A stretch of 49,256 nt of DNA from Bacteroidota bacterium (GTDB taxonomy: Bacteria; Bacteroidota; Bacteroidia; UKL13-3). The stretch covers positions 1-49,256 of the forward strand of contig JAUXUD010000051.1 in the NCBI GenBank assembly GCA_030680835.1, read 5' to 3'. Made by a program: the position numbers and the translations under genes. The notes under the pieces are model-generated. The model saw nothing but the letters and a program-made list of their open reading frames with translations, was not told the origin of the DNA and did no database searches. Of the stretch, positions 1 through 49,256 are shown piece after piece. How positions within the stretch are numbered: the stretch's first letter is position 1; every line of letters begins with the position of its first letter.

Positions 1-388
1 TGGCAGAATTGATATGAAACCATTTTAATAAACTCTGTTTTGGAAAAAAACTTGAAAACTGTTCTATCATTTTTACAAAATCCTCTTTTTTTAATGACAG
101 GAGTCGCTCATAATTTTCTTTACCTAACAAATTAATTGTGCTGAAATGCAGTTTGGCAATGTTTAGAAAAAGTCGCTTCTTTTTGAACCAATCTAAATCC
201 TCTTTTTCAATCAAGGTGTCGAGCTGATCACGAATGAGTAATTCCTGTTCCAAATGAAAAACATCATCCTTTGATACATTACGCCAATTCCATTTTGTTT
301 GTTTGGGAATGATCTTTTGTTGCTCTTCTGTTAGCAAATCTTTTTCCCGTCCGGCTGCATATGCCCATCGGTAAATTGCCGGATACAC
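1..388 (-). pseudogene. Partial transposase/integrase-like fragment at the window edge
   Basis: A minus-strand frame is open from the window edge to about 411, where a stop closes it. It has no ATG near its 5' end; the only early start is GTG at 388. The peptide runs YPAIYRWAYAAGREKDLL, then a Lys/Trp-rich stretch, then basic helical sequence. This resembles the HTH-bearing N-terminal part of Bacteroidota DDE transposase/integrase-core proteins, but I place it only loosely. The missing start suggests a 5'-truncated insertion-sequence remnant. Its 3' part lies outside the window. Confidence 0.35.
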
Positions 389-509
389 TTTTTTTTCTTC
401 ATAAAATTTATATTAACAGGGGAAGATAAAATTATTGAAGCATTCAAACTATTTAAAGTCTCATATTATATACATTATATACTTTTAATAAACATAATTA
501 CATACATTA

Positions 510-824
510 ATGAAACTAAATTTAAACTCGGCAAAAAATCAAAAGATACTTTCAACCTTAGGAGAAAACATTAAACTTGCCCGCCTTCGCAGAAATCTGA
601 GTACTGAAAATCTTGCAGTAAAAGCAGAAATTGGAAGGGTAACATTCATAAAAATTGAGCAGGGAAATCCTTCAGTGGCATTAGGAAAATACATGCAGGT
701 TTTATTGGTACTTGGATTAGAAAATGATCTGGTAAATATTGCAGTGAGTGATCCGATAGGAAGAAAACTGCAAGACGGACAATTAATGCTCAGAAAAAGA
801 GCACCCCGGCAAAAAAAAGATTGA
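510..824 (+). CDS. XRE/HipB-like HTH regulator (orphan antitoxin)
   Basis: A 104-residue cytoplasmic DNA-binding protein. An XRE helix-turn-helix fills residues about 15-70 (LGENIKLARLRRNLS, then the IEQGNPSV recognition region). It is a clear paralogue of the 15983-16300 regulator: both share GENI-LARLRR-LS, the YLQV/YMQV-LFVLG helix, D-(I/L)GRKLQD and a basic R-AP-K tail. That paralogue is paired with a HipA gene. Here the next gene (952-2265) is HipA-like but convergent and has its own antitoxin (2268-2609), so this copy looks like an orphan antitoxin or stand-alone regulator. The upstream region carries repeated TATATAC/TACATAC words that could be its operator. Confidence 0.8.
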   Translation: MKLNLNSAKNQKILSTLGENIKLARLRRNLSTENLAVKAEIGRVTFIKIEQGNPSVALGKYMQVLLVLGLENDLVNIAVSDPIGRKLQDGQLMLRKRAPRQKKD

Positions 825-841
825 TACTAAATTACATGAAT

Positions 842-899
842 AATTAACCGGTAAAACCGATTTTTATTATCGGTAAATTATTTCTTTTATACCGGTTAA
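842..899. repeat. Nested inverted repeat between convergent genes
   Basis: Outer arms TTAACCGGTA (844-853) and TACCGGTTAA (890-899) are perfect 10-bp complements. Inner arms ACCGAT (856-861) and ATCGGT (869-874) form a second hairpin inside. A further ACCGGT follows near 916. The structure lies between the stop codons of two convergent genes, so a two-way terminator or mRNA 3' stabiliser is the simplest reading. There is no strong T-run. Confidence 0.5.
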
Positions 900-951
900 A
901 ACTTATTATTATTACCGGTACAATTTCAAATTTGTTGAATGGTTAAATCTC

Positions 952-2265
952 CTATCCATTCAGATAAATAAGTGTAGATGCAATTTCATCCCGGAGTTTT
1001 GGTGAAACCTTTACCTGATCTGCAAATTGCTTCCAATTGGTTACCACATCATTTATTTCCATAATGATTTCTTCCGGTTTCATTTTATTGGTTTTAATAG
1101 TATTAGCAAGGGTAAGGAGATCATCTTTGCTGATATTATTTCGCTTTCCGTTAATGCTTAAAGCATGTTGACTTACCCATTGGTGTTTGGGCTGATAAGC
1201 ATGGCATAAATCATAGGCAGGGGAGAGTTCCCATTGCGCACCTTGTTTCAATCTGAATGAAAAGTTCTTTGCATGATCATCACAGTTTCTGGCCAAAACA
1301 TTAAACACCATTCTTCTGAACATTTGTTCAGCGGCAGGGTAAGACAGTTTCAATTCGCGCATGGTTTGAAATAACTGTTCATAGCTAAAACTCGTAACCA
1401 GATTATAATCGAAATGCTTCATTGCGCAAAAGGTCTGAACATGATGTTTTGTTGAACCATTTTCACGGTCAAATCTTTTGGTCATAAAATGAGCCCTTCC
1501 ATTTTCCTCAAGCAAGAGGGATGGCATCATATTTATTCCACAGGCAATTGCCATATTGTAGTATGCCATTTCAACCCTGCCATAACCTCGACTTGAACCC
1601 AATTGCACATCACTCACACCATCCAACTTAAGGAGCCAATGTTCAAATCCTTTTGGAGCAATGGTCTGACCGGATTTTACCATTCCTGTTTTTTCGTTAT
1701 AAGCAATCACTGCTTTGGGTCTTGCTCCGCCGGCAGAAGTTCCAATACGCAAAATATCAAGTACGGCCTTTACTTCAGTATCCTTGATATTGGTAACAAA
1801 GGCCTCTTTTTTCAAAAGCATTTTTCGGGCAATATCAACCAGACTGTCAATTTCTACTGAAAAAGTCCGTTTGCTTTCATTCAGAGTAGGTGGTTCAAAT
1901 TCCAGGGCACCCATGCCTCTGGTTCCAATAAAACAAAGCATTTCCACCGGGTTCATGCTGTTTTGCGAACGACCTTGTTGCGCAAGCCATAGATTTATGA
2001 GTTCATTACCATATCGGTCGGGCAGCACATCCGCAAGTAGGCCGGGCAGACCTTTAAAAGAGTCCATTGCAGGATCAGCCTTTTTGCGGAGTGCAGGAAA
2101 ACTAAAAATGTTAATTGGAGAATTTATAGGCATTTGCAAAGGAGACAAATCCCAATTTAAGGTTTTGAACCTTGGGGAATATTCAAAGGTTGCTATACCA
2201 CTGGAATCGTTCCAGGCTACGGCTCCAACAAGTTCACCCCATATTTTCACTTCTGCTACATTCAT
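952..2265 (-). CDS. hipA: HipA-family kinase toxin
   Basis: A Ser/Thr-kinase-like toxin of the HipA family, 437 residues from ATG 2265; a TTG nine bases upstream would add three residues. HipA of E. coli phosphorylates glutamyl-tRNA synthetase; the target here is unknown. Visible motifs are the glycine-rich SAGGARPKA (about 177-185), ATP-site Lys in LLKLD (213), TKRFDRE (262-268), the catalytic loop NCDDHAKN (327-334) and the metal-binding Asp of SPAYD (352). The N-terminal half has the HipA N1 region with LADVLPDRYG. All key residues are present, so it should be active. It lies directly downstream of the HTH gene 2268-2609; the stop and ATG are two bases apart, an antitoxin-toxin operon. Confidence 0.9.
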   Translation of the reverse strand: MNVAEVKIWGELVGAVAWNDSSGIATFEYSPRFKTLNWDLSPLQMPINSPINIFSFPALRKKADPAMDSFKGLPGLLADVLPDRYGNELINLWLAQQGRSQNSMNPVEMLCFIGTRGMGALEFEPPTLNESKRTFSVEIDSLVDIARKMLLKKEAFVTNIKDTEVKAVLDILRIGTSAGGARPKAVIAYNEKTGMVKSGQTIAPKGFEHWLLKLDGVSDVQLGSSRGYGRVEMAYYNMAIACGINMMPSLLLEENGRAHFMTKRFDRENGSTKHHVQTFCAMKHFDYNLVTSFSYEQLFQTMRELKLSYPAAEQMFRRMVFNVLARNCDDHAKNFSFRLKQGAQWELSPAYDLCHAYQPKHQWVSQHALSINGKRNNISKDDLLTLANTIKTNKMKPEEIIMEINDVVTNWKQFADQVKVSPKLRDEIASTLIYLNG

Positions 2266-2267
2266 CT

Positions 2268-2609
2268 TTACCAATCACTTTTATTTTGTGAAGACTTAGT
2301 ACTTGCCCTCTTGCGTTTTTCTTTTTCCATTTTTACCATAGCCAAAGGACTGATGCTTTGTTGCACCATAAAAGAATCCATAACTTGCAATTGATCCAAA
2401 ACACGAAGCACTTGTAAAAGAGAAGCCAAAGTCACAGTTTCACCTTTTTCCAATAAACTCAGAGTTGAGCGACTAATCCCGGCAGCATGAGCTATAAAAT
2501 CCTGTGATTTATTTTGTAAAAGGCGATGATGCCTGATAAAAGCTCCAATTTGCTGAGCCAGGTTCTTATCACTCATTGAAACCCAATTATTGTATGATAT
2601 ATCAGTCAT
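2268..2609 (-). CDS. hipB: XRE/HipB-like antitoxin
   Basis: A 113-residue HTH protein (Met12 at 2576 is an alternative start). The XRE fold spans about residues 18-75, including SQDFIAHAAGISRSTLSLLEKG. The lysine-rich C-terminal tail fits a HipB-type contact with HipA or DNA. It is the first gene of a two-gene operon with the HipA kinase. By family analogy it neutralises the kinase and autorepresses the operon. A perfect palindrome, GTATGATTAATCATAC, lies just upstream, with a further GTATGAT half-site near 2592, in the right place for its operator. Confidence 0.85.
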   Translation of the reverse strand: MTDISYNNWVSMSDKNLAQQIGAFIRHHRLLQNKSQDFIAHAAGISRSTLSLLEKGETVTLASLLQVLRVLDQLQVMDSFMVQQSISPLAMVKMEKEKRKRASTKSSQNKSDW

Positions 2610-2632
2610 AATATGCTTATTTTAACTATATC

Positions 2633-2648
2633 GTATGATTAATCATAC
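2633..2648. promoter_or_regulatory. Palindromic operator of the hipBA locus
   Basis: A perfect 16-bp palindrome, GTATGATTAATCATAC, lies 24 bp upstream of the HTH start at 2609. A second GTATGAT half-site sits at 2592-2598, at the start codon. Paired half-sites around a HipB promoter are typical of autoregulated HipBA operons. Binding by this HTH protein is inferred. Confidence 0.55.
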
Positions 2649-2875
2649 AAATTTATTTGTTTTTATGTTAAAAACAAACTTTTGATAAAATGCCAATTTA
2701 TTTCACCGTTAATTAGGTCTTCATTGTTGTTAAAACAATTTAAACAACAACTTAAATTAATTAATAAAATTTTTGATTTCATTCGTTTAAATTCGTTTTA
2801 AGTCTTGATTCTTAAATTTCAACTTAGCACGCTTAATAATTTTTTTTTGAAGTATATAAGTTTGACCCCATTCAC

Positions 2876-5797
2876 ATGAAACTAATTTCGTTATTATTTA
2901 CCCTTACAATTTTTACATTATTAAATAAGGTATCGGCTGCCAATCGATACTGGATAGGTGGTACTGGCAGTTGGAGCGATTCTTCCCATTGGTCGGCTTC
3001 AAGCGGAGGAACTACGTGTAGTTGTATTCCAACTGGTGGCGATAATGTATTCTTCGATTCCAATTCTTTCAGCTCGGGTGGACAAGTGGTTACAATGACG
3101 GGTACCATATACTGTAATGATTTTAACTGGTTGGGTGTAACACATACTCCTACATTAATTCAGAACTCGTGGTTATATATATACGGTTCTGTTTTAATGC
3201 CGGCAAATATGATTTGTTCAAGTCTTGGAACACTTGAATTCCAAGGTGGAACAGGCACTTTTTTAACAACCGGAGGTCATTCGGTTGGAATGGTTATACT
3301 TAGAAAGAGTCCGCTGAATGGAGCAGTTACTGTTACTGATTCGTTGGATGTAGGAGTAATTCGGCTTGAATCGGGAGGTTTTGGCACCAATGTTAATTAT
3401 ATGAGGATAGGTACGCTTGATATTGCTTCCGTAAGCTGGGTGGGTTTTGGGATGGTAAGCAGTGGATTGATTGAAGTGTTAGGAGGTGGTGCCAATGCCT
3501 TCAGAATTACAGGTACTGTGTCATTGGGCCTAACAAATGCCCTCATTCGCTTTACCGGTCAAGGAGGAGGAATGTATTTGACAGGGCAAACGTTGGGTAC
3601 GGTTGAATTTACCGATACAAGCTCTGCTTCATATGCGCAAATTGTAGGAGGTGGTGTCATAAATAAAATAACAGCATCGGCTGGTTTAGTAAACTATATG
3701 GGTAACTTTACGATCAACGAAGTTAGCATTGCCGGCAATGGAACATTTTATGGAAACAACACATTTGGCAATCTTACTTTGAGTGCCGGAAAAAGTTACA
3801 CCTTTAATAATGGAACAACCAATAACATTACAGGAAACATATATGCCTATGGCACTTCCAGCGATAGTATTGAAATGAAATGCACAAGTGGGTTTGCAAC
3901 CCTGAGTAAGTCCTCAGGGAATGTTTGCGGGCAATTCCTGAAACTGAAAAATATACATACCACCGGAGGCGCTGTATTTAAAGCCGGTAACAGCAGAGAT
4001 ATGGGAAACAATACCGGTTGGTTGTTTCAAAATTGTTCCGGCTGCGTACCTCCTTCAAGTCCTATTATATCAGGCAACGCTTCCGTTTGTGCAAATTCCG
4101 GTTCAAATTATACCACAACGGCTAATACAGGTCATACCTATATATGGGCCGTTATCGGTGGAAGTATAACTGCAGGTCAGGGAACCGCGAGTGTGAGTAT
4201 TAATTGGGGTGCTGCTGGTTTAGGGTCAATAACAGTAACCGACTCTATCATTTCAACATCGTGTAAAACAACAGGTTCTCCTTTAACGGTTACTATAAAT
4301 TCAAATCCAAGTCCCAGCATTTCGGGATTCTCAAGTTTTTGTACCAATTCAACTGGTACGTATTCAACTGCAGATAATTCAGGTAGCTCATATGTTTGGA
4401 CCATCAGTGGTGGTTCAATATCTTCAGGTCAGGGTACAGCTATTGTCTCCGTAACATGGGGATTACCCGGTTTGGGAATATTGTGGGTAAGCGATTCTGT
4501 GATTGCAAGCGGATGTAAAGTAACAGATTCGTTAACCGTTATTAAAAATTCATTGCCAATAGTTGGTTTTACCATCAATAATCCTTCACAATGTTATAGT
4601 GGTAATTTTTTTATTTTTAACGATACCACAAGTACTACATTTAGTCGTAAATGGGAGTTAGGTAATGGGGATGTTTCAAGCAATAAGACGCCTATCAAGA
4701 CATTCGGAAACCTGCCTTCTTATAATGTAAAATTGGTTTCAACCAATAGTTTTGGCTGTAAAGATTCTGTTACTAAAACCGTAAACATATATCCAATGCC
4801 GGTTTCAGGTTTTACGCTTAATAATACTTCGCATTGCTTAAAGGGGAACAACTTTGTTTTTACAAATACTTCAACGATTATCAGTGGGTCATTAAGCAGT
4901 AACTGGAGTTTTGGGGATGGAGATAACAGCACTACAATGAACACGGTTAAAAAATATATTGCAGCAGGAATCTATCAGGTTAAACTGGTTTCAGTAAGTA
5001 ATAACGGTTGTATAGATTCTACTATTCATACGGTTACGGTTCGTACCCAACCCGGTGCCGTTATTACAACGCAAAAAGGAACCGGCAATTTTTGTTTTAA
5101 CGATTCAATAACACTTTTTGCCAATACAGGTTCGTTGAATACGTATAGCTGGTTATTTAATGGGGCATTTGTTCCACTGGCAAACCAAAATAAGCTCAGT
5201 ACAAAGCAAGCCGGACTTTACCAGGTAATTGTTTCTAACAACTTTTCATGCAAGGATACATCTGCTCAGTTTAATACAACTGAAGTTCCTTTGCCGGTTG
5301 TTGGAAGTATAACAGGGCCTCAAACAATAACCACAGCATCTGCTCCCGTTTTATACAGCATTGCGCCACAGGCAAATCATTTGTATTACTGGACTCTTGT
5401 AGGAGGTAATATTATTTCAGGTCAGGGTACCAGTTCGCTTATGGTACAGTGGGTATTAACAGGTTCAAACCGATTAAAGGTTAAGTTAATCAATTCGAAC
5501 AATTGCTCGGATACGAATTCGATAAATGTTCATGTAACAGTGGGTATCAACAATTTGTTGGAGAAAAATACAATTGAAATCTATCCAAATCCTTTCAATG
5601 AAAAGCTCACGATTCGTTCATCGCTATTACACGTAAATTCAATTAAGATTTACGATTTAATGGGAAAATTAATTTTTAAACAGGACATAAATATTAAAGA
5701 AGTCACAATTGACTTAGCTGCTTTGAGCAACGGTATGTATTTGCTTGAAGCAGAAATAAATACCGGTATTGGATTATTTAAAATATTGAAAAATTAA
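2876..5797 (+). CDS. Secreted PKD-like repeat protein with T9SS sorting domain
   Basis: A 973-residue exported protein. Residues 1-21 are a signal peptide ending VSA. The following ANRYWIGGTGSWSDSSHWS opening is a frequent start of large Bacteroidota surface proteins. Glycine/threonine-rich beta repeats fill about 60-390. Two PKD-like modules with S.GQGTA follow (about 392-560), a third copy of that motif occurs later, and PKD-type GDG/NGD turns lie between. The C-terminus (about 897-973) is a type A sorting domain: EIYPNPFNEKLTI, then IKIYDLMGKLI and LSNGMYLL. It should be exported by the Sec and type IX systems and anchored or released at the surface. It is a single gene, convergent with 5801-6331 and three bases from it. 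Substrate or role is unknown; adhesion is a guess. Confidence 0.85.
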   Translation: MKLISLLFTLTIFTLLNKVSAANRYWIGGTGSWSDSSHWSASSGGTTCSCIPTGGDNVFFDSNSFSSGGQVVTMTGTIYCNDFNWLGVTHTPTLIQNSWLYIYGSVLMPANMICSSLGTLEFQGGTGTFLTTGGHSVGMVILRKSPLNGAVTVTDSLDVGVIRLESGGFGTNVNYMRIGTLDIASVSWVGFGMVSSGLIEVLGGGANAFRITGTVSLGLTNALIRFTGQGGGMYLTGQTLGTVEFTDTSSASYAQIVGGGVINKITASAGLVNYMGNFTINEVSIAGNGTFYGNNTFGNLTLSAGKSYTFNNGTTNNITGNIYAYGTSSDSIEMKCTSGFATLSKSSGNVCGQFLKLKNIHTTGGAVFKAGNSRDMGNNTGWLFQNCSGCVPPSSPIISGNASVCANSGSNYTTTANTGHTYIWAVIGGSITAGQGTASVSINWGAAGLGSITVTDSIISTSCKTTGSPLTVTINSNPSPSISGFSSFCTNSTGTYSTADNSGSSYVWTISGGSISSGQGTAIVSVTWGLPGLGILWVSDSVIASGCKVTDSLTVIKNSLPIVGFTINNPSQCYSGNFFIFNDTTSTTFSRKWELGNGDVSSNKTPIKTFGNLPSYNVKLVSTNSFGCKDSVTKTVNIYPMPVSGFTLNNTSHCLKGNNFVFTNTSTIISGSLSSNWSFGDGDNSTTMNTVKKYIAAGIYQVKLVSVSNNGCIDSTIHTVTVRTQPGAVITTQKGTGNFCFNDSITLFANTGSLNTYSWLFNGAFVPLANQNKLSTKQAGLYQVIVSNNFSCKDTSAQFNTTEVPLPVVGSITGPQTITTASAPVLYSIAPQANHLYYWTLVGGNIISGQGTSSLMVQWVLTGSNRLKVKLINSNNCSDTNSINVHVTVGINNLLEKNTIEIYPNPFNEKLTIRSSLLHVNSIKIYDLMGKLIFKQDINIKEVTIDLAALSNGMYLLEAEINTGIGLFKILKN

Positions 5798-5800
5798 AGC

Positions 5801-6331
5801 CTACAAAAACCGCGCATCCGCTTCCATTACATGTCCGCATTTTTTGCAGGTGCGCAGTTCTTCTGAACCATAAAATTCTTTAAAGCGCGGTTGGAAATCG
5901 GTTTCAATATTGTTTTGTTCGAAATAGGTTTCGTGCAATTTGTTGTTACATTTTTCGCAAAACCACAAAAGGCCATCTTTCATGGTAGTTCCTTTCCGCA
6001 CCCGTTCTATTACCAAACCTATAGAACCTGCAGTTCGGCCCGGGGAGTGCGGAACTTTTGGCGGACATAAAAACATATCGCCGGGACCCAAATGAATGGG
6101 AATGGCTTCTCCGTCTTCCTGAATGTTTACCGTAATATTTCCTTCAAGCTGATAAAACAACTCTTCAGTTTCATTATAGTGGTAATCCTTGCGTGCATTG
6201 GGACCCCCAACAATCATTACGATATAATCCGTTCCTTCGGGATACAGGTTTTTGTTGGCAACAGGCGGTATCAGCAGATGACGGTTTTCGTCGATCCACT
6301 TTTTAAGGTTGAATGGTTTACGTATGCTCAT
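5801..6331 (-). CDS. nbaC: 3-hydroxyanthranilate 3,4-dioxygenase
   Basis: A cytosolic Fe(II) enzyme that opens the ring of 3-hydroxyanthranilate in tryptophan degradation (the kynurenine route toward quinolinate/NAD). The ATG at 6331 gives 176 residues; upstream residues in frame are unlikely coding. The cupin holds the expected substrate Arg47 and iron ligands His51, Glu57 and His95. Two CxxC pairs at 125/128 and 162/165 form the rubredoxin-like second metal site of the bacterial enzymes. No other kynurenine gene is in the window. It is single, convergent with the T9SS protein gene. Confidence 0.95.
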   Translation of the reverse strand: MSIRKPFNLKKWIDENRHLLIPPVANKNLYPEGTDYIVMIVGGPNARKDYHYNETEELFYQLEGNITVNIQEDGEAIPIHLGPGDMFLCPPKVPHSPGRTAGSIGLVIERVRKGTTMKDGLLWFCEKCNNKLHETYFEQNNIETDFQPRFKEFYGSEELRTCKKCGHVMEADARFL

Positions 6332-6405
6332 GGTATGGAGATATTTAGAATTTAAAAATACAAATCCGGAATTCAATCGGGTTTAACAAATGTCATTAAA
6401 ATTAT

Positions 6406-6966
6406 TTACAATGGCAACACGCGTGTTGCTTTCAGGTATCTTCTTTTGTAATAATCGGCCTCAAGGTAGTCAATTCTCACTCCAGCGCTTGAACTCGAAT
6501 GAATAAAACGAATGGGTTCGCCGGGTCCGGAAATGACGATACCCACGTGTCCAATACCTTTACGGCGGCTGTTGCGGCCCTTGAAAAATAGTAAATCGCC
6601 TTTTTTGATGTGCTTTTGTTTGATTTCAATTCCTACCAAACACTGTCCGGCTGAGGTATGTGGCAGCTTTACCCCAAAATGTTTAAAAACGGTGAGGGTA
6701 TAACCACTGCAATCGAATCCTTTGTTGCTGGTTCCGCCCCTTTTATAGCGGTTGCCCATAAAGCTCAGGGCATAAGTAAACAAGCTGTCGGTAACTGGTT
6801 TTTTCTTTATTTCGGTTTGAACCGGCATTATATTGGTATCTGCAGGTGGGTTCAACAAATACAACTGAACCAGAGTATCCTTTATTTTTGGAGTTTGACC
6901 CCATGCATGAAAAGTACCCGCAAAGAGCAGTAATGCTTGAAGAATATATCTGGTTGAGGCTTTCAA
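6406..6966 (-). CDS. NlpC/P60 cysteine peptidase (C40)
   Basis: A 186-residue exported cell-wall hydrolase, expected to cut peptide stems of peptidoglycan. Residues 1-23 form a signal peptide ending AWG. A short linker precedes the NlpC/P60 domain (about 62-186) with catalytic Cys86 (in FDCSG), His140 (GHVGIV) and a third polar residue, probably His156. KKGDLLFF is the usual conserved strand before the histidine. It is divergent from bamD, and the two share a 60-bp promoter region. Confidence 0.92.
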   Translation of the reverse strand: MKASTRYILQALLLFAGTFHAWGQTPKIKDTLVQLYLLNPPADTNIMPVQTEIKKKPVTDSLFTYALSFMGNRYKRGGTSNKGFDCSGYTLTVFKHFGVKLPHTSAGQCLVGIEIKQKHIKKGDLLFFKGRNSRRKGIGHVGIVISGPGEPIRFIHSSSSAGVRIDYLEADYYKRRYLKATRVLPL

Positions 6967-7006
6967 AGAGATGTAAAATTATTTAATTTTGATAAAATAA
7001 AAAGTG

Positions 7007-7014
7007 TATGTTTG
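7007..7014 (+). promoter_or_regulatory. Bacteroidota -7 box upstream of bamD
   Basis: TATGTTTG matches the Bacteroidota sigma-ABfr -7 consensus TAnnTTTG exactly. The -33 TTG is poorly spaced. Transcription would begin near 7021, which supports the ATG at 7028 over the in-frame start at 7004. Confidence 0.45.
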
Positions 7015-7027
7015 CAGTTCGCTAACT

Positions 7028-7840
7028 ATGAGGTATTTCAGTTTAACATTACTTATCGGATTGTTGCTTGCTTCGGGTTGTTCCAATAAATATCAGAAGG
7101 CTCTTAAAACCCCTGATAACCGTGTGAAACTTGAAATGGCTGATTATTACTACAAAAAGAAAGATTTTGTAAGGGCTGTCAGTTTATATGAGCAGATAGA
7201 AGATGCATTCAGCGGCACCCCTGCCGCCGAAAGAGTTCTTTACAACAGTGCCCAGTGCAATTTTGGATTAAAAATGTATGCTCTGGCAGGTTTTCAGTTT
7301 AAAACCTATTTCGAAAACTTTCCATCCGGCGAATTTGCAGAAGAAGCGCTTTACATGAATGCCTATTGTGCGTATCTCGAATCTCAGGAACCGGAATTGG
7401 ATCAGACCGATACTTATAAAGCCATTGAAACTTTTAGAATATTTATAAACGTATACCCTGAAAGCAAATATGTGCCCGAATGCAATAATTTTTTAGACAA
7501 GTTGCGGGCGAAACTGAGTTTTAAAGCATATCGGACTGCAAAATTGTATTTTAATTTAGGCGAATACAAGAGTGCAATTGTGGCCCTTAAAAATGTGTCG
7601 CGCGAATTTCCTGAATTGGCCCAAAAAGAAGAAGTTGATTTTTTAATTGTAAAATCACACTTTTTGCTGGCAGATAACAGCGTGCCCGAAAAACAAAAAG
7701 AACGCTTCGAAAATACACTGAAAGCATTTCAGGATTTTGAAGAAGCATACCCCGAAAGCAGCAGGTATATGAATGATGCCGTTGACCTGAAGCGCAGGGC
7801 TACCGAGGCATTAACGAAACTGGAAACAAAGAAAAGTTAA
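7028..7840 (+). CDS. bamD: Outer membrane protein assembly factor BamD
   Basis: The lipoprotein of the BAM complex, which inserts beta-barrel proteins into the outer membrane. The ATG at 7028 gives 270 residues with a lipobox LLASGC (Cys about residue 18), so it is lipidated and periplasm-facing. TPR-like helical hairpins follow: YYKKKDFVRAVSLYEQI, ALAGFQFKTYFENFPSGEFAEEALY and LYFNLGEYKSAIVALKN. This is the standard YfiO/ComL fold and length. It is the first gene of a collinear run, seven bases ahead of the omega-subunit gene, an arrangement seen in many Bacteroidota. Confidence 0.93.
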   Translation: MRYFSLTLLIGLLLASGCSNKYQKALKTPDNRVKLEMADYYYKKKDFVRAVSLYEQIEDAFSGTPAAERVLYNSAQCNFGLKMYALAGFQFKTYFENFPSGEFAEEALYMNAYCAYLESQEPELDQTDTYKAIETFRIFINVYPESKYVPECNNFLDKLRAKLSFKAYRTAKLYFNLGEYKSAIVALKNVSREFPELAQKEEVDFLIVKSHFLLADNSVPEKQKERFENTLKAFQDFEEAYPESSRYMNDAVDLKRRATEALTKLETKKS

Positions 7841-7847
7841 ACAACAT

Positions 7848-8192
7848 ATGGCAAATAACAATTATCAAAATGTTCCGGCAACCACCATTGCCCGCGATTT
7901 TAGAAAACTGGAAAAAGGTACCGACAATATCTATGAGTCGATTGCCATTATTTCCAAGCGTGCAAATCAGATTGCTGCTCAGATGAAAGAAGAATTACAC
8001 ACTAAATTAGATGAATTTAACAACGACAGCGATACATTGGAAGAGGTGTTTGAAAACCGCGAACAGATTGAAATAAGCATGTATTACGAGCGTTTACCCA
8101 AGCCAACCCTGATTGCAACGGAGGAATTTCTGGAAGGTAAAATCTATTTCAGAAACCCCGATAAAGAAAAGCGTTTGGCAGAAGGTGTCTAA
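7848..8192 (+). CDS. rpoZ: RNA polymerase omega subunit, Rpb6-like
   Basis: A 114-residue protein of the Bacteroidota Rpb6/omega family, which helps assemble and stabilise RNA polymerase. NIYESIAIISKRANQIA (about 27-43) is the conserved omega helix. The rest is acidic, with a LPKPTLIATEEFLEGKI segment seen in this family. The position between bamD and coaBC is conserved in the phylum. Short spacing to both neighbours suggests one transcript. Confidence 0.88.
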   Translation: MANNNYQNVPATTIARDFRKLEKGTDNIYESIAIISKRANQIAAQMKEELHTKLDEFNNDSDTLEEVFENREQIEISMYYERLPKPTLIATEEFLEGKIYFRNPDKEKRLAEGV

Positions 8193-8212
8193 TTATGTAA
8201 TTTGCCTTCATT

Positions 8213-9415
8213 ATGCTTGAAGGGAAGAAAATAATTTTAGGAATAAGCGGGAGCATTGCAGCGTATAAAGCAGCTGCACTGACCCGCTTATTTGTTAAGG
8301 CAGGTGCGCTGGTAAGGGTTATCATGACACCTGCCGCCAACGATTTTATTACGCCATTAACCATGGCAACACTCAGTAAAAATCCGGTTCTTACAAAATT
8401 TGTAAAAAATGAAGCCGGCCAATGGAACAACCATATAGAGCTGGGTTTATGGGCCGATTGTATGGTAATTGCTCCTGCCGGTGCCAATACCATTTCAAAA
8501 ATGGCAAACGGAGCCTGCGATAACCTGCTTATTGCCGCTTATCTTTCTGCCAGATGTCCGGTGTTTATTGCACCGTCTATGGATCTCGATATGTATGCCC
8601 ACCCTTCAACGCAAAATAATTTACAACTGCTTAAAGGTTTTGGCAACAGCATAATCGACCCCAATTCGGGTGAACTTGCAAGTGGTTTAAACGGAATCGG
8701 AAGGATGGCCGAGCCCGAAGAAATTTTTGATGCGCTTGCCTCTTTTTTCGATGCCAATGATCGATTGCATAATAAAAAAGTTTTGGTTACTGCCGGACCT
8801 ACCTACGAACATATTGACCCCGTAAGGTTTTTGGGCAACCACAGCAGTGGTAAAATGGGTTTTGCCATTGCCGAAGTTTTTGCGTCGCAGGGAGCAAAGG
8901 TTATCTTAATAACTGGCCCCACCCATCAACAGGTTCAACACTCAAATATTAAGCGCATTGATGTTACCACTGCTGCCGAAATGTATGAGGCCACTACGGC
9001 TCAGTTTGCAAAAAGCCATATAGCTATTATGAGTGCAGCGGTTGCCGACTATGCACCTGAAAAAGTAAGTATTGGCAAAATAAAAAAAAGCGGAGATGTA
9101 CTGCAGTTAAAATTAAAGAAAACCCGAGATATTTTAAAAGAACTGGGAAGGGTAAAAACCAAAAAGCAGATTTTAGTAGGCTTTGCACTTGAAACCGATA
9201 ATGAAGAAGCCAATGCCGTGAAAAAGTTAAAGGAGAAAAACCTTGATTTTATTGTATTGAACTCCTTAAAAAACAAAGGTGTGGGTTTTGGATTTGATAC
9301 CAATCAGATATATATAATTCATAAAAACGGAGCCAAATTAAATTATGGTTTGAAACCCAAACACGAAGTGGCAAAAGATATCGTTGAGGAAGTTATAAAA
9401 TTATTACATGCATAA
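8213..9415 (+). CDS. coaBC: Bifunctional phosphopantothenoylcysteine synthetase/decarboxylase
   Basis: This enzyme joins 4'-phosphopantothenate to cysteine and decarboxylates the product in coenzyme A synthesis. Of its 400 residues, the N-terminal half is the FMN-dependent CoaC domain (GISGSIAAYKA at the start; WNNHIELG with the active-site His; APSMDLDMY). The C-terminal half is CoaB, with VTAGPTYEHIDPVRFLGNHS, the SAAVADYAP motif and the KIKKSG lysines. It overlaps the next gene by eight bases, so they are probably translated together. Confidence 0.96.
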   Translation: MLEGKKIILGISGSIAAYKAAALTRLFVKAGALVRVIMTPAANDFITPLTMATLSKNPVLTKFVKNEAGQWNNHIELGLWADCMVIAPAGANTISKMANGACDNLLIAAYLSARCPVFIAPSMDLDMYAHPSTQNNLQLLKGFGNSIIDPNSGELASGLNGIGRMAEPEEIFDALASFFDANDRLHNKKVLVTAGPTYEHIDPVRFLGNHSSGKMGFAIAEVFASQGAKVILITGPTHQQVQHSNIKRIDVTTAAEMYEATTAQFAKSHIAIMSAAVADYAPEKVSIGKIKKSGDVLQLKLKKTRDILKELGRVKTKKQILVGFALETDNEEANAVKKLKEKNLDFIVLNSLKNKGVGFGFDTNQIYIIHKNGAKLNYGLKPKHEVAKDIVEEVIKLLHA

Positions 9416-10313
9416 AATTTATCTGATTATTTTATTGGGAACTTTATTCTCAATGCAAACAACTGCCCAGGAGTTTTTGGCCCGGGTGCGTATTAACGAT
9501 GTGCAGGTTCAGATTGCAGATAAGAGTATTTTTAGAAATCTTGAAAATCGCTTATCGGAGTTTTTAAACACAACCCGCTGGTCAACGGAAACCTTTCAGC
9601 AAAATGAAAAAATTGAACTGAACATCGAAATTATTCTGGGTGCTTACGACCAAACAACTTATGAATACAAGGCATCTGCAATTATTCAAAGCCGCCGTCC
9701 GGTTTTTGGTACCAGCTACAATACTACCGTTTTTAGCTTTAACGATGAGAACTTCGACTTTAAATATCAGGAGCAGGACCGGATGGATTACCAGGAAGGT
9801 CAGTATCAGAACGACCTGAATTCACTGATGTGTTTTTATGCCTATTATGCCCTGGCCATGGATTTTGACTGCATGGCTCCCGAAGGAGGAACCGCATTTT
9901 TTGGAAAAGCATTTCAGGTATCCAATATTGCCCAGCAATCGAGCGGGCGCAGTGGCTGGAAACCTTTTGAAAGAACCCTAAGAACCCGATATAATCTGAT
10001 TGATAACATTTTAAACGAGCGGTTCAGACCCTTGCGCAATGCCTATTATATTTACCATAGAAAAGGAATGGATCAGTTTATTAAAGACCCGCTGCTGGCA
10101 CGAAAACAAATAATGGGCTCGCTGGAACTGGTAAAAAAAGTATTTAAAATTGCGCCAAACACAGTAATGCTGCTTGTTTTTTTTGAAGCCAAAAGCGATG
10201 AGTTGGTTAATATATTTAAAGGCGCCGAAGATTTTGAAAAACCTAAAGTAATTGACCTTTTAAGTGAAGTAAATATTTCAAACATTTCTAAATACGAAAA
10301 AATACGAAGTTGA
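9408..10313 (+). CDS. porD: DUF4835 / PorD-like T9SS-associated protein
   Basis: A 301-residue periplasmic protein. Residues 1-20 are a signal peptide ending TTAQ. The rest fits DUF4835: LARVRINDVQVQ, FRNLENRLSEFLNTTRW, NEKIELNIEIIL, and a long FFEAKSDELVNIF C-terminal region. The family is linked to type IX secretion and gliding (PorD); the biochemical role is unclear. It overlaps coaBC by eight bases, a placement repeated across Bacteroidota. recN often follows this pair; here a VIT1 transporter does instead. Confidence 0.85.
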   Translation: MHKIYLIILLGTLFSMQTTAQEFLARVRINDVQVQIADKSIFRNLENRLSEFLNTTRWSTETFQQNEKIELNIEIILGAYDQTTYEYKASAIIQSRRPVFGTSYNTTVFSFNDENFDFKYQEQDRMDYQEGQYQNDLNSLMCFYAYYALAMDFDCMAPEGGTAFFGKAFQVSNIAQQSSGRSGWKPFERTLRTRYNLIDNILNERFRPLRNAYYIYHRKGMDQFIKDPLLARKQIMGSLELVKKVFKIAPNTVMLLVFFEAKSDELVNIFKGAEDFEKPKVIDLLSEVNISNISKYEKIRS

Positions 10314-11038
10314 TGACAAACGCAGTACACCACCACCACAACGAAGAACATTTTAATGGCAGCGCCCTAGTGCGGGATATCGTAATTGGTATGAGCGATG
10401 GACTTACTGTGCCGTTTGCCCTGGCTGCCGGTTTAACCGGTGCAGCGGTAAGCAACGGGGTTATCGTTACTGCGGGTATGGCCGAAATTGTTGCTGGCAG
10501 CATTGCCATGGGTTTGGGAGGCTATATGGCAGGCAAAACCGAAATTGAACATTATAGCAGCGAATTAAGACGTGAATATTTTGAAGTGGAGCAATATCCT
10601 GAACGCGAAAAACAAGAGGTAAGGGAAGTGTTTGCCGAGTATGGTTTAAGTGAAAGTGCACAGGAAACCATTGTTGAGGAACTAGCCAAAGACAAAGACA
10701 AGTGGGTGAATTTTATGATGCGTTATGAACTGGGCCTGGATAAACCGGATATTAACAGGGCACGTAAAAGCGCAATGAATATTGGTGTTTCATATATAAT
10801 AGGAGGTATTGTTCCCTTAAGTACTTACTTCCCGATATTTAGTACCAATGCACACGATGGATTTGTTTACTCTTGTATTATTACCGCAATTTGCCTGTTT
10901 ATTTTCGGGTATTTTAAAACCAAAATTATTGGTCAGCCACCCCTTAACGGTGCCTTTAAAACCTTATTTATTGGTGCCCTTGCAGCGGGCTCAGCATATA
11001 TTATTGCCAATTTAATATCAGGACAGTTAATGTTTTAA
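10313..11038 (+). CDS. VIT1/CCC1-family metal transporter
   Basis: A 241-residue inner-membrane protein that should move iron or manganese out of the cytosol. The ATG at 10313 overlaps the porD stop in a TGATG junction, so translation is coupled; a TTG just before it is a less likely start. A His-rich N-terminus (HHHH, then EEHF) is followed by the VIT1 signature DIVIGMSDGLTVPFALAAGL, a cytosolic helical metal-binding region (YSSELRREYFEVEQ, then EREKQEV) and three further membrane segments. Confidence 0.9.
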   Translation: MTNAVHHHHNEEHFNGSALVRDIVIGMSDGLTVPFALAAGLTGAAVSNGVIVTAGMAEIVAGSIAMGLGGYMAGKTEIEHYSSELRREYFEVEQYPEREKQEVREVFAEYGLSESAQETIVEELAKDKDKWVNFMMRYELGLDKPDINRARKSAMNIGVSYIIGGIVPLSTYFPIFSTNAHDGFVYSCIITAICLFIFGYFKTKIIGQPPLNGAFKTLFIGALAAGSAYIIANLISGQLMF

Positions 11039-11040
11039 GC

Positions 11041-11193
11041 ATGAAAGCGGTTTCATTGAGAAATGTGGTAACGATAGCAATTCTGTTTTCATTTATATTT
11101 TGTGCCTGTAACCAGCGTTTTCTCATGCGCAAAAAAGTTAGAATAGACAATGACAGTACCGAGGTGGATAAGGATTATAAAATAATATGGTAA
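11041..11193 (+). CDS. Small lipoprotein-like peptide
   Basis: A 50-codon gene starting two bases after the transporter stop. A hydrophobic N-terminal segment (VVTIAILFSFIFCAC) ends at cysteines that could form a lipobox. A basic then acidic tail follows (MRKKVRIDNDSTEVDKDYK). The tight spacing and export signal support a real gene at the end of the operon. Function unknown. Confidence 0.6.
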   Translation: MKAVSLRNVVTIAILFSFIFCACNQRFLMRKKVRIDNDSTEVDKDYKIIW

Positions 11194-11234
11194 ATGATTA
11201 TTTTAGCGGTTTAAATCCTAACGGTTTTTTGTAA

Positions 11235-11726
11235 ATGCTTAAACAAATACTTTTCACTTTATTATTCAGTTTTTCAATACTTGCAAAGGCCCAAAATGTT
11301 TCCGTTGAAATTGGCCAAATTAATAACGGAACTATTGAAATAAACAATAGTCAAAATGCGCTGATTAAAGCATTTGAATGGACATTCAGAGATGGGACAA
11401 AAGTTACCGAGTTAAAAATCGAACAACTTTCAAATACCTATTTTTTAATAGCAACCTGTGCCTATCAGGGTAAAAAGCGCATGGCAGCCGTTAACCTCGA
11501 TCTGGTTGGGCTCAGGTTTATGCTCAATGAAGATGCATACTTTAAAATGTGTTCAGCCGTAGCCTGCGAAAATTGCCGGTTCTTTATGGAAAACAATAAA
11601 ATCATCGCCTGCAAATGCGAGGAAACCGGCACCATCAGCAACCATTGCCATTACCGCTCCAGCACTGCCATTACGTTTTATGCCAATTTTCAGAGAGCCA
11701 TTAAAATGGGGGAGAAGGAGGATTAG
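11235..11726 (+). CDS. Secreted Cys-rich hypothetical protein
   Basis: 163 residues; a signal peptide ends near AKAQ (residue 20). The mature part is beta-rich. A cysteine cluster near the C-terminus (CSAVACENC, CKCEETG, CHY) suggests disulphides or a metal site. I do not recognise the family. It is probably the last gene of the rightward run and is followed by heptamer repeats. Confidence 0.7.
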   Translation: MLKQILFTLLFSFSILAKAQNVSVEIGQINNGTIEINNSQNALIKAFEWTFRDGTKVTELKIEQLSNTYFLIATCAYQGKKRMAAVNLDLVGLRFMLNEDAYFKMCSAVACENCRFFMENNKIIACKCEETGTISNHCHYRSSTAITFYANFQRAIKMGEKED

Positions 11727-11942
11727 GATTTACGATTTACGATGTACGATGTACGATGTATGTTGTGGAAATTTATGAGTTTTGTGTTTTGATTGACGTT
11801 TCACGCTAGTGGATATAATTTGGTTTATGCCTATCAGGGCAAATGCATTTGCCCCTACAATCGTCTAATCCATTATTTATAATAAATTATATCGTACATC
11901 GTACATTGTACATTGTACATTGTACATCGTACATTGTACATT
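11727..11942. repeat. Two inverted heptamer tracts around a palindrome
   Basis: Tandem TACGATG-type heptamers (about 11730-11762) and their inverse complement, CATCGTA/CATTGTA (11891-11942), flank about 125 bp. In the middle lies the perfect 18-bp palindrome GGGCAAATGCATTTGCCC (11837-11854). The whole gap between convergent genes is repeat-derived and could fold into one large stem. Related tracts occur at 17800, 18895, 21075 and 45705. Confidence 0.75.
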
Positions 11943-11945
11943 CAT

Positions 11946-13478
11946 TTACTTCTCAAGTACCTCATACATATCAACCCTGCGGTCTTTCCAGTTGAGGACG
12001 GTACCGGTGTTACGGGCGCGTTCCAGGGCAGCTAAATCCAGATCGGCAATAACTACGGTTTCTATATTGGTACTGCATTCGCCGGCTATGGCTTCGGGTG
12101 GGAAGGCGAAATCACTGGGGGTATAAATACCCGACTGCGCATAGTTTATATCCATGTTATCTACCGATGGAATATTGCCAATTGTGCCTGCAGTGGCCAC
12201 AAAAATCTGGTTTTCAACAGCACGCGACTGTGAACAGATTTTAACCCTTAAGTGGCCGTGTTTTTCATCCGTACTAAAAGGCACGAATAATATTTTTGCT
12301 CCTTTAAGGCAGGCAATACGAGCCATTTCCGGAAATTCCACATCATAACAAATATTGATGGCTACTTTGCCGCAATCGGTGTTAAATACTTTAATTTCAT
12401 TTCCCGGTTTTACGCCCCACCATTTCGATTCGTTGGTGGTAATATGAATTTTGTATTGCTTTTCATAGGTTCCATCGCGCTTAAAAATATAGGAAATATT
12501 ATACAGGTTATCGCTTTCAACCTGCAAGTGGGTTCCGGCAATAATATTGATGTTATACTCGAGCGAAAGCCGCGAAAAAAGCTCAATATAATCTTCCGTG
12601 TATTCATCTATCTTACGGATACTGTCCTCCGGACTCATGCTTTTATACTCGTGCAGGGAAAGTAACTGCGTGGTGAACAATTCGGGGAACAGTACAAAGT
12701 CTGATTTGTAGTTGGAAGCTACATCGGTAAAATACTCGCATTGCTGGGCAAATTCCTTAAAGCTTTTTATTTTCCGCAATTCGTACTGTATGCAGCAGAT
12801 GCGTACCTTTTTCATAAGTACACTGCGTTCGCGTATTTCGGGAACATAATCGAGGTTAATCCATTCCAGAAGCAATGCATATCCTTCGCTTTCCAAATCC
12901 TCGGGCAGGTAATCTTTAATGATGCGTTGTATGGTAAACCCATGCGATAACTGAAATGTTACTACAGGATCTTTGATCTTTTTATCAACCACCCTTTTTA
13001 TATAAGCCCTGATGCCAAAATCTTCAGAATAATTACAGTAATTGGGCAAACGGCCTCCTATCAAAATGCGTTTCAGGTTTTTTTCAATACACAGCATTTT
13101 GCGCATTTCATAAAGTCGCCGGCCAATTTTCAAACCCTGGTACTCGGGGTGAACCATTACCTCTATGCCATATAACGTATCACCCTCATCATCGTGGTTG
13201 GTAATAAAACCATTGTCACAAATCTCTTTCCAGCTATGGTCATCATCATATTCATCCCAGTTAATAATGAGGCTGCTGGCCGAACCCACAATTTTGCGTT
13301 CATACTCTATTACCTGCATGCCTTCCGGAAATTGCTTAAGCTGACTTTCCAGCATTTCATAAGTCCAGGGATCGTATTTTGGAAAGCAAACCTTCGACAG
13401 CGCAATAATATCATCCAGATCACTGTGATCTGCCGTACGTTCTATTAATTTGGGTTTCCGTGAAGGTTTGGTTTTCAT
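11946..13478 (-). CDS. GNAT acetyltransferase fused to carbon-nitrogen hydrolase
   Basis: A 510-residue fusion. Residues about 10-215 form a GNAT N-acetyltransferase domain, with VMVHPEYQGLKIGRRLYEMR as its acetyl-CoA loop. Residues about 224-505 form a nitrilase-superfamily amidase with the full triad Glu266 (FPELFTT), Lys343 (QYKIHIT) and Cys377 (INICYDVEFPE). The domain pair is known in Bacteroidota; the substrate is not established, and acylation or deacylation of a small amine or amide is likely. It lies four bases from the yebC stop on the same strand. Confidence 0.92.
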   Translation of the reverse strand: MKTKPSRKPKLIERTADHSDLDDIIALSKVCFPKYDPWTYEMLESQLKQFPEGMQVIEYERKIVGSASSLIINWDEYDDDHSWKEICDNGFITNHDDEGDTLYGIEVMVHPEYQGLKIGRRLYEMRKMLCIEKNLKRILIGGRLPNYCNYSEDFGIRAYIKRVVDKKIKDPVVTFQLSHGFTIQRIIKDYLPEDLESEGYALLLEWINLDYVPEIRERSVLMKKVRICCIQYELRKIKSFKEFAQQCEYFTDVASNYKSDFVLFPELFTTQLLSLHEYKSMSPEDSIRKIDEYTEDYIELFSRLSLEYNINIIAGTHLQVESDNLYNISYIFKRDGTYEKQYKIHITTNESKWWGVKPGNEIKVFNTDCGKVAINICYDVEFPEMARIACLKGAKILFVPFSTDEKHGHLRVKICSQSRAVENQIFVATAGTIGNIPSVDNMDINYAQSGIYTPSDFAFPPEAIAGECSTNIETVVIADLDLAALERARNTGTVLNWKDRRVDMYEVLEK

Positions 13479-13481
13479 GTA

Positions 13482-14192
13482 TTATTTCAAATTATGAAAT
13501 ACATTGGTTACATCTTCATCTTCATCCAGCCGGTCGAGCAATTTGCCAAAATCTTCTTCCTGTTCTTCGTTGAGTTCAACAGTAGTGGTAGGCGTTTGAA
13601 TGAGTTGGGCATTTACAATTTCAATTTTACGGTCTTCCAAACCCTTTTGCATGGCCCCAAATTCGGTGAATGGCACGGTAATGATCAAATTGCCTTCACC
13701 GTCTTCTTCCATTTCTTCCATTCCAAAATCTATCAGGTCCAGCTCTATTTCTTCAAGGTTCAACCCTTTTAAAGGAACACTAAAAATGCCTTTGCGTTCA
13801 AATAAAAAGTCCAGACTGCCCGAAGTAAGTATTTGTCCGCCTGTTTTATTAAAATGCGTTCTTAAGTTGGCAATGGTACGGGTTGGGTTATCGGTAGCGG
13901 TTTCAATCATCAGGGCAACGCCATGCGGACCTTTACCTTCATAGGTAATTTCTTCGTAGGCTTTTTCCGATTTGCTGTTGGCGCGGTTAATGGCCGCATC
14001 GATATTCACTTTGGGCATATTTACCGCTTTGGCTTTGGCTATCAACACCCTGAGCCGCGAATTTGCATCCGGATCGGGCCCACCGGCCTTAACAACAATT
14101 GCTATTTCCTTACCAATTTTGGTAAAAGCCTGACTCATTTTTGCGTAGCGGGCAAACATTTTGTGTTTGCGTTTTTCAAATACCCTTCCCAT
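13482..14192 (-). CDS. yebC: YebC/PmpR-family regulator
   Basis: Start chosen at ATG 14192 because the family begins MGR-(A/V)-FE-RK; this gives 236 residues. Hallmarks are KMFARYAKMSQAFTKIGKEI, NMPKVNIDAAINRA, TYEGKGPHGVALMIETATDN and RTIANLRTHFNKTGG. YebC proteins bind ribosomes or DNA; recent work on the family supports easing of translation at proline stretches, and some members act as transcription regulators. It lies just upstream of the GNAT-nitrilase gene and is probably co-transcribed with it. Confidence 0.95.
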   Translation of the reverse strand: MGRVFEKRKHKMFARYAKMSQAFTKIGKEIAIVVKAGGPDPDANSRLRVLIAKAKAVNMPKVNIDAAINRANSKSEKAYEEITYEGKGPHGVALMIETATDNPTRTIANLRTHFNKTGGQILTSGSLDFLFERKGIFSVPLKGLNLEEIELDLIDFGMEEMEEDGEGNLIITVPFTEFGAMQKGLEDRKIEIVNAQLIQTPTTTVELNEEQEEDFGKLLDRLDEDEDVTNVFHNLK

Positions 14193-14249
14193 AATTACAA
14201 AAATTCTTATTGTGAATGGCCGCAAATATAAAGGATAATTATAGAAATT

Positions 14250-15668
14250 TTATTCCGGCTGCACGAGATATAAGGTGCTTTGCGCATTATTTTTCGTGAA
14301 ACTCTTAAGTTCCAAAAGTTTCTTTTTGGCCAAAACAGGTTTTAAGGATTCGGCTTCAGCCGTATTCACAACGATATAATGTTTTTCAGGGTTTTCACTT
14401 ACTGGGTTCACCCGGGTAAAAGGTTTTCTTAAATAACCCAAAGCGGGATTTGTGAGGTAATTCGACATTAATATTCCACAAAGAACCGGATCATTTTTAT
14501 CCGGAATGGAATCCTGCATAAACCGGGCAATTTTCTTTGTCACCACAATTTCATCGGCGTAGCCTATACTGGTTTGGGCTGCAGAGCTTGCCTGCAGGGC
14601 GGCAAGGTAGTTTGTAAAACTGAACCCAAAAGCCAGAACCACGATAAGCAATTTAATTCTGATAACATAGTTAACCGCAACAGCCGCCACAAGCATTAAC
14701 AACAGCACGGGAGATAATAAACATTCCGGACTTAAAGTGTTCACAAGCGAATACAGGAAGAACAGGAATGTATAAATAAATACCAGTAAAAACCGTTTAT
14801 CATAAATGATTCTCTTTACCGATTTGTTCCGGCTGAACCAAAGGGCGAAGGCAATCAAAATAAATAGAGACAAAACGATTCTGTTTTCGGAAGAAGACAA
14901 CAGAAACCATTGCCGTTCAATCTGAGTCAAAATTGTGTTTAAATCTGTTTTGGGCATTTCCATCAATCCGGAATAAAAAAACCACCCATACGCCTGATAA
15001 TTGAGCAAAGCCTGAAGGGCCAAAATCAAAAAGGGGATTAACAAAAATGAATTGTACTTAATAAATTCTTTGCTGAATTTGAATTTTTGAAGTAAAAAGC
15101 AGTAATAAATGAATCCGCTTACAATTAAAACAAGTGCACTTTCATGTACCAGAACAGAAATCGATGCATATACTGCATAATATATTTTATTGTTTAAAAG
15201 CAGGTTGTATAACGCCAGGATAACCAGTAAGCTGAACATAATTTCGGGGTTTACAATTACCGATTGAACCCAGAAAACTTCCTGAATAATTATCAATAAA
15301 ACAGCTAACAAAGCAACATGCGGTTTAAATTCGCGGGCCATTATGTAAAAAATGGAATAAAGAATGAGCGCAGCGAGGAGTAAATTAATGGCATGGGCAG
15401 TGAGTGCCGAATTTCCAAAGATATTGAGCCCAAAGCAAATAGTAAAATAATACAATAAAGGTTGCCCCTGTGTTAATTCAGGATTTAGAGATGCAGAAGG
15501 GATCAGTGTAAGACCATTTTGCAGCATATATTGCAGGGCAGGGAAATAATTCATGGCTTCATTCCAATAATAGGGCAGCTCCAGGTACGGAAATTTGGAA
15601 ACCACAAAAAATACCAGCAACATGGAGAAAAATAAATTAATAATGGGTCTGGGTCTGTACATTGCCAT
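14250..15668 (-). CDS. GT39-like polytopic membrane glycosyltransferase
   Basis: 472 residues with a hydrophobic N-terminal helix and about ten further membrane segments. The first periplasmic loop holds PYYWNEAMNYFPALQYMLQ, an acidic residue in the place of the catalytic DE/E motif of the PMT/ArnT superfamily, followed by GQPLLYYF. Such enzymes move sugars from polyprenyl phosphate to proteins or lipids. A short soluble tail ends the protein. It is a single gene; its product and donor are unknown. Confidence 0.75.
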   Translation of the reverse strand: MAMYRPRPIINLFFSMLLVFFVVSKFPYLELPYYWNEAMNYFPALQYMLQNGLTLIPSASLNPELTQGQPLLYYFTICFGLNIFGNSALTAHAINLLLAALILYSIFYIMAREFKPHVALLAVLLIIIQEVFWVQSVIVNPEIMFSLLVILALYNLLLNNKIYYAVYASISVLVHESALVLIVSGFIYYCFLLQKFKFSKEFIKYNSFLLIPFLILALQALLNYQAYGWFFYSGLMEMPKTDLNTILTQIERQWFLLSSSENRIVLSLFILIAFALWFSRNKSVKRIIYDKRFLLVFIYTFLFFLYSLVNTLSPECLLSPVLLLMLVAAVAVNYVIRIKLLIVVLAFGFSFTNYLAALQASSAAQTSIGYADEIVVTKKIARFMQDSIPDKNDPVLCGILMSNYLTNPALGYLRKPFTRVNPVSENPEKHYIVVNTAEAESLKPVLAKKKLLELKSFTKNNAQSTLYLVQPE

Positions 15669-15982
15669 GGGGTTAAGCTTAAAATTTGCAAATTATGGTT
15701 TTTTAATTTTAGAATATAATTAAATGTACATTTCAATTCAGGAATAAACCCAATCTATGCTTTGCAGAAAACGTTTATAACGTTAGTATTTTCAAACATT
15801 TTTTGATCCGATGCTTTTTTAAATTTAAATCATCTTGAACCCATTTCATATAATGTTAGTATTTAATAGCATTATATTATTTTTTTTTCTCTTTTTTCTG
15901 AATGCAAAATAGCTGAGCTTCAAATTTTAATGTTTGTATTTACCGCTAAATTGATTAAAATTTGTATAAAAATACAAATATT
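15669..15982. other. AT-rich divergent intergenic region with repeated half-sites
   Basis: No gene seen. GTTAGTATT at 15782, GTTAGTATTT at 15855 and GTTTGTATT at 15932 are spaced 73 and 77 bp apart, and end at the palindrome at 15961. This looks like the control region of the hipB-like gene that follows. Confidence 0.45.
15961..15978. promoter_or_regulatory. Inverted repeat upstream of hipB-like gene
   Basis: TTTGTAT, four A/T bases, then ATACAAA: a perfect 7-bp inverted repeat ending five bases before the ATG at 15983. It shares the GTAT core with the upstream half-sites and with the other hipB operator at 2633. It is a probable autoregulatory site. Confidence 0.5.
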
Positions 15983-16300
15983 ATGGGAAGAGCCACTACA
16001 GTTTTACTCCCTAAAAATCAACGAATTCTCGAGCATTTGGGAGAAAATATTCGTCTTGCCCGTTTAAGGCGCAAACTCAGCTCGGAGCAACTCGCCCAAC
16101 GGGCACAAATGAGCAGGTACAGCATTTGGCAAATAGAAAAAGGAACTCCAGGAGTTTCTATGGGTGCATACCTGCAGGTACTTTTTGTTTTGGGCTTTGA
16201 ACACGAGCTGGAATCGGTAGCCGCAAACGATGATTTGGGAAGGAAACTTCAGGATATTGGTTTAAGTGAGAAACGCAGGGCACCGAAGCTGAAAACTTAG
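15983..16300 (+). CDS. hipB: HipB-like XRE antitoxin
   Basis: 105 residues from ATG 15983 (a TTG at 15962 would add seven). The XRE domain spans about residues 14-70, including LGENIRLARLRRKLSSEQLA and IWQIEKG. It is paralogous to the orphan at 510-824. It pairs with the HipA-like gene 16548-17798 on the same strand, but 247 bp of repeats lie between them, unusual for a toxin-antitoxin operon, where the genes normally touch. Confidence 0.85.
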   Translation: MGRATTVLLPKNQRILEHLGENIRLARLRRKLSSEQLAQRAQMSRYSIWQIEKGTPGVSMGAYLQVLFVLGFEHELESVAANDDLGRKLQDIGLSEKRRAPKLKT

Positions 16301-16547
16301 AGTCCAGAATCCAGAGTCCAGAAAGAAACGAGATTGCGAGATACGATAACCGAGACAAGAAATAGATTTGTTTTGGTCTCGCTTCTCGTATCTCGATATC
16401 TCGCTTCTAAATTGCTGAAAACGGAATTTCGATACGTAAAAACTCATAACTCATAATTTATACCTCATAACTCATAACTCATAATTTATACCTCATACCT
16501 CATAACTAATAACTTATACCTCATAATTCATACCTCATAACTCAACA
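16301..16547. repeat. Heptamer tandems and large hairpin between hipB and hipA
   Basis: Three units of the AGTCCAG type open the region. A long imperfect inverted repeat follows: CGAGATACGATAACCGAGAC (from about 16338) against GGTCTCG plus CTCGTATCTCG (to about 16405). From 16440 to 16545, ATAACTC/ATACCTC-type units with TAATTTAT variants run to within three bases of the hipA ATG. The transcript must cross this tract to reach the toxin. Confidence 0.75.
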
Positions 16548-17798
16548 ATGGAAATATTAGTTTATGCCGATTGGTTTCAAAAAGAAGAACCTGTTTTGAT
16601 GGGAATTTTAACCCATATTATTGAAAATGGGGAAGAACTGTATTCTTTCGAATATTCAAAAAATTGGCTAAAAAATGAAAATTTTGCTCATTTTGACCAA
16701 AATTTAGGGCTTTTTAATGAAAAATCAGTTAAAATATCGAAAAACGGTACTTTCGAGATATTGCTGGATTCCTGTCCGGATGGATGGGGAAGAAAGCTTA
16801 TTTCAAGAGAAAATGCACTTTTGGCGCAAAAGGAAAATGGTGCTGTAAAGTCTTTATCAGAAAGTGATTATTTGCTTTTTCAACCCGATACATTTAGAAA
16901 AGGGGCTTTGAGGTTTAAGTCTTTAGATAAGGGTCCGTTTTTAAGCTATTCGGATCAAACCAACACCCCAAACTTAAGCAGACTGGCCGAACTGGAATAT
17001 GCCTGTTTGCAATTGGAAAGCGGCGATGCTGAAAATAATCCGGAATACGAAAGCGGGCTCAGGATGCTTGTTTCTGCCGGGGCCTCATTGGGAGGTTCGC
17101 GTCCGAAAGCAAATGTATGCGACGATGCCGGCAATTTATGGATTGCGAAATTTCCTTCCTTTTTGGATGAGACAGATGTGGAAGCCTGGGAAATGCTGGC
17201 ACTGATGCTTGCAAAAGCAAGCGGAATATGGGTGTGCCAATCCCAACTGCTAAAGTTAGCATCATATAAAAGCACCTTTTTAACCCGCAGATTCGACAGA
17301 ACCGCCACCGGAAGAATTCATTTTGTTTCGGCATCAGCCTTGCTTAAAAACAATTTGGGTGCAAAGCCCGGCGAGGTAAAAAGCTACCTCGAAATTGCCG
17401 AATTCATTAGCAGGAGCGGGGCTGAACCCAAAGCCGACCTGGAGCAACTTTGGCGCAGGATTGTGTTTAATATCTGCATATCCAATACCGATGACCACGC
17501 GCGCAATCATGGTTTTCTACTAACAAACAAAGGCTGGAAACTTTCGCTTGCCTACGATATGAATCCGGATGAATACGGCGAAGCCCTGACCCTGAATATT
17601 AACGAAACCCAAAATGCCCTGGAATTGGATTTAGCCCTGAGCGTTGCCAAATATTTCGACCTCAAAGAAAAACAGGCCCTGCACATCATTTCAGAAATTG
17701 CCGAGCAATGCAATCAGTGGTATGAAGTTGCCAAAAAACTCAATATCCCTCCAAATGAAAGACAATTGATGAGTAAAGCTTTTAATAGAAGCTTGTGA
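16548..17798 (+). CDS. hipA: HipA-family kinase toxin
   Basis: 416 residues. The motifs are complete: LLDSCPDGWGRKL in the N-terminal domain (73-84), the ATP loop SLGGSRPKA (180-188), Lys201 in WIAKFPS, LTRRFDRT (245-252), the catalytic loop NTDDHARN (313-320) and Asp337 in LAYDMNP. It should be a Ser/Thr kinase toxin restrained by the HTH protein encoded upstream. It is only distantly similar to the HipA at 952-2265, so the two loci are not recent duplicates. Confidence 0.9.
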   Translation: MEILVYADWFQKEEPVLMGILTHIIENGEELYSFEYSKNWLKNENFAHFDQNLGLFNEKSVKISKNGTFEILLDSCPDGWGRKLISRENALLAQKENGAVKSLSESDYLLFQPDTFRKGALRFKSLDKGPFLSYSDQTNTPNLSRLAELEYACLQLESGDAENNPEYESGLRMLVSAGASLGGSRPKANVCDDAGNLWIAKFPSFLDETDVEAWEMLALMLAKASGIWVCQSQLLKLASYKSTFLTRRFDRTATGRIHFVSASALLKNNLGAKPGEVKSYLEIAEFISRSGAEPKADLEQLWRRIVFNICISNTDDHARNHGFLLTNKGWKLSLAYDMNPDEYGEALTLNINETQNALELDLALSVAKYFDLKEKQALHIISEIAEQCNQWYEVAKKLNIPPNERQLMSKAFNRSL

Positions 17799-17874
17799 AT
17801 TATGAATTACGAGTGACGAATTACGAATTACGAGTGACGAAATACAATGTAAAATGTACGATGTACGATGTGCG
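17799..17874. repeat. Heptamer repeat tract
   Basis: AATTACG/AGTGACG units (about 17801-17842) are followed by TACAATG/TACGATG units to about 17873. The period is 7 bp. The tract fills the start of the gap between two convergent genes. Confidence 0.75.
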
Positions 17875-17952
17875 AAGTTGACGTTAAGCTTGTTAAACCA
17901 CGTTACCAAAGCACAGAATCTCATTTCTCATTTCTCATCCTCCCATTTCGCT

Positions 17953-18711
17953 TTAATCCCCCTGCGCATCCTTCATCATCGCTCCAGACAGTTCCGGACC
18001 CAGATAAATATCTATGATTGTATGCAAGCCATATAAAAGTGGAGTTAGCAAAACGGCAATCGTTAATTTATAAATATAATTTACAACTCCTATTCCGAGT
18101 ACCAGGTTTAAGTCCCAGCCGGCCCCGATATAAAAGGCAATGATTAATACTACAAAGCTGTCGATAAACTGCGAAACCACCGTGGAGCCCGTTGAACGCA
18201 GCCAAAGAAATTTTTCACCGCTGCGTTTTTTGATATAATGAAATACAGTTACATCAATAAGTTGTCCGATTAAAAATGCCACCAGCGAGCCAATAATAAT
18301 CCATAAACCCTGACCGAAAATCTGGCCATAGGCATTTTGCATATCCAGCGGTCCGGCAGGGGTTTCTTTGCTGAGCCAAAAATCGGCGGGAGTTAAACCG
18401 ATTGCAAAGTAAATGGCTATAAAAGCATAGGTAATTAATGCGGCAGCTATATAGGAATAAAGCCTGACTCCTTTCGGTCCGAAATATTCATTAATAATAT
18501 CCGTCATGATAAAAACAACAGGCCACAATAAAACCCCGGCAGTCATGTTAAAAGAAAGGGTATTGCCCAGCACGTTCCAGTTGGCCGGATTAATACCCAG
18601 GGTTTTTTCAAGCGAAAATATTTTTACACCTATAAATTCTGCAATAATTGCATTGGCAATAAAAAATGAACCCAAAACCAGAAATAAGATCGTTCGTTTG
18701 TTTTCTTTCAT
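17953..18711 (-). CDS. yhhQ: Queuosine precursor transporter (YhhQ/VUT family)
   Basis: An inner-membrane importer of 252 residues from ATG 18711, about seven membrane segments. The family takes up preQ0/preQ1 for queuosine tRNA modification. Family features include the N-terminal FFIANAIIAEFIGVKIF, VFIMTDIINEYFG, GSLVAFLIGQLIDVTVFHYIKK and STVVSQFIDSFVVLIIAFY. It stands alone; no queuosine synthesis gene is nearby, which fits a salvage role. Confidence 0.92.
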   Translation of the reverse strand: MKENKRTILFLVLGSFFIANAIIAEFIGVKIFSLEKTLGINPANWNVLGNTLSFNMTAGVLLWPVVFIMTDIINEYFGPKGVRLYSYIAAALITYAFIAIYFAIGLTPADFWLSKETPAGPLDMQNAYGQIFGQGLWIIIGSLVAFLIGQLIDVTVFHYIKKRSGEKFLWLRSTGSTVVSQFIDSFVVLIIAFYIGAGWDLNLVLGIGVVNYIYKLTIAVLLTPLLYGLHTIIDIYLGPELSGAMMKDAQGD

Positions 18712-18827
18712 AGGATTATACCAATTATGATGAATTAACTGAAGCAATTTAATAAAATTAACATCCAATCCCTATAACTGGTTCAAAATGTCTGAAATAT
18801 TACGTAAATCGCAAACAAATTAAAGTG

Positions 18828-18934
18828 GAAAGTATGAAGTATGAAGTATGAAGTATGAGGTATGAGGTATGAGGTATGAGGTATGAGTTTTAAATTACAT
18901 CGTACATCGTAAATTGTACATCGTACATCGTAAC
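18828..18934. repeat. Two heptamer tracts upstream of the S9 peptidase
   Basis: AGTATGA/GGTATGA units run from about 18831 to 18887. CATCGTA/AATTGTA units then run from about 18897 to 18932, ending 18 bp before the next start codon, so the repeat lies in the promoter or 5' leader of the peptidase gene. Confidence 0.75.
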
Positions 18935-18950
18935 TCTTAAATATTTAATT

Positions 18951-21071
18951 ATGAAAAAAATAATATTCCTGTTGCTGGTATTCCCTTTTTTTGTTATGGC
19001 ACAAAATAAATTGACGGTTGAAAAGCTATGGCAAATGGGACGATTAAGCGATCCGCAAATTTCGTCTGATGGTAAAACAATAATTTATGGGGTGAGAACC
19101 TATGATGTAAAAGCCAATAAGGGAACCAATATCATTTATGCAAAAAATACAGCTTCGGGTGAACCCATAGCAATTGCAGATGCAAAAAATAATGCTTCCG
19201 CTGCGCGCTTTACACCCGATGGAAAAAAGATAAGTTATATGAGCGCCGAAACGGGGGATATGCAATTGTGGGAAATGGACCTGCAAGGAAGCAACAAAAA
19301 GCAGATAACGCGTTTTGCCGGTGGGATAGGAGGGTATAAGTACTCGCCAAAGCTTAGCCATATTGCCTATACAGCCGATGTAAAAATGGATAAAGAGGCA
19401 AAGGAAATTTATCCTGATCTGGACAAAACAAATGCACGTATTATTGATGGATTATTTTACCGGCACTGGGATGCCTGGCATGATTATGCATACAGTCATT
19501 TGTTTATTGTGGGCTATGCCAATGGAGCCATAATGGGTGAACCTACTGATTTAATGAAGGACGAAAAATTTGATTGTCCGATTCCTCCCAATGGCGATGA
19601 TGATGAATTTAACTGGAATGCAGATGGAACTAAAATTGCTTACGATTGCAAAAAATTAAGCGGAACCCAGGATGCACTTTCAACCAACAGCGATATTTAT
19701 GTTTATGATATAATTACGAAACAAACCCAAAATATTTCGGAAGCAAATCCGGGCTTCGACCGCAATCCGCAATTTTCTCCAGATGGCAGCATACTGGCTT
19801 GGTTAAGCATGGCAACTCCGGGTTACGAAAGCGACCGTAATACACTGGTGATGCTTGATTTTGGTTCACTATTATTAAATGATAAAACACCTAAAAATGG
19901 TGAAACACGCAGCAGTAATTTACCTGAAATTATAAAAATAAGTGCAGATTTTGATTACCCGGTTGAAAGTTTTAAATGGGCAGAAGATGGCAAATTGATT
20001 TTTGCAATCGTGAGCGAGAAAGGAACCAAACATATTGTAGGTTTTTGGCCGGATGCAAGAGGCTTTGCCACGGAGTTATTGGTTGGAGATTTTGACGTGA
20101 ATGAATTTTGTTTACAGGGTAAAAGTACCAATGCCCTTATGTTTGCAAATACTTCCAGCATCAGTCATCCCAACCTGTTGATGAAGTATCAGTTTACCTA
20201 TTCAAAAAAGAATCTTGAGGATAAAAAGTTAACAACGGATTTATTGTATTTCAATCCCAACAAAGCTTTGCTGAATGAGATAAAAATGGGTGCAGTAAAA
20301 AAGCGCATGGTAAAAACTACGGATGGAAAAGAGATGTTGGTTTGGGTTATTTATCCACCCGATTTTGATTCTGCCAAAAAATACCCAACCCTGTTGTATT
20401 GCCAGGGCGGACCTCAAAGTATGGTATCGCAGTTTTTTAGTTACCGCTGGAATTTTCAGTTGATGGCCGCACATGGTTATATCGTGGTGGCTCCCAACCG
20501 AAGAGGCTTGCCGGGTTTTGGCAGCACATGGAATGATGCGATTATGAATGATTATGGCGGTCAATGTCAGAAAGATTATTTAAGTGCCATTGATGATGTG
20601 AGCACTGAACCTTATGTAAACAAAGAAAAGCTGGGAGCTGTAGGAGCCAGCTTTGGCGGTTACAGTGTATATTGGCTTGCCGGAAATCACAACAAGCGGT
20701 TTAAGGCATTTATAGCGCATTGCGGTATGTTTAATATGGAAAGCTGGTATGGCAGCACCGAAGAAATGCATTTTGCCAACCGCGATAACGGAGGACCTTA
20801 CTGGAGCCAGACTGCAAGTCCGAATAATTTCGATTCATCTCCGCATAAATTTGTGAAGAAATGGGATACCCCCATTCTGGTGATTCATAACGAAAAGGAT
20901 TACCGCGTGCCGCTTACCCAGGGCATGGAAGCCTTTACAGCAGCCCAGGTTCAGGGAATCCCCAGCCGTTTCTTATATTTCCCCGACGAAAACCATTGGG
21001 TGGTAAAACCCCAAAACAGCATCCTCTGGCAACGTGTATTTTTTGAATGGTTAGACACTTATCTTAAGTAA
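18951..21071 (+). CDS. S9-family prolyl oligopeptidase / aminoacyl peptidase
   Basis: A 706-residue exported peptidase; residues 1-18 are a signal peptide ending VMA. A WD40-like beta-propeller (TolB-type repeats such as ARFTPDGKKISY and PQFSPDGSILAWLS) spans about 30-400. An alpha/beta hydrolase domain follows with Ser567 in GASFGGYS, Asp650 in HNEKDYRV and His682 in ENHWV. It should cut short peptides in the periplasm. It is a single gene. Confidence 0.94.
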   Translation: MKKIIFLLLVFPFFVMAQNKLTVEKLWQMGRLSDPQISSDGKTIIYGVRTYDVKANKGTNIIYAKNTASGEPIAIADAKNNASAARFTPDGKKISYMSAETGDMQLWEMDLQGSNKKQITRFAGGIGGYKYSPKLSHIAYTADVKMDKEAKEIYPDLDKTNARIIDGLFYRHWDAWHDYAYSHLFIVGYANGAIMGEPTDLMKDEKFDCPIPPNGDDDEFNWNADGTKIAYDCKKLSGTQDALSTNSDIYVYDIITKQTQNISEANPGFDRNPQFSPDGSILAWLSMATPGYESDRNTLVMLDFGSLLLNDKTPKNGETRSSNLPEIIKISADFDYPVESFKWAEDGKLIFAIVSEKGTKHIVGFWPDARGFATELLVGDFDVNEFCLQGKSTNALMFANTSSISHPNLLMKYQFTYSKKNLEDKKLTTDLLYFNPNKALLNEIKMGAVKKRMVKTTDGKEMLVWVIYPPDFDSAKKYPTLLYCQGGPQSMVSQFFSYRWNFQLMAAHGYIVVAPNRRGLPGFGSTWNDAIMNDYGGQCQKDYLSAIDDVSTEPYVNKEKLGAVGASFGGYSVYWLAGNHNKRFKAFIAHCGMFNMESWYGSTEEMHFANRDNGGPYWSQTASPNNFDSSPHKFVKKWDTPILVIHNEKDYRVPLTQGMEAFTAAQVQGIPSRFLYFPDENHWVVKPQNSILWQRVFFEWLDTYLK

Positions 21072-21073
21072 AT

Positions 21074-21200
21074 TTACGATGTACAATGTACAATGTACAA
21101 TGTACGATGTACGATGTACGATGTACGATGTACGATGTACGATGTACGATGTACGATGTACAATGTACGATGTACGATGTACAACGTACAATGTATGATG
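21074..21200. repeat. Long TACGATG/TACAATG heptamer array
   Basis: About 17 units with a strict 7-bp period start three bases after the peptidase stop. They differ mainly by a G/A change (TACGATG or TACAATG). This is the cleanest example of the repeat family in the window. Confidence 0.8.
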
Positions 21201-21250
21201 TTAATTTAGGAATTAACTTTTTGAATCAAAAATGAATGGAAATTGGATTA

Positions 21251-21592
21251 TTATTTAATCCTTATTTTTTGGATATCCACAAAGTTCATATTGCCGCCAC
21301 ATTTTTCCTTGTCAATGCTATATTGAACTTTTACATACAGGGGGAATTTGGTGCTTTCGTTGATTCCTGAATTGGATGGCATTTCATCAATCAGATAATA
21401 AGTACCTGAATATTGTTCCGGATTATTTTCAAAATTGATTAACAAACCGCCGCAGCACATACATTTTCTTAAATCATAACCGGTAATCACCGCATCCGTC
21501 ATTTTAAATATTTCTGGATCTCTTTTTCTGCAGGATGAAAATACAATAACAAACAAAACTGCAAATTTCAATAAAGTAGTAGTTGTTTTCAT
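21251..21592 (-). CDS. Small lipoprotein, hypothetical
   Basis: 113 residues from ATG 21592. Hydrophobic N-terminus with lipobox VFSSC (Cys about residue 21) predicts a lipidated envelope protein. The mature part holds a cysteine-rich CMCCGG motif and a KCGGN motif, possibly a metal site or disulphides. I do not recognise the family. Convergent with the peptidase gene. Confidence 0.7.
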   Translation of the reverse strand: MKTTTTLLKFAVLFVIVFSSCRKRDPEIFKMTDAVITGYDLRKCMCCGGLLINFENNPEQYSGTYYLIDEMPSNSGINESTKFPLYVKVQYSIDKEKCGGNMNFVDIQKIRIK

Positions 21593-21732
21593 AATGTAAT
21601 TAATTGTATTGTTTAGACAGGTATAAAAGGCAAAAAGTTGCAAAAACCCGGAATCAAAATTAATATAAATTGTCTAAACAAATTAATTCTGGCTTATTTT
21701 TTTAATAATTTCCCTATTTTCGCCCCCCGCCC

Positions 21733-21818
<86 letters not shown>

Positions 21819-21944
21819 AACTACAAAACCAAATTCAACCAAATCCTTGTAAATATAATATTTTACAGGGATTTTCTTTTTTCAATAAACTCAATTCTAC
21901 CAAATTTTATCATATTTAATTACACCAATTAGGATACCTTTTCA

Positions 21945-21952
21945 TAAATTTG
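21945..21952 (+). promoter_or_regulatory. Putative -7 box of the integrase gene
   Basis: TAAATTTG fits TAnnTTTG, 30 bp before the integrase ATG; no good -33 box is seen. The box lies inside the element, so the gene would carry its own promoter. Confidence 0.35.
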
Positions 21953-21981
21953 TAATAGGTAACCGAATAATACATAAAATA

Positions 21982-23196
21982 ATGACACCAACCTTTAGTA
22001 TCCTGTTTTATATCAGGAAAGATAAATCAATAGATGATGAAACAACTGCACCTATATACTGTCGTATTACTATCAACGGAAAGAGAGCGGAGTTTTCTAC
22101 CAAAAGAAATGTGCCGATTAGTAAATGGAAACCAGGGTCAGAATCAGTTACAGGGACCAATGAGTTTGCCAAAGCGACCAACCATTATTTGTCACAAGTT
22201 AAATCTCAATTACATGAGTTTTATGCACGACTTCAAAGAGATGAAAAGGTTATTACTGCACCAATTTTAAAGAAAGTATATTTTGGACTGGATAAAGTTG
22301 ATTATGGATTGTTTAAATTATTTGAAGACCATAATTATCAGATTAAGGAACTCATTGGGCAAAAATACGCTGCTGGTACACACCAAAGATATCAAACTAC
22401 ATTTGAACACATTAAGAAATACATAGCATTTAAGTATCACAGGACTGAGTTTAATGTAAGAGAAATCGATTATGATTTTATAACTGGTTTAGATCATTAT
22501 CTGAGGGTGAAGCATCATTGTAGCAACAACACTGCATTAAAGTACATCAAAAACTTTCGAAAGTTAGTAATCCTTGCGAAATCTAAAGGATTAATTACAT
22601 CTGATCCATTTAACAATTTCAAAACAAAACTAGAACCTGTTGAACGAGGCTATTTAACAGAAGAAGAATTGAATTCCATTGCAGGCAAAGTTATAACAAA
22701 TACCAGGATTGACCAAATACGAGACATCTTCTTATTCCAGTGTTATACTGGATTGGCATACATTGATATTAAACAGCTGAAAAGGTCCCAAATTATTAAA
22801 GATGAGGAAGGCAAGCAATGGATTCGAACTCACAGAGAGAAAACCAATACTCTTGTAAAAGTGCCAATATTTCCAGTTGCATTTCGGATAATCGAAAAAT
22901 ATCAAAATCATCCAGAATGTGAAGAAGGTGGGTTGGTTTTGCCAGTAAAAAGTAATCAGAAAATGAATGTATATTTAAAGGAATTAGGCGGCATTTGCGA
23001 CATCGAAAAAAACATGTCAAGTCATTTAGCCAGACATACATTTGCTACTACTGTAACGCTTAAAAACGGCATTAGCTTGGAAGTAGTATCAACAATGCTT
23101 GGTCATAAAAAGCTTAGTACCACAAAAATTTATGCAAAGATGCTGGATGAGCGAGTTGGTAATGAAATGGGAAAAATTGCCGATAAGTTCAAATAA
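21982..23196 (+). CDS. int: Tyrosine recombinase / integrase of the element
   Basis: A 404-residue site-specific recombinase. An N-terminal arm-binding region and SAM-like domain (about 85-205) are followed by the catalytic domain. Catalytic residues are His348 and Arg351 (HLARH), His375 (LGHKK) and Tyr384 (TTKIYAK). The first catalytic Arg is replaced: the motif reads CYTGLAYIDIKQL, with Ala where many integrases have Arg. This substitution is common in Bacteroidota integrases; IntDOT of CTnDOT also lacks this Arg. The position beside attL fits tRNA-targeted integration and excision. Confidence 0.95.
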   Translation: MTPTFSILFYIRKDKSIDDETTAPIYCRITINGKRAEFSTKRNVPISKWKPGSESVTGTNEFAKATNHYLSQVKSQLHEFYARLQRDEKVITAPILKKVYFGLDKVDYGLFKLFEDHNYQIKELIGQKYAAGTHQRYQTTFEHIKKYIAFKYHRTEFNVREIDYDFITGLDHYLRVKHHCSNNTALKYIKNFRKLVILAKSKGLITSDPFNNFKTKLEPVERGYLTEEELNSIAGKVITNTRIDQIRDIFLFQCYTGLAYIDIKQLKRSQIIKDEEGKQWIRTHREKTNTLVKVPIFPVAFRIIEKYQNHPECEEGGLVLPVKSNQKMNVYLKELGGICDIEKNMSSHLARHTFATTVTLKNGISLEVVSTMLGHKKLSTTKIYAKMLDERVGNEMGKIADKFK

Positions 23197-23556
23197 CGAT
23201 TATTAAAATATTCATAATTAGTTTGCTATTTGAGGTCCAAAATAAATTTTAAGAATTAATTAGGAATGGACTTTAATATATTTGAATCGGTTTATTATTG
23301 AGCATATTAATAAGCTCAAAATTGTTCTTTGACTTATGGGAAATCGATTTATTTAGAGGGCATAATTTTACCCCAATTGCCCGAATCTTTGTAAGCTTAT
23401 CAAATAAGCTTCGTTTTAATAACGCTAATTGTATTTCAAAATAAATTTGAAACATATATTTAGTAAGCAGTTGGCATGGTCCGACTGAAAATCATGGTAA
23501 CAATATGGCAACCCCATAGCAGTAAAAGCCATCACATTATTTAAGTCCTGAGTTTT
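23197..23556. other. AT-rich gap after the integrase
   Basis: No convincing gene. A short imperfect hairpin, CAGTTGG/CCGACTG with one G-T pair, lies at about 23469-23488. The region may hold the promoter of the excisionase-like gene and recombination-protein sites. Confidence 0.4.
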
Positions 23557-23886
23557 GTGATGTTTATGTTACCCACCTGGCAATTTAAATCTCAATTTAA
23601 AAAATTGATGACCGAATTAACAAACTTGCTTCCAAGGGAGCAAGAACCTCATACTGATTTAAAAAAAATCATTGAGGAAATGATACTTAATCTTAACCCC
23701 TTTGCAAAAAGGTGGTTAAGAACACAGGAGGTGAAGGCCATTTTAGGACTTTCAACCTCGGCAATTCAAAACCTGCGTATAGCAGGTGTTCTACCATATA
23801 CTAAAATGGGTGGAACTATTTATTATGATTACCAAGATATAAATGCAATCCTGGTTAAAAACAAGGTGTCGTATGGAAGAGAATAA
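23557..23886 (+). CDS. HTH_17 / excisionase-like DNA-binding protein
   Basis: 109 residues from a GTG at 23557; ATGs at 23560 and 23566 are also possible. The C-terminal half is a MerR-like winged helix of the HTH_17 type: RWLRTQEVKAILGLSTSAIQ, then GVLPYTKMGGTIYYDYQDI. On Bacteroidota elements such genes serve as excisionases or regulators of excision. It overlaps the next gene by 14 bases, so the two are coupled. Confidence 0.85.
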   Translation: MMFMLPTWQFKSQFKKLMTELTNLLPREQEPHTDLKKIIEEMILNLNPFAKRWLRTQEVKAILGLSTSAIQNLRIAGVLPYTKMGGTIYYDYQDINAILVKNKVSYGRE

Positions 23887-25012
23887 CAACATCAATCCAA
23901 TGGACAACCTTCTTTCTATTTATAACGACGTTGTTGGTCAAGTGGATGGGAGTCAAAGCACGACAAAGGATTCACTTAAATTAACTGTCAATACTGAAGT
24001 TAAGAAATCGGCTCTCACCATGTCATTGAAGGATATGATTGTTAGGGTTAAATCTGAACCACCAATCCAAACAATTTATTCAGGGATTACTGATAACTCA
24101 TTAGGATTTATTGTTGGACCACCTAAATGTGGTAAAACAATATTTTGTGAAAACTTAGCTTTGAGTATAGCAGCAGGTGTGGACGACTATTTAGGATTGC
24201 CCATTAACATTAACAACAAACAGGTCCTTTTCATATCACTGGAAGAATTTTATCGTGATCGAACCACAAGAAATGAAAAGCAGGTCAGCCATATAATCAA
24301 CAAAGGAAAGGGAGATGAATGGATTGATAATATAACGGTTGTAACTGAAAATATGCCTAGATATTTTAACTCAGATGCTCATTGGAAGGTTCTTGAAGAT
24401 GTAATAACGGACCATAATCCAGGTATAGTATTCATTGATTCATTAAGCCGAATGTATTCAGGCAGCATAGAGGAAAGCTCAGTAGCAATGCCAATAATGA
24501 AAAGGCTGCGTGAAATCACTAACAAATTGAAGGTATCAATTGTAGTAATTCATCATACTAGCAAGCTCAACAATGCTCCAATAACGATTTATTCAGTGGC
24601 TGGAAGCAGGATAATAGGTCAGGAGGCTGATTTTATCATTGGTATAAATAAAACAAACAGTAACAATCGATACATTAAGGATGTGGCATTTAGATATGCA
24701 CCTGAAAATGATGAAACCGTGAAGCGTTTCAAAATTAACGATAACCTCTGGTTGGAAACTATAGACGTTGTGGAAGAATACGTGCTTCTAGGAGAAAATG
24801 ACGGCAGAAAAGATAATGCCAATTCAGAAATACTCCTGGAATACATCATTAAGACCAACAATGAAAAAGGCGAAGTCAAATCGCAAGATATTATCACTGA
24901 CATTGTCGATGCAGGAACGATGTCACGGCAAACTGCTTTTACTCAGTTAGGTAATCTTGTAAATGTTAAGAAGATAACAAAGGTTGCCAAAGGTAAATAT
25001 AAGCTCCTGTAG
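23873..25012 (+). CDS. RepA-type RecA-fold ATPase / replicative helicase
   Basis: 379 residues from ATG 23873, inside the end of the preceding gene. A RecA-like core carries Walker A GPPKCGKT (82-89), an acidic switch ISLEEFYRDR (about 121-130), Walker B GIVFIDS (184-190) and VVIHHTSK. This matches the RepA/AAA_25 group of hexameric ATPases used by plasmids and integrative elements for replication. A winged-helix-like C-terminus (SRQTAFTQLGNL) follows. Probable role: replication of the excised circle. Confidence 0.85.
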   Translation: MEENNNINPMDNLLSIYNDVVGQVDGSQSTTKDSLKLTVNTEVKKSALTMSLKDMIVRVKSEPPIQTIYSGITDNSLGFIVGPPKCGKTIFCENLALSIAAGVDDYLGLPININNKQVLFISLEEFYRDRTTRNEKQVSHIINKGKGDEWIDNITVVTENMPRYFNSDAHWKVLEDVITDHNPGIVFIDSLSRMYSGSIEESSVAMPIMKRLREITNKLKVSIVVIHHTSKLNNAPITIYSVAGSRIIGQEADFIIGINKTNSNNRYIKDVAFRYAPENDETVKRFKINDNLWLETIDVVEEYVLLGENDGRKDNANSEILLEYIIKTNNEKGEVKSQDIITDIVDAGTMSRQTAFTQLGNLVNVKKITKVAKGKYKLL

Positions 25013-25485
25013 AAGTATAACTTGATTACCTATACTACTTGGACTACCAATCAATCGAAACATGATTAATATAGGTAGTACAGCAAGTCAAGGTTATTTG
25101 GATTGGGCTGGCTCGAATACATCTTCGGGTCAGCCTTATTTATGCAGTCTCATCTGAGCACTTAAAATCCACTTTCCCATAAGTCATTTAGCTTTCTGAC
25201 TGTAATATAATATAGCCCAAAGTTGAATTTCAACTACTATAATTCAGATAATTTACCACATACTTTGCGACAAATTTGGATGTATTTTACTAAATATTTA
25301 GAGCAGATATTAACGCTTATTTTAGGTTCAGAATAGAGAATATTCCCTGGGAAAACAACCTCTCTTAAAACGCATGAAAATGGGCAAATTGGGGCAATAT
25401 TTTAACTTATTATTCAATTGCAAATACCCCTATTAAATCTTAATTGGAATTGAGGATACAATTATATATTTTGCGGTATCAAAGT
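25013..25485. other. Non-coding gap with terminator-like hairpin
   Basis: No gene seen. A stem with GGCTG/CAGCC ends and inner CGAA/TTCG arms (25106-25135), followed by TTATTT, is a likely terminator for the RepA-type gene. Before it, CTATACTAC and TAGTAC words form imperfect inverted repeats (25030-25090) that could be iteron-like sites near a replication gene. Confidence 0.4.
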
Positions 25486-25866
25486 ATGTATATTACAATC
25501 GTTGAAATAGAAAATAGGGGAATAATAATTGGGCAATTTGCATCCAGTCAGGAAGCCATTTTACAATCGGATTCACTGGTTAAAAAGACAGAACCTAACG
25601 GATTAGAGCATGATTTTGAAGCTATATTAAAAGATTTCCCTGAAGCTAGGTGTTATGAAATAATGGGAAATTTATTTTATCCCGATGGCATGTCGATTAT
25701 CAGTGACGGGGTTTGTAGTATAATCGTTGTAGACCTAAAAGATACTGTTAATAGCGTAGATTTATTTATTCGAGGAAGGCAAAATACATCTTTGAATCTG
25801 GAAGACGATGGTTTTGAAACGCTTTTTGAAAAATACAAGATGGAATCTATTATTTGTGCCAATTAA
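25486..25866 (+). CDS. Hypothetical protein
   Basis: 126 residues from ATG 25486 (a TTG at 25444 would add 14). Mixed alpha/beta, acidic, no membrane segment or known motif. Isolated between two non-coding stretches. I do not recognise it. Confidence 0.6.
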   Translation: MYITIVEIENRGIIIGQFASSQEAILQSDSLVKKTEPNGLEHDFEAILKDFPEARCYEIMGNLFYPDGMSIISDGVCSIIVVDLKDTVNSVDLFIRGRQNTSLNLEDDGFETLFEKYKMESIICAN

Positions 25867-26149
25867 AAAGGCATTGTAAATTGGTTCACTAGAGAAAATA
25901 TAACGCTATTCCACAATAGAGCGGCTACAAAGTTACGCAACTACAACCCACAGTCAAACTGTGCCAAGTTCTGTGGTAAATGCTAACAACCCTAAGTTGT
26001 ACTTCAATATATTATTCTTTAGTTAACCAATCGTGAATTGTAGATAGGTCACCTAGAGAAATTATACAATATTAACCAGAAGTTTTGAAAGACAAGCAAT
26101 CGTACTTGTTTAAAGGTAATACAAAAGGTTGTTAAATATCTGATTTGTT

Positions 26150-26395
26150 TTATATATCCGTGGACTTTGTCCACGATACCCGGGGTGGGGGTGGTTGACA
26201 TTATCTGGTGTTTGAATTTACCCCTAAATAACTTCTGTTATTCGGGCGCAGATAGACCCAGTTGCCCAGCTTCATATCATTTATTTTGTTGACTGGGTAT
26301 GTTTCAATTACTCATGTAATTGTTCGGAGAGTTCCTCCACTGCGCTTAAGGATCACTTATTGGTGTCCTCGACCTACTTCTCAGGAATTTTATTA
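26150..26395 (-). ncRNA. Candidate structured non-coding RNA
   Basis: Reading leftward from a strong Bacteroidota-type promoter, the stretch shows six stems: AGGA-CAC/GTG-TCCT (26349-26369), GGAG/CTCC (26326-26338), AATTAC/GTAATT (26306-26321), CCCAGT/ACTGGG (26257-26297), AATAAC/GTTATT (26227-26242) and CGTGGAC/GTCCACG (26159-26175). Most are perfect with 3-6 base loops. There is no open frame of note. I cannot assign an Rfam class. The GC content is higher than that of the surrounding DNA, as expected of a structured RNA in an AT-rich element. Confidence 0.5.
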
Positions 26396-26399
26396 ACTG

Positions 26400-26430
26400 C
26401 AAAGATACGGCTTTTTTTCCAAAAAAGCAA
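26400..26430 (-). promoter_or_regulatory. Promoter of the ncRNA candidate
   Basis: On the minus strand TTG (26430-26428), a 20-bp spacer and TATCTTTG (26407-26400) match the Bacteroidota -33/-7 consensus in sequence and spacing. Transcription would begin near 26393 and run leftward. Confidence 0.6.
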
Positions 26431-26924
26431 GAAAAAAGTGATTTATTTTTACATTTTAATTGATTGATTATAAGCAATATACAATATTACATCTAAAGTG
26501 ATGGTCTAACATGGCATTTTCAAGAGTAAATTCCGCTTTTATTTATATGTCTTTTTGCACATAATTTTTGAGAAATTAATAATTATTACCCCGTTTTGGC
26601 GCAATTTTTTTGCAATTGAGCAGGTAAAAAAGGTACTCAATTATTATCCTAAAATTACTTAATTGAGATCCGCTTTAATTTCTTTAGATGAAGCTAACAT
26701 CTTATACCTGTACTTCAAAATCTATTTCTTTAGTAGCTGTTTAAAATACTGAGCTGTGATAATTTATTTATTAATAGGAACTAGAGAAGTTATATATCAT
26801 TAATGAAATTCAGCTAACAGAATATATGGTTATTATTCTTATTTCAATTTTTTGTACTTTAGTTTGGGTTAAGTTATATTTTCTTTAGTTTCTTATTAAC
26901 AAACTGGTTCAAAAATGTAGTTAA

Positions 26925-27060
26925 CATATTTACAAAGGATTGTTAAACATCTGATGATTTGTTTTTTTATATCTGTGGACTTTATCTGTTTTTGAATATA
27001 CTTCTTAAAAACTAATGTTATCCTGGCACAGATAGCCCCATTTGCAAAGCATTATTTTAT
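26925..27060. repeat. Shorter divergent copy of part of the ncRNA region
   Basis: Matches 26120-26275 over ATTGTTAAACATCTGAT, TTTGTTTT, ATATCTGTGGACTTT, TGTTAT-C and GCACAGATAG, but lacks the GC-rich insert and the second half of the GTGGAC stem. No promoter of the same type is visible beside it. Confidence 0.5.
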
Positions 27061-27101
27061 AAATCTTACACAATTTTAAACCCAAGACAAATAATAACAA
27101 T

Positions 27102-27260
27102 ATGGAATACATATTAGTAACATGGCCCGAGAGCCAGGAACTCATGGATCAAGATTGGTTTAATGAGTGCATATTAATGAACGATGAAAATAATTTAAAT
27201 GAATTTGGCAGTTCAGCATTTTTTGTACCAAAAGAAAGATTTGAACAATTAATAAAGTAG
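27102..27260 (+). CDS. Small acidic hypothetical protein
   Basis: 52 codons, starting MEYILVTWPESQELMDQDWF and ending in a basic-hydrophobic FFVPKERFEQLIK. The composition and ILVTWPESQELMDQDWF opening look like a real small protein shared by Bacteroidota elements. No known function. Confidence 0.6.
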   Translation: MEYILVTWPESQELMDQDWFNECILMNDENNLNEFGSSAFFVPKERFEQLIK

Positions 27261-27379
27261 CCAACTTCACTTTAAAAGCCTAACACTACTATGGTTAAAA
27301 ATCGCTTATTTATTTAAGTAAAATTTTTTTATAAATTTTTTTGAAGCGAGTATAATCGAAATCTTGGAAGACTCCACAT

Positions 27380-27420
27380 CAAGAACCCCTACGGTGTTTG
27401 GGGACGGAATGTACCGTCGC
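27380..27420 (+). promoter_or_regulatory. Hairpin-bearing leader of the 27438 gene
   Basis: CCCC(27386)/GGGG(27403) and GACGG/CCGTC (27403-27418) form two overlapping, mutually exclusive hairpins 20 bp before the start codon. They could switch translation or protect the message. Confidence 0.35.
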
Positions 27421-27437
27421 CTTTAAACTCATATCTC

Positions 27438-27926
27438 ATGTCAAAAATATCTGGCAAAATCGTGGCATTCCGTTTCGGAAAGCACGCAGTTGGAATCCAA
27501 CTGGACAATGGCACAATGGTGCCTGTATCTGAAGTTTTATTAGCGTCCATGTCACGTGGTGCAGGTACCAATCTGGTGCTTAATGGTCAGGGAGCACAGC
27601 TTACCTGTAACAAGCGCACATGTGTTGCTGGTTCGCCTGTTATGAACAATGGTAAAGTAGTAGCTGACGCCAATGGTGTACAGCAGCTTTATACCAAGAC
27701 TCATGACCGTTATGAAGACATCAACATCGTGCTTGACGTTCAGGCACGTATTGCTGCAAACATTGGTGAGGCATTTGCCAAGTCACTAATGCCTTCGGCA
27801 GTATCGGTTGCAAAAGTGTCTGACCCTCTTGCTGAAGAGACAGTTGTTGACGCACCTGTTGCAACAACTCCTGCGAACAGTATCGAGAACACTGTATTCG
27901 AGTTTGACCGTTCTGTAACAAATTAA
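27438..27926 (+). CDS. Hypothetical protein with host-like codon use
   Basis: 162 residues. A beta-rich N-terminal half (GKIVAFRFGKHAVGIQLDNGTMVPVSE) is followed by a helical region and an Ala/Val/Pro/Thr-rich acidic tail. Visibly richer in GC than its neighbours, with codons typical of high expression. I do not recognise the family; genes of this kind lie upstream of RecA-like ATPase/DUF3871 pairs in Bacteroidota elements. It probably heads the operon that continues to 30501. Confidence 0.7.
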   Translation: MSKISGKIVAFRFGKHAVGIQLDNGTMVPVSEVLLASMSRGAGTNLVLNGQGAQLTCNKRTCVAGSPVMNNGKVVADANGVQQLYTKTHDRYEDINIVLDVQARIAANIGEAFAKSLMPSAVSVAKVSDPLAEETVVDAPVATTPANSIENTVFEFDRSVTN

Positions 27927-27991
27927 TCAAACTTATTTTTTTCAATTTAACCAAGGGCTGTCCAAAAGACGGCCCTTTTAATTTTACTACT

Positions 27992-28870
27992 ATGTTAAGG
28001 AAAGCAAAAAGAAAGAACGCCAAACTTAAATTGGCATTACAGGGACCAAGTGGTTCGGGCAAAACCTATTCCGCACTATTAATAGCATTTGGCTTATGTG
28101 GCGACTGGAATAAGATTGCTGTCATCGATACAGAGAACTATTCAAGTGAGCTATACTCTGATTTAGGGGATTTTAATGTTCTACCTATTCTGGAACCTTA
28201 CGCACCGGAAAAATATGTTGAAGCAATTGGTATTTGTGAAAAAGAGGGAATGGAAGTTATCATCATTGACTCGATTAGTCACGAATGGGAAGGTCAGGGA
28301 GGAATACTTGATATTCACGGAAATATGGCTGGCAATAGCTTTGCCAATTGGGCAAAGGTTACTCCACGGCACAACAATTTTACAACTGCAATCATTCAGT
28401 CTTCATGCCATGTTATTGGAACTATTCGTACTAAACAGGATTATGTGCTATCTGATAAGAATGGCAAAATGGTCCCTGAAAAAGTTGGATTGAAAGGTGT
28501 TACCCGGGATGGTATGGACTATGAGTTCACACTTGTTTATGATATAGACATTAAACATCAGGCTACAGCATCCAAAGACAGAACTGGATTGTATGCAGAT
28601 AAGCCCAGTCGTGTGCTTGGTAGTATTGACGGAATGCTACTTAAGAGCTGGTGTGAGGCTGAATTATCATTGGATGATATCAAACTTCTTATTGCCGATT
28701 GCAAGTCAATAGAAGAGCTTAAAGAAGTCTATAAGCAATACCCTTCTTACCAGGAGAAACTACTTGATAATTTCAAAAGCAAAAGGGACCAGCTCGAAGC
28801 TGAGTCCAAACAGACTTTTATTTCCAACTTTCAAAAAACAAATTTTAATCCAAATGGAAACATTACTTGA
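27992..28870 (+). CDS. Phage-type RecA-like ATPase
   Basis: 292 residues. Walker A GPSGSGKT (18-25) and Walker B VIIIDS (about 89-94), then SHEWEGQGG and a CHVIGTIRTKQDYV strand. This is the AAA_24/Sak4-like group found in phages and integrative elements, thought to aid strand annealing or recombination. The C-terminal tail is helical. It overlaps the DUF3871 gene by 17 bases, so the two are coupled. Confidence 0.82.
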   Translation: MLRKAKRKNAKLKLALQGPSGSGKTYSALLIAFGLCGDWNKIAVIDTENYSSELYSDLGDFNVLPILEPYAPEKYVEAIGICEKEGMEVIIIDSISHEWEGQGGILDIHGNMAGNSFANWAKVTPRHNNFTTAIIQSSCHVIGTIRTKQDYVLSDKNGKMVPEKVGLKGVTRDGMDYEFTLVYDIDIKHQATASKDRTGLYADKPSRVLGSIDGMLLKSWCEAELSLDDIKLLIADCKSIEELKEVYKQYPSYQEKLLDNFKSKRDQLEAESKQTFISNFQKTNFNPNGNIT

Positions 28871-29813
28871 TAAACCAAAACAAAGAATTCAATTCTCAAC
28901 AGAATCCCAATTCATAAAGGCTAATACAATTGAAGCTTCTTATGAACACTTGCAAAAAGATTGCACAATCCCTGTATTTTCCAAAGATAATGAATGTACA
29001 ATTTCACATGTTGAGTTCATTGAAACAGCGTATGAAGTTGCTGAACATATCTTTAAGGGCGAACAAATCAATTACCCATCTGTACGTGTTTCCCATGCGA
29101 TTAAAGGGCGTATTCCAGAGGCAATCTCCAAACCTGCCAATCTTCTTTTAGATCATGAACGAACAATCTACTATGAGCGTATGGCATTTCTGATTGAGAT
29201 ACCTAATTTGAAATGTACAGTTGGTGAGAATCAATTAGCTCTTTGTATAGGTGGTGTTCGGGCTTACAACCATGAGAACCTTTTTAACCGCAAAACTGAG
29301 GAGAAATTTAAAGTGTTCATTGGCTTCCAAAATAAAGTATGTTGTAACCTTTGCATTTCTACAGATGGTTATAAGGCAGAACTCAGAGCAAGAACAGTTG
29401 AAGAATTAGGTAGTGGGATATTTGACCTCGTAAAATCCTTCAAGGCGGAGAAGTTCATTCAGGACCTTAAACTGATGCCAAATTATGCGATTACAGAGAC
29501 GCAATTTGCTCAGTTGATTGGTAAGATGCGCATGTACTCTTTAATGCCTGTAACCTCACGAAAAGGACTTCCAAACCTACTCTTAACAGATACCCAGATT
29601 AGCTCAGTTGTTAAGGATTATTACACTGACAAAAACTTTAGTAGGAATGAAGATGGAAGCCTGAATTTGTGGAACTTTTTAAACTTGCTGACTGAATCAA
29701 ATAAGTCATCTTACATTGATAATTTCCTGGACCGTTCAACCAATTCTTTTGATCTGGTTAAACATCTTTTTTCTGCTATTTCACAAAAGGAATATTCTTG
29801 GTATCTTAACTAA
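28854..29813 (+). CDS. DUF3871 family protein
   Basis: 319 residues from ATG 28854, within the end of the preceding gene. It has DUF3871 features: FIGFQNKVCCNLCISTDGYKAELRA, ITETQFAQLIGKMRMY, LTDTQISSVVKDYYTDKNFSRN and SSYIDNFLDRS. The family is confined to mobile DNA of Bacteroidota and has no proven function; its constant neighbour is a RecA-like ATPase, which suggests a joint role in DNA replication or repair. Confidence 0.88.
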   Translation: METLLDKPKQRIQFSTESQFIKANTIEASYEHLQKDCTIPVFSKDNECTISHVEFIETAYEVAEHIFKGEQINYPSVRVSHAIKGRIPEAISKPANLLLDHERTIYYERMAFLIEIPNLKCTVGENQLALCIGGVRAYNHENLFNRKTEEKFKVFIGFQNKVCCNLCISTDGYKAELRARTVEELGSGIFDLVKSFKAEKFIQDLKLMPNYAITETQFAQLIGKMRMYSLMPVTSRKGLPNLLLTDTQISSVVKDYYTDKNFSRNEDGSLNLWNFLNLLTESNKSSYIDNFLDRSTNSFDLVKHLFSAISQKEYSWYLN

Positions 29814-29817
29814 TCTG

Positions 29818-30045
29818 ATGAAAAAGCCAATATTATACTGGTCCCCATATTCCATATTGGTCAGTACTGCAAAAGGTTTGGTTCGAAAAAGTTGCCCTTT
29901 CCCTGTCCTGTCCATCCATGATACTAAGGATATTGGACGTGGACAACAATTTTTTGTCAAGATGGTTCGAGAAACTGAACTGGGCAAACTTGAATTCGAG
30001 ATTAATGAAAATTGGTACTTGTACAGTCATTGGAAAATAATATAA
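29818..30045 (+). CDS. Small hypothetical protein
   Basis: 75 codons starting four bases after the DUF3871 stop. It has basic SYILVSTAKGLVRKS-like and IHDTKDIGRGQQF segments and an aromatic C-terminus (ENWYLYSHW). Compact, soluble, unknown. The tight spacing to both neighbours supports the gene. Confidence 0.6.
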   Translation: MKKPILYWSPYSILVSTAKGLVRKSCPFPVLSIHDTKDIGRGQQFFVKMVRETELGKLEFEINENWYLYSHWKII

Positions 30046-30051
30046 TACACT

Positions 30052-30501
30052 ATGGAATGTTTAGATAAAGTAGCGGAAATTGAGGTTAGATACCTACCAA
30101 AAAGAGTCTATGGTCAGAAAATTAAAGAGTCAAAGGATATTGTGAATTGCTTAAAACCCTATTACAACTTGAACACAATCGCTTTGCAAGAGGAATTTTT
30201 TATCTTGTATATGAACAGAATTGGCAATGTATTAGGCGTTTACAGGCATAGTATCGGAACCATGAGCCAAACAATGGTTGACATTAGGTTAATACTTGCA
30301 ACAGCCCTTAAATTGGGCAGTCAAAGATTTGCTTTATCCCATAATCATCCAACAGGTAACTTGGTCCCCTCTGTACAGGATATTCATTTAACACGCAAGA
30401 TTATAGAAGCTGCAAGAATAATGGATTTAACTGTGATTGACCATTTGATTGTTGACCCAGATTTTAACTTTTACAGTTTTGCTGATAAGGGCGAATTGTA
30501 A
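30052..30501 (+). CDS. radC: RadC-like JAB-domain protein
   Basis: 149 residues: the JAB/MPN metalloprotease-like domain only, without the N-terminal HhH of chromosomal RadC. Metal site SHNHPTGNLVPSVQD (His97, His99, Asp110) with Glu48 upstream. Such short RadC proteins are frequent on mobile elements, with a role in DNA repair or recombination not established. It ends the operon; a strong terminator follows. Confidence 0.88.
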   Translation: MECLDKVAEIEVRYLPKRVYGQKIKESKDIVNCLKPYYNLNTIALQEEFFILYMNRIGNVLGVYRHSIGTMSQTMVDIRLILATALKLGSQRFALSHNHPTGNLVPSVQDIHLTRKIIEAARIMDLTVIDHLIVDPDFNFYSFADKGEL

Positions 30502-30507
30502 AACTAG

Positions 30508-30543
30508 AAAACAAGATTCATGAAAGTGAATCTTGTTTTTTTT
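30508..30543 (+). terminator. Rho-independent terminator after radC
   Basis: Perfect 13-bp stem AAAACAAGATTCA / TGAATCTTGTTTT with a 6-base loop and a T-run to 30543. It separates the recombination operon from cas12a, so the effector must have its own promoter in 30544-30669. Confidence 0.85.
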
Positions 30544-30669
30544 AATCATTAAAATTAATCATTAAGAATAATCTATAAATATTGTTAATTTCGCCTATAG
30601 TGTTTGATCAAAATAAATTTTTTACTCCAGAATACTTTTCAAAATATTTCATAATTAATAAATATTTGT

Positions 30670-33600
30670 ATGAGCATTTTTTCAAATTTTCAAAACCTTT
30701 ATGGGCTTTCCAAAACATTAAGATTCGAATTAATCCCTCAAGGGGAAACCTTGGACTTTATCCAGAAAAACGGAATTCTTTCAAAAGATGAAAGTCGAGC
30801 GGAAAGTTATAAAATAGCAAAAAAGATTATCGATGAATATCACAAGGATTTTATCAATAAGGCATTGGAGGGTTTGAAACTAAGCAGACTGGACGAATAC
30901 TTCCAACTTTACAAAATTCAAAACAAAGATGAATATCAAAAAAAGCAATTTGAGGAAATTCAAGCTGTTTTAAGAAAACATATTGCAGATCGATTTAGCA
31001 AACATCCTGATGACGTAATCAAAAACAGATATAAGAATTTATTCGGAAAAGAACTAATAAAAATTGATTTAAAGGAATTTGTTACCAAGCCAGAAGAATT
31101 AAAAATTGTGAATGAATTTGAAAATTTCACCACCTATTTTACAGGATTTCATGAAAACAGGGCCAATATGTATACCCATGAAGATAAATCGACTGCAATT
31201 TCCTTTAGGCTAATCAATCAGAATCTTCCAAAATTTATCGATAATCAAGGAATATTTGAAAAAGTTGTTCAAAGCCCATTGAAGAATAAATTTCCAACTA
31301 TCCTGAAGGATTTAAATTCAATACTTCAGGTAAATAATATTGAGGAAATGTTCCATCTCGAATCTTTTAATGAAACCCTAAACCAATTAGGTATAGATAG
31401 ATATAATTACCTTTTAGGTGGATACACTTCAGATGACGGTAAAACAAAAATACAGGGTTTAAACGAACATATAAATTTGTATAACCAACAGGTGCTTGAC
31501 AAAAAGGATAAAATTGCCAAGTTAAAACCTCTGTTCAAACAAATTTTAAGTGACAGGAATACAACATCATTTTTACCTGAAGAATTTAGAAGTGATGCAG
31601 AATTATTAGAAAGCATAGAAAAATTTTACCAAGAAGTTAAGTATCAGGTTCTGGAAACAAAAAACAATGAAATAATCACTTTGCCTGAATTACTTCGCCA
31701 AATTACTGATTTTGATTTATCCAAAATCTATATTAGAAATGATCTTGGGTTAACTGATATATCCCAAAAGATGTTTGGCAATTGGACTGTGATACAAGAT
31801 GCCATTTATAAGGATTTTGCCAAAGTTTATAAGGGTAAAGCAAAGCAAGGAAGCGAGAAGTATGAAGAAGAGCAAAGCAAGCATTTAAAGCGGTTTGATA
31901 GCTTTTCAATCCAATACTTAAATGAAACCTTGATTTTATTAGAAAATCCTGATTTGCACAAAAATATTGCAGATTATTTCGTCCAATTATCGATTATCAG
32001 TGATAATAATGAGCCTAATCTCTTTGAATCCACAGAAAAAAACTACTCAGCGTTAGAGAATATATTAAAAGCTTACCCCGATAATCAAAACTTGATTCAG
32101 GATCAACAGTCCATCGATAAAATCAAGACCTTACTGGACAATTTTAAACAGGTTCAAAGGTTTATTAAACCCTTGCTGGGCAAAGGAAATGAGGCTGTAA
32201 AAGACGAGAAATTTTATAGCGAATTTGAAAAGTTATGGGAAACACTTGATCAAGTTACCCCTTTATACAATAAGGTCAGAAATTACGTGACTAAAAAGCC
32301 ATACAGCCTTGAGAAGATAAAGCTAAATTTTGAAAATAGCACCTTGCTTGATGGTTGGGACGTGAATAAAGAAGAAGCAAATGCGTCAATCCTTTTAAGA
32401 AAAAATGATAATTATTATCTGGGAATTATGGATCGAAATCATAATAAGGTATTTCGGGACCTTCCAGAATCAAAGACAGATCAATATTTCCAAAAGGTAA
32501 ATTACAAATTATTACCTGGGGCAAGCAAAATGTTACCCAAAGTTTTTTTTAGTGGAAGTAACATTGATTATTTTAAACCTAATGAAAACATTCTGCGCAT
32601 CAGAAATCATGGATCTCATACCAAAAATGGCAAGGCTCAAGAGGGTTATGAAAAGGAGGATTTTGAAGTTAATGACTGTCGTGAAATTATTGACTTTTAT
32701 AAAGATTCATTAGTAAGGCATAATGACTGGAAGCATTTCGGATTTAAATTCAGACCCACAAATGAGTACAATTCAATCGATGAATTTTATAGTGAGGTAG
32801 AAAATCAAGGTTATAGCATTACTTATACCAATATTGACGACAGCTATATATCTGAACTTGTGCATGAAGGGAAACTATATTTATTTAAGATTTACAACAA
32901 GGATTTTTCTGGTAATAGCAAAGGCACACCCAATCTACATACCCTTTATTGGAAAATGGTTTTTGACCCAAACAATTTGGAAAATGTCGTTTATAAACTT
33001 AATGGGCAGGCAGAAATTTTTTTCAGGAAAAAGAGCATCAAAGAGGATAACATTTTCAAACATCTGGCGAATCAAACCATCCCTAACAAAAACGAACTAA
33101 ATACAAAAAAACAAAGTTTATTTGTATACGACATTATAAAAGACAGACGATTTACAATAGATAAATTCCAGTTTCATGTTCCAATTACTATGAATTTTAA
33201 AGCCGACGGTTATTCAAACATCAATACTATAGTAAATCAAGCCATTAAGGAAAATCAAATAAAGCATATAATAGGCATTGACCGAGGCGAAAGACATCTG
33301 CTTTATATAACGGTCATTGATTTAGATGGAAAAATAAAAGAGCAATTCTCGCTGAATGAAATAGTGAATAATTATAATGGTAATGAGTACAAGACCGATT
33401 ATCATTCATTGCTGGATAAAAGAGAAGGCGGCAGAGATGAGTCCAGGAAAAATTGGAAGACCATTGAAACAATCAAGGAATTGAAAGAGGGCTATATAAG
33501 TCAGGTAATTCATCGGATCACAGAATTGATAATTCAATACAATGCAATAGTGGTTTTGGAGGATCTGAATATGGGATTTATGAGGGGTAGGCAAAAAGTT

Positions 33601-34440
33601 GAGAAACAGGTTTATCAGAAATTCGAGAAAATGCTCATTGACAAGCTCAATTATTTAGTTGATAAGAAAAAAGAACCAACTGAAACTGGAGGATTATTGA
33701 ATGCCTTGCAATTAACAAACCCATTTGTGAGCTTTCATAAAATTGGTAAACAGAGCGGTTTCCTTTTTTACATTCCTGCCTGGAATACAAGTAAAATGGA
33801 CCCTGTAACAGGATTTGTCAATCTGTTTCAAATCAAATATGAAAATGTGGAGAAGGCCAGATCTTTTTTAAGTTCCTTTTCAGATATTTCATACAATTCA
33901 GATAAAAAATACTTTGAATTTAGCTTTGACTATTCTCTTTTTACAAATAAAGCGGAAGGCACAAGGACACATTGGGTTGTTTGCACCTATGGCAATAGGA
34001 TTAAAACGCAAAGAAATCCAAACATGAATAATCAGTGGGTTAGTAACGAAATAAATATCACAAATGAGTTTATTACACTTTTCAGTAAATATAAGATAGA
34101 TTACAATCAAAAAAATCTTAAAGTAAGCATATTATCTCAAACAGATAAAGGCTTTTATGAGTCAATTTTGCACCTTTTTAAACTTACTCTTCAAATGCGT
34201 AACAGCATTGCCAATAGCAATGTCGACTATTTAATTTCACCAGTTGAAGACGATAATGGCAAATTTTTCTTCAGCGAAACTGCCTCAAATGATTTGCCCC
34301 AAAATGCTGATGCAAATGGAGCATTTAATATAGCCAGAAAAGGTTTATGGGTTATTGAACAAATTAAAAAATCTGAGGATTTTAAAAAATTGAAGCTTGC
34401 CATTACTAATAAAGAATGGTTAAACTTCGCCCAAAAATAA
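30670..34440 (+). CDS. cas12a: Cas12a (Cpf1), type V-A CRISPR effector
   Basis: 1256 residues, full length (family about 1200-1310). It is an RNA-guided DNA nuclease that also cuts its own pre-crRNA. The N-terminus NFQNLYGLSKTLRFELIP is typical. The WED/PI part holds STLLDGWDVNKE, YKLLPGASKMLPKVFFS and LRIRNHGSHTKNG, the PAM-reading region, so a T-rich PAM is likely. Pre-crRNA processing residues appear kept: His798 (FKHLAN) and Lys824 (DIIKDRRF). RuvC residues are complete: Asp871 (IGIDRGERHLL), Glu964 (VVLEDLNMGF) and Asp1214 (DADANGAFNIA). The Nuc arginine is Arg1177 (LQMRNS). It is flanked by a terminator upstream and a cas4 remnant downstream. No defect seen; probably active. Confidence 0.98.
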   Translation: MSIFSNFQNLYGLSKTLRFELIPQGETLDFIQKNGILSKDESRAESYKIAKKIIDEYHKDFINKALEGLKLSRLDEYFQLYKIQNKDEYQKKQFEEIQAVLRKHIADRFSKHPDDVIKNRYKNLFGKELIKIDLKEFVTKPEELKIVNEFENFTTYFTGFHENRANMYTHEDKSTAISFRLINQNLPKFIDNQGIFEKVVQSPLKNKFPTILKDLNSILQVNNIEEMFHLESFNETLNQLGIDRYNYLLGGYTSDDGKTKIQGLNEHINLYNQQVLDKKDKIAKLKPLFKQILSDRNTTSFLPEEFRSDAELLESIEKFYQEVKYQVLETKNNEIITLPELLRQITDFDLSKIYIRNDLGLTDISQKMFGNWTVIQDAIYKDFAKVYKGKAKQGSEKYEEEQSKHLKRFDSFSIQYLNETLILLENPDLHKNIADYFVQLSIISDNNEPNLFESTEKNYSALENILKAYPDNQNLIQDQQSIDKIKTLLDNFKQVQRFIKPLLGKGNEAVKDEKFYSEFEKLWETLDQVTPLYNKVRNYVTKKPYSLEKIKLNFENSTLLDGWDVNKEEANASILLRKNDNYYLGIMDRNHNKVFRDLPESKTDQYFQKVNYKLLPGASKMLPKVFFSGSNIDYFKPNENILRIRNHGSHTKNGKAQEGYEKEDFEVNDCREIIDFYKDSLVRHNDWKHFGFKFRPTNEYNSIDEFYSEVENQGYSITYTNIDDSYISELVHEGKLYLFKIYNKDFSGNSKGTPNLHTLYWKMVFDPNNLENVVYKLNGQAEIFFRKKSIKEDNIFKHLANQTIPNKNELNTKKQSLFVYDIIKDRRFTIDKFQFHVPITMNFKADGYSNINTIVNQAIKENQIKHIIGIDRGERHLLYITVIDLDGKIKEQFSLNEIVNNYNGNEYKTDYHSLLDKREGGRDESRKNWKTIETIKELKEGYISQVIHRITELIIQYNAIVVLEDLNMGFMRGRQKVEKQVYQKFEKMLIDKLNYLVDKKKEPTETGGLLNALQLTNPFVSFHKIGKQSGFLFYIPAWNTSKMDPVTGFVNLFQIKYENVEKARSFLSSFSDISYNSDKKYFEFSFDYSLFTNKAEGTRTHWVVCTYGNRIKTQRNPNMNNQWVSNEINITNEFITLFSKYKIDYNQKNLKVSILSQTDKGFYESILHLFKLTLQMRNSIANSNVDYLISPVEDDNGKFFFSETASNDLPQNADANGAFNIARKGLWVIEQIKKSEDFKKLKLAITNKEWLNFAQK

Positions 34441-34480
34441 TTTAGGCACGAATATTACGTTTGAAAAGTTCTTTGACATC

Positions 34481-34675
34481 ATGGTAACGTATTTACACAT
34501 AACATTTCTGAACGGTTTAGTGTTTTGTCCATACTCCGTTTATCTACATCAGGTATTTGACAATAATTATGAGGATCTGTATAATTCAAATCCCCAACAA
34601 TTAGGGAAAACTGCACATATTGAAATCGACTCAATTGAATTCGAGGAACCAGATAAAATAAAGGGGCATATGTAA
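34481..34675 (+). pseudogene. cas4: N-terminal remnant of cas4
   Basis: A 64-codon frame 40 bp after cas12a. LNGLVFCPYSVYLHQVF, then Y-NSNPQQLGKTAHIEID, matches the start of Cas4 from type V loci: LN-F-FCP-S-YLH, then PQ--GK-AH--ID. The Cys of FCP would be the first Fe-S ligand. Full Cas4 is about 170-200 residues; the PD-(D/E)XK core and the three other Fe-S cysteines are missing. The frame stops after KIKGHM, seven bases before the first CRISPR repeat. In intact V-A loci cas4 is followed by cas1, cas2 and the leader; all are gone here. Identification is by motif only. Confidence 0.7.
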
Positions 34676-34682
34676 TTAGTGA

Positions 34683-35742
34683 GGTTATAAAGCCTTATAA
34701 ATTTCTACTATTGTAGATTTAAATCACTTGTTAACTAAAATCAAGGTTATAAAGCTTAAAATTTCTACTATTGTAGATAGGCATCGAGGTAGACGCTGAA
34801 CAGTATGGCTACAAAGCCTTATAAATTTCTACTATTGTAGATTTAGTGGTTATATATCGAATTAATTGACTACAAAGCCTTATAAATTTCTACTATTGTA
34901 GATCTTCTGCTTACAAATGGTACAAAAATGAAGGCTACAAAGCCTTATAAATTTCTACTATTGTAGATAATATCAGTTGTTTGATTGATGCTGAAAACTA
35001 CAAAGCCTTATAAATTTCTACTATTGTAGATGCTACCTCCAATAGCTTGTTGTATTGTTGGCTATAAAGCCTTATAAATTTCTACTATTGTAGATTTCAT
35101 TAAGTAGTTTACAAGTTCATTTGGCTACAAAGCCTTATAAATTTCTACTATTGTAGATATCCACAATGCAGAACTTATCTGCACCGAGGGCTACAAAGCC
35201 TTATAAATTTCTACTATTGTAGATGCCTAACATTCACCCCCCTGCTCAATTGGCTACAAAGCCTTATAAATTTCTACTATTGTAGATACATAACTAAAAT
35301 TATGAGGTTAATAGAGTTATAAAGCCTTAAAAATTTCTTCTATTGTAGATATTTGCATAATTAAGATGAATTATTTTTGGGCTACAAAGCCTTATAAATT
35401 TCTACTATTGTAGATTAGAGTAATACCACCGACTAATGAACAAGGCTACAAAGACTTATAAATTTCTACTATTGTAGATATATGAACTAATATGAAAGAG
35501 CTAATAGGCTACAAAGCCTTATAAATTTCTACTATTGTAGATGCGATTGTAAACTTTCGCATGGCTTCCATGTGGGCTACAAAGCCTTATAAATTTCTAC
35601 TATTGTAGATCTACTGTTACTTCATTTCCTTTTACCTCAGGCTACAAAGCCTTATAAATTTCTACTATTGTAGATCAGATTACTTCCATTTCGCGTTCGG
35701 TGTATGGGCTACAAAGCCTTATAAATTTCTACTATTGTAGAT
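34683..35742 (+). CRISPR. Type V-A CRISPR array, 17 repeats and 16 spacers
   Basis: Repeat of 36 bases: GGCTACAAAGCC, then TTATA, then the 19-base Cas12a handle AATTTCTACTATTGTAGAT. Each repeat can form two hairpins, GGCT/AGCC and TCTAC/GTAGA. Transcription is rightward, as for cas12a. Spacers are 25-32 bases. Variant repeats: first (34683, GGTTATAAAGCC), second (34745, 34 bases), fourth and sixth (GACTAC, AACTAC), eleventh (35315, TTCTTC in the handle, breaking the stem), thirteenth (AAGACTT). No leader separates the array from the cas4 remnant, so it is probably read from upstream. Confidence 0.98.
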
Positions 35743-35929
35743 ATATATTAATGCTAATTGACACTAATTTGGCAACTAACCTCGAAGAGACAAAAACAAG
35801 CGATTTGCGCGGGTAAAATATTAGGGCAATGTATATTGTTGCCTGATTGCAAAATCTCGCATTAAATCAACAGAAAATGCTATTTTTGACTAACCAACCC
35901 ACTTTTGATATGCTAAGATTTGTAGTAAT

Positions 35930-36772
35930 ATGCTTTGGTCTAAAATGACTGTAAGAAATCCTTATGCCTTATATGTGAACTGTGATGGTGCGATGGATTA
36001 CGATAAAGTTAATTCAGGTGGGGTTGGATTTGTCGTCAGTTTCCCTGATAATTTAGCTTTAGATGATAGACTGATATCCATTGGAAAATATGAAGGTGGA
36101 AATATTGAAAGAATTGAATACGAAGCAATAATTCAGGCAATGCTGCATGTGATTGATTTATTTTATGAATTGCAGGATGAATTAGCCAATATTAATCAAA
36201 TCATTTTCATTTCAGATAGGTTTGCGCTGCAAGATAGCGAACGAACAAATGTCTATCGAATTAGAGAGTGGAGGAGAAATAATTGGCATAATCATGAGGG
36301 TAAACCGATTAAAAACCATGACCTTCTTGACAGGCTTGACAAGATTCGGAAAAAATTAACAGATTATGCTCGTGCAAGGGTAAATATAGAATATAGGCCC
36401 AGGAAGCAGAATAAAGCAGCAGACAAACTAGCTAAAGCAGGAAAAAAGGAAGGCCTTGTAAAAGATAGCCTTGCTAAAAAAGGTGAAAAAATAGGCAAGA
36501 GATTGTTCAATGGTAATGAAATAAAATACACAAAGCTAAGAGCCGGTTTAGAGTTACACATTCATGTTTTCAGAAAAGATCCTGTTCAGGAACAATGGGA
36601 AGTTTGGTGTGAAATATGTGAGGGAGAAAACAAAGGCGAAAAACTTAAATTATATGTTGATGATATTTTGGCTGCGAAACTTAAGAGGAGAAATCAGTTT
36701 ATTATTAAAATCAAATCGGTTTATAAATATCACATTGGTATCTATAAAACATTGAAAAATATAGAGAAGTAA
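35930..36772 (+). CDS. RNase H-like protein with C-terminal extension
   Basis: 280 residues (Met6 at 35945 also possible). The N-terminal 160 residues have the RNase H fold: YVNCDGAM with the first Asp, GGVGFVV, the helix Glu in RIEYEAIIQAM, Asp in FISDRFALQD, and a final Asp in NKAADKLAKAG. It could cut RNA in RNA-DNA hybrids. A lysine-rich linker and a beta-rich 110-residue extension of unknown role follow (HIHVFRKDPVQEQWEVW). It lies just after the CRISPR array, on the same strand; whether the two work together is not shown. Confidence 0.78.
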   Translation: MLWSKMTVRNPYALYVNCDGAMDYDKVNSGGVGFVVSFPDNLALDDRLISIGKYEGGNIERIEYEAIIQAMLHVIDLFYELQDELANINQIIFISDRFALQDSERTNVYRIREWRRNNWHNHEGKPIKNHDLLDRLDKIRKKLTDYARARVNIEYRPRKQNKAADKLAKAGKKEGLVKDSLAKKGEKIGKRLFNGNEIKYTKLRAGLELHIHVFRKDPVQEQWEVWCEICEGENKGEKLKLYVDDILAAKLKRRNQFIIKIKSVYKYHIGIYKTLKNIEK

Positions 36773-36849
36773 TATAAGCTCTTAATACTAAAATATTTAG
36801 CTTTCAAATCTGCATACGACACCATAAGTTATGCAGAAACTAACTGATA

Positions 36850-37050
36850 ATGATATTAACACCTGGACTTCTTATTGAAGCTGGATTTGTGGTCCAACCT
36901 AATTCTAACCATTGCTACATAAAAGACAATATTCGTGTGACCTTCTATAGTTGGGAGTATATGATAGTTTCAGTTGATGGGAAATCAATTAGAGGTGAAA
37001 ACATTACAATTGAGTATTTTATCAAGGAATATGGGTTCTCACTTGTATAG
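36850..37050 (+). CDS. Small hypothetical protein
   Basis: 66 codons, MILTPGLLIEAGFVVQPNSN to YFIKEYGFSLV; a compact alpha/beta composition with aromatic residues. Repeated in style on Bacteroidota elements; I do not recognise the family. Confidence 0.6.
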   Translation: MILTPGLLIEAGFVVQPNSNHCYIKDNIRVTFYSWEYMIVSVDGKSIRGENITIEYFIKEYGFSLV

Positions 37051-37160
37051 AATATTGTTCTGCTTTTGCAAAGTTTCAATTTTATCTGGTAAATGAGAAA
37101 GCCCTGTCGATGAAATTTTGGATTTCACAATAAGTGCTCTACTTTTGTTATGCATCTTAA

Positions 37161-37580
37161 GTGAACGATCAAGTGCATTTATTCGAAACTTTCGATTTCC
37201 ATCAAAACCAACAGATGAGTAACTTGTCATTAAGCTCTTTTAATATAAATATACAGAAAGTAAGAATCTATTTTAATAACATGTTAAGAGGGAGGAAATC
37301 ACCACTGAATGAATGGAAGGTTATGGACCTTGACCCAGAAACTATTTTTGATTGGGTAGATGTTTATAAATGCAGGTTTATCAAGGAATACAAGACAAAC
37401 AATTACATTTGCCCTAAATGTGAATCAGAAAACTCGGATGAAGCAGTCATTGATATAGTAATGATATATTTTATAAGCCCTGGGTGGACATGGGAACATC
37501 TCTGTGGTCGAGCAGGTAATTTATATATTTGCAAAAAACACAAAAGGCAAATAGATTTTGATTTAATTTCAATGAATTAA
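37161..37580 (+). CDS. Hypothetical protein with Cys-pair motifs
   Basis: 139 residues; the start is uncertain (Met19 at 37215 gives 121). The core LNEWKVMDLDPETIFDWVDVYK is followed by a zinc-ribbon-like CPKCESE, then CGRAGNLYICKKHKRQ, which supplies two more Cys and a His. Probably a small metal-binding cytosolic protein of unknown role. Confidence 0.6.
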   Translation: MNDQVHLFETFDFHQNQQMSNLSLSSFNINIQKVRIYFNNMLRGRKSPLNEWKVMDLDPETIFDWVDVYKCRFIKEYKTNNYICPKCESENSDEAVIDIVMIYFISPGWTWEHLCGRAGNLYICKKHKRQIDFDLISMN

Positions 37581-37793
37581 AGTTTGAATTCTAAAAGACT
37601 TTGTTTTCCCTGCATTAAAGTATCAGATACCAATTTAGAAGCATTAATATTTATAATGTGAATGGTAAATTTAAGTTTAATTTTGTTTTACCGTTTATTT
37701 TCGCAAGTTTTACCAGATAGATTGTGAAGTGGTTTTTTATATTTTGACTTTTGTTAAAAATCCATAGATATTACATATACACATAAAGAAGTT

Positions 37794-38837
37794 ATGATAA
37801 AAATAGCAATGTTTAATAATAAGGGCGGTGTTGGAAAAACAACTTTAACCTGTAATCTTGCATCCCATTTTGCAAAAAAGCATAAGCAGAGAGTACTAGT
37901 TGTAGACTGCGATCCTCAATGTAATGCAACCCAATTGATAATGGGACTTGACTTCGCGGCAGATCTTTATTGGAATCCAAAAACGAGAAGCCCATATACA
38001 ACAATCAGCGACATATTACAACCTATTGAAGACGGAGATGCTAATATAATAGAGAAAATTAATCCAATTCCATACAATATAAATAGATTTGGAGTTTCTT
38101 TAATAGCAGGGCATCCACGCCTTTCTATAATCGAAGACAAGCTGAGTGAAGCCTGGTCGCAATTACTAAGTGGGGATTTAGGTGGGATAAGAAAATCGAA
38201 CTGGAATACAAATCTTTCAGATAAAGTGAAAAATGATTTTGACTTTGTCTTTTATGACTTAGGACCTAGTTTAGGCTCAATTAATAGATCGGTGTTAATT
38301 GGTTGTGACTATTTTGTTACTCCAATGGGTTCCGACATTTTTAGTATTTTAGGAGTTAGGAATATTGCAACTTGGCTCGACTCATGGATTAGTTATTATG
38401 AAAACGGAATTCAACTTTGTGAAAAACAAACTCCGGAAAGAATTAAGCAATATAAAGTTCCTGAAACTCTCTCAATTAAAACTGGTTATCTTGGTTATAC
38501 AATACAACAATATATCACAAAAACAAGGGACGGTGTTAGAAGAGCAACAAAAGCTTATGAAGAGATAATACAAGTCGTTCCCGATGAAGTATATAACTCT
38601 TTAAAGAGCTTTAGTGATGAAAACTTTCAAAAAGAAGACTTTAAGCTTGGCGATGTTCCTCATTTGTATAGTTTAATTCCTCTTGGTCAATCGTCTGCAA
38701 GTCCTATCTTAGATTTAACTGGTTCTGATGGACTTGTTGGTCCTCAGTTCAAACAACTTGAACAGTATCAGCAGTGGATAGATTTCATTACTACTCGAAT
38801 TCAAGAAAATCTAAACATGAAAAGCGAAATAATATGA
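37794..38837 (+). CDS. ParA/MinD-like ATPase of a ParA-SIR2 pair
   Basis: 347 residues. Deviant Walker A NNKGGVGKTT (8-17, with signature Lys10), Walker A' VLVVDCDPQCNAT, and Walker B FVFYDLGP, then LIGCDYFVTPMGSD. The first 200 residues are a standard ParA; the C-terminal 150 residues (RRATKAYEEIIQVV, then LGQSSASPILDL) are an addition. The stop overlaps the SIR2 start (ATGA), so the two are coupled. No ParB gene or parS-like cluster is seen, which speaks against plasmid partition and for a joint role with SIR2, probably sensing or regulating in defence. Confidence 0.85.
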   Translation: MIKIAMFNNKGGVGKTTLTCNLASHFAKKHKQRVLVVDCDPQCNATQLIMGLDFAADLYWNPKTRSPYTTISDILQPIEDGDANIIEKINPIPYNINRFGVSLIAGHPRLSIIEDKLSEAWSQLLSGDLGGIRKSNWNTNLSDKVKNDFDFVFYDLGPSLGSINRSVLIGCDYFVTPMGSDIFSILGVRNIATWLDSWISYYENGIQLCEKQTPERIKQYKVPETLSIKTGYLGYTIQQYITKTRDGVRRATKAYEEIIQVVPDEVYNSLKSFSDENFQKEDFKLGDVPHLYSLIPLGQSSASPILDLTGSDGLVGPQFKQLEQYQQWIDFITTRIQENLNMKSEII

Positions 38838-39691
38838 ACTGGCCAAATGCACTTATAAAAGAACTGGCTGCTAGAAGATGCATTATTTTTCTTGGATCGG
38901 GAGCTTCAGCTGCTAGTAAATCAATAGATGGAAAAACAAGTCCTCCTACTTGGTCTCAATATTTGGAAGGTCTGATTAGTATTATGAATTCAAAATCAGA
39001 CGAACCGCTCATAAGAGAATTAATTACCAAAGATAAGTATTTAGATGCAGCTGAGATTATCGTTAAAAATATTTCTACTGCTAATTATACAGATTATTTG
39101 AGGACAACTCTTCAATTGCCAAAATTTCAAAAGTCTGTAATTCATGAAGCGGTTTTCAAAATTGATCCGAAGGTAGTAATTACAACCAATTACGATGATA
39201 TTTATGATAATTATTGCAAATTAGGCAACTCAGCTAACGGTTATAATATTTGCAAACAAAATGAGACACATCTTGTATCAGACCTTAGATCTCCATATAG
39301 GAGTATTGTAAAATCGCATGGTTGTATTTCTAATCCTGCTGAAACAATTTTAACACGGTCTCAGTTTTTTGAAGCGAGATTAAAGTATTCCAATTTTTAT
39401 AAAGTTCTAGATGGTCTTTTTTTAACCAACACAATACTCTTTCTTGGATATAGCCTTAACGACCCAGATATTCAATTAATTCTCGAAAATGTAAATATTT
39501 CAGCAATTGGTTCTCATCCACATTATGCCTGCATGGCAAATGATATACACCCAACCATAAAAGAAGTAGTGAGAAAAACTTACAATATTGAGTTATTAGA
39601 ATTTGAAGCAGGTAAGTATTCAGAATTGGAGCATGGATTGACAGAACTTGCCAATGAAGTTGAAAGCTATAGACTCACAAACCCAATCTAA
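38834..39691 (+). CDS. SIR2-like NADase, candidate defence effector
   Basis: 285 residues from ATG 38834. SIR2_2 features: GSGAS (21-25), VVITTNYDDIYDNY with Asn119 and Asp121, SHG with catalytic His162, and FLGYSLNDPDIQLIL (203-217). Proteins of this type in prokaryotic defence systems (ThsA, DSR, SPARSA and others) deplete NAD+ when infection is sensed and halt the cell. The four-base overlap with the ParA-like gene makes a two-gene module. No further domain is present, so sensing must come from the partner. Confidence 0.85.
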   Translation: MNWPNALIKELAARRCIIFLGSGASAASKSIDGKTSPPTWSQYLEGLISIMNSKSDEPLIRELITKDKYLDAAEIIVKNISTANYTDYLRTTLQLPKFQKSVIHEAVFKIDPKVVITTNYDDIYDNYCKLGNSANGYNICKQNETHLVSDLRSPYRSIVKSHGCISNPAETILTRSQFFEARLKYSNFYKVLDGLFLTNTILFLGYSLNDPDIQLILENVNISAIGSHPHYACMANDIHPTIKEVVRKTYNIELLEFEAGKYSELEHGLTELANEVESYRLTNPI

Positions 39692-40050
39692 AAGAACTCT
39701 ACCAAATACTGACTGATCAGTGGCCTCTGAGGCATAGAAATTTGTGACAAAATAGGAAATAATTAACCAAGAATATTAAAGGTTAATTTGCTATTATAAA
39801 GGTTTAATTTTACTCTTTGAAGAATTCCTCATTGATGTAATTAGTGCCCTTATAATGCGCTCTAAAGCCCTTTTTGAGCCGATCTGGTTCTTGATTCAGA
39901 AGTATGGTAAAAGAGATATATATTGCATTTTGTTTTCTCAATTATTATCGCAATTTTTACATGCCAGAATGTAGATCGGTTTTTTCACAGTCTGCCGTTA
40001 GTGATAATATTATTCCCGAGTATATATAAAAAGTCAATAGACAATTTTCT
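39692..40050. other. Gap holding a decayed copy of an XRE gene end
   Basis: 39770-39890 resembles 40750-40890, both the 3' end of the XRE gene and its downstream flank. The rest (39890-40050) shows no gene. Confidence 0.55.
39810..39890 (-). pseudogene. 3' fragment of an XRE regulator gene
   Basis: On the minus strand the fragment reads ALERIIRAL in the frame of the intact regulator at 40801-41040 (ALERIIRALNTSASEFF). A deletion then shifts the frame, after which EEFFKE and a stop match the gene's normal end. The HTH part is absent. It is a broken duplicate left beside the ParA-SIR2 module. Confidence 0.7.
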
Positions 40051-40665
40051 ATGGAAATGTACTACCATATAAATAATAGTCCTGATTGCAATTGGAAAAT
40101 TGGAGATGAAATATATTTTGGTCATGAGGACAATTATATGTGGCGATCTTTCGCGGAAAAAGGAGATTTTATTGAGTTGAATGGTGAAAAATATTCTTCG
40201 GATTTAATAACTAGACATGCTTTTGATACCTATACTAGTAAATTTCCTGCTCCAATAAAAATGCAGGGCTACCATTTTAATCCAATACTCACAATAAAAG
40301 AAGCAATAGACAGTCTTGGCAATACGTTGAGAATAATCAGAGAATTAGCATTTGAAACAATCAGAAATTCATTTTATCCAGAATTACCTAGCAGACACAA
40401 GTGTATTTGGTTAATCCCAGATAATGAACAATCTTATGATTTTTGGAAAAATATACTCCAAAGTAAACATCAAAAAATATTTAAAGTAATAATTGTGAAT
40501 GGAAAAATACATAGAGCAGCACAAAAATGGCTGATAGGCGGAACGTTTCCTTTGAATGAAACAATTTCAAAGGCACATAAATACTGGAAAGGAGAAGATT
40601 CTGGCAATGTTGAGGACGAAGTTTTATTTGAGGGGAAAATAAGAATTTTAGAAGAAGTTGGTTGA
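40051..40665 (+). CDS. DUF2441-like hypothetical protein
   Basis: 204 residues, soluble. YYHINNSPDCNWKIGDEIYFG opens like the DUF2441 group, and ETIRNSFYPELPSRHKCIWLIPD matches its E--R---FP--PSR signature. The C-terminal WLIGG, then AHKYWKGE segment also fits. Function is unknown in the family. The gene stands alone between the XRE fragment and the intact XRE gene. The family call is from memory of the motif. Confidence 0.65.
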   Translation: MEMYYHINNSPDCNWKIGDEIYFGHEDNYMWRSFAEKGDFIELNGEKYSSDLITRHAFDTYTSKFPAPIKMQGYHFNPILTIKEAIDSLGNTLRIIRELAFETIRNSFYPELPSRHKCIWLIPDNEQSYDFWKNILQSKHQKIFKVIIVNGKIHRAAQKWLIGGTFPLNETISKAHKYWKGEDSGNVEDEVLFEGKIRILEEVG

Positions 40666-40800
40666 ATTCAAACTTCTTTATTATTCAGTAAATTGATTAA
40701 TAAATTACTTACGCTAACAGCTAAGGTTTGTGCGTCCGAAAAACAAATAATTGGGATAATTAGCTAAGAAAACCAGCGATTTATTTGCGTTATAAAGAGT

Positions 40801-41040
40801 TCATTTATATCCGTTGAAGAATTCGCTTGCTGATGTATTTAAGGCCCTTATTATGCGCTCTAAAGCCCTTATAGAGGTATTTATGGTACCAAGTTCAATC
40901 CGCTTAATTTGAGCTAAGGAAACTTCTGATTCATTGGCAAGTTCTTCTTGGGTTAGTCCTTTTTGATTACGTAGCATTTTCACCCGCTCACCCACATATT
41001 GGACGATATCCTGGTCTTGTTTTTTAAGGGATTTTACCAC
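40801..41040 (-). CDS. Small XRE transcriptional regulator
   Basis: 79 residues with GTG start at 41040. Almost only an XRE HTH: VKMLRNQKGLTQEELANESEV, then IKRIELGTINTSIRALERI. Divergent from the membrane-protein gene at 41102; the 61-bp gap holds a perfect 9-bp inverted repeat that it probably binds, controlling itself and that gene. Confidence 0.85.
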   Translation of the reverse strand: MVKSLKKQDQDIVQYVGERVKMLRNQKGLTQEELANESEVSLAQIKRIELGTINTSIRALERIIRALNTSASEFFNGYK

Positions 41041-41071
41041 GGGGTAAATTTCCTTTTGTTTTTTCGTTCAA

Positions 41072-41093
41072 AAAGTATCAGATTTGATACTTT
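41072..41093. promoter_or_regulatory. Operator in the XRE/membrane-protein divergent gap
   Basis: AAAGTATCA, GATT, TGATACTTT: perfect 9-bp inverted repeat, 31 bp from the XRE start and eight bases from ATG 41102. The position would block transcription of the membrane-protein gene. Confidence 0.65.
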
Positions 41094-41101
41094 ATAGGCT
41101 T

Positions 41102-42373
41102 ATGATTTTCTTTAAAGGCATTGTCAGTGCAATTCTACTTTACTTCTTTTTTAAGTGGGTGAGAAACTTGCACAGGGACATGATACATCCCAAGAGGCGA
41201 AAACCAGCAAATATTTACAACCAAATTAAATACGAACAAAGTATGGGACTTTTTGATTCGAAACCACGACAGGAGCATTTAAAAGAGAATATAAACGAGC
41301 AGGAAATAACTGGCATAATCCTCAAAAAGATTAGGATGGATTTTGAAGACTCGTTTGCGATGGTCTTCAATACTAGTGAAGCACCAAATTTTATTGACTC
41401 AGCTGGAATAATGAGTAAAGTATCTACACATATATTCTCAGAAGACTTATTAAGAATTGGGATGAAATTGGAATATTTTAAAGTGGACCCTGTTGAAACA
41501 TTGAGGTTGATTGCTATCAAAGAATTTTATGAGGGTAAGAAGCATTATGAGGCATTAGCTACAATAAGTTTTGCCACACGCTTCGGTTGTAAGGATGATT
41601 TGGATGATATCAACACTCTGAAATCGGACCTATTGAAAGAAATGGGAATTGATGAAAATTATTATATAGATTATTATAGTCCCTTTCTAGACTTACCTAG
41701 CTGGCGAATTGTTGAACCAGACATTCCGATTCCTGAGCCAACACCAGATTCAGAACCGGTGTTCGATGAAGATGTCATTCAATCAAAATTTGGACTTCCT
41801 AATAGCTCAAATGAAAAAGTAAATCCGTTATTAAATATAGAAGAAACACATAGTCTAAAATTAGAATTACCTACTTCAATAAATGTCGAAGAAATAAAAA
41901 ATGTATTTGAGGACATGTCTGATGGTGAAAAAATATTCTTGGTTTCCTTAAGTGGAATAACTGAATTAGTTAATTCTTATAAAAAATTATCTGATAACAA
42001 AGGAAAATTTGAAGTAATTTTATTTAATTCATTGTTGGTATTTGATATGTTTAATGAAAAGTATCCGAACAAGAACCATGAAGATACTGATGATTTCTAT
42101 TTGTTATTATTTGAGCAGGCTAAAATATACGATATTGATTTAGAAACAAATGTTCTTATAGAATTTGTTAATTCAAGGTATAGATTTTTTGCAGAAGAAT
42201 TAAATAATATGAATACTAGTAATTACATAGCAAGTAAATTGTATACGGCATTTTATATAACACCTTTTGCAGAAGACCCTGAATTTTCGACTGATCTTGG
42301 TGAATTCTTATTATTCTATGTAGGACTTACAACAATGATGCTATGGGTTAGAGAAAATGCTGATAAAATTTAA
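41102..42373 (+). CDS. Membrane-anchored hypothetical protein
   Basis: 423 residues from ATG 41102 (an upstream TTG is inside the operator and less likely). One N-terminal membrane helix (GIVSAILLYFFFKWV), a basic stop-transfer, then a large soluble cytosolic part: an alpha-helical region, a Pro-rich linker PDIPIPEPTPDSEPVFDED (about 216-235) and a second helical domain. No enzyme motif seen. A repressor-controlled single-span protein is a possible envelope-acting effector, but that is inference. Confidence 0.75.
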   Translation: MIFFKGIVSAILLYFFFKWVRNLHRDMIHPKRRKPANIYNQIKYEQSMGLFDSKPRQEHLKENINEQEITGIILKKIRMDFEDSFAMVFNTSEAPNFIDSAGIMSKVSTHIFSEDLLRIGMKLEYFKVDPVETLRLIAIKEFYEGKKHYEALATISFATRFGCKDDLDDINTLKSDLLKEMGIDENYYIDYYSPFLDLPSWRIVEPDIPIPEPTPDSEPVFDEDVIQSKFGLPNSSNEKVNPLLNIEETHSLKLELPTSINVEEIKNVFEDMSDGEKIFLVSLSGITELVNSYKKLSDNKGKFEVILFNSLLVFDMFNEKYPNKNHEDTDDFYLLLFEQAKIYDIDLETNVLIEFVNSRYRFFAEELNNMNTSNYIASKLYTAFYITPFAEDPEFSTDLGEFLLFYVGLTTMMLWVRENADKI

Positions 42374-42501
42374 CAAGTACTATTTTATGAAATTTAATTT
42401 GGTCAAGGTTGCCGTAAATAAAGGAATTGCCTATGAAACCAGTTAATTAACCTATTTTCGATATGATGAAAAAATTAACAAACATTTGAACAACGATAAT
42501 T

Positions 42502-42918
42502 ATGATTTGGATAATAATTTTAATTGTGGGAACAATCCTATTTCGATTTTTTTTCTCATTGAATAAAGACAATGATGACTTTCAAACTCAAACATTTCCA
42601 GAAAAATTTAATGTAATAGTACAAATGATTAATGAAGTGGCCTTTAACAGCAGAGGTAATATAATTTCTCTTGACAAAAGAGAATTTAACCTTTACGAAA
42701 ACGGTCAAAATCAAATAATAAAATTTCGCTATGGGACTGGGCATTTGACAATTACTTGGAAATATAAATATTTTCAAAAAGAAGTAATCCATGAAAAAAC
42801 ATATAACGACGTTCGCAATTTAAGCCTGTTTGAACAACAAAAGATTGGTGAACAAATGATAAATGAAATGCAAATGGTTATAGAACTTCATAAGAGAAGT
42901 GTAATTGAAGGAATTTAA
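42502..42918 (+). CDS. Small membrane-anchored hypothetical protein
   Basis: 138 residues. One N-terminal membrane segment (IWIIILIVGTILFRFFF), then a soluble beta-then-alpha domain (FPEKFNVIVQMINE, LTITWKYKYFQKEV). Same topology as the gene before it, 128 bp away. Last gene of the element. Unknown family. Confidence 0.65.
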   Translation: MIWIIILIVGTILFRFFFSLNKDNDDFQTQTFPEKFNVIVQMINEVAFNSRGNIISLDKREFNLYENGQNQIIKFRYGTGHLTITWKYKYFQKEVIHEKTYNDVRNLSLFEQQKIGEQMINEMQMVIELHKRSVIEGI

Positions 42919-43121
42919 AATTTAATGACTGTAATCTTTTTCCTTTTTTTTTTCAATTCTATAGATTAAATTTCGATTTTTTAGCAAGTGAACCTGGTAC
43001 TGAAATCCCTGTTCCAAATCAAAATTAAATCCGATACCAAATGCTATGGTGTGGACACCTATTCGGATACCAATTATTTAATAAAGTTATAAACAGCAGT
43101 AAATCAAATTAATACAAATAT

Positions 43122-43144
43122 GGTTCGAATCCCGCCCTCTCCGC
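43122..43144 (+). repeat. attR: duplicated tRNA-Ser 3' end
   Basis: Identical over 23 bp to 21796-21818 and in the same direction. It marks the far end of the element; the bases after it (GAGTAG) are the original downstream flank of the tRNA. Confidence 0.92.
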
Positions 43145-43163
43145 GAGTAGAAGAAAGAGAAAG

Positions 43164-43198
43164 AGAAAGAGAAAGAGAATGACACTCTTTCTCTTTCT
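43164..43198 (+). terminator. Displaced terminator of tRNA-Ser
   Basis: Perfect 14-bp stem AGAAAGAGAAAGAG / CTCTTTCTCTTTCT, loop 7. It begins 20 bp after attR. Before the insertion it lay just after the tRNA and probably ended its transcript; it is now 21 kb away. Confidence 0.55.
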
Positions 43199-43414
43199 GT
43201 TACTCTTTCTAAAAATTATTGCTTCATAGTGAATTATTCGAAAGTTTATAACCGAATCAAGCCCTTCAAGGCTTGAATGAGGTAAGTAAAGAAAGATGCA
43301 GCGACGCAGGTGCTTTTTTGATTTATTTTCTTTTAAGCCTCCCCCTCAGGGATCATGGAGCGAAGCGGAATAATTCAAAATCTTCCCATTAAGTAAATCT
43401 GCCTACAATCAAAT

Positions 43415-44041
43415 TCAAGCCCTCAAATACCTCCCCGCATCAGGCCCCGCATTAAACAACAAATCCAGCACCGATAAATTGGGTTCAAAAGGATACTTTT
43501 CTGCAAACACCTGCAGGTATTTTTTGTTAGCAATCAGTTCGGTTTCAGGGCATTTATTTTTGCAATGAAATGCTGCTCTTAAATCCAATACCTGTTCAGG
43601 ATTTTTTTCATAAGTCCGGGTATGTTCAAACCGTATTTGCACCTTTAATATTTTAAAAATAACCTGAAGCAAACCCAGGTTATGTTGCCATAAATTTACC
43701 TGCGCATCTCCTTTAAAATAGGGTTCAAAAAGATGCCGGTAATACATAAAAAAAGCTGATTTATTGTATGCCGATTCAATGCTTTGCCAATGGTTTCGCT
43801 TCCAGTTTTCGTTGGGGTCGGTTTCAATTTCGGTAATTTTTTGTTTGCCGGATTCGTGAAGAACGGGAATTTGTAATGCCTGCACGCCGTTGGCAGAAAG
43901 TATTCTGGTACGGTTGCGGTAACTTTGTTTTATATAATGCTCGCTCGCTTCCAATAACACCACATCCCTTTGCAGTGCATGCTGTACCCATGCAATACAA
44001 GGCAAATAGGGTAATATCATTAACGGAATTTGAGGTTTCAT
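43415..44041 (-). CDS. WbqC-like family protein
   Basis: 208 residues from ATG 44041. WbqC-like family: MILPYLPCIAWVQHAL at the start, HYIKQSYRNRTRILSANGVQALQIPV, then NWKRNHWQSIESAYNKSAFFMYY. The family is found with surface-polysaccharide genes in some species; the reaction is unknown. Its start overlaps the stop of the kinase gene upstream (TAATG), so the two are coupled. Confidence 0.85.
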   Translation of the reverse strand: MKPQIPLMILPYLPCIAWVQHALQRDVVLLEASEHYIKQSYRNRTRILSANGVQALQIPVLHESGKQKITEIETDPNENWKRNHWQSIESAYNKSAFFMYYRHLFEPYFKGDAQVNLWQHNLGLLQVIFKILKVQIRFEHTRTYEKNPEQVLDLRAAFHCKNKCPETELIANKKYLQVFAEKYPFEPNLSVLDLLFNAGPDAGRYLRA

Positions 44042-44694
44042 TACAAATCCAGCAAATGATAATGGTGAATGCCGGGTGTGTAAGGCTTGCGCATCAGGCT
44101 CAGTATTTGCTCGTAATGCGAGGTATTGTTCACAAAATCCAGGTTCGAACAATCAATCATCAAAACCCTTAAATCGGGACTATTATGCAGGTAAGAAAAA
44201 TAGGCTTCCTGTAAATCGAGCAAATATTTTTCTTCAATTTTTTGTTCATACACCCGTCCGCGGTTTGCAATATTCCATTGCAATTTTTCGAGCGGACAAT
44301 GCAGATAAATTAATAAATCGGGTTTGGGCAATTGCAAATCAATGATGCTAAATAAGCGATAATACAAGTCGTATTCATCTTCATCCAGATTCACTTTTGA
44401 AAACAACAAACACTTGGCAAAAATATAATCACAAATTACATGTTCTTTAAATAAATCCTGCTCGGCAAGCTGCTTTTTTAGCTGGTTGAACCTACTCGCC
44501 AAAAAGCTCATCTCCAGTGGAAACGCATAGCGCCGTGCGTCTTCATAAAATTTTGGCAAAAACGAATTGTCTTCAAATTCTTCGAGGATGAGACGCGCAT
44601 TCAGTTGTTTTGAAAGCAGTTGTGCCAGGGTTGATTTGCCGGCACCAATATTGCCTTCGATGGCAATAAATGAATATGGAATTTGTGATTTCAA
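44041..44694 (-). CDS. Deoxynucleoside kinase
   Basis: A 217-residue salvage kinase (deoxyadenosine/deoxyguanosine-type). P-loop GNIGAGKS (14-21), substrate-site EEFEDNSFLPKFY, the ERS/DR-like CDYIFAK region, and a LID with IANRGRVYEQKIEEKYL. It phosphorylates deoxynucleosides in the cytosol. Lies between folK and the WbqC gene on the same strand; probably one operon. Confidence 0.92.
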   Translation of the reverse strand: MKSQIPYSFIAIEGNIGAGKSTLAQLLSKQLNARLILEEFEDNSFLPKFYEDARRYAFPLEMSFLASRFNQLKKQLAEQDLFKEHVICDYIFAKCLLFSKVNLDEDEYDLYYRLFSIIDLQLPKPDLLIYLHCPLEKLQWNIANRGRVYEQKIEEKYLLDLQEAYFSYLHNSPDLRVLMIDCSNLDFVNNTSHYEQILSLMRKPYTPGIHHYHLLDL

Positions 44695-44729
44695 GAAAAC
44701 AAAAATGCAGGGATTTTGTGATTCTTCAG

Positions 44730-45212
44730 CTATAATTTTTCCACGCTCAGAAGATCTTCACAAATTTCCAATAGTTGTTGGTTGCTTTGAACCAAAAGCG
44801 GATGTACAAAATCGGGACTGATTTCAGCCAGTGGTGCCAGCGTAAATCGTCTCTTATGAAGCCATGGATGCGGGATGATAAGATTTTCATCATTTACAAT
44901 CTGGCTTCCAAAATATAAAATATCGAGGTCAATAATGCGCGGCTCCCATTTGTGTTTTCTTTCACGGCCCATATTTTTTTCAATGGATAAAAGCATTGTT
45001 AATAATTCCTGTGGGTTCAATAATGTTTCAACAAACAATACCTGATTATAAAAATCACCTTGCTCAGTATTTCCCCAGGCCGCTGTTTTATATATAGATG
45101 AAGCTTTGTTAATTTTTCCAATATGAAGTTGAATGAGATCAACAGCCTGTTTGAGATTTTGCAGGCAATTGCCCAGATTTGAACCTAGTAAAATATAGCA
45201 TTTCGTTAACAC
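44730..45212 (-). CDS. folK: Dihydropterin pyrophosphokinase (HPPK)
   Basis: It transfers pyrophosphate from ATP to hydroxymethyl-dihydropterin in folate synthesis. The GTG at 45212 gives 160 residues, beginning just before the conserved CYILLGSNLGN; an ATG at 45266 is possible but would leave three bases between divergent genes. Motifs: KAAWGNTEQGDFYNQV-like core, ERKHKWEPRIIDLDILYFG and IPHPWLHKRRFTLAPLAEI. All catalytic Asp/Arg/His positions are present. Confidence 0.93.
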   Translation of the reverse strand: MLTKCYILLGSNLGNCLQNLKQAVDLIQLHIGKINKASSIYKTAAWGNTEQGDFYNQVLFVETLLNPQELLTMLLSIEKNMGRERKHKWEPRIIDLDILYFGSQIVNDENLIIPHPWLHKRRFTLAPLAEISPDFVHPLLVQSNQQLLEICEDLLSVEKL

Positions 45213-45268
45213 TCCGCGAATTAAACGAAAATTATTATCTTGGCACCTATTTTGATAGGTATTCATTC

Positions 45269-45697
45269 ATGAAAAAATCAATTGCAGCATTATTTATCAT
45301 TAGCCTCATTATTGTTTCCTGTCAGAAGGAGCCTATCAGCGATCCTGTAAATAAGCCGGGAATCAACTGGGTAGGCAGATGGAACCGGGATAGTGTTTTG
45401 TTAAATGAAGTGGCTTCAAATGGTTCAAAAACCCGTGTGGAATCGCTGGCCAATGACGGCGAATTTAAATTTAACAGCGATAGTATAAGCGGCGTTTTAA
45501 CTCAGGGTGGCAACGATTATGCCATTACCTGGTTTTATGATAAAGACAATGATAAAATAAGCATCTCCGAGCCCGATTGGATCAATCAGGTATATACCAT
45601 AAAACAAACCAATTCCACCAACATGATTTTAACCGGAATAAAACTGGATGGCAGTGGACAGAAAAGTGAACGTATCCTGTACTTGAGGAAAAAGTAA
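45269..45697 (+). CDS. Lipoprotein, hypothetical
   Basis: 142 residues from ATG 45269. Lipobox LIIVSC (Cys about 19). The mature part is a beta-rich lipocalin-like small domain (WVGRWNRDSVLLNE, then FNSDSISGVLT). Divergent from folK. No known function. Confidence 0.75.
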   Translation: MKKSIAALFIISLIIVSCQKEPISDPVNKPGINWVGRWNRDSVLLNEVASNGSKTRVESLANDGEFKFNSDSISGVLTQGGNDYAITWFYDKDNDKISISEPDWINQVYTIKQTNSTNMILTGIKLDGSGQKSERILYLRKK

Positions 45698-45700
45698 AAG

Positions 45701-45966
45701 GATTTACGATTTACGAATTACAATGTACAATGTACGATGTACGATGTACGATGTAATTCTTGTCAGGTCGTGGTACAGATAGCTATCGGGGCGTAACTCG
45801 AACTACATACTCATAATTCGTAACTCGTAACTCGTAATTCGTAACTCGTAATTCGTAACTCGTAACTCGTAACTCGTAATTCGTAACTCGTAATTCGTAA
45901 CTCGTAACTCGTAACTCGTAATTCGTAACTCGTAATTCGTAACTCGTAATTTGTAACTCGTACTTC
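45701..45966. repeat. Two heptamer arrays between lipoprotein and lysC
   Basis: TACGATG/TACAATG units (about 45703-45755) are followed, after a short spacer, by TAACTCG/TAATTCG units from about 45800 to 45962, about 24 copies. The second array runs to the lysC stop codon. Confidence 0.85.
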
Positions 45967-47227
45967 ACCTCAAAACAAACTGTACCGTATGTCTTGTGCG
46001 TTGTTCAATTAAAACTTCACGATTTATTGTAAGTGCATCGAGCATTTCGGGTTGGTAGTTGGTTATGGTTAAAAGCTCCAGTCCATCGTTTGTTTTTACA
46101 ATATAATCTTTGTCTAGATCCTGTATTAAGCCGGGTAAATTGGCTTCTATATAATCTGCGCAAACACTAAAACTAATGGCCGAACTTTGCATGAGGTTGA
46201 TTTTGATTTTATGCTGTGCAAATGCATTAAAAATCCTGCTCAGGTTATCTTCAACAATAAATGAAAAATCACGGCTTCCCATCGATATCAAAACCTGTTG
46301 TCCTTTTGAAATAATGGTAGGCAAATGCACTTCCTTTTCCTTATCAACACCAACAACAGTACCTTCTGCACCCGGATTAAGAAATGATTTTACATATAAA
46401 GGAATATGTTTGCTTTGCAGGGGTTGTATGGTTTTTGGATGAATAACAGTTGCTCCGTAATAAGCCATTTCTATAGCCTTGGGATAACTGATGGCATCAA
46501 TTTTTAGTGCCTCCGGAAATTTTTTTGGGTCGGCATTCATTACCCCGGCCACATCTTTCCAGATGGTAACACTTTCGGCATCCAAACCGTAAGCGAATAT
46601 GGCTGCCGAATAATCAGAACCTTCCCTGCCCAGTGTTACGGTAAAATTATCTTTATTCTTGCCTATGAAACCCTGAGTAATAACGAGTTGCTTTTTAACA
46701 ATAGGTTTTAGTTTATTCGCAATTAAATTGCCTGTGGTTTCCCAGTCCAGCTTGCCTTCGCGGTAGGTATTGTTTTCAATGCTGATAAAATTACGGGCAT
46801 CCATCCATCGGTTTTTAATTCCGGCTTCATTTAAATAGGCACTTATAATGCGTGATGAAAATATTTCGCCATAACTTACTATCTGATCATAAACTTTATC
46901 ATATGAAGCATCGGGTTTTGTTTCAAGCTCACATTCCAGTTCTATAAAAAGATTTTCAATATCATCATAGGTATGAACCAGACTGCCTTTTAACAAGTCT
47001 TTGATAATTTCATCATGAAAATCTTTTACCTGTTTATAGCGAACTTCTTTCTCTTTACTTCCTTCAAAATATGCTTTGGCAAGAAGTTCCAGGGCATTGG
47101 TAATTTTGCCCATAGCGCTCACAATAACCATTATTTCCTGTCCGCCAAATTGTTTTAAAACTTCGCCAACGTTTTTTACAGCAACAGCATTTTTAACCGA
47201 TGCACCTCCAAATTTAAATACTTTCAT
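45965..47227 (-). CDS. lysC: Aspartate kinase
   Basis: A 420-residue monofunctional aspartokinase, first step of Lys/Thr/Met synthesis. MKVFKFGGASVKNA at the start, VIVSAMGKITN, TLGREGSDYSAAIFAYGLDAESVTIWKDVAGV, and C-terminal ACT-type regulatory sequence (ISMGSRDFSFIVEDNLSRIFNAF, INLMQSSAISFSVC). Feedback control by lysine or threonine is expected. Its 3' end is bounded directly by tandem repeats. Confidence 0.95.
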   Translation of the reverse strand: MKVFKFGGASVKNAVAVKNVGEVLKQFGGQEIMVIVSAMGKITNALELLAKAYFEGSKEKEVRYKQVKDFHDEIIKDLLKGSLVHTYDDIENLFIELECELETKPDASYDKVYDQIVSYGEIFSSRIISAYLNEAGIKNRWMDARNFISIENNTYREGKLDWETTGNLIANKLKPIVKKQLVITQGFIGKNKDNFTVTLGREGSDYSAAIFAYGLDAESVTIWKDVAGVMNADPKKFPEALKIDAISYPKAIEMAYYGATVIHPKTIQPLQSKHIPLYVKSFLNPGAEGTVVGVDKEKEVHLPTIISKGQQVLISMGSRDFSFIVEDNLSRIFNAFAQHKIKINLMQSSAISFSVCADYIEANLPGLIQDLDKDYIVKTNDGLELLTITNYQPEMLDALTINREVLIEQRTRHTVQFVLR

Positions 47228-47255
47228 CTTTGCCTGTTCAATACTTTATCTGGGC

Positions 47256-47263
47256 CAAATATA
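47256..47263 (-). promoter_or_regulatory. -7 box of lysC
   Basis: TATATTTG on the minus strand, exact TAnnTTTG, 28 bp before the ATG. The -33 box is weak. Confidence 0.4.
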
Positions 47264-47546
47264 ATAACTTTATGTTTTGATTGAATGAATTAATGGATAA
47301 CCTGATCAGTTTATGTTTGGATTATCAATGCATACTTCTTATGTTTGGATTCAACAAATTAATAGCAATATATAATCAGCCAGCATAAAAGTGCCGGCTG
47401 TTTATATTCAATTAATAAACTTAATAATTACTTAATTCATTGGAATTGCCAATGTTTTTCAAAGTGATATTCTTAAGGATTTGTTAAATATGATATACAT
47501 TTGTTTAAATTCGGTTTCTTAAGAAAATGTTAGGAATAAGACTCAT

Positions 47547-47554
47547 TAACTTTG
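47547..47554 (+). promoter_or_regulatory. -7 box of the surface protein gene
   Basis: TAACTTTG, exact TAnnTTTG, 25 bp before ATG 47580; the -33 box is poor. Confidence 0.4.
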
Positions 47555-47579
47555 AATCGTAAATCGGATTTAAAAAACC

Positions 47580-49256
47580 ATGAACATCAGTAATTACATA
47601 AAAAAATTGAGTAAATACTTATTTGTAATAAGCATTCTGTTTTTAAGCTTTTTAAATACAAAAGTTCAGGCAACGCACGTAGTGGGTTCTGATGTGGCAT
47701 ACAGTTGTACCGGTACTGCCGGAGTTTACCAGCTAACTTTTAAAATATACAGAGATTGCAGCGACCCATTTCCACTTTGTTCGGGTTGTCCAACACCGGG
47801 TCCATTAAGTTCTTCCTGCCAGCTGTCTATAAGCATTGTTGGTGCAGGGGGTGCCTGTACGGGCACCAGTTTTGGCAATCAACCGATTCCGGTAGTAACC
47901 GCCATCAGTGCATTGGATGTAATACAATTATGTGCAGTGGCATTAACCGTATGTACCAATTGTGCGTCACGTACTCCCGGAACTTTCACTCCCGGAATTG
48001 AAGTTTATACTTTTGTGGGTCAGGTTAATTTAAGTGCATTGCCTCCCAGTTGTTGTATGGTGCGATTTGGTTACCAAACCTGTTGCCGCAACGGGGCTAT
48101 AACAACACTAGCCAATCCGCTCTCTTTAAGTTTTTATACCGAAGCCATCGTGAATCGTTGTGTTACACCCTGCAACTCTTCACCCACATTTACAAATGAC
48201 CCGGTAGCCGTAACCTGCTCAGGTCAGGATTTTACCTATAACCTGGGAGCTCTCGACCCTGATGGAGATTCCCTGAGCTATGCTTTTGGCCAGTCGTTGG
48301 TAGGCCCGGGCACATCCGCACCCTACGTTTCTCCATACAGCCCAACTGTTCCTTTACCTTATTTGGGGGCACCCATTCAAAGTCCACCTGCCATACCTCC
48401 GGTAGGTATTAATATTGATCCCATAACAGGGGATTTAAGGTTTCGCCCGATGGGATATTTTGTTGCCAATCTGGTAATTGCAGTAACCCAATGGAGAATA
48501 ATTAGCGGAGTTCCGACAGTTGTGGGCGTAACACGCCGCGATATTCAGTTTTACAGCCAGAGCTGTCCCAACAACAATCCACCGATTTTACGAACCTATG
48601 ATGTAAACGGCGTGTTAACTACCCCGCAACCCAATTTTGCCTGGTCGATTTGTGCCGGCCAGCAGCTATGCTTTTATGTTTCGGCATGGGATAATACCGC
48701 ATCATGGGATTCAACCGACATGAGCTGGAATGCTCCATCCAACCTCGTAAGTAATGGTGCAACTTTTGTAAAAGCATATAATCCGGCTACTCGTGGAACC
48801 GTAGGACCACGCCTGGACAGTATGCGCTTTTGCTGGACCCCACCGGCCAGTATGGCCCAAAACCTGCCCTATTATTTTGTAGTTACTGCCAAAGACAGAG
48901 CTTGCCCTGTTCCGGCGCGTACCACACGCTCTTTTTCAATTATCGTTCGCCGAATCCCGCTGGCGGTTATTACCAAAACCAACAAAAATTGCGGATACTA
49001 TGATTTTGGCTACACACTTCAAAATTCTGTTACCTTAAATAATGCCTATACCCAATATAGGATAGAAACTGCACCCAACAGCAACACATATACAACTTAT
49101 AATTCCACCAGTGTAAGCAATCATAGGTTTACACAGGGCGGCACGTACCGGATCAGATTGCGCTTAACCACAATCGCCCCGCCTTCGCCCAATGGTTGCC
49201 CCAACGACAGTATCGTGGATGTGGTTGTGGTTCCAAACCCGGTTGCAGTTGATATT
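47580..49256 (+). CDS. Large secreted surface protein, 3' end outside window
   Basis: Open for 559 codons to the window edge. Residues about 1-32 are a signal peptide ending VQA. The mature start THVVGSDVAYSCTGTAGVYQ, then FKIYRDC, is typical of very large Bacteroidota gliding-motility-type surface proteins. Cys-rich repeats follow, then a cadherin-like segment LGALDPDGDSLSYAFGQ (about 223-239) and GINIDPITGDLRFRP. Export through the type IX system by a C-terminal sorting domain beyond the window is likely but not seen. Confidence 0.88.
   Translation, partial: MNISNYIKKLSKYLFVISILFLSFLNTKVQATHVVGSDVAYSCTGTAGVYQLTFKIYRDCSDPFPLCSGCPTPGPLSSSCQLSISIVGAGGACTGTSFGNQPIPVVTAISALDVIQLCAVALTVCTNCASRTPGTFTPGIEVYTFVGQVNLSALPPSCCMVRFGYQTCCRNGAITTLANPLSLSFYTEAIVNRCVTPCNSSPTFTNDPVAVTCSGQDFTYNLGALDPDGDSLSYAFGQSLVGPGTSAPYVSPYSPTVPLPYLGAPIQSPPAIPPVGINIDPITGDLRFRPMGYFVANLVIAVTQWRIISGVPTVVGVTRRDIQFYSQSCPNNNPPILRTYDVNGVLTTPQPNFAWSICAGQQLCFYVSAWDNTASWDSTDMSWNAPSNLVSNGATFVKAYNPATRGTVGPRLDSMRFCWTPPASMAQNLPYYFVVTAKDRACPVPARTTRSFSIIVRRIPLAVITKTNKNCGYYDFGYTLQNSVTLNNAYTQYRIETAPNSNTYTTYNSTSVSNHRFTQGGTYRIRLRLTTIAPPSPNGCPNDSIVDVVVVPNPVAVDI

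Follow-up and report, generated by a model that had tools for sequence, protein, structure and literature searches.

Introduction

Type V-A CRISPR loci without adaptation genes are already known, and Cas12a cuts its own pre-crRNA, with no other enzyme needed. Type VII and other adaptation-less CRISPR systems carry substituted repeats, which their description reads as rare spacer gain (PMC12669027). In F. novicida, Cas1-Cas2 integration is reported to drop strongly when the first six bases of the repeat are mutated, and full integration to be affected by the repeat 3' end as well, so that the two halves of the repeat are not cleanly divided (PMC13034035). The same report places a nonsense codon at position 6 of the F. 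novicida cas4, and a decaying cas4 therefore has a precedent (PMC13034035).

Here we compare with these systems a V-A locus from a Bacteroidota draft genome of 4.30 Mb (GCA_030680835.1; 104 contigs, 99.84% complete, 0.4% contamination). The stretch of DNA analysed, hereafter the window, has 49,256 nucleotides and is the whole of contig JAUXUD010000051.1. A first-pass annotation of the window had proposed that a deletion running from within cas4 to the edge of the array removed the adaptation module of this locus together with its leader. In a literature search of small scope, no paper was seen from its title or abstract to deal, for V-A loci, with cas4 scars or with arrays mixing repeat families; the novelty of the work is modest, and lies in a readable scar and the pattern around it.

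Results

The cas12a locus is cargo of an integrative element

The cas12a locus travels on a 21.3-kb element inserted in a tRNA-Ser gene and bounded by identical 23-bp att repeats (Table 1). Since the integrase adjoins the tRNA and direct att repeats lie at both ends, this is a tRNA-integrated mobile element. Its G+C content is mostly 31-35%, with one stretch of 38%, against 35-42% in the surroundings. A ParA-like gene is also aboard the element (21796-43144), and Pfam scans of 17 of its proteins revealed no drug-resistance gene. We further observed, at 38774-39691 of the same element, a SIR2-domain protein related to the ThsA and Dsr defence proteins.

With the window counted, Cas12a was present in one of 19 genomes of the genus and in two of 64 genomes of the family. 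Viral contigs and phages held no Cas12a relative, and plasmids gave one remote match. The possibility that the locus is common to the kin of the element was rejected, none of 15 other element genes being found (E 1e-5) in the flanks, up to 6 kb of which were fetched, of the 80 other V-A loci surveyed below. As a separate observation, one family genome in which no Cas12a was found (G056) carries a lone V-A repeat of the kind present in L033, the nearest relative of our locus; it lies at about 1500-1550 of L093, beside a gene that, from its sequence, we take to be miaA-like.

Table 1. Features of the element and of the cas12a locus, in window coordinates
Feature	Position	Strand	Evidence
tRNA-Ser (GGA), integration site of the element	21733..21818	+	ARAGORN; Rfam RF00005
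Left att copy, 23 bp, 3' end of the tRNA	21796..21818	+	exact direct repeat
Tyrosine integrase	21982..23196	+	PF00589, PF13102, PF17293
HTH_17 protein, putatively excisionase-like by position	23557..23886	+	PF12728
RadC-like protein, 5' of cas12a	30052..30501	+	PF04002, E 1.3e-30
cas12a, intact, 1256 codons	30670..34440	+	TIGR04330, 1465 bits; five Cas12a Pfam domains; motifs
Broken cas4: about 57 codons of cas4 homology, then an out-of-frame tail	34481..34675	+	profile matches
TTGACA-N17-TATAAT, perfect, sigma-70-type, in the cas4 stub towards the array; function uncertain	34557..34585	+	scan
cas4 homology continued in the +1 frame, KGAYVISE, to the repeat edge	34660..34683	+	comparison with L033
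Probable deletion joint: cas4 codon ~71 to the first bases of repeat 1	34680..34684	+	comparison with L033
CRISPR array, 17 repeats (consensus GGCTACAAAGCCTTATAAATTTCTACTATTGTAGAT), 16 spacers of 25-32 nt	34683..35742	+	
Repeat 1, variant GGTTATAAAG (C3T, C6T)	34683..34718	+	
Repeat 2, the repeat-1 variant minus two bases in the 5' half	34745..34778	+	
Repeat 11, the repeat-1 variant plus the only handle change of the array; consensus repeats on both sides	35315..35350	+	
Right att copy, 23 bp, identical	43122..43144	+	blastn E 7e-8

The frame after cas12a is a broken cas4

The frame that follows cas12a begins 40 bases after the end of that gene (34440), has 64 codons and closes with a TAA at 34673-34675. 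The first-pass annotation had read it as the first 50 or so residues of Cas4, and the profile searches of the peptide confirm that reading. NCBIfam TIGR04328 (cas4_PREFRAN) aligns residues 6-51 with positions 2-47 of its 178 (E 2.3e-12, 47.3 bits, which is under the curated cut-off of 70, as expected because the frame is a fragment), PADLOC returns Cas4 at E 6.2e-13 and Cas4d weakly at E 0.0037, and a profile built from 35 intact V-A Cas4 proteins scores 60.8 bits with residues 1-53 on positions 1-53. Neither a Pfam match nor a PDB sequence match was obtained for the 64-residue peptide.

That the frame is an independent small gene unrelated to Cas4 could be argued from its being open and having its own start, but it lies directly 3' of cas12a, and the profiles match Cas4 in register from the first residues. 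These in-register matches rule the independent gene out, and we give it practically no credence. A family made of the same 64-codon gene was also looked for by searching the 80 other loci with the peptide (tblastn), and none appeared: at E<0.03 only cas4 5' ends, whole or broken, were matched, and the weaker matches (E 1-10) were scattered.

The frame also falls short of a Cas4 in the sense of TIGR04328, scoring under the cut-off and with homology that reaches to about codon 71 of 190 and stops short of the cysteines at the C-terminus of the L033 protein. The annotation had pointed to the first Fe-S cysteine of Cas4 in this frame; there is indeed a cysteine, Cys16, in an FCP motif that is common to intact Cas4 proteins, and it is presumably an Fe-S ligand. 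The Asp of the LND motif, kept in 35/35 intact Cas4 proteins, is a Gly here. Over its first 53 residues the stub is 66% identical to the L033 Cas4, where 75% would be expected from the Cas12a distance, and, compared at equal Cas12a distance with the N-termini of the 35 intact proteins, it has the lowest mean residual of the 36 (-0.193; residual sd 0.088). Since the L033 Cas4 is itself low (residual -0.115), part of this divergence may predate the loss. Judged by its sequence, the stub is a decaying pseudogene, a broken cas4 rather than a Cas4.

The cas4 homology runs up to the first repeat

On a FastTree of 66 Cas12a proteins the sister of the window is L033, from the Vicingaceae MAG KA17 (local support 97), and by plain identity the Cas12a of L002 is slightly closer (66%). 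L033 consists of cas12a, a RhuM-like gene broken in two (Pfam RhuM matches both halves), a cas4 of 190 aa, cas1, cas2, a leader of about 185 bases and the array, and thereby displays the order cas4-cas1-cas2-leader-array that the annotation had given for intact V-A loci. The two loci are alike in their cas12a genes (65% identical), in the homologous 5' end of cas4, in the direction of the array and in the repeat, that of L033 (GGCTACAAAGCCTTTTAAATTTCTACTATTGTAGAT) being one base off the window consensus. They are unlike in that the window is without almost two thirds of cas4 and without cas1, cas2 and leader, whereas the broken RhuM-like gene between cas12a and cas4 is a feature of L033.

Alignment with L033 carries the cas4 homology beyond the stop codon of the stub. 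From 34660 the +1 frame reads KGAYVISE, identical in 6/8 residues to codons 64-71 of the L033 Cas4 (KGIYVISN), while the other two frames reach at most 2/8; in the underlying block of 24 bases 15 positions agree, a level that 31 of 200000 shuffles attained. Codon agreement ceases at 34680-34683, and 34683 is the first base of the repeat. A deletion edge at the stop codon was rejected, since the homology goes on in the +1 frame past the TAA. Because it crosses the stop in this way, the joint would lie at the 5' edge of the repeat and the early stop would come from a separate frameshift. The annotation had the frame ending seven bases before the first repeat, which is exact for the spacing between TAA and repeat and does not hold for the cas4 homology, which itself runs on to the repeat edge.

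The stretch lost after cas4 codon ~71, up to the start of repeat 1, has no replacement in the window, and since the cas4 homology touches repeat 1 the array has no leader. Beside cas12a there is only the cas4 stub and no cas4-cas1-cas2 module. In the whole genome no Cas1 was found with TIGR00287, TIGR04329 or the L033 Cas1 protein; in control genomes the two families matched in 9/14 and 8/14, with TIGR04329 never over its cut-off, and the L033 protein as a tblastn query finds its relative in L091. A supply of cas1 from elsewhere in the genome was rejected on the grounds that the family searches and the L033-protein search were empty. The search for a second cas4 with the L033 protein recovered only the stub, and no cas2, 3' remnant included, was found within 28001-40000. 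The order of genes in L033 and the genome searches support the proposal that one deletion accounts for the absence of intact cas4, cas1, cas2 and leader, and the event was probably single.

Two other accounts of the joint were weighed. Loss may have come in several steps, the module going first, as in L052, L065 and L073, where by our reading a stretch before the array is kept, and the leader and leader-end repeats following later. Such a course is favoured by the frequency of deletions ending within the 3' part of cas2, which make up the most common kind of scar in our set, but the window has no cas2 3' remnant and its cas4 homology touches the repeat directly; since it does, one deletion takes the fewest steps, and we think the stepwise course unlikely. 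The joint or the frameshift could also be a mis-assembly or a base-call error, given a draft of 104 contigs and repeats that are prone to mis-joins, a point judged on the assembly. Against such an artefact, neither cas1 nor an intact cas4 was found anywhere in the assembly, comparable joints occur in other records and the stub shows excess divergence, all of which makes an error at this place very improbable.

The effector is intact and the array looks readable

The effector belongs to type V-A: TIGR04330 scores it far over its cut-off of 300 bits, and RuvC, Nuc, REC and PI domains are present. The motifs IDRGERH, EDLN and NADANGA are readable, and the equivalents of FnCas12a H843, K852, K869 and D917, counted on the alignment, are kept; we take the first three to serve crRNA processing and D917 to belong to RuvC.

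The repeats end in a V-A handle, AATTTCTAC...GTAGAT, in 17 copies of which 16 are perfect, and in the whole genome, at up to 2 mismatches, all 17 handle copies belong to this array. In the 16 of 17 repeats scored, 15 changes fall in the 17-base 5' half and one in the 19-nt handle (Fisher p 1.3e-4), these 16 changes not being independent because the C3T/C6T variant is common to repeats 1, 2 and 11. Repeats 8-10 and 12, which surround the variant repeat 11, are consensus, so that copying at the leader end offers no explanation for it. Repeats 2 and 11 are, as a further observation, also alike near position 15. The locus retains the parts needed for interference, and its array still looks readable by Cas12a.

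Spacer targets were sought in four sets of sequences. The phage search gave 153 records at E<=10 and no target, the 20 listed having E 0.1-4 and the first of them being an array in a virus record; the plasmid search gave 6 records at E 1-4, again with no target; and in viral contigs there was no exact 20-base seed match for 5/16 spacers. Among 62 family genomes at E<=0.05, the 20 places listed were the array itself, the lone repeat of G056, V-A repeats of G020 and 17 others, with E 0.0045-0.047, which is above the chance expectation for 62 genomes. Five of these 17 were inspected, and four lay on spacer 15 (21-24/29 bases) and one on spacer 5 (17/27). A TTTV-type PAM accompanied one of the five, with a mismatched seed, two of the spacer-15 matches fell inside host genes, and shuffled spacers match 20-22/29 in 0.47 Mb of control DNA; on these sequence comparisons the five are taken as chance. 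Apart from these searches, we noticed that Methanosarcina virus MetMV (MK170447.1), near position 14856, holds 16 pieces 100% identical to the window array, probably handles belonging to a V-A-like array.

Since no spacer target was found, we infer the function of the locus. The lack of a target in phages, plasmids, family genomes and viral-contig seeds, together with the frameshifted stub and the missing leader, would fit a locus that is dying as a whole, in which the module went first and cas12a and array are now unused, yet unbroken. Against this, cas12a is open over 1256 codons with its catalytic and processing residues kept, and the handle was nearly spared while the 5' halves of the repeats changed. 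We regard a dying locus as possible but doubtful.

On the + strand no terminator-like site was found between cas12a and the array. It has also to be considered that the 64-codon frame encodes a functional small protein or is a selected regulatory stretch, such as a new promoter for the array. A working protein is opposed by the lost Asp of LND and by the fast divergence. For a promoter, a scan of both strands of the window finds a 12/12 TTGACA-N16-18-TATAAT once only, in the stub, 97 bases ahead of repeat 1; in simulations 2/3000 stretches scored 12, and in intact cas4 the best score in the first 200 bases of 32 genes was 9; relative to L033 we read three changes in it, all towards consensus. 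Promoters of Bacteroidota are, however, of another type, TAnnTTTG, a strict scan for which found none in the stub. Because of this, and because the site was noticed post hoc, we give it little weight, and we hold it improbable that the stub has been kept for either use.

Adaptation loss may have recurred in V-A loci by similar deletions

The survey comprised the best 80 of 143 loci plus the window, 81 in all. Fifteen of the 81 were left unclassed, 14 for a contig end or unclear order and L014 for a shortened cas4 only. Among the 66 that could be classified, the window counted, 49 have the module and 17 lack a complete one, with classes set by hand and 'lost' meaning not found beside cas12a. 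Within the 49 counted as intact, the cas4 of L057 has a frameshift, the sequence of L023 and of L076 breaks off within cas2 or cas1, and the cas2 of L017 and L068 matched only partly. The MAG of L073 also carries L016 with its module complete; no array was seen at L015 or L071.

On the Cas12a tree the 17 loss labels need 13 changes, all forced by starred branches, and they show little clustering: shuffled labels need 15.2 changes on average, and 46-50 of 500 shuffles need as few as the real ones. Since the tree alone gives no direction of gain or loss, it is the remnants of cas4 and cas2 that indicate loss. In L052 cas4 up to codon ~37 is joined to cas2 from ~74, in L065 cas4 ~27 to cas2 ~57 and in L073 cas4 ~95 to cas2 ~52; in L071 cas4 ~20 is followed by cas2 ~69, and in L074 cas4 ~74 by cas1 ~161. 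L003 retains only cas2 from ~76, its remnant match and that of L071 being weak (E 0.014-0.026). In L053 cas4 ~50 is joined to TGTAGAT, the last 7 bases of a repeat, and this locus is leaderless as the window is. A deletion stopping in the 3' part of cas2 is the most frequent scar of the set (L003, L052, L065, L071 and L073). The remnants suggest that loss of adaptation may have happened many times in V-A by similar deletions that kept the effector. As a separate observation, the left deletion edge is inside cas4 in eight cases (L014, L052, L053, L065, L071, L073, L074 and the window), and in every one of them it falls within the first 95 of about 190 codons.

Repeat changes were counted in the longest array of each locus, leaving out the last repeat. 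Per base, the rates in 5' half and handle were 0.100 and 0.0027 in 12 lost arrays and 0.0042 and 0.0002 in 39 intact arrays (p 0.004 for the 5' half), handle changes being slightly commoner in lost arrays (p 0.017). This difference is carried by L021, L039 and the window, and nine of the 12 lost arrays scored had 0-1 changes in the 5' half. Since repeats are detected by their handle, the handle decay that can be visible in this count is limited.

A mixed array in L021

One of these arrays is an observation in its own right. L021, beside which no cas4, cas1 or cas2 was found, has at 9787-10917 an array in which the 19-nt handle of the 18 repeats hardly varies and the 5' halves come from different families in mixed order. 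Clustering gives two groups, of 7 and 6 units, and five unlike units, and inspection by eye divides the first group into three. The L066 kind comprises repeats 12-14 and 16-18, repeat 13 being identical in its 5' half and the others 1-2 bases off, and repeats 9, 10 and 15 are within 2-3 bases of the L028 repeat. As judged by spacing, no repeat is skipped inside this array or that of the window.

Simple drift was rejected as the source of the L021 array, given that 5' halves recur in families and that one unit equals the L066 repeat; since the families stand in mixed order, leader-end copying cannot be the source either. The units look like imports by recombination through the handle, and mis-assembly could also produce the mixture. 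Six arrays of the survey contain more than one cluster of units, and in those other than L021 the additional cluster consists of one unit each, in several cases a one-base shift or indel. By these comparisons, part of the 5'-half change in L021 is mixture rather than drift. A broader and frankly speculative idea, to which we would give a low probability, is that in V-A loci losing Cas1-Cas2 it is mainly the handle that is selected while arrays are remodelled by inter-array recombination, L021, where units of two or more repeat families, four by eye, alternate under one handle, being the extreme case, the window, whose variant repeats stand out of order, an early one and the stub a promoter.

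Discussion

The reading that we prefer, and consider likely, is a single deletion that was followed by an interference-only Cas12a locus with a frozen memory. An ancestral complete V-A locus, cas12a-cas4-cas1-cas2-leader-array, would have resided on the tRNA-Ser integrative element. One deletion, presumably a single event, would then have run from about codon 71 of cas4 to the 5' edge of a repeat, the joint being visible against L033, and would have taken the remainder of cas4 along with cas1, cas2 and the leader, and possibly repeats at the leader end; the stub would also have been frameshifted into a pseudogene. The locus would in this way have lost its own writing of spacers and retained Cas12a. 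Transcription running on from cas12a, or starting at a promoter in the stub, could serve its array, and the whole would act as a fixed-memory defence confined to interference.

The joint keeps a readable record of lost CRISPR memory-writing. Loci of this kind amount to a natural experiment that helps to tell the demands of acquisition on the repeat from those of interference, and in which the useful lifetime of an immunity that gains no new memory can be studied. The mobile element, moreover, could ferry a fixed target set between hosts.

Among V-A loci, the closest parallels are the six scar loci L052, L053, L065, L073, L074 and L003, which like the window have a cas4 5' stub or a cas2 3' stub beside cas12a and array. 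Only L053 of the six joins cas4 to a repeat as the window does. L052, L065, L073 and L003 retain a stretch before the array and L074 retains parts of cas1 and cas2, whereas the window retains neither. Type VII, like other adaptation-less systems, shares with the window the absence of adaptation genes and repeats with substitutions (PMC12669027). It differs in its other effectors and in that adaptation is absent from whole types or subtypes, whereas in the window it would have been removed by a local deletion with a readable joint (PMC12669027).
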